Positions 1 to 34,497 of a stretch of DNA of 34,497 nt are shown one piece after another. The DNA is taken from positions 1-34,497 of IMG/VR virus record IMGVR_UViG_3300013126_000117; one strand, written 5' to 3'. The translations under genes and the position numbers were made by a program. The notes beneath the pieces were generated by a model. The model saw only the letters and a program-made list of their open reading frames with translations, had not been told where the DNA came from and ran no database searches. Source of the DNA: a virus. The first letter of the stretch is position 1; every line of letters starts with the position of its first letter.

Positions 1-1
1 C

Positions 2-112
2 AATCTAACCCGCCTTCGTGAATCTCGAGGTCTAACACAGGAAAAAGTCGCAGAAGCCATCGGATCAGAGCAGACAATCATATCTCGGCATGAACGAACG
101 GGACGAGTACAT
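2..112 (+). pseudogene. Truncated duplicate of the HTH regulator (left-edge fragment)
   Basis: The frame opens at the window edge and encodes an XRE-type helix-turn-helix (LTRLRESRG, TQEKVAEAIGS, ISRHERTG). It is a close paralogue of the regulator at 569-916 (LTRLRESRG, TQEEVAAGIGS, VSRHERTG). DNA similarity is plain, with an offset of about 588 bp, and stops near position 112. The frame then runs on without a stop to 403, but only as the antisense of the excisionase-like gene, giving an arginine-rich shadow. What is seen is a helix-turn-helix start with no recognisable C-terminal half. I infer a tandem duplication whose copy was truncated. The upstream part lies outside the window, so a short functional HTH-only protein cannot be excluded. 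Confidence 0.6.
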
Positions 113-172
113 TTGATCCGCAGAAACACCGCCGCTTCCTCCAGGGTCAACACCTCCGGCAGCTCCAGCACC

Positions 173-412
173 TCACGCATCGCCGCCCCCTGGGATCGCT
201 GCCGGCTCTGCCGCCTGGGGAATCGCCGCGTCCGGCAACTTCGCCAACACATCCCCCGAATACCGGTTCAAAATCCACAACCGCGGCACCCGGCGCTGCT
301 TGCCGATCACCTCCGACGGCCACACGCCAGTGTTCACCAGCCGGTACGCCGTGTCTCGGCCCACGCCAGCGAGCTTCGCAGCATCAGTAATGGAAATGAG
401 TAACGATTCCAA
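173..412 (-). CDS. Excisionase-like small DNA-binding protein
   Basis: This is a 79-residue protein. Residues about 6-55 fit the HTH_17/excisionase pattern: ITDAAKLAGVGRDTAYRLV is the helix-turn-helix, followed by a basic wing (GKQRRVPRLW). The C-terminal 20 residues are Ala/Pro-rich. The ATG at 412 follows AAAGGA with a 6-base spacer. Proteins of this size and fold next to an integrase usually direct excision or act as a regulator of the lytic side. The gene is divergent from the regulator at 569, and a 22-bp inverted repeat lies just upstream of it. Function is inferred from domain type and position; a Cro- or Cox-like repressor role is equally possible. Confidence 0.65.
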   Translation of the reverse strand: MESLLISITDAAKLAGVGRDTAYRLVNTGVWPSEVIGKQRRVPRLWILNRYSGDVLAKLPDAAIPQAAEPAAIPGGGDA

Positions 413-432
413 TGGATTGTCCTTTATTGCTC

Positions 433-454
433 AACAGAGCATAAGCGCTCTGTT
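433..454. promoter_or_regulatory. Candidate operator, inverted repeat
   Basis: AACAGAGC (433-440) and GCTCTGTT (447-454) form a perfect 8-bp inverted repeat with a 6-bp spacer. It lies 21 bp upstream of the excisionase-like start, in the intergenic space shared with the divergent regulator. Position and symmetry suit a dimeric HTH regulator. No second exact copy was found in the 413-568 interval. Confidence 0.5.
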
Positions 455-533
455 TTAACCAAGTTATCGCACATCAGGTATACTGTCAAGGGGTAATCAG
501 GAAATTTAAGAAATTAATAGAGCGATGCAGGCG

Positions 534-562
534 TAGTCAGGTGTGACGTGTTATACTATACT
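534..562 (+). promoter_or_regulatory. Promoter for the regulator, probably leaderless transcript
   Basis: TAGTCA (534-539, four of six matches to the -35 consensus) is separated by 17 bp from TATACT (557-562). Transcription would start about 7 bases after the -10 box, at position 569, which is the A of the regulator's ATG. No Shine-Dalgarno precedes that ATG. The same arrangement is known for lambda cI transcribed from PRM. An overlapping TATACT begins at 552. Confidence 0.5.
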
Positions 563-568
563 TACATT

Positions 569-916
569 ATGAGTGAGGAGACGGGTTTAATACTCACCCG
601 CCTTCGTGAGTCACGAGGTGAAACGCAGGAGGAAGTTGCAGCCGGCATCGGATCAATACAAACAGTAGTTTCTCGTCACGAACGAACAGGCAAGGTGAGT
701 CAACGCGGGCTGGAACGGTATGCCGATCATTACGGCGTCTCGGTCGACTTTTTGCTCGGTCGTGTCAAAGACGTACCAAAGCCTGAAGTCGCGCGCGAAA
801 CTCCGCCGCCATATCGCCCGGACATGACGGAGGTGATGGTCGCCGGTCTCATCGAAGTCCTTATCCTCGGCCTCGAAGAATACCGCCGCCGCAATACAGA
901 ACGGAGGACCACATGA
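569..916 (+). CDS. XRE-family phage regulator (repressor-like)
   Basis: A 115-residue protein. Residues about 8-62 form a Cro/CI-type helix-turn-helix (LTRLRESRGETQEEV, then VVSRHERTGKVS and YADHYGVSVDFLLG). The C-terminal part is short and polar, with a hydrophobic helix near the end (VMVAGLIEVLILGLEE) that could mediate dimerisation. No LexA-type peptidase domain is present, so release from repression would need an antirepressor or another route. I chose the ATG at 569 over an upstream in-frame GTG at 548 because the promoter's -10 box overlaps that GTG. The stop overlaps the next start by 4 bp (ATGA), implying translational coupling to the membrane protein. Confidence 0.8.
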   Translation: MSEETGLILTRLRESRGETQEEVAAGIGSIQTVVSRHERTGKVSQRGLERYADHYGVSVDFLLGRVKDVPKPEVARETPPPYRPDMTEVMVAGLIEVLILGLEEYRRRNTERRTT

Positions 917-1332
917 ACAAACGACAGAGAGAAATTCTCGGACTACTTCTTATGCTGGTCCTCCTCGCTTCGATGGTCTACCTCTTTCCGATTCGTTATC
1001 TGCAATACCGCAGCGCCTGGGCAGCACAGCCCGTTATGCGCATGATATTGGAAGCCGACGGCCAGGGATGGTCCTGGCTGAACGATCTCCTCGCTATCTG
1101 TATCCTCGCTACCACGCCCTTGCTCGGAAAATGGCTGTCTGCAAAGACGCCTGCTTTCTGGGATACGATGTGTGCATGGACAATGGCCGCAGGTATGATT
1201 GTCTTCCTTGGTGTCCTGATACTAACTAATGGTGGTGATCACGCCTACGCGTATGTCATGCTGATTATTTGTGAGTTTGCCCTCCTGCGCATCAGCATGG
1301 AAGGACCAGGATTTATTATACGCGGAGATTGA
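913..1332 (+). CDS. Small multi-pass membrane protein in the lysogeny module
   Basis: A 139-residue hydrophobic protein with about four predicted membrane segments: residues about 8-27, 56-72, 86-105 and 112-127. It begins with a short positive stretch (MNKRQRE). Its start overlaps the regulator's stop, and it ends 3 bp before the integrase, so it belongs to the same plus-strand operon and should be made in the lysogen. Membrane proteins at this position in temperate phages are often superinfection-exclusion or lysogenic-conversion factors. That role is inference from context; no family was recognised. Confidence 0.65.
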   Translation: MNKRQREILGLLLMLVLLASMVYLFPIRYLQYRSAWAAQPVMRMILEADGQGWSWLNDLLAICILATTPLLGKWLSAKTPAFWDTMCAWTMAAGMIVFLGVLILTNGGDHAYAYVMLIICEFALLRISMEGPGFIIRGD

Positions 1333-1335
1333 TTC

Positions 1336-2526
1336 ATGACCGTCACTCCCGTCCGCGATAACCACGGCAACCAGCTCACCGACAAGCACGGCCGTCTCCT
1401 CTGGGACGTGCAGATATCGGCGGGCTTTACCGCCGACGGCAAACGGAGCCGCCCCTCAAAGCGCGTCCACGGCAGTGAACGCGAAGCCAACCGCGTCGAG
1501 CATGACCTTACGGAAAAGGCGAAGGTCCCGGCGGGCAGCGCGAAGACCCTCTCCGCGTGGATCGAGGAATACCTTGCCCATCCTGAAAAGCCCCTGGCCG
1601 CTCGCACGCAGGAACTCTACCACGCCATGCACCGCAACCGGATCGCTGCCAAGCTCGGCAAATTGAAGCTGAAGGACATCACTACCGGCGACATTGCCAC
1701 GTTCCTCAAACATCTTCGAGAAGGTAAGCGCTTGGATGATCGCAAAGGCAAGGTCGGACTGGCGACCCTCGGCAAGTATTACCGGTTCCTGCATATGATC
1801 TTCCGCCAGGCCGTCTACGAGCGTCTGCTCACTCTTAATCCGGTCGACAATGTGCGCCCGCCGGCCAAGGAACAGGCATCCGTCGTCTACCTGCGCAGCG
1901 AGGAAGTTCAGCAGATATATAAGAAGCTCGATGGGCAGCCCCTCATCCTCCGTGTTGCCTTCACCACGGCGCTCACTACCGGCATGCGGCGTGGCGAGAT
2001 CTGCGGCCTGCGCTGGCGCGATGTGGAATGGGAGAAGAAGATTATCCGTGTCGAACGCAGCGTGTATCGGCGGGCAGGCGGCCAGGACGTAAAGACCACA
2101 AAAAGCGCCAGCGGACTGCGCACCGTTCCCGCCACCGAGCGTTTGGTCGAGCTGCTTAAAGCGTGGAAACGCGAATGTGGCATGCACCCCGACGGCTACA
2201 TTTTCACCTGGCCTGATGGCGCCCATCTCCGTCCTGACTTCCTCACCAGCGCCTGGCCACGTTTTCTTACCAATGCCGGGCTCCCCCACATTCGCTTCCA
2301 TGGCCTCCGCCACACCGCGGCCAGTATTCTCATCACCAACGGCATGCCGCTTAACGAAGTCGCCCAGGTCCTCGGCGACCGTCCGGAGACCATCAACCGC
2401 ATCTACGTCCACGTTATCCGCGACGCCGCCGACCGTCACCGCACTATCATGGAAAACCAACTGGCAGAAAAACCGGCAGAATCTTCTGCCACCGACCAAC
2501 ATATACGCTCAAAAGCCGCTCCCTGA
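1336..2526 (+). CDS. int: Tyrosine-family site-specific integrase
   Basis: A 396-residue tyrosine recombinase for integration and excision at the adjacent att core. The N-terminal 60 residues form an arm-binding-type domain (DKHGRLLWDVQIS). Residues about 70-175 are a SAM-like core-binding domain. The catalytic domain runs from about 185. Visible active-site residues are Arg218 (TGMRRGE), a Lys in KTTKSASG, His322 and Arg325 (HGLRHT) and nucleophile Tyr357 (IYVHV). The usual LGH motif reads LGD, so Asp348 replaces the second histidine. The ATG follows GGAG with an 8-base spacer. The gene ends 7 bp before the tRNA-like core, the usual int-attP arrangement, and it converges with the structural operon. 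Confidence 0.93.
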   Translation: MTVTPVRDNHGNQLTDKHGRLLWDVQISAGFTADGKRSRPSKRVHGSEREANRVEHDLTEKAKVPAGSAKTLSAWIEEYLAHPEKPLAARTQELYHAMHRNRIAAKLGKLKLKDITTGDIATFLKHLREGKRLDDRKGKVGLATLGKYYRFLHMIFRQAVYERLLTLNPVDNVRPPAKEQASVVYLRSEEVQQIYKKLDGQPLILRVAFTTALTTGMRRGEICGLRWRDVEWEKKIIRVERSVYRRAGGQDVKTTKSASGLRTVPATERLVELLKAWKRECGMHPDGYIFTWPDGAHLRPDFLTSAWPRFLTNAGLPHIRFHGLRHTAASILITNGMPLNEVAQVLGDRPETINRIYVHVIRDAADRHRTIMENQLAEKPAESSATDQHIRSKAAP

Positions 2527-2533
2527 CTACAGA

Positions 2534-2578
2534 CTCCTAAGGAGTAGGTCAGGTGTTCAATTCACCTCGGGGGCACCA
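2534..2578 (+). other. attP core: 3' half of tRNA-Arg(CCT)
   Basis: These 45 bases match the 3' part of a tRNA. They comprise anticodon loop CTCCTAA (2534-2540, anticodon CCT), 3' anticodon strand GGAGT, a variable loop, T arm AGGTG/TTCAATT/CACCT (2551-2567), acceptor strand CGGGGGC (2568-2574), discriminator A and encoded CCA (2576-2578). The matching 5' half (GCCCCCG acceptor strand, D arm and ACTCC) is absent upstream, where the integrase ends. A partial tRNA next to int is typical of an attachment site whose core restores the host tRNA on integration. Phage genes lie on both sides, so it reads as attP. Confidence 0.8.
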
Positions 2579-2594
2579 CTTATACTCTCGCACC

Positions 2595-2656
2595 ACCGAT
2601 ATTAACCGATACCAATTGATACCTATAAACATACAGAGTGGCAAAAAAGTGGCAAA
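2595..2656. repeat. Phased direct repeats next to the att core (possible Int arm sites)
   Basis: Three GATA-containing units recur about every 10 bp between 2595 and 2625 (ACCGATATTA, ACCGATACCA, ATTGATACCT). Two copies of AGTGGCAAA lie at 2637-2645 and 2648-2656, 11 bp apart. Helical spacing beside an att core suggests integrase arm-type or IHF-like binding sites. That is inference. The second pair also overlaps the T-tract of the terminator. Confidence 0.4.
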
Positions 2657-2685
2657 TAAAATACCCGCCAGCGGGCGCCGGCGGG
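2641..2685 (-). terminator. Rho-independent terminator of the structural operon
   Basis: Read on the minus strand, CCCGCC and GGCGGG (2664-2669 and 2680-2685) form a GC-rich stem with a 10-base loop. A T-rich run follows (complement of 2641-2663). It lies about 47 bp past the stop of the last minus-strand gene and would stop that operon before it runs into attP and the convergent integrase. Confidence 0.65.
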
Positions 2686-2731
2686 CATCTGTGGGGACAC
2701 GCGGGGATAGGCCGGTTGCAGCCGGCGGGGA

Positions 2732-3115
2732 TCAGTCGTCCGCCTGCGCGGCGGGCACGGTCTGCATGCGCAGCCGCTCGTGGAACGTCACCGTCTGCGA
2801 GATGATCCCGAACAACTTGATCTTTTTCTTTTGCGCAAACTCCACATTGCTGTCGCCCGGATTGGCATCGATGGCATCGAGCAGATCGGCGAAGATGCCA
2901 GTGGCGGCGATCAGAATCGGATTGTCGAGCGCCACGTCTGACGACGTTCCGGTCACGTCGTCGCGCTTGTCGCCGGTAACATCGGCGCCGAACTGTCCCT
3001 CGATTTCCAACACGTTGCCCGCGACGACGAGTTCCTGTGCGGCGTTTACGCGCGCCATCAGATCATCGATGGTCATGGTCTGCAACTTTTGCAGCAGTTT
3101 TTCCTTTTCACTCAT
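2732..3115 (-). CDS. Unrecognised small acidic protein, last gene of the operon
   Basis: A 127-residue protein with no family that I recognise. The N-terminal 30 residues are predicted helical (EKEKLLQKLQTMTIDDLMARV). The middle is a mixed acidic stretch with repeated GD/DD residues. The C-terminal third contains a hydrophobic segment and a Lys cluster (AQKKKIKLFGI). The ATG at 3115 follows GAAAGGG with a good spacer. It is separated from the upstream gene by the 11-bp tandem repeat array. Its position after the lysis genes suggests a late accessory or virion protein, but nothing in the sequence fixes a role. Confidence 0.6.
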   Translation of the reverse strand: MSEKEKLLQKLQTMTIDDLMARVNAAQELVVAGNVLEIEGQFGADVTGDKRDDVTGTSSDVALDNPILIAATGIFADLLDAIDANPGDSNVEFAQKKKIKLFGIISQTVTFHERLRMQTVPAAQADD

Positions 3116-3160
3116 GGTAGCCCTTTCAGCCGGTTGAACGGACCGGCGCCGATCACGGAT

Positions 3161-3226
3161 AGTCCGTGAATAGTCCGTGAATAGTCCGTGAATAGTCCCT
3201 GAATAGTCCGTGAATAGTCCCTGAAT
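3161..3226. repeat. Tandem array of six 11-bp units
   Basis: Six consecutive units of AGTCCGTGAAT. Units 4 and 6 carry C instead of G at position 6 (AGTCCCTGAAT). A partial unit follows at 3227. The array fills the space between the stop of the 513-residue gene and the next gene's ribosome binding site. A short hairpin (CACGGA-TAG-TCCGTG, 3155-3169) sits at one edge. Confidence 0.9.
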
Positions 3227-3232
3227 AGTGAA

Positions 3233-4774
3233 TTAAGCCCAAACTGCCGCCGCCGCGCCGGCGCTCTGACTCGTGGCAGTTGATGGCGTGAGTTGTTGCA
3301 CGCCCAGCGTGTTTACGCGGTACAGCATCGCGTCCGTGCGCGCATACAGGTTCTTCTGCCCCAACGGCGTCGTTACCAGCACGTAGCGATTACTGCCCGT
3401 CGTCGCCCACACGCCCACCAGGTAATCGGCGGCGCCGCCGGCGCGCTGGCGAATCACGGCCTTCACGCCGGCATCGCTGGTGACGGCTTCACAATTCGTT
3501 TGCCCCGCGGCAAAGGGGTGCGCGGCGCCGGGAAGCAGCGTCGGATACAGCGCCCACCAGTGCGACGTGACGGCCGCGGCTTCGGCGGCCGCCTGATACT
3601 GCTGCAGGTAGTTCGGTTCGGTCGCGCTGGTCGCGTTGTAGTAGGTCGATGGCTCGGTTGCGTTGTGGAAGCACACGTAGCTGCGCGCGCCGAGCAACCC
3701 CAGCATGATCAGCCAGCCGCGGTACCGCGTGATGTCAATCGGCGCGAAGGCTTGTTGCTGGTAGCCGCCGGACACATACGGCATCAGCGCGTCGCCGGCG
3801 ACATACGTCCCGCCCGCGGTGCACGTGGCCTTGTTCCACAGGCCGTATGTGCCGCCCCACGGGTCTGTGCCGCTGCGGATATACAGATCCGGGTTGCCGT
3901 AGCGGTAGCCGTCGAGCAGCAGCGTGCGCGCGTCCGTCCAGCGGAACAGCGCGTTTTTCCAAATCTCGCTGACGGCATAGCCATACAACTCCGGATGGCA
4001 CATGCGGTAGTAGACCAGCAGATCGGCGTTCGGCGCCGCGGCGCGCAACCCGTCGAATTGCGCCTCATACAGTGCCGCGCGCCGCAGCGACAATAGCGCC
4101 TCGGTCGGTGGCCCGCTGAACAGCGCCAGGCAATCCGGATCGGCGCTCCATTTGGACAGGTCCGTGCCGCTCGCGGCGGGATTGATCGCGCTGGCGACGC
4201 CCAGGCTCTCTTCACCGTCATGCAGGATCGCCTCGATGTCGCCGCCGCCGGCCGTCACCAGGTTGCGCAGCAGCGTCACGTGTGCGCCCATGTCGAGACC
4301 TGCTTGGCCGTAGACGCTGTTATCCATCGCCGGCGACCAGCACCCCGGCGTGCGCGTGGCATGCGCCGGCGTTGTCGTGCTCGTCCCGTAGCCCGGCTGC
4401 CCGGGCACCCACGTGTCCGCCGCCAGGCTCCACATGTAGTTCTCGTCCTGTAAAAGTCGATTCGGCTCCACCACCACGTTCAGTCCGTGATCGCGCGCGT
4501 AGCAGGCCAGCAGGTAGCTTTGCGCCGTGGGAATCGCGCCGTCCAGGTCGTGCCCGTCCGGACGCAGGCACTTCACCTGCACACGTCCGCCGAAACGCGG
4601 CCACTGCGCCCAGAAGGCGGTGCTCTGCGCCGGCGCGCTGATCAGCACCGGCGGGCCGGTGTATCCGGTCTTCCACACCGGCGGGGTTGCCGCGGCCATC
4701 CATTGCGCCGGCGTCAACAGGGTTGGTGTGCCGGGAGACGCGGTACCGCCGCCCGGAGTCACGGTTGTCTTCAT
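3233..4774 (-). CDS. Large virion or secreted protein, possibly glycosidase-like
   Basis: A 513-residue protein rich in aromatic residues, without a clear named family. The first 60 residues are Pro/Thr/Gly-rich. The body (about 60-430) alternates predicted strands and helices with many Trp/Tyr/Asp motifs (LNVVVEPNRLL, DIEAILHDGEESLG, RWTDARTLLLDGY), in the style of a TIM-barrel glycoside hydrolase. The C-terminal about 80 residues look like a beta-sandwich (DYLVGVWATTGSNRYVLVTTPLG). I infer a possible sugar-cleaving or sugar-binding tail-associated protein. No catalytic acid pair can be assigned with confidence. The ATG follows AAAGGAG. It comes 9 bp after the amidase, in the same operon. 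Confidence 0.55.
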   Translation of the reverse strand: MKTTVTPGGGTASPGTPTLLTPAQWMAAATPPVWKTGYTGPPVLISAPAQSTAFWAQWPRFGGRVQVKCLRPDGHDLDGAIPTAQSYLLACYARDHGLNVVVEPNRLLQDENYMWSLAADTWVPGQPGYGTSTTTPAHATRTPGCWSPAMDNSVYGQAGLDMGAHVTLLRNLVTAGGGDIEAILHDGEESLGVASAINPAASGTDLSKWSADPDCLALFSGPPTEALLSLRRAALYEAQFDGLRAAAPNADLLVYYRMCHPELYGYAVSEIWKNALFRWTDARTLLLDGYRYGNPDLYIRSGTDPWGGTYGLWNKATCTAGGTYVAGDALMPYVSGGYQQQAFAPIDITRYRGWLIMLGLLGARSYVCFHNATEPSTYYNATSATEPNYLQQYQAAAEAAAVTSHWWALYPTLLPGAAHPFAAGQTNCEAVTSDAGVKAVIRQRAGGAADYLVGVWATTGSNRYVLVTTPLGQKNLYARTDAMLYRVNTLGVQQLTPSTATSQSAGAAAAVWA

Positions 4775-4783
4775 GTTGCTCCT

Positions 4784-5368
4784 TTACAAATGCTGCACGC
4801 CCAGGTACAGGCAGATGCCCTCGCAGATCGCCTCTGCGCAATACATGCGATAAGAGGCCTGGCGCAGTTGCTGCAGGTCGCTCGAATCCATGAAGCCCAG
4901 TTCGCACAGACATGCGGACATGCCGAGCTGCTGCGCCTGGTGCAGCACGCCGGAGTTGCTCGGTTTGCCGCTCACGCTGATCTTCGTCTTCAGTCCGCGG
5001 TTCGGCAGGCCGGTAACGCGAACCAGCACCGTCTGCACCAGCCGTGCCAGGCGTTGCGCCTTCTCGTCGCCCTTCATATGGAAGGTTTCGATGCCGCTGC
5101 CGCCGCCGGCGTTGGCGTGCACGCTCACGAACAGCTTGCACCCCGCGGCGTGCGCCCGGCGCGCGCGTTCTGCCAGTGACGGGTCGGAATCGTCGGTCAC
5201 CGTCAACATGGCGGCGATCCGGCTGTGCTCCAGTTCCGCCAGCAGATCCCGCGCCACCTCGCGATTGAACGCGTATTCGCGCAGGATCGGCGTGCCCAGG
5301 TTAGCCGGCGAGCGTTTCCCCGGCGTGTCGATGCCGTGGCCGGGATCGATGGCAATCAGTTTGGACAT
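4784..5368 (-). CDS. N-acetylmuramoyl-L-alanine amidase (endolysin)
   Basis: A 194-residue single-domain Amidase_3 enzyme that cleaves the amide bond between N-acetylmuramic acid and L-alanine in peptidoglycan, releasing phage at lysis. The zinc site is complete: His11 in DPGHG, Glu31 in REYAFN and His84 in SVHAN. The catalytic glutamate is Glu156 in CELGF. Length matches a bare catalytic domain; no cell-wall-binding domain or signal peptide is present. It starts 3 bp after the holin-like gene (GAAGGGGG Shine-Dalgarno), forming a lysis cassette. With no signal peptide, export should depend on that neighbour. Confidence 0.92.
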   Translation of the reverse strand: MSKLIAIDPGHGIDTPGKRSPANLGTPILREYAFNREVARDLLAELEHSRIAAMLTVTDDSDPSLAERARRAHAAGCKLFVSVHANAGGGSGIETFHMKGDEKAQRLARLVQTVLVRVTGLPNRGLKTKISVSGKPSNSGVLHQAQQLGMSACLCELGFMDSSDLQQLRQASYRMYCAEAICEGICLYLGVQHL

Positions 5369-5371
5369 ACG

Positions 5372-5650
5372 TTAACCCCCTTCTTTCACGTCGCGCTGCC
5401 GCGTCCGCCGAGGCTCGCAAAACACTACGGAGTCGCGAATCTGCACCAGCAATTCCGTGTTGGTGCGGGAACTGTCGGTGAGCTGCTGCATCATCGGCAC
5501 CATGGTCTGCTGGTTTTCCATCAACGCCTTCTCGCGCTCGGCGTTTTTCTCCAGCACGTACTGGAACAGCTTATAGCCGCCGAACAGCACGATCAGCAAC
5601 AGCCCCGCTGGCGCGCCCCACTGGCCTGCCAGGTTCGCCACTTCACTCAT
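5372..5650 (-). CDS. Holin-like protein, one membrane segment plus coiled coil
   Basis: A 92-residue protein. A single membrane helix lies at about residues 12-31 (GAPAGLLLIVLFGGYKLFQYV). A charged predicted coiled coil follows at about 35-75, and the tail is basic (EPRRTRQRD). This layout resembles BhlA/XhlA-type holins or holin accessory proteins. It sits immediately upstream of the amidase with a GGGGAGG site, which supports a lysis role. No sequence signature is decisive, and a virion membrane protein remains possible. Confidence 0.65.
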   Translation of the reverse strand: MSEVANLAGQWGAPAGLLLIVLFGGYKLFQYVLEKNAEREKALMENQQTMVPMMQQLTDSSRTNTELLVQIRDSVVFCEPRRTRQRDVKEGG

Positions 5651-5654
5651 CGAC

Positions 5655-8600
5655 TTACCTCCCCGCTTGTCTCGCTTTTTTGATCAGCGCCCGCGTCGTC
5701 GCCGCGCGATACGCCGCTTCGCTCTTTGTCTGCCGATCATCGATCGGTTCGATGGAATGCCCCAGCGCCTTTGTTTGTACGTTCCGAAGCTCAATGATCG
5801 ACAGCATGCGCTCCAAGTCGGTCAACGGTTCGATGCCCGCGCGCTGCAGCACCCGGTTCATTTCGTCCGCCGAATGCGCCTTGGCGATCAAGTCTGCCGT
5901 CGTGTTCTTCGCGTCGAGGGTATTCGAGAGTGCTTTGACATTCCGCAGCAGATCTTTACGCATAGCTTCTTTTTCGCGCTCGGTGGCGGCGTTGAATGCC
6001 TTCAACTGGTCGCGCAGGCTTTGAACCGCCGGCGTCTCCTGCCAGCTGTTTTTTACCGCTACGTCCATCACGTGCTGCACGTGCAGCGCATTCGATCCCG
6101 GCGCGTTGGTGAATAACCCGGTTATCATATTCAATCCGGTCGGCACGTTCACGCCTTTAGGATTGGTTAGCATCGTGGCATAGCGGCCGGGACCGCCGAA
6201 CTGTTCCTGTAGATAGAAATCGACAGTTCGCGCGTCCAAGCGATCTCCGGACGCGGCTTGCACCGCTTGACCGATACGAGACGCGCGCGAGGTGTCGCGC
6301 AGGGCGACACGCTTGTCCTTCTCCCACACCGGCACGATGTTCCGCTGCCGGAACAGATCGTAATTGGCCCCCATCTCGATGAAGACTTTATACGGCCCCC
6401 AGAACGAACTTTCCACGTTATAGGGCATGAAGGACTGCCCAACATTGCCGCCGTAACCCATGAACGCATCTTTGTTGCCGCTGGTGTAATCCAACGCGCG
6501 TTCCGCGCCGCTCGCCATGACGCCCGCTTGAAACGGCTTCGGAATGCGCAGCCAGCCGCCCGGCCACGGCAGCTTGAACAACCAGAAGGTATCGCGCAGG
6601 TAGGCCGGCATCTCGCGGTATTCATCCAGATTGCCGCTCATCGCGTTCCACGCCCACACGCACAGGGTCGGGATCAGCGCGTAAAAGATGTATTTAGTCC
6701 ACCAGCGCTTACGGAGACGCGGGTTTTTGCTGAACATGCCCTGGAACGAGCGCGCCATTCCCACCATGCTGGAGTTGGTGAACGGCACGCCGTAGGTGTC
6801 GAGGAATTTCGAGAACAGGCTGCCTTCGGCGAAGTCCATCAACTGCCGCGCGTTGAACGCGCTCAGCGCTTGAAGATTGGCCTCGTCCAGCGGAACGGTC
6901 TGCCCGGTGGACACATCTACCGCAGACAACGACGGCCCCAGCGCTTTGTTGGCACGATATTCGGCGATGCGGTTCTTCAACTCAGACATCTCGCCCAGAT
7001 CGTGATACTGCTTCAACAGCTTCTTCAGCGTGTCCAGGCTGATCAACCGGTCTTTCGTGCCGCTGGCCGTGTGCTGCATCTCGTGCGTCACATCTTTGAT
7101 AATCTTGTAAAAGGACGTGGGCGACGCCAGGTAATGCCCGAATTGCCCGCCCCCCGCATGATAGTATTCCTTGATTTCCTCCGGAGTGATGTGTCCCATG
7201 AATTGCCACGCCTGACGGCCCGACTTCGTGTTGATCGCGCTCTCCACCGTGTCGCGGACGATATTGCGGATTTTGAAGTCCGGCATCGCCAGCGCGAAGC
7301 CGCGAGCAATGGAGACTGGCGCCTTAAGTAACGTGGTCAACCCTTTGAAAAATGTGCTGTACAGCGACGGGTCGAGCACCTTTTCTCCCCACGTAAAGAC
7401 GGCGTGGATCCCCGGCTCAAAGTGCCAGTATTGCGCCTCGCCGTCGAGCATCACTTTGTATGCGTGCTTGTCGTCCTCTGTCGAGCGATACCCGATATCG
7501 GACAGCGGCGCCATTGGCGCGTCATACATGCCGCGGTCGCTCTCCAGCAGCCGCACCAGCGCCGCTTTCGGCGCGTTCTTCTCCGCGTTGTAGCGAATCT
7601 TCCGCGACTGGCGCAAGGACGCGATCAACGGGTTCTCCAGCGGGTCGACGGCGCCGGTGAGCTTGTAAAACAGTCGCGGTTGCAGTCCCAATTGCTTATG
7701 TTGCAGTTGCGGGAACACCGCCGACGCCTCCGGCGGCGTTTCGTCAGCGAGGCGATAGAAGGCGATATACTCCTCGTTCTGGTCGATGTAGCGGTCCATC
7801 TCCTCCTGCGTCAGCATGTCGTGATCTACCGCGTAGCGCAACGTGCCGCGTGTAAACTTTTGATAGTTCGCCAGACTCTTCTCTACGATAGCTCGCAGCG
7901 CGGGATCGGCGTGCACCTGGTCGACAATATCCCACGCCTGCTGTAAATCCGCCTTCAGGCCGGCGCCGATGCCGCTGATGTGGTCTTCACGCTCCCATTG
8001 TGCCCCCTTCTCCATCGTGCGCTTCGCAATCCCGTAGGCAACCATCGTGCGAATTTGCTCTTCCAGCACCGCGTCTCCTTGATCCAGCGTGAAGTCTTTG
8101 AACAGGGCGGGCACGGATTCTTCGATGAAGGCATTGAAGTCCCGCTCGAAGCCATCGAGCTTCGCCAGCAGAATGGTGGGGTCTTGCAACGGCAGCACGT
8201 TGTGCAGTTGCACGTCGTGGCCGGGCGTGTCCCACCCCTGTATCTGCGCGGCGCGGTCCACATTCTTTTTGAACGGCTTCTTCCAGTCGTTCAGCAACCA
8301 CGCCTGGAAATAATCCAGCCAGCTTGTCACCTCGCCGGGTTTCTTACCAATGGTCAGAAAGTCCCGAATCGTGGTAAGAGGCGTCTGCTGTTCCGGCGTC
8401 ATCTGCACGTTCGACATCGCCTGGTCGATTGGCGTCATCCCCGCCCAGCGGCGAATGTCATCACCGAAGGCACGCAGCGCCGTGCGTGCCGCGGCGGGCA
8501 CGTTTGCGTGGAACACCTCCTTGGTGAAGCGCGGCGCCGCCTGTTCCGCGGCGTCGGGATTGACGATCCATGCCCGGATATACTCGGCCACGCCCTCCGC

Positions 8601-11600
8601 GCGCTTATAGCGCAACGTGGACTTCGGCCCGCTCGACATAATCGACCCATGCACCCAAAACGGCCCCAACTCGCCATCATACGGTGAGCGCACATACGGC
8701 TTCGCCCACGCGCCGACCAGGTGATATTCGCTGTCGAGCACGTGCGCGATCTCGTGCGCGATGGTATCCAGGTCATTCGGCGAGCGCATTTTCACCTGAC
8801 CCGTGCTTGGATCGAACTTGGCAGCCAACCCCCGCCCCGGCTTGCCGACGGTCAACGCTTTTCCCAGCGCCAGTTGCAGATCGCCGACGATCTCCCGCAA
8901 CGGCTTCACGATCACTTCACCGGCTTTATTGCGATGGGGCGGGAGAGGCGCAATGGGCAGGCGTTCCTCGTCGGTCAACACCGCGTCTTCCGGCGCCGCG
9001 TAGGTCAGCGGCCGCTGTGTCGAGTTGCGGTACCGCATCGGCGCGCCGGGGTCAGCCTGACCGGGTTCCCCTTCGGCGTCCGTAAACGCCTCCGGCGCCG
9101 CTGCGTTTCGCGCGGTCAACGGAATGCCGGTCGCATACGTCAAAAAGCCGGGCTGCGGTTTTTCTGCCGTCGGGACCAGACGATCCGTGATTCCGAAGTA
9201 GACCATTTCTCCCTGCACCGACTGCACCATCCGCTTGAAGACCGAGGTTGAGTGTTGCCACAGCGCGGCGACATTCTGTTCCGTGTAGGCAAAACCGGCC
9301 CCGAGCGTCACTTCGGTGTGCGCGCGCGCGCCGCCCGGCAACAGGGTGCCCGTCAATCGCACACGGTGTGTCTCGCCGGAGCTGCTCTGCCCGATGAGAT
9401 CAAAAACATCGTTCGACGTGCCGACCGGTTCCAGCCGGATCGACAATTCGGCGTCCTGTTTCCCCGGTTTGGGCAAGGCTTTCTCGATCTCGCGTATTCC
9501 CTTTTCCACTTGCGCGCGCGAGAGCACCACCTGTGCGCTGATCGGGCGATGCACGCGATCATACGTCGGATACGTGGTGTCCATCAGCAGACGGGTGATG
9601 AGCTGCTGGTTGCCGTCATCCACCTGCAGCAACCCGGTCTTACCATCGCCCACTGTGAGGGTGATCGTCTGCGGCGCCTGTTCGCGCGTCAGCAAGGCCG
9701 GCAGCGACTGCTTGTCGCCAAACGGCGCGGGAATCAGATAGTCGCCGGCGGGCAGGTCGCCCTGCAGCCGCACCGTGCTTTCCGTTACCGTCATGCCGTC
9801 GGTGGCGATCACCTGCGCGCTGCGCTGATCGTTCGCCACCCGGAAGAGTACGTGCTTGAGCACCGCGCGTGCATCATCATCGGACACTGAGAGCAAGGCG
9901 CGCTTGAGCGCGCGGGTGAACTGCCCGCTGTCCACCGTCGCCGTGTGCGGGTCGGCAATCGTCGGAATGGTCGGGAACTCCTCGGCGGGATACGGCGCCG
10001 TCACCCATTCGGCATGTCCCTTGCCGCTCACCAGTTGATACAGTCCGTCCGCCAGGTCCGTCGGCGTGCTGATCGCGACCGACAGATCAGTAGAGGTCAT
10101 CACCCCATTGCGCACCAGCGCCATCGAGAGTATCGGCAGCGACGAACGCTGCGTGCCCGTGAAGGGTTTGTGCGCGTCAAACGTCGTCAGCGCGCCGGGA
10201 AACGGCACGGCGCTGGTATCGGCCACCGTGGCTTTCGCCGGCGCCTGGCGCGCACCACGCTCGACCAGCGTGAAGGGCGACAGTTCATTGACAATACCCA
10301 GCTCGACTTCCTCCGTGCGCAAGGCGTCAATGGCATCGCGCAGGTACTGGACGTTGCCGGCCGTGATGTACTTCGCGTCTGCCGGTATCCCGGCGGGGTG
10401 GGGTTGCGTCGCGGAAGTCTTCGGCAAATCGCCGCCCAGCATCTGCATGGGCATAATCAGCGACAAATCATCAGTAGGAGAGATGCCGGTCGCTCCGATG
10501 GGCACGGAACGCAGTGTCGCGATCTTTGCCGCCTCGCGCGCGGAATCATAGGCAAAGAGATACAGATGGTCTCCGGTGGCATAAACAACGATTTTGCCAC
10601 TGTCCGACACGAACGGCGCCACCGTCGTAATCGCGATGCGCAACTCCGCCGTGTTGAGCTGGTACGTGGTCGGCACGTCGCTATGCACTACACGCTCATA
10701 CGACGGATAGCCGCCGCGCCCGCGATGCTCGACGCGGATGAGCGTGCCGGTGTCCGCAGTCAGCGTCTCGTCGCCGAAGCGCAGGGTGACGCCGGAGCTT
10801 TTGCGTTCCTTGGCTACCAGGTCGATGAGCGTCCGCGTCAGCGCGTACTCGCCATCCTGCAGCGTGTCGGCAATGCCCGGCAGTTCTCGCACGATCAGAC
10901 GGTAAGTATCCGTGGCGATCAGCCGCGCCACGCCGCCCTGCACCTGCAACAGCACGTGCGTTAGGCTCGTGCGCTGATCGGAAGGTTCCGCCGTATATTT
11001 GAGCACCGTTGTCGCCAGTTCGCGAAACACGGCGAGATTGATGGTCAGCGTGCCATGCGACTGCGACGGCAACAGCGTCGTCAGCTCGCCGGCGCCCGGG
11101 GTGAAGGCGTCATCGCGCGTCCATCCCGTGCGCGTCAACTGGTAGACGCCATCCTGTAGCGTCGTTTTTGTGTAGACGCTGGCGGTAGCGCTCTGCGTGC
11201 GGTTCCAGCGCTCCGGCGCCAGCGTGGCGTAGAACTCCACGCTCGCCATCATGCCGTTGCGCACGTAGACCCGGCTGTAATGCTGCGTCCACTCGGCGTC
11301 TTCCCGCTCGTATTCCGCCCCGCGCCGCTGGCTGGCGCTCATGTCGCCGCGTTGCACCAGGCGGTGCACGTCGGTGTCTTTGCGCGACGGCGCGACCTCC
11401 AGCGTGGGGAACGTTGTGGTCAGCACGTCGCCGGTGGTGCGTTGCCGGCGCGTCTGGCGCTCGGTCACGGTGGCCTGAATGTCCGCCAGATGCCGGCTGG
11501 CCGCTTGATTGTAGGACGCGCCCGGTGTGGTCATCGCCTGCACGAAGTCTTCATCGTCGGCCATTCCGTCCGGCGCGAAGCCGCCGCGCTTGGCGGGTTG

Positions 11601-14600
11601 GCCCCACTTCTCGATTAGGTGCAGCGCCGTGCGGTCAACGCTCCCCCGATATCGCGCCGTCACCACCGGGTACAGCACCAGACCCGCCTTGGACTTCGGC
11701 GGCATGATCACCACGCCATCCTCACGGCTGTTCAGCGCGCCGGCCACCGCCGGGCGATCATCGGCGGGAATACGCTCGCTGATCACCACGCCGGCGTGTT
11801 CCGCGTCGATCTCTTCCTGCACTTGCGCCATGCGCGTCTGCGCGGCCAGGTTGACGGCGCGGTTGGTCTCATCGGCGGGCAGGAGGTACCGGCGCACCAG
11901 CGCGTCGAACGCGGCAGGATCGTGCGTCGCGGTCACCGCCGGCACGTCGCCGTCGCGGATCGTCTGCACCTCCGTGCCAGTATAGATCGTCGTATAGCCG
12001 GACGCGCGCTCCGTCACGGCGAAGGCGGGCAAGTCGTCATACTGGTGCCGCATCAGCACCACGGCGACTTCTTCGTAATCATCCTTGCCGAAATTGCGCC
12101 CAATGGTGTATTTCCCCTTGGGCATGTCCCACTCAGCCTCAATGAGTCCTTCGGCGGTGTAGGTGCGGTAGAACGGCGGCTTGAGCACGCCGACCTTCTT
12201 GGCCATGTCTTCGTTGAACGGTTTGCCCAGCCGGATCGACGCCAGCACGTCGGTGCGCAACGCACTCCACGCCTGCTCGTCGGTATCCAAACTGCGGCGG
12301 GCTTTCAACGCGTCCAGCGCCGTGCGATACGGCAATTCCGCCGCGGGACGCTTCGACGGCTCCGGCGCGATCGGCGCGGGTGTGGCGGACGGCGGCGCGT
12401 TTTTCTTTGCTTTTTTCGCAACAGTCGGAGCTTCAGCGGGCGGTGCGGGCGGCACAACAGCCGGTACCGCGCCGGTGCGCGCCATATTTTCCGCTGCGGT
12501 TTGCTCGCTCACCACCCACGGCGCGGCATATTCACGCTGTGCCGACGTGCCATCCGCGCCCTTGCGCACGGCTTTGACGTAATTCGCGGCTTCCGTGAGC
12601 AATGCTCTTTCCTGCTGCGAACGCGTAAGATCGCGGGCTGCGAGTCCGTACCACTGCAGCAGGTGATCGAGGTGATCAGTCCAGGCGGACAGTGCCGCGT
12701 CCGTGTCGGCCTTTTCGGCGCGCTGCACGTCCCGCGCAAGGTTGAACAGGTCCTGATGCTCTTGATTCGGAAAACGCACCGTCAGCCGCCCTACGCCCTG
12801 ACGATAGTAGGGCTGTGTAAAAGAGCCGGTGGGAGCCGGCGGCGCCGGCGCGGTGAACAGGACGCCGCTCTCGCGGGCTTGCCCGTCGGCCATCACGCGC
12901 AGCACTGCGGCGGTCTGACGCATTTCGTCGGCGGCATCCAGGTTGAGGCTCTCGGCATCCGTCTCGTAGTGGTCCGCCTCGGCGTCCAACCGGTTCGCTT
13001 CCGCGCGCAACTTGTCCGGCGTGGTCAACTGCCCACTGCCATACTCGCGGCGAATCCCTTGAATCACCTGCAACGCATCGTATACATCCGTGTCCGTGCC
13101 CGGTAATCCGCTGATCAGCGACTGCAGCGACCGATCCGACTTCCCGCGCGCCAGCGACACCGCCTGCTCAAGCGCTTTTGTGCCTGTCAATCCCTGCTGC
13201 CGCTTCAGAAATTCTTGATAGGCCGGTTCCGCCATCGCGCGCGCCTGCAACTGTATCGATTGCTGCTTGAGGAAATCAGTTTCGTCCCGACCTGTGGAAT
13301 ACAGTTTATGGTAGCCGGGCAGATCGGCGAGCTGCTGCGGCACCAATTGCACTTCCGCGCTCATGCCATTAGGCAGGCGAATCTGCAAATGACGCGCGCG
13401 GTAGCCGTATTCTGTTGGTTTATCGAACTTATCCTTCTCATCCAACAAAATACTGCGCTCGCGCATTCTTGAAGCGATGATATCAAACGACGAAAGCTGT
13501 TGGACGATTAACCGCCCGCCCAGATAATCCGAGATCGTATTCGGAGGCTTCCGCAACTCATCGACTTTATACAGCAGTCGTTTTGAGGGGTTATTGGGGT
13601 TGTCTTTATCAACCTTGAGCCGGCTACCGTCGAGACGCACATCATCCAAATCGGCAGTAATCTCTGAAAGCAAATCATCAAATGCCGGTTGCACAACGCG
13701 CGCGGCTTGCAAATTTTCTTTGACAGTCGCATACGGCTGGAGTATACTTCTCGCGGAGGTTTCCTCTATGGATACGGGATTAAATATTGGCGTGCTCTTT
13801 ATGACCGATGGTTCTCCTGGTCGCGTGTTGCTCGAAGATGGCAAACTCGTCGCCGAACTCTGGGATGGATCAGAGTGGTTTCGTCCCAAGGGATTTGGCC
13901 CAGGTGAAGTCTTCAACTCCTGGCCGTTACTGCCCTCCGAAGCGGATCGATTCAGACTCCCTGAATCGGATCGCGTCTTCAGGTCTGACGTGCTCGACCG
14001 CTGAACCACCACCGCCGGCGTCTCTTCGACCTGGCTGAACGTCGGCGCCACCGTGGCATCCGAGGATGAAGACGCGGCGGGCGCCGCCTCCAGATCCACC
14101 CCGGTGATCCGCTTGATCGCCCACGTCGCATTGTTCGACCGCTGCCGCTGCCACGCACCCACCGATGGTGCCCACTTGAACCCCGCCCCTTTCAACAGTG
14201 CCAGTTGCATCTTGTCCGGCTTGTCGTCGTAGAAGATCTGAACGCGGTTGTCCTCGACGTTATCCACAACGCGCCCCCCGGTGAAGGAGATATCCTGCGA
14301 AGTCTCCGCGCGCTGCTTGGTCAGCAACGACACCCGATCGCGCATGCGCTTGATATTCGCGTTGTTGTTGGACAACTCGTAATCAGCAAAGCCGGTGCGC
14401 CCCAGATAATCCGGTGTGAAGATCCTCGCGATGGTCTCTTCACTGAAGCCAAAGCGCTCGCTGATCAACGCTTTCTTGTCCGCGTCCGACATTCCGCGCT
14501 TGCGCAGAATGGTATTGACGCCGCGCATCGCTTCCTGCACCTTTTCCGCCTTGTCGATTTTGGCCTGCAGCTTCTCGATAGCCAGCTCATCATCGGACGA

Positions 14601-17267
14601 GATCATGCGCGAGGTTTCCGGCGCAATCACCTTACGCATCGCCTGCTGCGCGCGGTCCGACCACTCTATCAGCTCGGAGAACCGTTTGTCTGCGCTCGCC
14701 ATCTTCTTCGCATTCGACGCCACCGGGAACTTCGAGCCGCCGGTGATCATCGTGGACATCGTTTTCCCGTGCGCGGACAGATACGCGTGCAACCGTTGCA
14801 GATAGCCCACCTTGTACCGCTGCAATTCCTCGGCCAGCAGTGCCGACTTCTCCGGCGTCGTCGCGTAGGGCTGGAACAGGGCATACACCCGGTGCATGTG
14901 ATCCACGTAATCCTGTTGGATCGCCGCCCCGCGTTTCTCCGGCGAGAACGACGTGCCGCTGAACGCCGTCCGCGCCAGCGTCGAATCCACATCACGCGTA
15001 GAAACCAGAATCGGCAACCCGTTCTCCGGAGCCGCAGGCGTCTCGCTTGCACTCGGAACCGACGTCCCAACTTGACCCTCTCCCTCTGTAGAAGTGGGAA
15101 TATTGGAAATCGATGTATCGGCGGGCGCCGGCGCCTTCACTGCCGCAGGCGTATCGCCTGCACCTGGTGTGTCAGGTGTGACGCCAGTGACGCCAGTGAC
15201 AGCATTTCTCGGAGTTTCAACCGAAGCCCCCGTCCCCTCATACCCCGCCCGAATCACCCCCGCACGCTCCGCCGACAGCTCGCCGCCGGCCGCCCGGTAC
15301 TCCAGCAAATCCGCCAGCACTCGCAAGTCCGTCGCCGTCGAATCCTCCCCGCGCGCGTCCATCCCGTCAGCATGCGTCCGCAGTTGTCCAGTCACGCTTG
15401 ACAACTCATCCGCCTGCCGCTTCGACACCGCCTTCCCCGGCGTCAACTGCATTTTCCCAAGGATCTGTTCCGCATTCACCAGCGGATCAGTAGACGCCAC
15501 CCCCGCATCGCTCGCCACTGACGATAGCTCCCCCTCTCCCTGTGGGGGAGGGGGTAGGGGGGTGGGGTTGGTCGAGGGAAAAGACACCGGAGGCGTCTCT
15601 ACCACCGGAGCACTCGGCGCCAACACGCCAGCCGGCCGCACCACCATCGACGGCGCCGCCGAAGGCAACCCCTCCACCGCCGGCATCCGCCCCGCCTGTG
15701 TCGAAGGAACAATTCCGCGTGGCGGCACCGGAGATGCATTGCGCGCTTTTGCATCAATGAAGTGACCAAAATTAATTGCATCTGGAGTCGTTGGTATAAC
15801 AGAATTAGTCTGCTGACGGTTCAACCGACTTTCTTCGAGTGATGACCAGGTAGCGCCGGCAACTTCTGGAATGCTGACAAACGCACCGGCTAATGATTCA
15901 AGCAAAACCTCGCGCGGATCGATTTTTCTGACAGCCTCGCTGAATGGCATGCCCTCGCTCTGATTGGCAAGTAATTGCGAATACGCCTCACCACCACCTT
16001 CAGTCACAGCCTCTATCGCTGATCCAATGCCCGCTCTCATAACGTGCGAGCCACCGACACGCGTCAGAGCACTGGGGAGCACAGCACCGGTAGCCATGTC
16101 AGTCCCCACAATCCCCGAGGCTTTTGCATTGCCGCGATTCAGCGCGCGACTGGCGATGTCAGGATTGCGCAACAGAAACGTCTCAACCGCATCAGTATTG
16201 GTCCAGTCAACGCGCACATTTAGTTGTGCCGCGGCTTTTTCCAGCACTTGCAACATTTCGTTGCTGTATTCCAGTTGATAGTTCGTGGGAGCATTGAGGA
16301 TACCACCCAGCACGGGGAGTGAGCCAACCAGCGTATTTTGTATGCCCTGCTGCCCAAACGAACGCGCAACCGTCTCCATCAAACCGGGAATGCCCAGGAA
16401 TCCGAAGTCGCCGCGCTGCATGGCATCGCTCATCGGGTAGCGCTGGTTATATTGCGCAGCCGCCGCGATTGACGACGCTTGCTGTCGAAGCGAGTTATCG
16501 AGTGGACTAAACTCATCGTTTTTTTGTCCTCCCGCCAGAAATCCCATGATTTGGTTGCCGGCACTGGCGAGACGCCCGACTCGTTGCCGACCGGTGGATG
16601 GGTCAATATTCATCGAGCGCTGCAGCAGTGCACCGGTCTCTTCTCGACCGTTATTCAGATACAAATTCTCTTGCCGCAGACGCGCGAACTCCTCTGGCGA
16701 CATCTCCGGGATCGGCAGTGCTCTGTTTACGTCACGAATCAAGTGCTGCACGTGCGGGCTCATGCTGCTTTCTGGACCAGTATTGCCGGCGTTGATTGCG
16801 GCATTCCGCTGCATGATCTCTTGCCGTGTGCGTGTCGGTGAACCCGTAATATCATAGAGCGCTGCCGACGCACGAAGATCACTCGCACGCGCAGCCGGTG
16901 GCATGGTTGGCGCCTGGTTGGCCGGGGTGAGCTGCTGCAGTGCGAACCGCTGCGCGTCCGTCAACGCACCAGGTGCACGCGAGACAACTGGTGAAGTCGG
17001 AGAAATTTTGCCCATGCCTTCGTGATAGCCGACAGTCGAGCGCCCGTGCAGGCGGTCTGCCATCGCGCGGCGATAAATGTCTTCCTTGCTTTCTTCTACT
17101 GGCGCCGGCGCGCCCGTCGCCGCCACATACGCCTGAATAAACGCTTCCGGGTCGAAAGCCTGACCACTCGGCGCGCTCGCGCGCGTGCCCGCCACCGGTC
17201 GCGTGGGCGCCGTCGGCAGTGTTCCGGTCGCGTATTGTTCGGCGAAGCGTTGTGGATCAAAGGCCAT
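5655..17267 (-). CDS. Giant polyvalent (probably injected) virion protein, 3870 residues
   Basis: One uninterrupted frame of 11.6 kb. The ATG at 17267 follows GGGGAG with 7 bases, preferred over a frame extension to 17291. Recognisable order: two FDPxxFxxxY motifs (3-12, 38-47); a Gly/Ala-rich hydrophobic region (about 310-470); disordered linkers; a DUF3560-like module (about 856-1061, FKWAPSVGAWQRQ); a Ser-rich linker (about 1088-1167); a RelA/SpoT-like domain (about 1175-1360); two DnaN-like modules (about 1992-2341 and 2369-2717); a zincin with HEIAH (2838-2842); helical regions; and an LPD38-like region (about 3300-3560). Polyvalent proteins of this kind are known from phages and conjugative elements and are thought to enter the cell with the DNA. 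Its place after ejection-type proteins and before the lysis genes fits a late virion protein. The role is inferred; proteolytic processing is possible. Confidence 0.88.
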   Translation of the reverse strand: MAFDPQRFAEQYATGTLPTAPTRPVAGTRASAPSGQAFDPEAFIQAYVAATGAPAPVEESKEDIYRRAMADRLHGRSTVGYHEGMGKISPTSPVVSRAPGALTDAQRFALQQLTPANQAPTMPPAARASDLRASAALYDITGSPTRTRQEIMQRNAAINAGNTGPESSMSPHVQHLIRDVNRALPIPEMSPEEFARLRQENLYLNNGREETGALLQRSMNIDPSTGRQRVGRLASAGNQIMGFLAGGQKNDEFSPLDNSLRQQASSIAAAAQYNQRYPMSDAMQRGDFGFLGIPGLMETVARSFGQQGIQNTLVGSLPVLGGILNAPTNYQLEYSNEMLQVLEKAAAQLNVRVDWTNTDAVETFLLRNPDIASRALNRGNAKASGIVGTDMATGAVLPSALTRVGGSHVMRAGIGSAIEAVTEGGGEAYSQLLANQSEGMPFSEAVRKIDPREVLLESLAGAFVSIPEVAGATWSSLEESRLNRQQTNSVIPTTPDAINFGHFIDAKARNASPVPPRGIVPSTQAGRMPAVEGLPSAAPSMVVRPAGVLAPSAPVVETPPVSFPSTNPTPLPPPPQGEGELSSVASDAGVASTDPLVNAEQILGKMQLTPGKAVSKRQADELSSVTGQLRTHADGMDARGEDSTATDLRVLADLLEYRAAGGELSAERAGVIRAGYEGTGASVETPRNAVTGVTGVTPDTPGAGDTPAAVKAPAPADTSISNIPTSTEGEGQVGTSVPSASETPAAPENGLPILVSTRDVDSTLARTAFSGTSFSPEKRGAAIQQDYVDHMHRVYALFQPYATTPEKSALLAEELQRYKVGYLQRLHAYLSAHGKTMSTMITGGSKFPVASNAKKMASADKRFSELIEWSDRAQQAMRKVIAPETSRMISSDDELAIEKLQAKIDKAEKVQEAMRGVNTILRKRGMSDADKKALISERFGFSEETIARIFTPDYLGRTGFADYELSNNNANIKRMRDRVSLLTKQRAETSQDISFTGGRVVDNVEDNRVQIFYDDKPDKMQLALLKGAGFKWAPSVGAWQRQRSNNATWAIKRITGVDLEAAPAASSSSDATVAPTFSQVEETPAVVVQRSSTSDLKTRSDSGSLNRSASEGSNGQELKTSPGPNPLGRNHSDPSQSSATSLPSSSNTRPGEPSVIKSTPIFNPVSIEETSARSILQPYATVKENLQAARVVQPAFDDLLSEITADLDDVRLDGSRLKVDKDNPNNPSKRLLYKVDELRKPPNTISDYLGGRLIVQQLSSFDIIASRMRERSILLDEKDKFDKPTEYGYRARHLQIRLPNGMSAEVQLVPQQLADLPGYHKLYSTGRDETDFLKQQSIQLQARAMAEPAYQEFLKRQQGLTGTKALEQAVSLARGKSDRSLQSLISGLPGTDTDVYDALQVIQGIRREYGSGQLTTPDKLRAEANRLDAEADHYETDAESLNLDAADEMRQTAAVLRVMADGQARESGVLFTAPAPPAPTGSFTQPYYRQGVGRLTVRFPNQEHQDLFNLARDVQRAEKADTDAALSAWTDHLDHLLQWYGLAARDLTRSQQERALLTEAANYVKAVRKGADGTSAQREYAAPWVVSEQTAAENMARTGAVPAVVPPAPPAEAPTVAKKAKKNAPPSATPAPIAPEPSKRPAAELPYRTALDALKARRSLDTDEQAWSALRTDVLASIRLGKPFNEDMAKKVGVLKPPFYRTYTAEGLIEAEWDMPKGKYTIGRNFGKDDYEEVAVVLMRHQYDDLPAFAVTERASGYTTIYTGTEVQTIRDGDVPAVTATHDPAAFDALVRRYLLPADETNRAVNLAAQTRMAQVQEEIDAEHAGVVISERIPADDRPAVAGALNSREDGVVIMPPKSKAGLVLYPVVTARYRGSVDRTALHLIEKWGQPAKRGGFAPDGMADDEDFVQAMTTPGASYNQAASRHLADIQATVTERQTRRQRTTGDVLTTTFPTLEVAPSRKDTDVHRLVQRGDMSASQRRGAEYEREDAEWTQHYSRVYVRNGMMASVEFYATLAPERWNRTQSATASVYTKTTLQDGVYQLTRTGWTRDDAFTPGAGELTTLLPSQSHGTLTINLAVFRELATTVLKYTAEPSDQRTSLTHVLLQVQGGVARLIATDTYRLIVRELPGIADTLQDGEYALTRTLIDLVAKERKSSGVTLRFGDETLTADTGTLIRVEHRGRGGYPSYERVVHSDVPTTYQLNTAELRIAITTVAPFVSDSGKIVVYATGDHLYLFAYDSAREAAKIATLRSVPIGATGISPTDDLSLIMPMQMLGGDLPKTSATQPHPAGIPADAKYITAGNVQYLRDAIDALRTEEVELGIVNELSPFTLVERGARQAPAKATVADTSAVPFPGALTTFDAHKPFTGTQRSSLPILSMALVRNGVMTSTDLSVAISTPTDLADGLYQLVSGKGHAEWVTAPYPAEEFPTIPTIADPHTATVDSGQFTRALKRALLSVSDDDARAVLKHVLFRVANDQRSAQVIATDGMTVTESTVRLQGDLPAGDYLIPAPFGDKQSLPALLTREQAPQTITLTVGDGKTGLLQVDDGNQQLITRLLMDTTYPTYDRVHRPISAQVVLSRAQVEKGIREIEKALPKPGKQDAELSIRLEPVGTSNDVFDLIGQSSSGETHRVRLTGTLLPGGARAHTEVTLGAGFAYTEQNVAALWQHSTSVFKRMVQSVQGEMVYFGITDRLVPTAEKPQPGFLTYATGIPLTARNAAAPEAFTDAEGEPGQADPGAPMRYRNSTQRPLTYAAPEDAVLTDEERLPIAPLPPHRNKAGEVIVKPLREIVGDLQLALGKALTVGKPGRGLAAKFDPSTGQVKMRSPNDLDTIAHEIAHVLDSEYHLVGAWAKPYVRSPYDGELGPFWVHGSIMSSGPKSTLRYKRAEGVAEYIRAWIVNPDAAEQAAPRFTKEVFHANVPAAARTALRAFGDDIRRWAGMTPIDQAMSNVQMTPEQQTPLTTIRDFLTIGKKPGEVTSWLDYFQAWLLNDWKKPFKKNVDRAAQIQGWDTPGHDVQLHNVLPLQDPTILLAKLDGFERDFNAFIEESVPALFKDFTLDQGDAVLEEQIRTMVAYGIAKRTMEKGAQWEREDHISGIGAGLKADLQQAWDIVDQVHADPALRAIVEKSLANYQKFTRGTLRYAVDHDMLTQEEMDRYIDQNEEYIAFYRLADETPPEASAVFPQLQHKQLGLQPRLFYKLTGAVDPLENPLIASLRQSRKIRYNAEKNAPKAALVRLLESDRGMYDAPMAPLSDIGYRSTEDDKHAYKVMLDGEAQYWHFEPGIHAVFTWGEKVLDPSLYSTFFKGLTTLLKAPVSIARGFALAMPDFKIRNIVRDTVESAINTKSGRQAWQFMGHITPEEIKEYYHAGGGQFGHYLASPTSFYKIIKDVTHEMQHTASGTKDRLISLDTLKKLLKQYHDLGEMSELKNRIAEYRANKALGPSLSAVDVSTGQTVPLDEANLQALSAFNARQLMDFAEGSLFSKFLDTYGVPFTNSSMVGMARSFQGMFSKNPRLRKRWWTKYIFYALIPTLCVWAWNAMSGNLDEYREMPAYLRDTFWLFKLPWPGGWLRIPKPFQAGVMASGAERALDYTSGNKDAFMGYGGNVGQSFMPYNVESSFWGPYKVFIEMGANYDLFRQRNIVPVWEKDKRVALRDTSRASRIGQAVQAASGDRLDARTVDFYLQEQFGGPGRYATMLTNPKGVNVPTGLNMITGLFTNAPGSNALHVQHVMDVAVKNSWQETPAVQSLRDQLKAFNAATEREKEAMRKDLLRNVKALSNTLDAKNTTADLIAKAHSADEMNRVLQRAGIEPLTDLERMLSIIELRNVQTKALGHSIEPIDDRQTKSEAAYRAATTRALIKKARQAGR
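7220..7350 (-). other. LPD38-like core in the C-terminal part of the giant protein
   Basis: Residues about 3306-3350 read as a helical segment ending in MPDFKIRNIVRDTVESA, which resembles the N-F-x-x-R-N-x-x-R-D signature of large polyvalent protein associated domain 38. The following roughly 200 residues keep other features I associate with that domain, including LRDTFWLFKLP, WLRIPKPFQAG and NYDLFRQRNIVP. The assignment is from memory of the family pattern. Confidence 0.55.
8565..8800 (-). other. Zincin metallopeptidase-like domain in the giant protein
   Basis: HEIAH at residues 2838-2842 (nucleotides 8742-8756) sits in a helix preceded by NDLDTIA and followed by VLDSEYHL, a zincin HExxH signature. 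A likely third ligand is the glutamate of EGVAEYIRAW at about residue 2893. Zincin-type domains are common in phage polyvalent proteins. Possible roles are self-processing or attack on host proteins; the sequence does not decide between them. Confidence 0.65.
9115..10160 (-). other. DnaN (beta sliding clamp)-like module 2 in the giant protein
   Basis: Residues about 2369-2717. Landmarks follow DnaN in order. A domain 1 strand pair reads LPILSMAL and STDLSVAIST, where E. coli DnaN has LPILGNLL and GTDLEMEM. A domain 1-2 junction reads AEEFPTIP. Domain 2 reads LKHVLFRV and VIATDGMTV. The domain 2-3 junction reads YPTYDRV. A domain 3 end reads NVAALWQ, then GEMVYFGITDRLVP. Domain 1 is short (about 55 residues instead of about 120). 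No replication function can be read from this. Confidence 0.75.
10245..11290 (-). other. DnaN (beta sliding clamp)-like module 1 in the giant protein
   Basis: Residues about 1992-2341. Domain 2 landmarks are LTHVLLQV, LIATDTYRLIVREL (compare VATDGHRLAVCSM in E. coli DnaN) and YPSYERVV (compare FPDYRRVL). Domain 3 shows a helix-strand pattern and GNVQYLRDAIDALRTEEVEL, then NELSPFTLVE, matching the YVLDVLNALKCENVRMML and SSVQIED region of DnaN. As in module 2, domain 1 is abbreviated. The two modules are adjacent, about 28 residues apart. Confidence 0.78.
13200..13745 (-). other. RelA/SpoT-like nucleotidyltransferase domain in the giant protein
   Basis: Residues about 1175-1356. SKRLLYKVDEL is followed by ISDYLGGRLIV, where Asp1247 matches the metal-binding Asp of the RelA synthetase fold. 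Next come YGYRARHLQI (compare NGYQSLH) and AEVQLVP, with Glu1305 and Gln1307 matching the ExQ motif. The key residues appear retained, so the domain may be catalytically active as a pyrophosphokinase or related nucleotidyltransferase. Its substrate cannot be inferred. Confidence 0.75.
13720..13748 (+). promoter_or_regulatory. Consensus sigma-70 promoter antisense to the giant gene
   Basis: TTGACA (13720-13725), a 17-bp spacer, and TATACT (13743-13748): a perfect -35, optimal spacing and a five-of-six -10. It points into the small plus-strand ORF at 13768. It lies within coding sequence for the start of the RelA/SpoT-like domain on the other strand. Confidence 0.7.
13768..14004 (+). CDS. Small protein nested antisense within the giant gene (candidate moron)
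   Basis: A 78-residue ORF read opposite to everything around it. ATG at 13768 lies 8 bases after GGAGG (13755-13759), itself just downstream of a consensus promoter. The product looks like a normal soluble protein: hydrophobic start (GLNIGVLFMTDG), strand-like middle (GRVLLEDGKLVAELWDG, EWFRPKGFG), and a charged end rich in D, E and R. It contains no Tyr, His, Gln or Cys. In this frame relation Tyr codons (after a codon ending in T or C) and His or Gln codons (after T) would create stops in the giant gene. Its Asp, Glu and Leu codons become Ser or Arg opposite, which accounts for much of the giant protein's Ser-rich linker. I recognise no family. Its own promoter suggests expression in the lysogen. 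Confidence 0.7.
   Translation: MDTGLNIGVLFMTDGSPGRVLLEDGKLVAELWDGSEWFRPKGFGPGEVFNSWPLLPSEADRFRLPESDRVFRSDVLDR
15530..15577. repeat. Palindromic element family B, in frame inside the giant gene
   Basis: A CCCCTCTCCC arm, a short loop, a GGGGGAGGGG arm and a G-rich tail ending in GTCGAGGG. Read on the minus strand it encodes TNPTPLPPPPQGEGE in the disordered linker of the giant protein. The copy at 30465-30516 encodes nearly the same peptide in another gene. Confidence 0.8.
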
Positions 17268-17271
17268 GGTC

Positions 17272-18927
17272 CTACTCCCCGAGGTTGGCAAGCGACGGGT
17301 ACTTCCGCCGCAGACTGGCTTTCAGCGTGGGATATACCTGATCCGGCGTGGCGCCGCCCTGCTGAATCATCTGCACAATGTTCGCTGCCTCGCGCAGCAC
17401 CCGGTCGGCTTCCGTGCGCCCGAGGGTGCCCACCAGGCTGTTGGCGAAGTTCTGGAAGTTCTGGCCGCCGTAGTTGTCCCAGGAGCGATAATCGCCGCCC
17501 ACCCACGGGCCGCCCTTGCCGAGCTGCTTCGGCGGGCCGGACGCCAGCGCGTGATTCATCTCTTCGAGTTGCGTGTGAAGTTCCGCTGGCGCGTCCATCC
17601 CGCGGGCAGCATAGCTGCTGATCTGGTTCGCTACGGCGTCCCGCGCGCTCTTCGTCTCCGCCGCCCACGTCTTCGGGTTGTAGCTGTTGGCGTCTCCCTG
17701 CCGGCGCACCTCGGCCAGCGCCTCGCTCCCCGTCAATTCAATGGGGCCCAGCGCCGTGTTCACCAGGTACCGCGGCGCGCCGCCGCCGCCACCGCCGCCG
17801 CTGCCCTTCTTACCCAGCGCATCGATCTGCGCGGCCTTGTACAGCGCGTTCATCTGCCGCGTGTCTTCCGCCGTCTGCCACTTGGCATACTGTTCCGGGT
17901 CCATCCGCACCGGCTGTCCGTCCACGTTGCCGAAAAAGGTGTTGTCGATGGCCGACTGCGCCGCCGCCCGCTCGCTCGCTGACCAACCATACTTACTGAC
18001 GGCCTGATCCAAAAACTTCGCCGCGTATTTCTTCCGCGTCGCCAGCGGCATGCTCGTATCGCCGGAAAGTGTCTGTTGCGCCCAGGTGATCGGGTCCAGA
18101 TACGTCCCGCCCGGCGCCGTCAACTGTCCCTTTTTGTTTTCTGCCGCCAGCTCGTTCAGCGTTCGCTGCTTCATGAAATCGTTTGTGAGCTGCCGCACCG
18201 GCGCGTTGTTAATGAACTCCTTCGACTGCAGAATGTTGGCCTGGTTGCCGGCCGTCGTCGCCGCCGCGCCGGACGCGCGCGCATCGATGAAGGGATCGCT
18301 GGTATACTCCTTATTGCGCATGATGTCGGCGAGCTGCTGCGCTATCTGCGCGTCGTATTGCCCGGAGTACGCGGCCAACCCTGTCGGCGAGGCATCGATT
18401 CTGGTGCGTGCAATTCCTAAATCGGTCTGATCCTGGTCCCAGCGCAATTTGGACGCGCGGAACAACTGCGCTGCCTGCGACATGTCTTCGGTGTTGCGCA
18501 TCGTTGACAGTCGGTTCGCCGTCGTCGTGGCATCAAAACCGGTGTTGATACTCTCGTTATATTTTGGACCACTTTGCAGAATATCGTTATTTGTCTGTCG
18601 ATAAAACGACATCAGCCAGCTGGCAATGCCGGCAATTGGGGAATTTGCGTCCACAAGCCCTGGAAACAGCGTGCCTACCGATTTGTTCTGTTCATACAGG
18701 CGGCGTAATTGCTCCGCTTGTATATCGCGTGTCGTTTTGGTCTGATCAGCTTCAAAATCTCGATTCTTCTGATTCTCCATCGCCTGCCACAGATGTTGCA
18801 TCTCATCGCGCTTATCTTGATACGCGCGCGCGTCCGCCATCTGATGACGTTGCGTCATATCGTCGGCGGCTGACGATAATCCCGGCAGCAACCCTTTCAT
18901 GAATCCGATGCCAAAATTTCCGGCCAT
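17272..18927 (-). CDS. Ejection-type internal virion protein
   Basis: A 551-residue protein with no enzymatic motif. The N-terminus has a short Gly/Leu hydrophobic stretch (FGIGFMKGLLPGLSS). It is followed by a strongly helical, charged region (about 25-85, with repeated Gln/Arg/Glu) and long Ala/Asn/Gln-rich helices to about 400. Four to seven consecutive Gly follow near residue 385 (GSGGGGGG), then a helical C-terminus. Composition and position between the tail protein and the giant protein match the internal or ejection proteins of short-tailed phages (P22 gp7/gp16/gp20 or T7 gp14-16 in role). The role is inferred from synteny only. The ATG follows a GGGGGTGG site. The stop overlaps the Shine-Dalgarno region of the giant gene. 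Confidence 0.7.
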   Translation of the reverse strand: MAGNFGIGFMKGLLPGLSSAADDMTQRHQMADARAYQDKRDEMQHLWQAMENQKNRDFEADQTKTTRDIQAEQLRRLYEQNKSVGTLFPGLVDANSPIAGIASWLMSFYRQTNNDILQSGPKYNESINTGFDATTTANRLSTMRNTEDMSQAAQLFRASKLRWDQDQTDLGIARTRIDASPTGLAAYSGQYDAQIAQQLADIMRNKEYTSDPFIDARASGAAATTAGNQANILQSKEFINNAPVRQLTNDFMKQRTLNELAAENKKGQLTAPGGTYLDPITWAQQTLSGDTSMPLATRKKYAAKFLDQAVSKYGWSASERAAAQSAIDNTFFGNVDGQPVRMDPEQYAKWQTAEDTRQMNALYKAAQIDALGKKGSGGGGGGGAPRYLVNTALGPIELTGSEALAEVRRQGDANSYNPKTWAAETKSARDAVANQISSYAARGMDAPAELHTQLEEMNHALASGPPKQLGKGGPWVGGDYRSWDNYGGQNFQNFANSLVGTLGRTEADRVLREAANIVQMIQQGGATPDQVYPTLKASLRRKYPSLANLGE

Positions 18928-18939
18928 CGCCCACCCCCG

Positions 18940-19482
18940 TTAGAACTTAAAAATGTTGCCCAACAACTTGCCGGCAATGCCCAGCAGCCCACCGGTTGTC
19001 TGGCCCTTCGCTTCTTCCTGATTACCATAATACGAGGCCATCGAGTTGTAACCGGACATCGCGCCACCCATGCCAGAGTTCGCGCTCGCCAGCAGCATTT
19101 GTATCAACTGCTGCTGCCGCGCGTCCGCCTGCTGCCCGAGCTGGTTATACGCCTGCCCGGCCAGTTGCCCCTGGTTGCGCGCTACCCCGGCCATCAGGTT
19201 GTTCGCCTGGCCGCTCTGCATCATGCCGTTCCGCGACAGCGTGTTCAGCGCCCCGCTCATCGCCGCGGTGCCGCCGCGCTGAATGCCCGCCAGCTGATTG
19301 CGGTACTGGTCGGTCATCCATTGCGGCGTCTGTCCGATCATGCCGGACAGTTGCTGGTTCAGCCCCGGCACGTATTGCGTATACTGATCGCCCAGGCTCT
19401 GTGCCAGCGATCCCAGGTTCTGCATCCAGTTTTCTGACCCGCTCAACCCCTGCGAACCGATCCCGTTGCCGTGATACGCCAT
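18940..19482 (-). CDS. Small Gln/Gly/Ala-rich virion protein (ejection-type)
   Basis: A 180-residue protein dominated by Gln, Gly, Ala, Met and Asn. It has predicted amphipathic helices (LAQSLGDQYTQYVPGLNQQL, QQQLIQMLLASANSG) and a Gly-rich hydrophobic C-terminus (GGLLGIAGKLLGNIFKF) that could insert in a membrane. This style is typical of small pilot or ejection proteins of podoviruses. The start (GGAGG site) lies 1 bp after the upstream stop, giving tight coupling. The function is an inference from composition and gene order. Confidence 0.65.
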   Translation of the reverse strand: MAYHGNGIGSQGLSGSENWMQNLGSLAQSLGDQYTQYVPGLNQQLSGMIGQTPQWMTDQYRNQLAGIQRGGTAAMSGALNTLSRNGMMQSGQANNLMAGVARNQGQLAGQAYNQLGQQADARQQQLIQMLLASANSGMGGAMSGYNSMASYYGNQEEAKGQTTGGLLGIAGKLLGNIFKF

Positions 19483-19483
19483 C

Positions 19484-19678
19484 TCACACCTCCTCGCCCA
19501 CGTGAATAATCTTCCCGCGATGCACCGTCACCGTCCGCCGCTTCACCGTCTGTGCGGTGAAATCAACGTTCGTAATTACCGAGAACGTGCCGCTCCACCC
19601 CTCGCGCTCCAGCACCTGCTCCCGCACCCCCGGAGCCTGTCCGGGCAAAAATGTTCCAGTCTTCGCCACCATCGTCAA
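19484..19678 (-). CDS. Small conserved-looking structural-operon protein
   Basis: A 64-residue protein of predicted beta structure (GTFLPGQAPGVREQV, WSGTFSVITNVD, KRRTVTVHRGKIIHVGEEV). Similar short beta-rich proteins lie next to tail genes in several podovirus-like operons, but I do not recognise a named family. The frame starts with TTG at 19678; an ATG two codons on (19672) is the alternative. The purine-rich run GAGGGGGGATAGG, which forms the edge of a family B palindromic element, is the only Shine-Dalgarno candidate. It ends within the ribosome binding site of the next gene. Confidence 0.55.
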   Translation of the reverse strand: MTMVAKTGTFLPGQAPGVREQVLEREGWSGTFSVITNVDFTAQTVKRRTVTVHRGKIIHVGEEV

Positions 19679-19689
19679 ACCAGCCTATC

Positions 19690-19726
19690 CCCCCTCTCCC
19701 GATGGGAGAGGGGAAGGGGGTGAGGG
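19690..19726. repeat. Palindromic element family B, intergenic copy
   Basis: A CCCCTCTCCC arm, GAT loop, GGGAGAGGGG arm and the tail AAGGGGGTGAGGG. It lies between the 925-residue tail gene and the 64-residue gene and may supply the latter's Shine-Dalgarno. Confidence 0.85.
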
Positions 19727-19734
19727 AGCACCGA

Positions 19735-22512
19735 TTACGCCACCCGCCCCGTGCTCACGCACCCCACATCGATCCGCGAAATCTCAAACGCCGTGCACGC
19801 CTGCCCGATCACCTGCACCTGGAAGGCCGCCACGCTCGCCAGCGGCGCCGGGCTCCATCGTATCTCGTGCGCCTGGTATTGTGTCGTGGGCCGCGTCAGA
19901 TGGCCGCTGTAGGCCACCTGGTAGAGATCGCTCGGATAGTTGTAATGCGTGTTCGCGTACAGTCCGCATCCCACGTAATCGTTATACACCACCGGACTCT
20001 GCACCACGTAGCGCGCCAGCTGCAAGCCAACGCGCTCCACGTCCGTATACTGGCCCGGAAACGGCTCGCGCAGTCGGTCGAGCCAGGTAAAGCAAATGGG
20101 CGTATCGCCGTCGCTCGTCGCGTCGGTAGTGCCCACGCCCAGCCGGTACAGCTTCCCCGTATTTGTCGCGCCGTAGGGATCGCCGGCGTACAGGCCGGGC
20201 GTGGCCGCGTCGCCCATCCAGCAGGCGCAGCCGCTCGGCTGGATGGTGAACAACGTCCAGGCGCCCACCGTGAAGTCAAATACGAGCGCCTGCCCCAAGG
20301 GAGTTGCCAGCCTTACGGAGGATGGGAGGAAATAATACGCACGACGCGTCTGGGGATCATACGCGGAAAAGGCGCCCGCCCGGTCGGCTGCCGCAACCGA
20401 CTGGTACGCGCCCCGCACCGCGGTGAACTCGTCCACCCGCTGCCCATCGAAGTAGAACAGGCCGTCCGGTCCGGCCCACGCGATGAGGTTCTCGGCGGAG
20501 ATGATGCTTTCATGTCGCACGCACCCGTGCACGGCATCGATCTGCATCCGCTGATACTCGGCCCACCCGTCGCCGCTGACCAGCCACACGCTCCGCGACT
20601 TGAACACCACCAGGAACGTGCCGAGTTTTCCCAACCCGGTGATGGCGTCCCCGTCGCTGCCGATCCGCATCCATGTGCCGTAATCAGCAGGATACAGATC
20701 ATCGGTAAGCAGAGGTATGCGTTCCGCGTCGGCGGGATTGGACACATACAGCACATCCCCTTTCGCGTAGACCATGCGCCCGAACCATTCCATCAGCAGC
20801 GAGCACCCCACCGGAGGGCGATTGAGATACGTTTCATGGATCGGCGTGCCATCCACCGGCGGGGTCGTGAAGGTGTAGGTGACGGTCGTGTCGCCCGTGC
20901 CGATCCGCTCGCGCCCCATGTAGAGGTAATCCGTCGTGCCCGGCAGCTTCAGGTAAATGTAGAAGAAATCGCCGACGGCCATCTCATTGGTAATGTCAAT
21001 CCGCACGGTGAAGCCCGTGGCGTCCGTCATCGCGGCGGGCACGGTGCAGCGCATGCTGATCATGTCGCCTTCGACCAGCTGCCGCTCCTCCAGCCGCGCA
21101 TACGTCACGCCGATGTCGTAGTTGCCGGCGTCGTAATTGTTCACCAGGTTCTGATACAGCGTCACCGCCGGCGGGGTCGGCGTCGGCGGGTCGGTCAGCT
21201 CGAGCACCGCCGTGGTATCGAGCGCCATGTTGGCGATCACGAACTTCTGCACCCGCTTGTTGGTCGACGTGGTGTTCCCTTCGTTCACGTAGAACGTCAG
21301 GCTGCTGGAATCCACCGCCAGGCCGTGCGGCGCGTCGAACTCCCCGACGGCCAGCCCCGGCCCGCCATACGTCGCCACCAGGTTGCCGAACAGGTCCAGC
21401 TCCACCACCTGATCGAGTCCGGCCGCGCTGATCAGCAGCGTGTCCGCCGCTGGCACGTAGCGAATATCGAACGGGTAATCGATCAGCGTGGTGTCTTGCC
21501 ACACGTCGATCACGCCGCCCGTTTCCGTCACCTTCGATATCTGCTGCAGGTCGGAATCGCCGATCCACAGGTAACCGCCGTGCCACGCCACCGAGCACGG
21601 GTTGTCGCACGTCAGGTTGAACTGGCTGCTCGGCGTGCCGTCGAAGGTGTAGATCTTCACGTGATCGCCAACCATGGCCTGCTCGCCCTGCGTGATGGCC
21701 ATCAGCGTCTGATCGTCGTTCCAGCAGGCGTTCGTCACGTCGTAGAGGTGTGCCAGTGCGCCGTCGTTTGTGCCCGCGCCGAAGGTGACACCGGCCGTCC
21801 ACGTGCCGCCGCTATAGCTGAAGATGAAACCGGACGGCGTGCCGCCTGTATGGTCCGCCAGCACGATCACCGTGCCCGTGGCGGTGTGATAGAGCACCTG
21901 CACCGGATTCGTCAGGCTCGCGTCCGTCAGCGTGGCCAGCACCGTCCCGTCCGTCGCGTCGATGTGGTAGACCGACCCCAGCGGATTGCTGACAATGAAC
22001 AGTGTCGAGTGCCCGCCCACCGTGGGGCCCAGGCACAGGCCATACGGGCGCCGCGTCCCGCCCCAGGTGATCGTGTTCGTAATGGCGGTTGGCGTCACCG
22101 TCCTGTTGGTCAGCCCAAAGAGCTTCTTCACCGGGTTTACGCCGTCGCACAGGTAAAACGAATCGCCAAACTGCGCCCCGCGCACGTTGCCGGCGCCCAG
22201 CGTGGTATTGAATTTCAGGAAGCTGGTGAAGGTCTGCGTGGCCGTGTCCGTCGCATACAACTGCGTGCCGATGGCGCCGATCAGCCGCTTCCGCCCCGTC
22301 GACGGCGCATACGGCCACAGCGCCCGCAGCCCGGCCGTCAGCGTGTCCGCCGGCACCGTCGAATGCGCCACCCGGCCCTCGCGCACCGCCACCGTCCCCC
22401 GAGAGAAAATCACGTTCTCACACGCAGGCGAAGCCCCCTCCGGCAACTCCGAAGCCCGAAGGTCCGTCCGCAACCCGGCAGCAAAATTGTGAATGCTAAA
22501 CCCTGTTCTCAT
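19735..22512 (-). CDS. P22 gp10-like tail/neck protein with NHL-type propeller insert
   Basis: A 925-residue beta-rich protein. The N-terminus carries the pattern FAAGLRTDLRASELPEGASPACENV followed by TVAVREGR. The long beta-propeller-like body matches the style of podoviral tail accessory proteins (P22 gp10-type) that close the portal channel after packaging. Residues about 180-430 contain propeller blades of NHL or YVTN type, for example FDAPHGLAVD followed by FYVNEG and RVQKF. A Pro-rich hinge (PPTPTPPAV) follows. The second half returns to the tail pattern (GLGKLGTFLVVFKSRSVWLVSG, GPDGLFYFDGQRV). It lies after the two adaptor genes, as expected for a neck protein. A family A palindrome abuts the start. 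Confidence 0.75.
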   Translation of the reverse strand: MRTGFSIHNFAAGLRTDLRASELPEGASPACENVIFSRGTVAVREGRVAHSTVPADTLTAGLRALWPYAPSTGRKRLIGAIGTQLYATDTATQTFTSFLKFNTTLGAGNVRGAQFGDSFYLCDGVNPVKKLFGLTNRTVTPTAITNTITWGGTRRPYGLCLGPTVGGHSTLFIVSNPLGSVYHIDATDGTVLATLTDASLTNPVQVLYHTATGTVIVLADHTGGTPSGFIFSYSGGTWTAGVTFGAGTNDGALAHLYDVTNACWNDDQTLMAITQGEQAMVGDHVKIYTFDGTPSSQFNLTCDNPCSVAWHGGYLWIGDSDLQQISKVTETGGVIDVWQDTTLIDYPFDIRYVPAADTLLISAAGLDQVVELDLFGNLVATYGGPGLAVGEFDAPHGLAVDSSSLTFYVNEGNTTSTNKRVQKFVIANMALDTTAVLELTDPPTPTPPAVTLYQNLVNNYDAGNYDIGVTYARLEERQLVEGDMISMRCTVPAAMTDATGFTVRIDITNEMAVGDFFYIYLKLPGTTDYLYMGRERIGTGDTTVTYTFTTPPVDGTPIHETYLNRPPVGCSLLMEWFGRMVYAKGDVLYVSNPADAERIPLLTDDLYPADYGTWMRIGSDGDAITGLGKLGTFLVVFKSRSVWLVSGDGWAEYQRMQIDAVHGCVRHESIISAENLIAWAGPDGLFYFDGQRVDEFTAVRGAYQSVAAADRAGAFSAYDPQTRRAYYFLPSSVRLATPLGQALVFDFTVGAWTLFTIQPSGCACWMGDAATPGLYAGDPYGATNTGKLYRLGVGTTDATSDGDTPICFTWLDRLREPFPGQYTDVERVGLQLARYVVQSPVVYNDYVGCGLYANTHYNYPSDLYQVAYSGHLTRPTTQYQAHEIRWSPAPLASVAAFQVQVIGQACTAFEISRIDVGCVSTGRVA

Positions 22513-22538
22513 TATGGAGCGCGGACCTCCGAGTCCGC
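22513..22538. repeat. Palindromic element family A, at a gene start
   Basis: GCGGAC (22521-22526), loop CTCCGA, GTCCGC (22533-22538), flanked by TATGGAGC. The element ends exactly at the ATG of the 925-residue tail gene (22512). Its GGAGG lies about 13 bases upstream, too far for a typical Shine-Dalgarno. Confidence 0.85.
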
Positions 22539-22576
22539 CCCTTTCTCTGTGTCCTCTGTGTCTCTGTGGTGAATCG

Positions 22577-23215
22577 TCACTTCCCAGCCCACGCCAGGAA
22601 CTCCACCATCAGCGAATCGTAATCCCCCTTCGCCGCCCCAACACGCGCCTCCGACTCGTCATTCAACCGGTACCGCGTCGCGATGGTCAGCACCGCCCCG
22701 TGCACCAGCAAGGGATGAAACTGCGACGGGAATGCCGGCACGTCTGTGCCAGTCACCAGCGGCAGTATCCCGCCCGTCGGTGTCGTCGGCGTGTGCGCAA
22801 AGGGGATGATCGCCGCGCGCACCGCCAGATTCTTCGCGTTGGTATTCGCCGGCGGGTAGATTCCCATCAGCCCGCGCGCGTCCGGCGTGTAATACCGACG
22901 CGGCGTGCCGCTCACTGCTACTTCCCAGCTCGGATCGATGATCTCCAGCGTGCGCACCTGCGCGAATGCCATCGGCAGTCCGCCGTCATACGTCACCCGC
23001 TGCACCCGCACCACGTCGCCCGGCAGGGTATACGTCCGCTGACCGCTCACCGATGTTAGTGTGAACTCGCGGGTAAAGCGCTCCGCCACCGTTGCCAGCT
23101 CCACGTACACTTCATTGAGCGCCGCCGTCGCCATCGCCGCCGTCCACCGCGCGTTGTTCGTGGTGGGCTCATTCAGATCGCGCGCCAGCATCGCCTGCAA
23201 CGCCGTCAAATCCAC
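22577..23215 (-). CDS. Head-tail adaptor-like protein
   Basis: A 212-residue protein. The helical N-terminus (LTALQAMLARDLNEPTTNN, then AMATAALNEVYVELA) is the usual pattern of phage adaptor or head-completion proteins: a short helical bundle with Asn in the second helix. A beta segment (QRTYTLPGDVVRVQRVTYDG) and a C-terminal helical part follow. The GTG start at 23215 is set by GGAAGGAG six bases upstream. Its place between the 283-residue adaptor-like gene and the tail gene agrees. The assignment is by pattern and synteny. Confidence 0.65.
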   Translation of the reverse strand: MDLTALQAMLARDLNEPTTNNARWTAAMATAALNEVYVELATVAERFTREFTLTSVSGQRTYTLPGDVVRVQRVTYDGGLPMAFAQVRTLEIIDPSWEVAVSGTPRRYYTPDARGLMGIYPPANTNAKNLAVRAAIIPFAHTPTTPTGGILPLVTGTDVPAFPSQFHPLLVHGAVLTIATRYRLNDESEARVGAAKGDYDSLMVEFLAWAGK

Positions 23216-23239
23216 CGTGCACTCCTTCCGACAGCCGAC

Positions 23240-23280
23240 TCCCCCTCCCCGCGTCGGGGAGGGGGCTGGTGGGTGAGGTC
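23240..23280. repeat. Palindromic element family B, intergenic copy
   Basis: CCCCCTCCCC, loop GCGTC, GGGGAGGGGG, then the tail CTGGTGGGTGAGGTC. It lies between the stop of the 283-residue gene, which overlaps its edge, and the start of the 212-residue gene. Confidence 0.85.
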
Positions 23281-24130
23281 ACGCCCCCCAGCCGTCTTCG
23301 TTCATCGCCGACCAGCCCCCGCGCCGATTCCGCGCCTCGCGCCACTTGCGGATCACGTCAAGAAACCGCGCCGCCGCTGCCTGCTGATCCAGGTCGCCCA
23401 CCTGTCCGGCTGCATACGCCATCAACCCCGGCTCGATCCACGCCGGCAGCGGCAGGCTGGCCGTCACGTCCAGATCGTCCGCCTCCTCCGCATCGTAGAC
23501 CATAATCAGCTCGGGGAAGGCGCCCACGCTCACCGGCGACACGGCAAGCGTCAAATCGTCCACCAGGTAGTACGCCGTCGGGTTGCCCATCGTCAGCGCG
23601 CCGGCCGGAGCCTCGGCGGAGAGAGCCAGCAGCTGCGGGGAATACCCACACACCACCTGCCCCGTATCCGCGGTGGCCGTGTCCGTGTCGCCCGCGTCAA
23701 CGTCCGCCAGCGCGTAAGTGAAGGATGTCGTCGTCGGCGCGCTCACCACTTCATAGACGATCTCGTTAAGAATCAGTCCGTTCGCCGCATCGACGCCCGA
23801 CAGTGCCACCAGCATCCCCGCGGCCAGCCCGTGCGCCGTCGCCGTCTCCACCGTCACTACGTTGGCCGCCAGCGCCGCGCTGTGCACTGTGCGCGGAAGG
23901 TAGCCCAGGTAGATTCCCTCCGGATGAAATTCGCGCAGCCGCGCCGGCAGCGAGAACTCGCGCTGGCCGATGGTCAGCGGCGTTGAAGCAGTCCGCGTGT
24001 AGACGCCGCCTACCTCGCGCACCAGGTCGCGCCACGCTTCCTCGACGTAGATTTCATAGAGCGTCTCGTCGACGCCGGTTTTTCCGTAAATCCGCGCCGC
24101 CCGGCGCGCGATCTGGCTGATGCTGCGCAT
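23279..24130 (-). CDS. Putative head-tail connector protein
   Basis: A 283-residue protein. The N-terminus is helical (SQIARRAARIYGKTGVDE, then YVEEAWRDLVREVG), followed by a beta segment (QREFSLPARLREFHPEGIYL) parallel to that of the next adaptor gene. An inserted beta-rich domain (about 85-190) is Ala/Thr/Asp-rich (TVETATAHGLAAGM, FTYALADVDAGD), a fold often seen in phage structural proteins. The C-terminal helices (QAAAARFLDVIRKWREARNRRGGW) close the protein. The start follows GGAGG, which is formed by the last codons of the upstream gene. Confidence 0.55.
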   Translation of the reverse strand: MRSISQIARRAARIYGKTGVDETLYEIYVEEAWRDLVREVGGVYTRTASTPLTIGQREFSLPARLREFHPEGIYLGYLPRTVHSAALAANVVTVETATAHGLAAGMLVALSGVDAANGLILNEIVYEVVSAPTTTSFTYALADVDAGDTDTATADTGQVVCGYSPQLLALSAEAPAGALTMGNPTAYYLVDDLTLAVSPVSVGAFPELIMVYDAEEADDLDVTASLPLPAWIEPGLMAYAAGQVGDLDQQAAAARFLDVIRKWREARNRRGGWSAMNEDGWGA

Positions 24131-24134
24131 CGTC

Positions 24135-24695
24135 CTACCCTCCGTTGATCAGCGCCACGCTGTCTGCTGTGGTCGGGTCGATGCCGGTCCCGCCACCGGA
24201 CGACGCTTCCCACGCCTGCATCTCGTCCAGGCTCAACACCCCACCTTCGTAGGGATAATAGAAATCCGAACGCACCGACTGGAGGTAGAGCCCTTCGGCC
24301 TCGACGCTCGACGCCGCTTCGTAGTAGAGGTGATAGAGCGTGTCCATCACCCAGACCGCACCGCCACTCCACTCCGCTGCTGTGAACGTGTGAAAGAGCA
24401 CATAAGCAGGTTTGACGCCTGCGGTGGCGCCGGTTTGCCCCGGCGGGATGTAGTAGACACGGAACTCATCCGTTCCATAGACATAGTTTTGGTCCGAGTG
24501 CACGTCCCACCAGAACGCCACTTTCTTCAGTGGCTTAGTGCCGCCGAACCCCCAATGCCACTCGTCGTTGACCAGGTTCACGAGGTTCACCGTGTCACCC
24601 TCTTGCAAGGTGTTATAAGTCCCGTTATGCGAGAGATTGGTGGTGTCCACCGTGCCGAGTGTGCTGTTCGACAGGGTAATTGCGCTCAATGCCAT
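24135..24695 (-). CDS. Unrecognised beta-rich structural-operon protein
   Basis: A 186-residue protein, rich in Thr, Tyr, Trp and Val, with alternating strands (KKVAFWWDVHSDQNYVYG, KPAYVLFHTF, AVWVMDTLYHLYYEAA). It looks like an immunoglobulin- or jelly-roll-like virion protein; no family was recognised. It ends in GGGTGIDPTTADSVALINGG, a tail shared with the frameshifted mini-ORF at 25087-25186. The final Gly-Gly codons supply the Shine-Dalgarno of the next gene. The start ATG directly follows the upstream stop codon. Confidence 0.6.
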   Translation of the reverse strand: MALSAITLSNSTLGTVDTTNLSHNGTYNTLQEGDTVNLVNLVNDEWHWGFGGTKPLKKVAFWWDVHSDQNYVYGTDEFRVYYIPPGQTGATAGVKPAYVLFHTFTAAEWSGGAVWVMDTLYHLYYEAASSVEAEGLYLQSVRSDFYYPYEGGVLSLDEMQAWEASSGGGTGIDPTTADSVALINGG

Positions 24696-25085
24696 TTAGG
24701 TGCCCTCTGGACGTGATACCAGCGTCCCCGGCAGGGGATCGGCGACGGCATCAAACAAGCTGACGATATCGGCCTTGGGCAGCGCCGCGACCTCGACCAG
24801 CGAGAGGGGGTAACTGTCGGTCGCCGGGTCGGCGGCGTGCTGGCTATACATCTTCCGCAGGATGGCCCGCGACGCGTCCATTGCGTCCGCATCACCGCTG
24901 TTGAAGTCGTCGGTCAGCTCGCGCATGACCGCCACGCGCATCAACTCATCCTTAGCGACGAGCAGCCCCAGTTTCAGGTCTGCCACTGGGATGTCGCGCG
25001 CCAGTTCAACCAGCGCGGCAATACCCGCATCGCCCAGGCCGTCCAGCAGAACGGCCAGTTGTTTCTCGTGTGTCTCTGTTATCAT
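24696..25085 (-). CDS. Unrecognised helical protein
   Basis: A 129-residue, mainly helical, Ala/Leu/Asp-rich protein (EKQLAVLLDGLGDAGIAALVELARDIP, KDELMRVAVMRELTDDF, ALPKADIVSLFDAVADPLPG). ATG at 25085 is chosen because GGAGG lies five bases upstream; an ATG four codons earlier (25097) would overlap that site. The composition suggests a small helical bundle, possibly a chaperone or minor head protein. That is a guess from context. Confidence 0.6.
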   Translation of the reverse strand: MITETHEKQLAVLLDGLGDAGIAALVELARDIPVADLKLGLLVAKDELMRVAVMRELTDDFNSGDADAMDASRAILRKMYSQHAADPATDSYPLSLVEVAALPKADIVSLFDAVADPLPGTLVSRPEGT

Positions 25086-25086
25086 G

Positions 25087-25186
25087 CTAACCTCCATTGA
25101 TCAGCGCTACCCCGTCCGCCGTCGTGGGATCAATGCCGGTCCCGCCACCGGTCGGCGCCAAAACTCACCCGACAAACGCTACTCAT
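25087..25186 (-). pseudogene. Frameshifted 32-residue mini-ORF sharing a conserved C-terminal tail
   Basis: ATG at 25186 follows AAGGGG with 4 bases. The frame reads MSSVCRVS, then meets a TTTT run. As written it stops 17 codons in. Skipping one T yields LAPT and then GGGTGIDPTTADGVALINGG before TAG at 25087. That tail differs from the end of the 186-residue protein by one residue (G for S). The two DNA copies differ almost only at third codon positions. This shows the fragment was under coding selection. Either the gene is broken by a 1-bp insertion, shifts frame by design, or carries an assembly error. Confidence 0.6.
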
Positions 25187-25197
25187 ACTGACCCCTT

Positions 25198-26124
25198 CTA
25201 CGTGTATTTGAACCGCACCGTCACCAGCGCGCTCGTATTCGTCCCGGAGACGCTCTCCGTGTGCCAGCCCAAATGCTGTCCCGCGGTGAAGGCCGTGTGC
25301 GCCAGCGCGCCGTTCTCCGTGCACGCCCCGGCGTTGGCCGTCAGGTCGGCGCTGCTGAAGGCGTTGACCACGGCCGCGCCGGCGGTATCGCAAATGTCGC
25401 AGTCGCCAGTAATGCTGGTGCCGCCGATGTTCGAGACGTGGAAGCCCAGGATCGTCCCGGCATACGGCCAGCGGAATAGGTTCGTGAAGTCGCTGGCCGC
25501 CGCCACGCCGCCGATGCGGAAGGCGAAGGACTCTACCGAGTCCAGCACCTTGCCCGCGCCGTTGAGCAGCACCGTTCCGCGGTTTGCTGCCGTTGCCACC
25601 GCAAGCCGCGCGTCGCTCCCCTGCACCGCCTGCAGGGCCGTGGTGCCACCGGATGCGACGAACTGCATATAACCGGCTACGGATTCGCTCGCGGCGATCA
25701 AGTTGTACTGCACGATGTTGAACTTGCTGCCCACCGCCTCCTGCGTGCCCGCGCCTGTCGTCTCCCAGCAGAAGATCAAGTCGCCGGCCTGCACGTCAAG
25801 GCCGCCGGCGCCGCCGATCTTCCCTGCCACGCTCACCAGGTACACATCATACGCATACGACGCCGGGTAATTCGGATTGGTCGAACAGTCGATGCTGCCC
25901 TGCGGCTGGAAAAGTCCGGCCGCAATCAGATCGACATACGACTTCACCGCGTTCTGCGAAGGTGGCAGCAGCGCGCTCGGCGTGGCGCCGCCCAGGTCGG
26001 TCGATGTTAACACCGGCACGGCATCTACCACGTTATTGCCGTCGGCGTCATAGACCGACTTCAGCATATCGCCCGAGCCCGATCCGCTTGACGACGGGAT
26101 ATACCGCCCACAGGAAACCGGCAT
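25198..26124 (-). CDS. Tail-fibre-like structural protein
   Basis: A 308-residue beta-rich protein. The N-terminus has a Ser/Gly linker (SSSGSGSGD) and the pattern LKSVYDADGNNVVDAV. It then has SQNAVKSYVD, a segment commonly seen in phage fibre and virion host-recognition proteins. The C-terminal 120 residues are Ala/Thr/Gly-rich with predicted strands (GTILGFHVSNIGGTSITGDCDI, SALVTVRFKYT). It lies in the structural operon one base after the 113-residue gene. A fibre or capsid-surface role is inferred from style; receptor and fold are unknown. Confidence 0.55.
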   Translation of the reverse strand: MPVSCGRYIPSSSGSGSGDMLKSVYDADGNNVVDAVPVLTSTDLGGATPSALLPPSQNAVKSYVDLIAAGLFQPQGSIDCSTNPNYPASYAYDVYLVSVAGKIGGAGGLDVQAGDLIFCWETTGAGTQEAVGSKFNIVQYNLIAASESVAGYMQFVASGGTTALQAVQGSDARLAVATAANRGTVLLNGAGKVLDSVESFAFRIGGVAAASDFTNLFRWPYAGTILGFHVSNIGGTSITGDCDICDTAGAAVVNAFSSADLTANAGACTENGALAHTAFTAGQHLGWHTESVSGTNTSALVTVRFKYT

Positions 26125-26125
26125 C

Positions 26126-26467
26126 TTACACCCCCTGTCCGACAGTCACCAGCAGTGCCTTCGTTCCCGAACCGCCGTGAATGGCCGTAATCGCCCCAAG
26201 CACCGCGTTTCCGTAGGCCGGTCCCAACTCCAGCGATCCGCCATACGCCTGCAGCAACACGCCCTTGTGCAGTTCCGCTGCCGCGCCGGCCAGGTTGACA
26301 TACATGTCGGTGTCGGAGTCGTTCTGCAACAGCACGTATTGCCGCGTTGTGGACTCCGCCAGCACCGCTGTCGAAGTCGCCGATACCGCCACCGTCGTAT
26401 GCACCGGATCCTGCAACCGTCCCACCTGTGCCGTCTTTCCGCCTGGCATCGTAATCTCGTGTAACAT
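26126..26467 (-). CDS. Small beta-rich structural protein
   Basis: A 113-residue protein. After a short N-terminus (EITMPGGKTAQVG) the body is alternating strands (TRQYVLLQNDSDTDMYVNLAG, GVLLQAYGGSLELGP, TKALLVTVGQGV). This is a pattern I associate with short phage virion decoration or tail proteins. No named family is assigned. The ATG follows GGGGGA. It is separated from the 426-residue gene by a strong hairpin. Confidence 0.6.
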   Translation of the reverse strand: MLHEITMPGGKTAQVGRLQDPVHTTVAVSATSTAVLAESTTRQYVLLQNDSDTDMYVNLAGAAAELHKGVLLQAYGGSLELGPAYGNAVLGAITAIHGGSGTKALLVTVGQGV

Positions 26468-26494
26468 GTCGTCCCCCTTGAAAACTTTTAGGCA

Positions 26495-26525
26495 GGCCGG
26501 GGAAAGGAGCTAACAAACCCCGGCC
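26495..26525. promoter_or_regulatory. Strong hairpin between structural genes
   Basis: GGCCGGGG (26495-26502) and CCCCGGCC (26518-26525) form a perfect 8-bp stem with a 15-base loop in the 118-bp gap after the 426-residue gene. On the minus strand it is followed by a modest T-containing stretch rather than a clean T-run. It may attenuate transcription or stabilise the upstream mRNA. Confidence 0.55.
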
Positions 26526-26585
26526 GTACCTGGGATCGCAGGCCCGATGCGGTACTCCGCGTCGACTTCGCCTGCTCTCCACACC

Positions 26586-27866
26586 TTACGCAAACGTGAT
26601 CGCGCCTGACACGGCCAGCGCGCCGTTCGGCAGCACCAGCGCCAAATAGAACGTCGGCGTGCTCGTCTCGGTGATGGTGATGTCAATATCCCCATCGGCC
26701 TCGCTCACCAGCACGCCAGACTTGCCCACCGTCCCCGGCAGGCTTTCGGTGGTGTCAGTGAAGGCGGCTGTCGTCAGATCGCTGCCGTTCGTCAGGTCAT
26801 CGGTGTTCGCCGTCCAGTCGGCCACGCCCGCGGCGATGGCGATGTAGCCGATACGCACTTTCCCCGCGTCCGCGGCGGGCAGCGCCGCCAGCGCCGTCGG
26901 CGCATCGTTATACGCCTGCGTGGCTGACGGTACCTTGGTCGAAACATTGCCGGCCGCGTCGATCTGCAGCGCGATGATCCCGAACTTGCTCGCCGTGATC
27001 ACGTGCGCCGCGGTGAACACCAGGTTGTCGGTCGCGGCTTTCGTGCGCAGCACGCCGTTCAGCGCGTAGGCCATCGCCTGCGTGGTCTTGAACTTCTCCG
27101 CCGTCGCGGAGATCGCCAGATTGCCGTCCACGAGCACCGCGTCGGTCAACGTCGGCGGCGTCTGAATCAGCAGCCCGTCCGTGCCGATGGCGTAGCCGCC
27201 GTTCGGCGCAGCGGCTGCCAGCGTGTCCCCGTTCGCGTCCCCGGCCAGGTAGAAGCCCACCTGACCGCGCCGCGCCAAATCCGCCCCAATCGCGTCCTTG
27301 AGCTGAATGCCTACATTGATAGCGTTCGAGCCCTCGGCGCCGATGGTGAACGTTGCGCTCGCGGCCTGACCGTCAACCAGGTTCAGTTCAGTGATGTCCG
27401 CTGTCAGTCCGTTCAGCGTCAACGGCAACGCCGTCAACACCTGCGCAGCCGGGTAAAAGTGAATGATGCCCGCGCTCGCGTGCACCTTCGTCACCACGCC
27501 GACGACTTGCGCGAATGTGCCTGCCGTCGACGGCGCTGAAGCCGTCCACAGGCCCGCGGTGGCCGACGACAGATACACCTTGTCGCCCACCGTCCGCCCG
27601 TTCGTCGCCAGACCCTTCACGATGCCTTCGCGCACCGCGAACCCGAACTTGCCGTTGGCAATGGCATCGTCGCCAATCACCAGCATCGCCCGCGTTGTCA
27701 GCGAATTTGCCCGCGCTTTCGTCACCTGGCAGTATCCCAACGTCGCGTTGTAGCTGCTGATGTAGACCAGCGTGCCGGGGTTCAGCGTGCCGCCCGTCCC
27801 GTTGTAGACGCGCACCAGACTCCCGTCAATCGCCACAGCCGGACCCAAATCCGCCGGTTGCTTCAT
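26586..27866 (-). CDS. Capsid decoration or surface-type virion protein
   Basis: A 426-residue beta-rich, Ala/Thr/Gly-rich protein just after the major capsid gene. The N-terminal about 130 residues follow a recurrent pattern in phage decoration proteins: VRVYNGTGGTLNPGTLVYIS, then GKFGFAVREGIVKGLATNG and GDKVYLSS. The C-terminal two thirds are repetitive beta (AEKFKTTQAMAYALNG, ITASKFGIIALQIDAAGN, DIDITITETSTPTFYLAL). The ATG follows AAAGGA with a 7-base spacer. The role is inferred from its place and style; it could instead be a head fibre. Confidence 0.65.
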   Translation of the reverse strand: MKQPADLGPAVAIDGSLVRVYNGTGGTLNPGTLVYISSYNATLGYCQVTKARANSLTTRAMLVIGDDAIANGKFGFAVREGIVKGLATNGRTVGDKVYLSSATAGLWTASAPSTAGTFAQVVGVVTKVHASAGIIHFYPAAQVLTALPLTLNGLTADITELNLVDGQAASATFTIGAEGSNAINVGIQLKDAIGADLARRGQVGFYLAGDANGDTLAAAAPNGGYAIGTDGLLIQTPPTLTDAVLVDGNLAISATAEKFKTTQAMAYALNGVLRTKAATDNLVFTAAHVITASKFGIIALQIDAAGNVSTKVPSATQAYNDAPTALAALPAADAGKVRIGYIAIAAGVADWTANTDDLTNGSDLTTAAFTDTTESLPGTVGKSGVLVSEADGDIDITITETSTPTFYLALVLPNGALAVSGAITFA

Positions 27867-27885
27867 CTCAGTATCCTTTCACAGT

Positions 27886-27930
27886 TCCCCCCTCCCCACG
27901 TAGGGGAGGGGGGCTAGGGGGGAGAGGTTA
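27886..27930. repeat. Palindromic element family B, intergenic copy
   Basis: CCCCCCTCCCC, loop ACGTA, GGGGAGGGGGG and a tail ending in GGAGAGGTTA. It lies between the major capsid gene and the 426-residue gene and overlaps the capsid stop codon. Confidence 0.85.
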
Positions 27931-28878
27931 GCTCCCCTTGATCATCACCCATCCGCGCCAGTCGCTCGCGCCGTTGGAGCAGGAGAACGAAGCCTTGTAC
28001 TTGGTGTCACCCGTGTCGAAGTCTTCGTCGCTCGCCGTGTCCAGCGGATCGCGGTCGAACCAGTACGTCCGGAAGGTGTTCCCGCGGATCAGCATGATGT
28101 CGGGATCGAGATAATCCCACATCACCGGCGTCAGCCGGCCGCGAAGCGTGTTCTTCGCGTTGTTCGCGTTCCACCACTCGCCGGGCGAGTTCATCCACTT
28201 GTCGACCAGGAACTGCTTGCTCGAATGGAACAGCAGAACCTGGCTCTTCAGGTGCATCTGGTAGCTCATGTCATTGACCGTCTGGTCCATGAGCAAGATG
28301 CCGTCCTGCAACGAGGTGTAGTCCGGGTCGGCGGCAATGAGGTTGCCATACGTGGAGAGGTCCACGCTCCGCTGGCTCAACGGGTGCGCGGCATGGAACA
28401 GCGGCAGGTTCTCTTCCGCGTTCCACACCACGGTATCGCCCGTGTTGAACAGGTTCGCGGCCAGCACTTCGCGCGTGGCTGCCGCCGCCATGCCGAATTG
28501 GCTGGCCGCTTCATCGATCTGGAAGTACAGCAGGTCGCGCTTCACCCGCTTCGTGAACCGGAGACCGGTCGCGTAGTCCAGGTGATAGAACGTCGACTTA
28601 TACCGGCTTTCGATCTGCTGATAGTGGACCGGTTGGCCCTCGTTCAGCCGCTCGAAGTAGCCGATGCCGGCCATCGAGAGCATCTGCTCGAAAGCCTTCT
28701 GGGAAGTCATCTGGTGGTACGCCTGCGAGATGCGGCTCTCGACGGTTTCCACGCCGAGTCCGAACACCTGGTTCAGACCTTCCACAAACAGTTCCGGACG
28801 GAACCCCATGCGATTCATCGCCGTTCCGCCCGCAATGGTGGGACCCTGATAGGTCGGCATGCCCGGCATATCTGCCAT
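27928..28878 (-). CDS. Major capsid protein (Mu gpT-like)
   Basis: A 316-residue protein that forms the capsid shell. It resembles Mu gpT-type head proteins: a helical N-terminal region (VETVESRISQAYHQMTSQKAFEQML), a basic region (FTKRVKRDLLYF), and the recurrent ENLPLFHAAHPLS segment near residue 165. A C-terminal beta-rich region ends in WRGWVMIKG. The length suits a HK97-fold capsid protein without a protease domain. ATG at 28878 is set by GAGG with an 8-base spacer; a GTG nine bases earlier is less likely. It is flanked by scaffold-side genes upstream and decoration genes downstream. Confidence 0.82.
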   Translation of the reverse strand: MADMPGMPTYQGPTIAGGTAMNRMGFRPELFVEGLNQVFGLGVETVESRISQAYHQMTSQKAFEQMLSMAGIGYFERLNEGQPVHYQQIESRYKSTFYHLDYATGLRFTKRVKRDLLYFQIDEAASQFGMAAAATREVLAANLFNTGDTVVWNAEENLPLFHAAHPLSQRSVDLSTYGNLIAADPDYTSLQDGILLMDQTVNDMSYQMHLKSQVLLFHSSKQFLVDKWMNSPGEWWNANNAKNTLRGRLTPVMWDYLDPDIMLIRGNTFRTYWFDRDPLDTASDEDFDTGDTKYKASFSCSNGASDWRGWVMIKGS

Positions 28879-29168
28879 GACAATCACCTCACGGTAAGAA
28901 TGTGCGTGTTCGCTGGATTCCGCCCGGTCAATGCCTGGAGCAGTTCCCCGTCACGTCAAACGCGTCGGACTGGCAGGTTCGAGTATCGAGCACCATCACA
29001 GTGATCCGCGATATGCAATTGTCCGCCTCGCCGCTCGCCTTCCTCACCGATCCGAAACGGGTTGCCGATAAGAAAGCCTCACAACTCGGGTTTGACCGAA
29101 GTCCGGTGGTTGAGTAGTCCCGACGTATCGGGACGTATCGAAACCCCGGACGGATGGATACGCGGAGC
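28879..29168. other. 290-bp gap upstream of the major capsid gene
   Basis: No convincing gene here. It holds the family C palindrome (29102-29151) and the capsid ribosome binding site. A minus-strand 86-residue frame at 28928-29188 looks like chance. No good promoter was found on the minus strand: a TTGACG has no matching -10 box. Confidence 0.7.
29102..29151. repeat. Long imperfect palindrome (family C)
   Basis: TCCGGTGGTT at one end and AAACCCCGGA at the other are near-inverse. The centre is a perfect hairpin: GTCCCGA (29117-29123), loop CGTA, TCGGGAC (29128-29134). It resembles host-dispersed elements of the GGTTGAGTAG...GTATCGAAACC type seen in some bacterial chromosomes. It lies just past the stop of the 146-residue gene and may also terminate or stabilise transcripts. 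Confidence 0.7.
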
Positions 29169-29609
29169 CTACGCCCCCTCGCCGACAACCGCCTGGTTGC
29201 CCGCGATGATCGGGAAGCGGCACCGCGCCGTCGCCCGGCCCTCCGTCGACGTGAAGACGGCGATGGGCTTCAGGATGTGGTGCGTGGTGTCGTCCGGATT
29301 GAGCGAGAAACCGCCGTCGCTGGCAATCGTCACGCCATACAGCGTGTGCAGCGAGACCTCGGAGATCAGCCCATCGATGTCGATGTCGAACTCCAGCCCC
29401 GGCAGCGCCTCCTCGACGCGCACCGCGGCGTCTTCCGCGGCGCGGTTGTGCGCGATGCCGAGAAAAGCATCGCCAGTCGCGCCGATCGGCACGATGTCGC
29501 CGCTCGCCAGTGTGACGATCTGCAACTCCTTCACCCCGCCCGACCCGGCCACCAGGCCATCAAGCGGCAGGTTGTTCGCCCCGAACGCGTTGCGAAATGC
29601 TCGAATCAC
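29169..29609 (-). CDS. Putative capsid-associated small protein
   Basis: A 146-residue protein with predicted beta character (VKELQIVTLASGDIVPIG, FLGIAHNRAAEDAAV, VSLHTLYGVTIASDGG, TTHHILKPIAVFTSTEG). It lies immediately upstream of the major capsid gene, where decoration or head-completion proteins are common. GTG at 29609 is preferred because GGAGG lies 8 bases upstream; a GTG three codons earlier would overlap that site. No named family is assigned. Confidence 0.6.
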   Translation of the reverse strand: MIRAFRNAFGANNLPLDGLVAGSGGVKELQIVTLASGDIVPIGATGDAFLGIAHNRAAEDAAVRVEEALPGLEFDIDIDGLISEVSLHTLYGVTIASDGGFSLNPDDTTHHILKPIAVFTSTEGRATARCRFPIIAGNQAVVGEGA

Positions 29610-29634
29610 TGTGATCACCTCCCCATGTGTTGAA

Positions 29635-30585
29635 TCACCCGTTGGCCACCGGCCCCATCGGAGCCGCCGCCAGCGGACGCTGTGGCGCCGTCACCGGCGC
29701 ACTATATGGAGCGCGGACCCCTTGAGCAGTACCCTGCGACTCCTCCGAATCCGCCACTGCATTTGTCTCGTGTATCACCGGCGTAGTATCCACCACCACC
29801 CCCGGCTGCCCATCGACCGGCAACGTCGGGAAGCTCCCGCACTGCACGTCCACGCCATACATCGACAGCATGTTCATCGCGATGGCCTGCGCCATCTCCA
29901 TTACGGCCGGATTCTGATATGGAGCGCGGACCTCCGAGTCCGCCCGTCCTTCCGTTCCCGCCCCCGCCATCGCCGCGTAGCTCACCGGGTCCAGCGTCAT
30001 CGCCTGCGAGATCGGCCGCTGCGTCAGTTCCACGTTGCCGTCGACCTCGTAATCACGGCCCTTCAGGTCGCCCGTCACGTGCCCGTGCACCGCCTGCCGC
30101 GTGTTGTCCACCAGGTTCGACAGCGCGTTGATGTGCCGCATCGTCCGCGCGTGCTCGCGAATGCGATAGTTCTCCTCGCTCTCGACATACAGGTAGAAGC
30201 CGCGGAACAGCAGGAATCCGTTCCCGTCCACGCTGCACGAGTCCTCGTTCAGCAGGTAGCCCGACCCCTTCTTCAGCCGCACGCGGTACGGCGCCTGCGC
30301 GTCTACTTCGTCCACCCGGTAGCTCGCCACGCACTCCACGTGGAAGCCAGGAAACGCGTGCAGCGTCTCCTGATACGGCACAAACCGCCGCGCCGACGGC
30401 TCCCGGTTCACCGGCAACATCGCCGGCACCACCGGTAGGCTCACACCCGCCATCGGCACAACCTTCTCCCCCTCGCCCTGTGGGAGAGGGGGTGGGGGGG
30501 TGAGGTTCGCCGAGGGAGAAGCAACAGTCTTCGCTTTCTCCTCAACCACGGCGGTCTTCGGCTTGTTCTGGTTGCTCCTCGCCAT
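29635..30585 (-). CDS. Unrecognised structural-operon protein carrying three palindromic-element insertions
   Basis: A 316-residue protein. The core (about 70-200) is unlike the rest: GFHVECVASYRVDEVDAQAPYRVRLKKGSGYLL, FLLFRGFYLYVESEENYRIREH, then helices. It is a mixed alpha/beta protein with no family that I recognise. The N-terminus holds TPPPPLPQGEGEK (family B, 30465-30516). The C-terminal half holds ADSEVRAPYQ (family A, 29918-29943) and ADSEE...GVRAPYS (family A variant, 29705-29754). The ATG at 30585 overlaps the scaffold stop (TGATG), so translation is coupled. It lies between scaffold and capsid-associated genes, suggesting a head protein. Confidence 0.65.
   Translation of the reverse strand: MARSNQNKPKTAVVEEKAKTVASPSANLTPPPPLPQGEGEKVVPMAGVSLPVVPAMLPVNREPSARRFVPYQETLHAFPGFHVECVASYRVDEVDAQAPYRVRLKKGSGYLLNEDSCSVDGNGFLLFRGFYLYVESEENYRIREHARTMRHINALSNLVDNTRQAVHGHVTGDLKGRDYEVDGNVELTQRPISQAMTLDPVSYAAMAGAGTEGRADSEVRAPYQNPAVMEMAQAIAMNMLSMYGVDVQCGSFPTLPVDGQPGVVVDTTPVIHETNAVADSEESQGTAQGVRAPYSAPVTAPQRPLAAAPMGPVANG
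29705..29754. repeat. Palindromic element family A, variant with longer centre, in a CDS
   Basis: It begins TATGGAGCGCGGACC and ends CTCCGAATCCGC, as the other family A copies do. About 23 extra bases separate the arms. Read in the gene's frame it gives ADSEE and, after the insert, GVRAPYS. Confidence 0.75.
29918..29943. repeat. Palindromic element family A, in a CDS
   Basis: TATGGAGC, then GCGGAC-CTCCGA-GTCCGC, identical to the copies at 22513-22538 and 34408-34433. Translated in the host gene's frame it reads ADSEVRAPY. Confidence 0.85.
30465..30516. repeat. Palindromic element family B, in a CDS
   Basis: CTCCCCCTCGCCC, short loop, GGGAGAGGGGG, then GTGGGGGGGTGAGG. In frame with the 316-residue gene it encodes TPPPPLPQGEGEK, nearly the peptide encoded by the copy in the giant gene. 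Confidence 0.85.
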
Positions 30586-31772
30586 CAATACCGCCCTCCC
30601 CGCTGCATGCGCATCGACGCGTTCTGCACTGCCTGCTGCATCCGCTGCGGATTCTGCGCCAGGCTCGGGAACTGCGCGTAGAACGTCCCCATCTCCTGCG
30701 CCGCCGGGTCAACCGGCGCCTGCGGCATCGACCCCGGCGCCAGACTCGACGGCGGAGCCCCGAACCCTTGCGGCATGCCATACGGCGCCGGCATCTGATA
30801 TTGCGGATACTGCGCCGGCGGCTGCATCGGCAGGTACCCCGGCTGCGGAGGCATGACATACCCCGGCTGCCCCACTGGGAGCGCCGGCATCCCTGCCGGC
30901 ATGCCCGGCTGCGGGTAAAACCCCGGCTGGCCCGGCAACTGCCCCGGCTGTGGCGCCGGCTGGTGCGCCAACCGAAACTCCGTATACCCCGCCACCATCT
31001 CCACCGCGTTGCGCTGGTCCATCGGGTTCATGTTCAGAAACGCGCCCGGATCGATCCCCTTCGCAATGGCCGAACGCAGCTCGACCGGGTTCAAGTGCGG
31101 GTACTGTCCGGTCTGCATCACCGCGGCCACCGTCTGATCGATCTGCTGCATGCCCAGGTTCGCGGCGAAAGCCTGCTGCTGCGCCTGCGTGGCCTGCAGC
31201 TGTGGCGCGATCTCGCCCTCGGCGGCCACTTTGGCAATCTGGTAGTTCGCCAGCACCATATCCCACGCCGCCGCTTTGCGGCTCTCTTCGTCCATCGACT
31301 CCGAGAAAGTCGTGGCGATCCGGTCAGCCACCGGCGACAGCTTGCGGAACAACGCTTGATCGTGCTCCTCCTGCGTCGGCGCGGCTGCCGCGGCGGGCGC
31401 CTGCGGCGGCGCGTATCCGCCGGCGGGTTGGGGTTGATAACCCATCCCCTGCGCGATCATTTGCTGCTGCTGGCTGAAATACTGGTTGCGCAGCGTGCCG
31501 ATCTCGTTCGCCTGCTGCCCGATGAACTGCTGCGATTGCAGATACGCCTGCTCCAGCTCCTCCGGCGTTTGGAATCGACCGGCCAGCGCCCGCGGCGCCT
31601 GCGGACCCTGCACCGCCTGCGGCGCGTTGGGATCGATCATGCCCTGCATACTGGGCATCGACGGCGCGCTCGGTGGCGGGCCGCCTATGTTCGCCGGCAG
31701 CATCGACGGCAGCGGCGCAGGAGGCGCCACCACCGGACCTATTTGCTGACCAGGCTGTTGCTCCATCGTCAT
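30585..31772 (-). CDS. Putative scaffolding protein
   Basis: A 395-residue protein, extremely rich in Gln, Pro, Ala and Met. Proline-rich N- and C-terminal regions (GQPGFYPQPGMPAGMPALP, repeated QPG) flank a helical core. The core has FQTPEELEQAYLQSQQFIG near residue 68, similar to the kFxspeeLakAYl segment of phage capsid scaffolding proteins. A predicted coiled-coil region with Glu/Gln follows. Its place between portal and capsid genes fits. The start follows AAAGGGG in a leader sequence shared with two other genes. Scaffolding proteins normally assemble procapsids and leave; that is established for the family, not seen here. Confidence 0.68.
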   Translation of the reverse strand: MTMEQQPGQQIGPVVAPPAPLPSMLPANIGGPPPSAPSMPSMQGMIDPNAPQAVQGPQAPRALAGRFQTPEELEQAYLQSQQFIGQQANEIGTLRNQYFSQQQQMIAQGMGYQPQPAGGYAPPQAPAAAAAPTQEEHDQALFRKLSPVADRIATTFSESMDEESRKAAAWDMVLANYQIAKVAAEGEIAPQLQATQAQQQAFAANLGMQQIDQTVAAVMQTGQYPHLNPVELRSAIAKGIDPGAFLNMNPMDQRNAVEMVAGYTEFRLAHQPAPQPGQLPGQPGFYPQPGMPAGMPALPVGQPGYVMPPQPGYLPMQPPAQYPQYQMPAPYGMPQGFGAPPSSLAPGSMPQAPVDPAAQEMGTFYAQFPSLAQNPQRMQQAVQNASMRMQRGGRY

Positions 31773-31778
31773 TCAAAA

Positions 31779-31794
31779 GCCCCTTTCGATCTAT
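31779..31794 (-). promoter_or_regulatory. Shared leader/RBS copy 3 (scaffold gene)
   Basis: The complement carries TAGATCGAAAGGGGCT just before the scaffold ATG, with AAAGGGG as Shine-Dalgarno (7-base spacer). The same 16 bases occur upstream of the Acb2/Tad1-like gene (32432-32447). A shorter form lies before the 108-residue gene. Confidence 0.65.
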
Positions 31795-31796
31795 AT

Positions 31797-31836
31797 CACC
31801 CCTCTCCCGGTGGGAGAGGGGCAGGGGGTGAGGGTT
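31797..31836. repeat. Palindromic element family B, intergenic copy
   Basis: CCCCTCTCCC, loop GGT, GGGAGAGGGG, then CAGGGGGTGAGGG. It lies between the scaffold gene and the 108-residue gene. Confidence 0.85.
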
Positions 31837-31844
31837 GGCTGTAT

Positions 31845-32171
31845 TTACCCACCCGCCTCTTCGTCTTCCTTCAACTGCTGCCGAATCGACAACTGCCGCC
31901 GAATCCACCGCATCACGTCGGAATCGTAATCCCCGTTCGCCGCGGCGTCCTGACTCGGCGCCAGCGCGTGCACGGCCACGTCCAGTCCGTCCACCACGCC
32001 CCGCCAGCGGTCCACGTCGTCCCGGTGCACCGTGTGCACGCTCTGGTCCGCCACGATCATCCGCTGCTGCAGATAATCGATCAGCAACGGATACTGCGGG
32101 TGCGCCATCAGCTGGCTCAACCCCACCAGCGCCCCCTCCAACTCCTTCTCGCTCATCGAATCAACGTTCAA
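31845..32171 (-). CDS. Unrecognised small protein
   Basis: A 108-residue helical, charged protein (EKELEGALVGLSQLMAH, YPLLIDYLQQRMIVADQ, DDVDRWRGVVDGLDVAV, then MRWIRRQLSIRQQLKEDEE). No family recognised. The TTG start at 32171 is supported by AAAGGGG with a 6-base spacer in the shared leader. An ATG five codons later has no site of its own. It is placed between the Acb2/Tad1-like protein and the scaffold, so it may be a minor head-assembly protein. Confidence 0.6.
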   Translation of the reverse strand: MNVDSMSEKELEGALVGLSQLMAHPQYPLLIDYLQQRMIVADQSVHTVHRDDVDRWRGVVDGLDVAVHALAPSQDAAANGDYDSDVMRWIRRQLSIRQQLKEDEEAGG

Positions 32172-32175
32172 AAGT

Positions 32176-32188
32176 AGCCCCTTTCGAT
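32176..32188 (-). promoter_or_regulatory. Shared leader/RBS copy 2 (108-residue gene)
   Basis: The complement carries ATCGAAAGGGGCT before the TTG start. It is the shortest of the three copies but agrees in position and the AAAGGGG core. Confidence 0.6.
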
Positions 32189-32194
32189 ATGTAT

Positions 32195-32428
32195 CTACTC
32201 GTTGCGCGCGATAGCCGCATTCGCGTAGAAGACCACTTCCTCCAGCGCCGAGAGAGCCAAAGACTGCTCCCGGCTCGGAGGAGTCACTGTCAACAGATAC
32301 AGTGCAAAAATTAGCGCCTGGCCGCGAATCTGTTCATATCGCGGTGCCTGATTCAATTCAGGTTTTGGCGCGTGATAGCTGTGATCGTTCTTCAGCCGAT
32401 CAAACATCTTCTCATCAGGTGTATACAC
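32195..32428 (-). CDS. Acb2/Tad1 hairpin-domain protein (candidate nucleotide sponge)
   Basis: A 77-residue protein. The sequence follows the Acb2/Tad1 hairpin pattern: SYHAPKPE near the start, RYEQIRGQALIFALYL for the first long helix, and SREQSLALSALEEVVFYANAAIARNE for the second. Members bind cyclic oligonucleotide or cyclic-ADPR-type signals and block CBASS or Thoeris signalling. The ligand here cannot be inferred. The GTG at 32428 is preferred because AAAGGGG lies 5 bases upstream. A longer frame to 32521 would only translate the family B palindrome. It sits within the structural operon between portal and scaffold, so expression should be late. Confidence 0.78.
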   Translation of the reverse strand: MYTPDEKMFDRLKNDHSYHAPKPELNQAPRYEQIRGQALIFALYLLTVTPPSREQSLALSALEEVVFYANAAIARNE

Positions 32429-32431
32429 AGT

Positions 32432-32447
32432 AGCCCCTTTCGATCTA
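32432..32447 (-). promoter_or_regulatory. Shared leader/RBS copy 1 (Acb2/Tad1-like gene)
   Basis: The complement carries TAGATCGAAAGGGGCT upstream of the GTG start; the AAAGGGG core is the Shine-Dalgarno. Identical over 16 bases to the copy before the scaffold gene. Confidence 0.65.
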
Positions 32448-32451
32448 CAGC

Positions 32452-32490
32452 TCCCCTCCCCGCGTCGGGGAGGGGCCGGGGGAGAGGTTA
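32452..32490. repeat. Palindromic element family B, intergenic copy
   Basis: CCCCTCCCC, loop GCGTC, GGGGAGGGG, then CCGGGGGAGAGGTTA. It lies between the portal stop and the Acb2/Tad1-like start. Confidence 0.85.
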
Positions 32491-32492
32491 CG

Positions 32493-34394
32493 TCACGTAA
32501 CCGCCCCTTGATTACCACCACCCGGTACCTGCGGCGCCATCATCTGCGCCATCTGCACCCGCTGCATCACCTGCGCCTGCATCATCGCTTCCTGCTCGCT
32601 CCCGATCACCCGCTCCGGATACCGCACCCGGAACTCGCTCACCAGGTCCAGCGTCAGCGCGTGGATGTGCATCAGGTTGTTCGCCACCAGCGGATTCTGA
32701 ATCAGCTTGTCGTACAGAAGGATCGCCCGCTGCATCCGCATCTGCTGGTTCGCCATCTCCGCGTTGCCGGCGCTGATCAGGTCGTAATCGCCGGACAGCG
32801 CCTGCAGCGCCTGCATCCCCGTCGGGTCCGGCCCCACCGACTCTGCCCACACCCGCTGCACGCTCGGCGACAGCGCCATCTGCAAATCGCTTGCCAGCAC
32901 CAGCCGCGCCAACCGGGAGAAGCTGCGCGCCAGGTTGTCCGTCATCTCGCCGAACAGCACCTCTCCCTCGGCAATGGTGTGCTGAATCTCGGTGGCCGTC
33001 GGATCGCCCGATCTCCGCACGCCCAGGTTCGTGTCGTCCATCCCTGTCGCTCGCGCCATCTGCTGCCGCATCATCTCCATCGCGCCGATCACCAGCTGCA
33101 GATCGTCGCCCAACTCCTGTTCCAGCGCGCGGAAGGATTCCGGGTCATTCACTTCCCAGATGGCGCCTGGCGACAGGCCGCGCTTGAACAGCGCCATCTC
33201 CGCCTTCGACAGCGCCCCCGCCCGCGCCAACAGCGGCTTGTGGATGTGCTTCGCCAACCCGTCGATGTAGAGCCGCATCAGCACCGTCGACCACTGCTGA
33301 CTATCGCCCGCCAGGTCCGGCAGCGACCGCCCCAGCATGCCCGCCTTGCCCGGCAGCGGCACGAACTCCACCATCGGGATCTCGCCATGCCACCACGGGT
33401 TCGGCCGGAAGCGCAGCACCGTCCGCGACTCCTCGTGAATGGTGATCTGGTAGATCGACGCCGGCACCATCCCCGGCTGCGGAGAATACAGCCAGAAGCA
33501 TTCGGTGAGGTTATACGGCCGGAACGTGAAGTTGCGCGGATCATGCGTCGACAGCGACTTCGCCATCCCGCGCGCGGTGTGCTCGGTCGACCCTTCATAG
33601 GCGTCCCCCTGCCACCCGTCGCGCAGATACTCCACCGCCGCCATGTCGAAGTTGCCGTTGATGCCTTCCATCAGCAGCTCGTTGCCGCTCAACACCGACC
33701 GGAACGCAACCCCGTGCGCCTCGCTGACGCTGCGCGCCGTCGGCGGGTAAATATCCAGCTTGTCCGCGTCCACCGCCACGATCTCCAGCCCGTCATACAG
33801 CGGATACTGCTCCGGCACCGGCTCCAGCTGCGGCGGCGTCAATCCGACGTTGCCATAGACGTCTTGGTAGGGACGCTGCACCAGCGCGTACTTGCGCCGC
33901 ATCCGCGGATCATGCCGGTACCGGAGATACGCGAACGACGCGCCATCCTGATGCGCACCGTTGATCACCGGCACCAGCCGCTCTTCCGCGCACATATACT
34001 GCGGGCCCAGCCGGCGCTGCAGGTAATCCTCGATCGCGTTGGAGAATTGCCGGTCCCACGGCAGCCGCCCCATCGCCGTGATCATCGGATCGGGACTGAA
34101 CAGCGCCTTCTTCTCCCGCGCCACGATGTTCTGCTGCGCGTAGATCAGCATCGGAATCGACAGCTCGCACGCCTCCGGATATGGCTTGTTCGCCCTCCGC
34201 TGCTTCGGGTCATACAGCGCCCGGTCGCTCACCATCGTCCGGTGATACGGCGCCCAATACGAACGCGTCTGCTTCAACCGGTCAATCAGATCCTCCACGA
34301 ACGCCCGCACCGACTCGCCAGGCGCCGGCGCAGAAATCGCCCGCCTGTCGTCTTGGTACGGCTCCGTATACAGAATCTGACTCTCCAGCGCCAT
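32493..34394 (-). CDS. Portal protein
   Basis: A 633-residue protein, the size of large podoviral portals. Portal-like features include a helical N-terminal region (ALYDPKQRRANKPYPEACELSIPMLIYAQQNIVAREKKALF). A central beta/helix part (RPNPWWHGEIPMVEFVPLPGKAG) is followed by the long helices of the crown (QELGDDLQLVIGAMEMMRQQMARATGM). A Gln/Met-rich helical tail follows. It would form the dodecameric DNA channel at the capsid vertex. The ATG at 34394 lies 7 bases after GAGG; an ATG two codons earlier is weaker. It is the first complete structural gene seen here, so the terminase should lie to its right. Confidence 0.83.
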   Translation of the reverse strand: MALESQILYTEPYQDDRRAISAPAPGESVRAFVEDLIDRLKQTRSYWAPYHRTMVSDRALYDPKQRRANKPYPEACELSIPMLIYAQQNIVAREKKALFSPDPMITAMGRLPWDRQFSNAIEDYLQRRLGPQYMCAEERLVPVINGAHQDGASFAYLRYRHDPRMRRKYALVQRPYQDVYGNVGLTPPQLEPVPEQYPLYDGLEIVAVDADKLDIYPPTARSVSEAHGVAFRSVLSGNELLMEGINGNFDMAAVEYLRDGWQGDAYEGSTEHTARGMAKSLSTHDPRNFTFRPYNLTECFWLYSPQPGMVPASIYQITIHEESRTVLRFRPNPWWHGEIPMVEFVPLPGKAGMLGRSLPDLAGDSQQWSTVLMRLYIDGLAKHIHKPLLARAGALSKAEMALFKRGLSPGAIWEVNDPESFRALEQELGDDLQLVIGAMEMMRQQMARATGMDDTNLGVRRSGDPTATEIQHTIAEGEVLFGEMTDNLARSFSRLARLVLASDLQMALSPSVQRVWAESVGPDPTGMQALQALSGDYDLISAGNAEMANQQMRMQRAILLYDKLIQNPLVANNLMHIHALTLDLVSEFRVRYPERVIGSEQEAMMQAQVMQRVQMAQMMAPQVPGGGNQGAVT

Positions 34395-34406
34395 GATCAT
34401 GCCTCA

Positions 34407-34496
34407 CTATGGAGCGCGGACCTCCGAGTCCGCCTGTACCTTCTCCCGATCCATCCGCACCTGAAGCAGCTCCAGGTTGAACAACGCCGACCGCAC
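34407..34496 (-). CDS. C-terminal end of an upstream gene, terminated by a palindromic element
   Basis: The frame enters from the right edge: SALFNLELLQVRMDREK, then VQADSEVRAP and TAG at 34407. The last nine residues come from the family A palindrome, so the natural end of the gene may have been replaced by it. The rest is a short charged helix; no family can be named. It could be the end of a terminase or of a small gene before the portal. Confidence 0.5.
   Translation of the reverse strand: MRSALFNLELLQVRMDREKVQADSEVRAP
34408..34433. repeat. Palindromic element family A, at the end of a gene
   Basis: TATGGAGC, then GCGGAC-CTCCGA-GTCCGC, identical to the copies at 22513 and 29918. The stop codon of the upstream gene falls where the other copies encode Tyr. 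Confidence 0.8.
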
Positions 34497-34497
34497 G

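Follow-up and report, generated by a model that had tools for sequence, protein, structure and literature searches.

The viral DNA analysed here (the window: all 34,497 nt, positions 1-34,497, of IMG/VR record IMGVR_UViG_3300013126_000117) carries, among genes for the phage head, a short minus-strand ORF that a first-pass annotation had read as a sponge of the Acb2/Tad1 family, which would neutralise CBASS or Thoeris signals and would accumulate late with the head proteins or travel in the virion. We asked whether this ORF encodes such a sponge, which of the two kinds of signal it would bind, and whether its place in the head operon carries functional meaning. The sponge family is already known, as are its fold and its activity; what is new is one more member in a mildly notable location.

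Family membership, predicted fold and likely ligands

Translation of the minus strand at 32195-32428 from a GTG start gives the 77-residue protein exactly as it had been reported, VYTPDEKMFDRLKNDHSYHAPKPELNQAPRYEQIRGQALIFALYLLTVTPPSREQSLALSALEEVVFYANAAIARNE. A tblastn search recovered homologues at 30 loci of viral contigs (44-66% identity, best E 5e-21) and in 222 phage records, and the whole 34,497-base record gave one match to the sponge family. Because there are many independent homologues, the ORF is not a chance one and, judged from them, is a genuine gene. The family assignment was borne out by an HMM search: the protein matches Pfam PF24729 (Acb2/Tad1, hairpin domain) with 47.4 bits over profile positions 1-58 of 58, 20 bits over the gathering score of 27 bits, and two experimentally proven sponges, T4 Acb2 (71.4 bits) and PaP2 Acb2 (66.1 bits), are recognised by this model too. 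The nearest phage family is PHROG 1454 ('unknown function'; full-length match, E 8e-21). Cluster E mycobacteriophage homologues in PHROG 1454 belong to the same sequence family, and the Bask21 homologue was among those recovered by tblastn; they have already been termed CBASS antagonists, or cyclic oligonucleotide sequestering protein (PMC11953737), and their gene is located in the right arm rather than among the head genes.

Acb2/Tad1 chains in the PDB were reached by the family profile only. A phmmer search of the PDB with the single sequence reached no Acb2 chain and returned nothing meaningful, whereas a profile built from 33 homologues found the solved 'Acb2 homolog 43' (9ptq) at 1.9e-7 and matched Tad1 structures weakly (0.012), through SRENACALTHVEEALMWMN in CbTad1. 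Acb2 homolog 43 (76 aa, six chains deposited), the closest solved relative by profile, is of the same length class but lacks the TPPSREQS/NAAIARN wording; a literature text search on 9ptq returned no paper text. Searches of NCBIfam and PADLOC with the 77-aa protein were negative, and no relative turned up when bacterial genomes were scanned. Homologues in Paenibacillus and Brevibacillus phages (L033, L038, L044) are annotated 'phosphomannomutase', a label that is implausible for proteins of only about 70 aa.

The AlphaFold monomer model (pLDDT 92.8) places helices at residues 6-15, 27-48 and 53-76, a predicted Acb2 layout in which a short N-terminal helix precedes the long helical hairpin that the first-pass annotation had described. 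On structural comparison T4 Acb2 with cGAMP (7uq2) ranked first (Z 5.9, rmsd 2.8, 60 residues); since unrelated helical hairpins scored only slightly lower, this ranking is supportive and not decisive. When aligned with T4 and PaP2 Acb2, Y18 corresponds to PaP2 Y11 and T4 Y8, and R35 to PaP2 K26 and T4 K23, with arginine in place of lysine; in Acb2 both positions are linked to the binding of cyclic dinucleotides. All of the 33 homologues have R35 and nearly all have Y18, and the pocket spacing in relatives that lack a two-residue insertion carried by the window protein is 15 residues, the same as in Acb2. In T4 Acb2 the Y8A substitution disrupts dinucleotide binding (PMC12657218). The ligand-stacking residue F82 of T4 Acb2 falls near A74 in the alignment and has no aromatic equivalent. 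Overall, the protein shares with Acb2 (T4 Vs.4, PaP2 p26) the PF24729 domain, the short helix followed by a hairpin, and the Tyr and Lys/Arg pocket positions, but it is only about 15% identical to the T4 and PaP2 proteins, is 11-16 residues shorter and has a shorter hairpin. From sequence and model, it is fairly probable that the 77-aa protein is an Acb2-type phage sponge for CBASS cyclic oligonucleotides, expressed from the head operon. Like Acb2, it would probably assemble as a hexamer; the hexamer would bind CBASS cyclic di- and/or trinucleotides without cutting them, and this capture of the signal would keep the host's suicide effectors off, thereby inhibiting CBASS.

The second helix carries a word resembling the one common to Acb2 (KTKLKEASMWACRAV in T4) and Tad1; in the Tad1 hairpin, including that of CbTad1, it has the form SRExxxALTxxEEAxMWxN, and the window protein reads SREQSLALSALEEVVFYAN. 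This resemblance and the weak CbTad1 profile match are what a Tad1-like sponge with the Thoeris signal gcADPR as its main ligand would explain. In Tad1, however, an additional N-terminal domain, a beta-sheet (beta1-beta4), forms part of the gcADPR pocket (PMC12043709), and the model of the 77-aa protein contains no strand. The absence of this sheet makes gcADPR binding, and hence action on Thoeris, less likely, and we regard a mainly gcADPR-binding sponge as quite unlikely. CBASS signals thus appear the likelier targets: of the two systems proposed at the outset, CBASS is favoured by the Acb2 layout, and the Thoeris half of the proposal is weakened by the missing sheet.

The head operon and its repeated leaders

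The sponge gene lies directly downstream of the portal gene and is followed first by a 108-aa ORF and a scaffold-like gene and then, at a greater distance, by the major capsid gene, all running in one direction (Table 1). Its head-operon position had been read correctly and recurs in other phages. It had also been placed between portal and scaffold; the portal gene does adjoin it, but the 108-aa ORF separates it from the scaffold-like gene. As family searches of the 395-aa protein gave no significant match, the label 'scaffold' reflects position and composition. T4 acb2, by contrast, sits among the vs/tk genes.

Table 1. Features of the head operon in the window, and placement of relatives of the sponge gene in other phages
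Feature or phage	Position	Strand	Basis or placement
Putative Acb2-type sponge gene, 77 aa, GTG start	32195-32428	-	translation, PF24729, phrog_1454, AlphaFold
Portal gene, SU10 type	32493-34400	-	PF23899 E 5e-19; phrog_1216
108-aa ORF, function not assigned	31845-32171	-	no family match
Scaffold-like gene, 395 aa	30585-31772	-	position and composition only
Major capsid protein gene	27928-28887	-	PF25209 24.1 bits, just under cut-off; phrog_4523/371
Leader of sponge gene, AAAGGGG ribosome-binding stretch, + strand AGTAGCCCCTTTCGAT	32429-32444	-	exact 13-nt core
Same leader, ahead of 108-aa ORF	32173-32188	-	exact 13-nt core
Same leader (13-nt core), ahead of scaffold-like gene	31778-31793	-	exact 13-nt core
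56-nt intergenic unit (leader and GC-rich hairpin), portal/sponge gap	32432-32487		82% identical to 31778-31833
56-nt intergenic unit (leader and GC-rich hairpin), upstream of scaffold-like gene	31778-31833		82% identity
Relative in L005			after phrog_146 portal, before head protease
Relative in L009			after phrog_156 portal, upstream of major head protein
Relative in L017/L018			between MuF-type head morphogenesis gene and scaffold
Relative in L020			between phrog_113 portal and MuF-type gene
Relative in L025			between probable scaffold and capsid gene
Relative in Gordonia phages Schomber (gp23), ScarletRaider			immediately after portal
Relative in Streptomyces phages BRock (gp154), pSt2308			between terminase and portal
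Relative in Cheetobro, Marshawn, MissDaisy			just upstream of terminase
Homologue in cyanophage S-2L	35214-35405 (L035 6001-6192)		between tail protein and tail assembly gene

The major capsid protein is 28% identical to annotated Roseobacter phage head proteins, and scans of IMG/VR for relatives of the window's portal and capsid protein returned none. No sponge ORF was found in the head region examined of the capsid relatives CRP-901, HTVC023P and GB2A. Phages with related capsid proteins carry a GroES-type co-chaperonin gene in the head operon (L025 6740-7183, L052 5613-6017, L053 5321-5761). Between 25000 and 34497 the searches found neither a sigma-70-like promoter nor, on the minus strand, a terminator-like site; other promoter types are possible.

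Three consecutive genes (sponge, 108-aa ORF and scaffold-like) are preceded by an identical 13-nt leader, ATCGAAAGGGGCT, of which the window contains no other mismatch-free copy. Two 56-nt units, each made of the leader and a GC-rich hairpin, bracket the sponge gene together with the 108-aa ORF, and the pair may be a cassette for which the intergenic unit served as the point of entry or was duplicated along with it. GC-rich 28-nt hairpin repeats (CCCTCxCC...GGxGAGGGG...), none of which is expected by chance, occur at 15532, 19692, 23243, 30470, 31800 and 32454, mostly upstream of structural genes, with two (15532 and 30470) within ORFs.

Beyond the head genes, the window encodes a tyrosine integrase (1336-2526, plus strand) and an HTH protein (548-916, plus strand; PADLOC capH match, E 1.8e-6), the latter most likely an ordinary phage repressor, and from these two genes the phage is probably temperate. 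A large polyvalent protein of 3878 aa (5655-17291, minus strand) contains LPD38 and a DNA polymerase III beta central domain (35.8 bits), with a weak RelA/SpoT match below the cut-off.

Relatives of the sponge gene in other phages

Head modules of at least 7 other lineages contain a relative of the sponge gene, and most relatives lie elsewhere, including in replication, nucleotide-metabolism or lysis regions. Only 2 of about 14 sampled cultured lineages carry it inside the terminase-capsid stretch, and both the query and viral hallmark genes bias the set of viral contigs; these two sets are no basis for claiming that head modules are enriched in sponge genes. Members from head modules are dispersed over a 43-row tree, with 8 label changes, and a topology joining the head-operon members in a single clade was rejected (p-AU 0.011, on 80 columns with weak resolution). 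Since they do not form one clade, head operons probably captured such genes several times.

Common descent of the position in the window and in L025 found no support, as the two portals have no pairwise similarity and the gene order differs; the 108-aa ORF of the window and a 109-aa ORF of L025 likewise have no detectable similarity. Two Gordonia phages (L032 6194-8274, L049 3697-5789) carry the homologue with the portal gene directly on one side and RNA ligase and ADP-ribosyltransferase genes directly on the other, possibly a host-takeover or counter-defence cluster within the head module. The homologue of cyanophage S-2L, in a tail operon, lies mostly in a stretch that has no annotated gene.

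Timing of expression and competing explanations

If the sponge is made from the head operon, it should build up alongside the portal, scaffold and capsid protein, and would be present when a capsid-linked defence starts to signal. Such timing fits reports that Thoeris can sense the major capsid protein (PMC12578639) and that a capsid mutation allows a phage without acb2 to escape CBASS (PMC10419184). The sponge would also be silent in the lysogen, so that host defences against other phages would stay active; Acb2 reportedly acts in induction and not in lysogenic maintenance (PMC12043709). Against late timing, it is known that sponges of phages can work early: in SPO1, cGAMP-binding activity (Acb4) is seen from about 15 min after infection (PMC11722364). 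We consider late, capsid-timed expression plausible and a reasonable inference from the position. The broader proposal that head operons have repeatedly captured short Acb2-type sponges as a capsid-timed counter-defence that is silent in lysogeny is, in our view, rather doubtful.

The timing proposal, though not the sponge assignment, competes with the explanation that the gene is a passenger, landed by recombination at the repeated intergenic units and simply transcribed from a place that has no functional meaning. The 56-nt repeats on both sides of the sponge gene and 108-aa ORF, the scattering of head-module members on the tree and the small share of cultured lineages with the gene inside the terminase-capsid stretch all agree with a passenger, for which we see a chance just short of even; what speaks against it is the recurrence of the gene in unrelated head modules, as well as the reported links of capsid proteins to Thoeris (PMC12578639) and CBASS (PMC10419184). 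A different reading of the same position, adjacent to portal or scaffold in several phages, is that the protein serves head assembly or is a minor virion protein that reuses the hairpin fold after losing nucleotide binding. This is unlikely, given that homologues of the same family occur in replication, nucleotide-metabolism and lysis regions, that the pocket positions remain conserved, and that such an ORF is missing from the examined head region of CRP-901, HTVC023P and GB2A. The suggestion that virions carry the sponge, inside or on the particle, and deliver it at injection, which likewise draws on the position among head genes and nothing else, found no support: no observation links the protein to the particle, early-type regions also contain homologues, and a sponge would work by stoichiometry, so a few packaged copies would bind little signal. 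We regard it as highly improbable.

The window adds an environmental member to a short form of the sponge family that has been little studied and whose genes often carry the label 'hypothetical' or, wrongly, 'phosphomannomutase'. If both expression from the head operon and signal binding hold for the Acb2-type sponge described here, a phage, here a probably temperate one, can make a signal sponge part of its head programme, with counter-defence matched to the moment at which capsid-linked immunity fires, and the lysogen would be spared with respect both to its own defences and to sponge-sensing systems such as Panoptes (PMC12657218).
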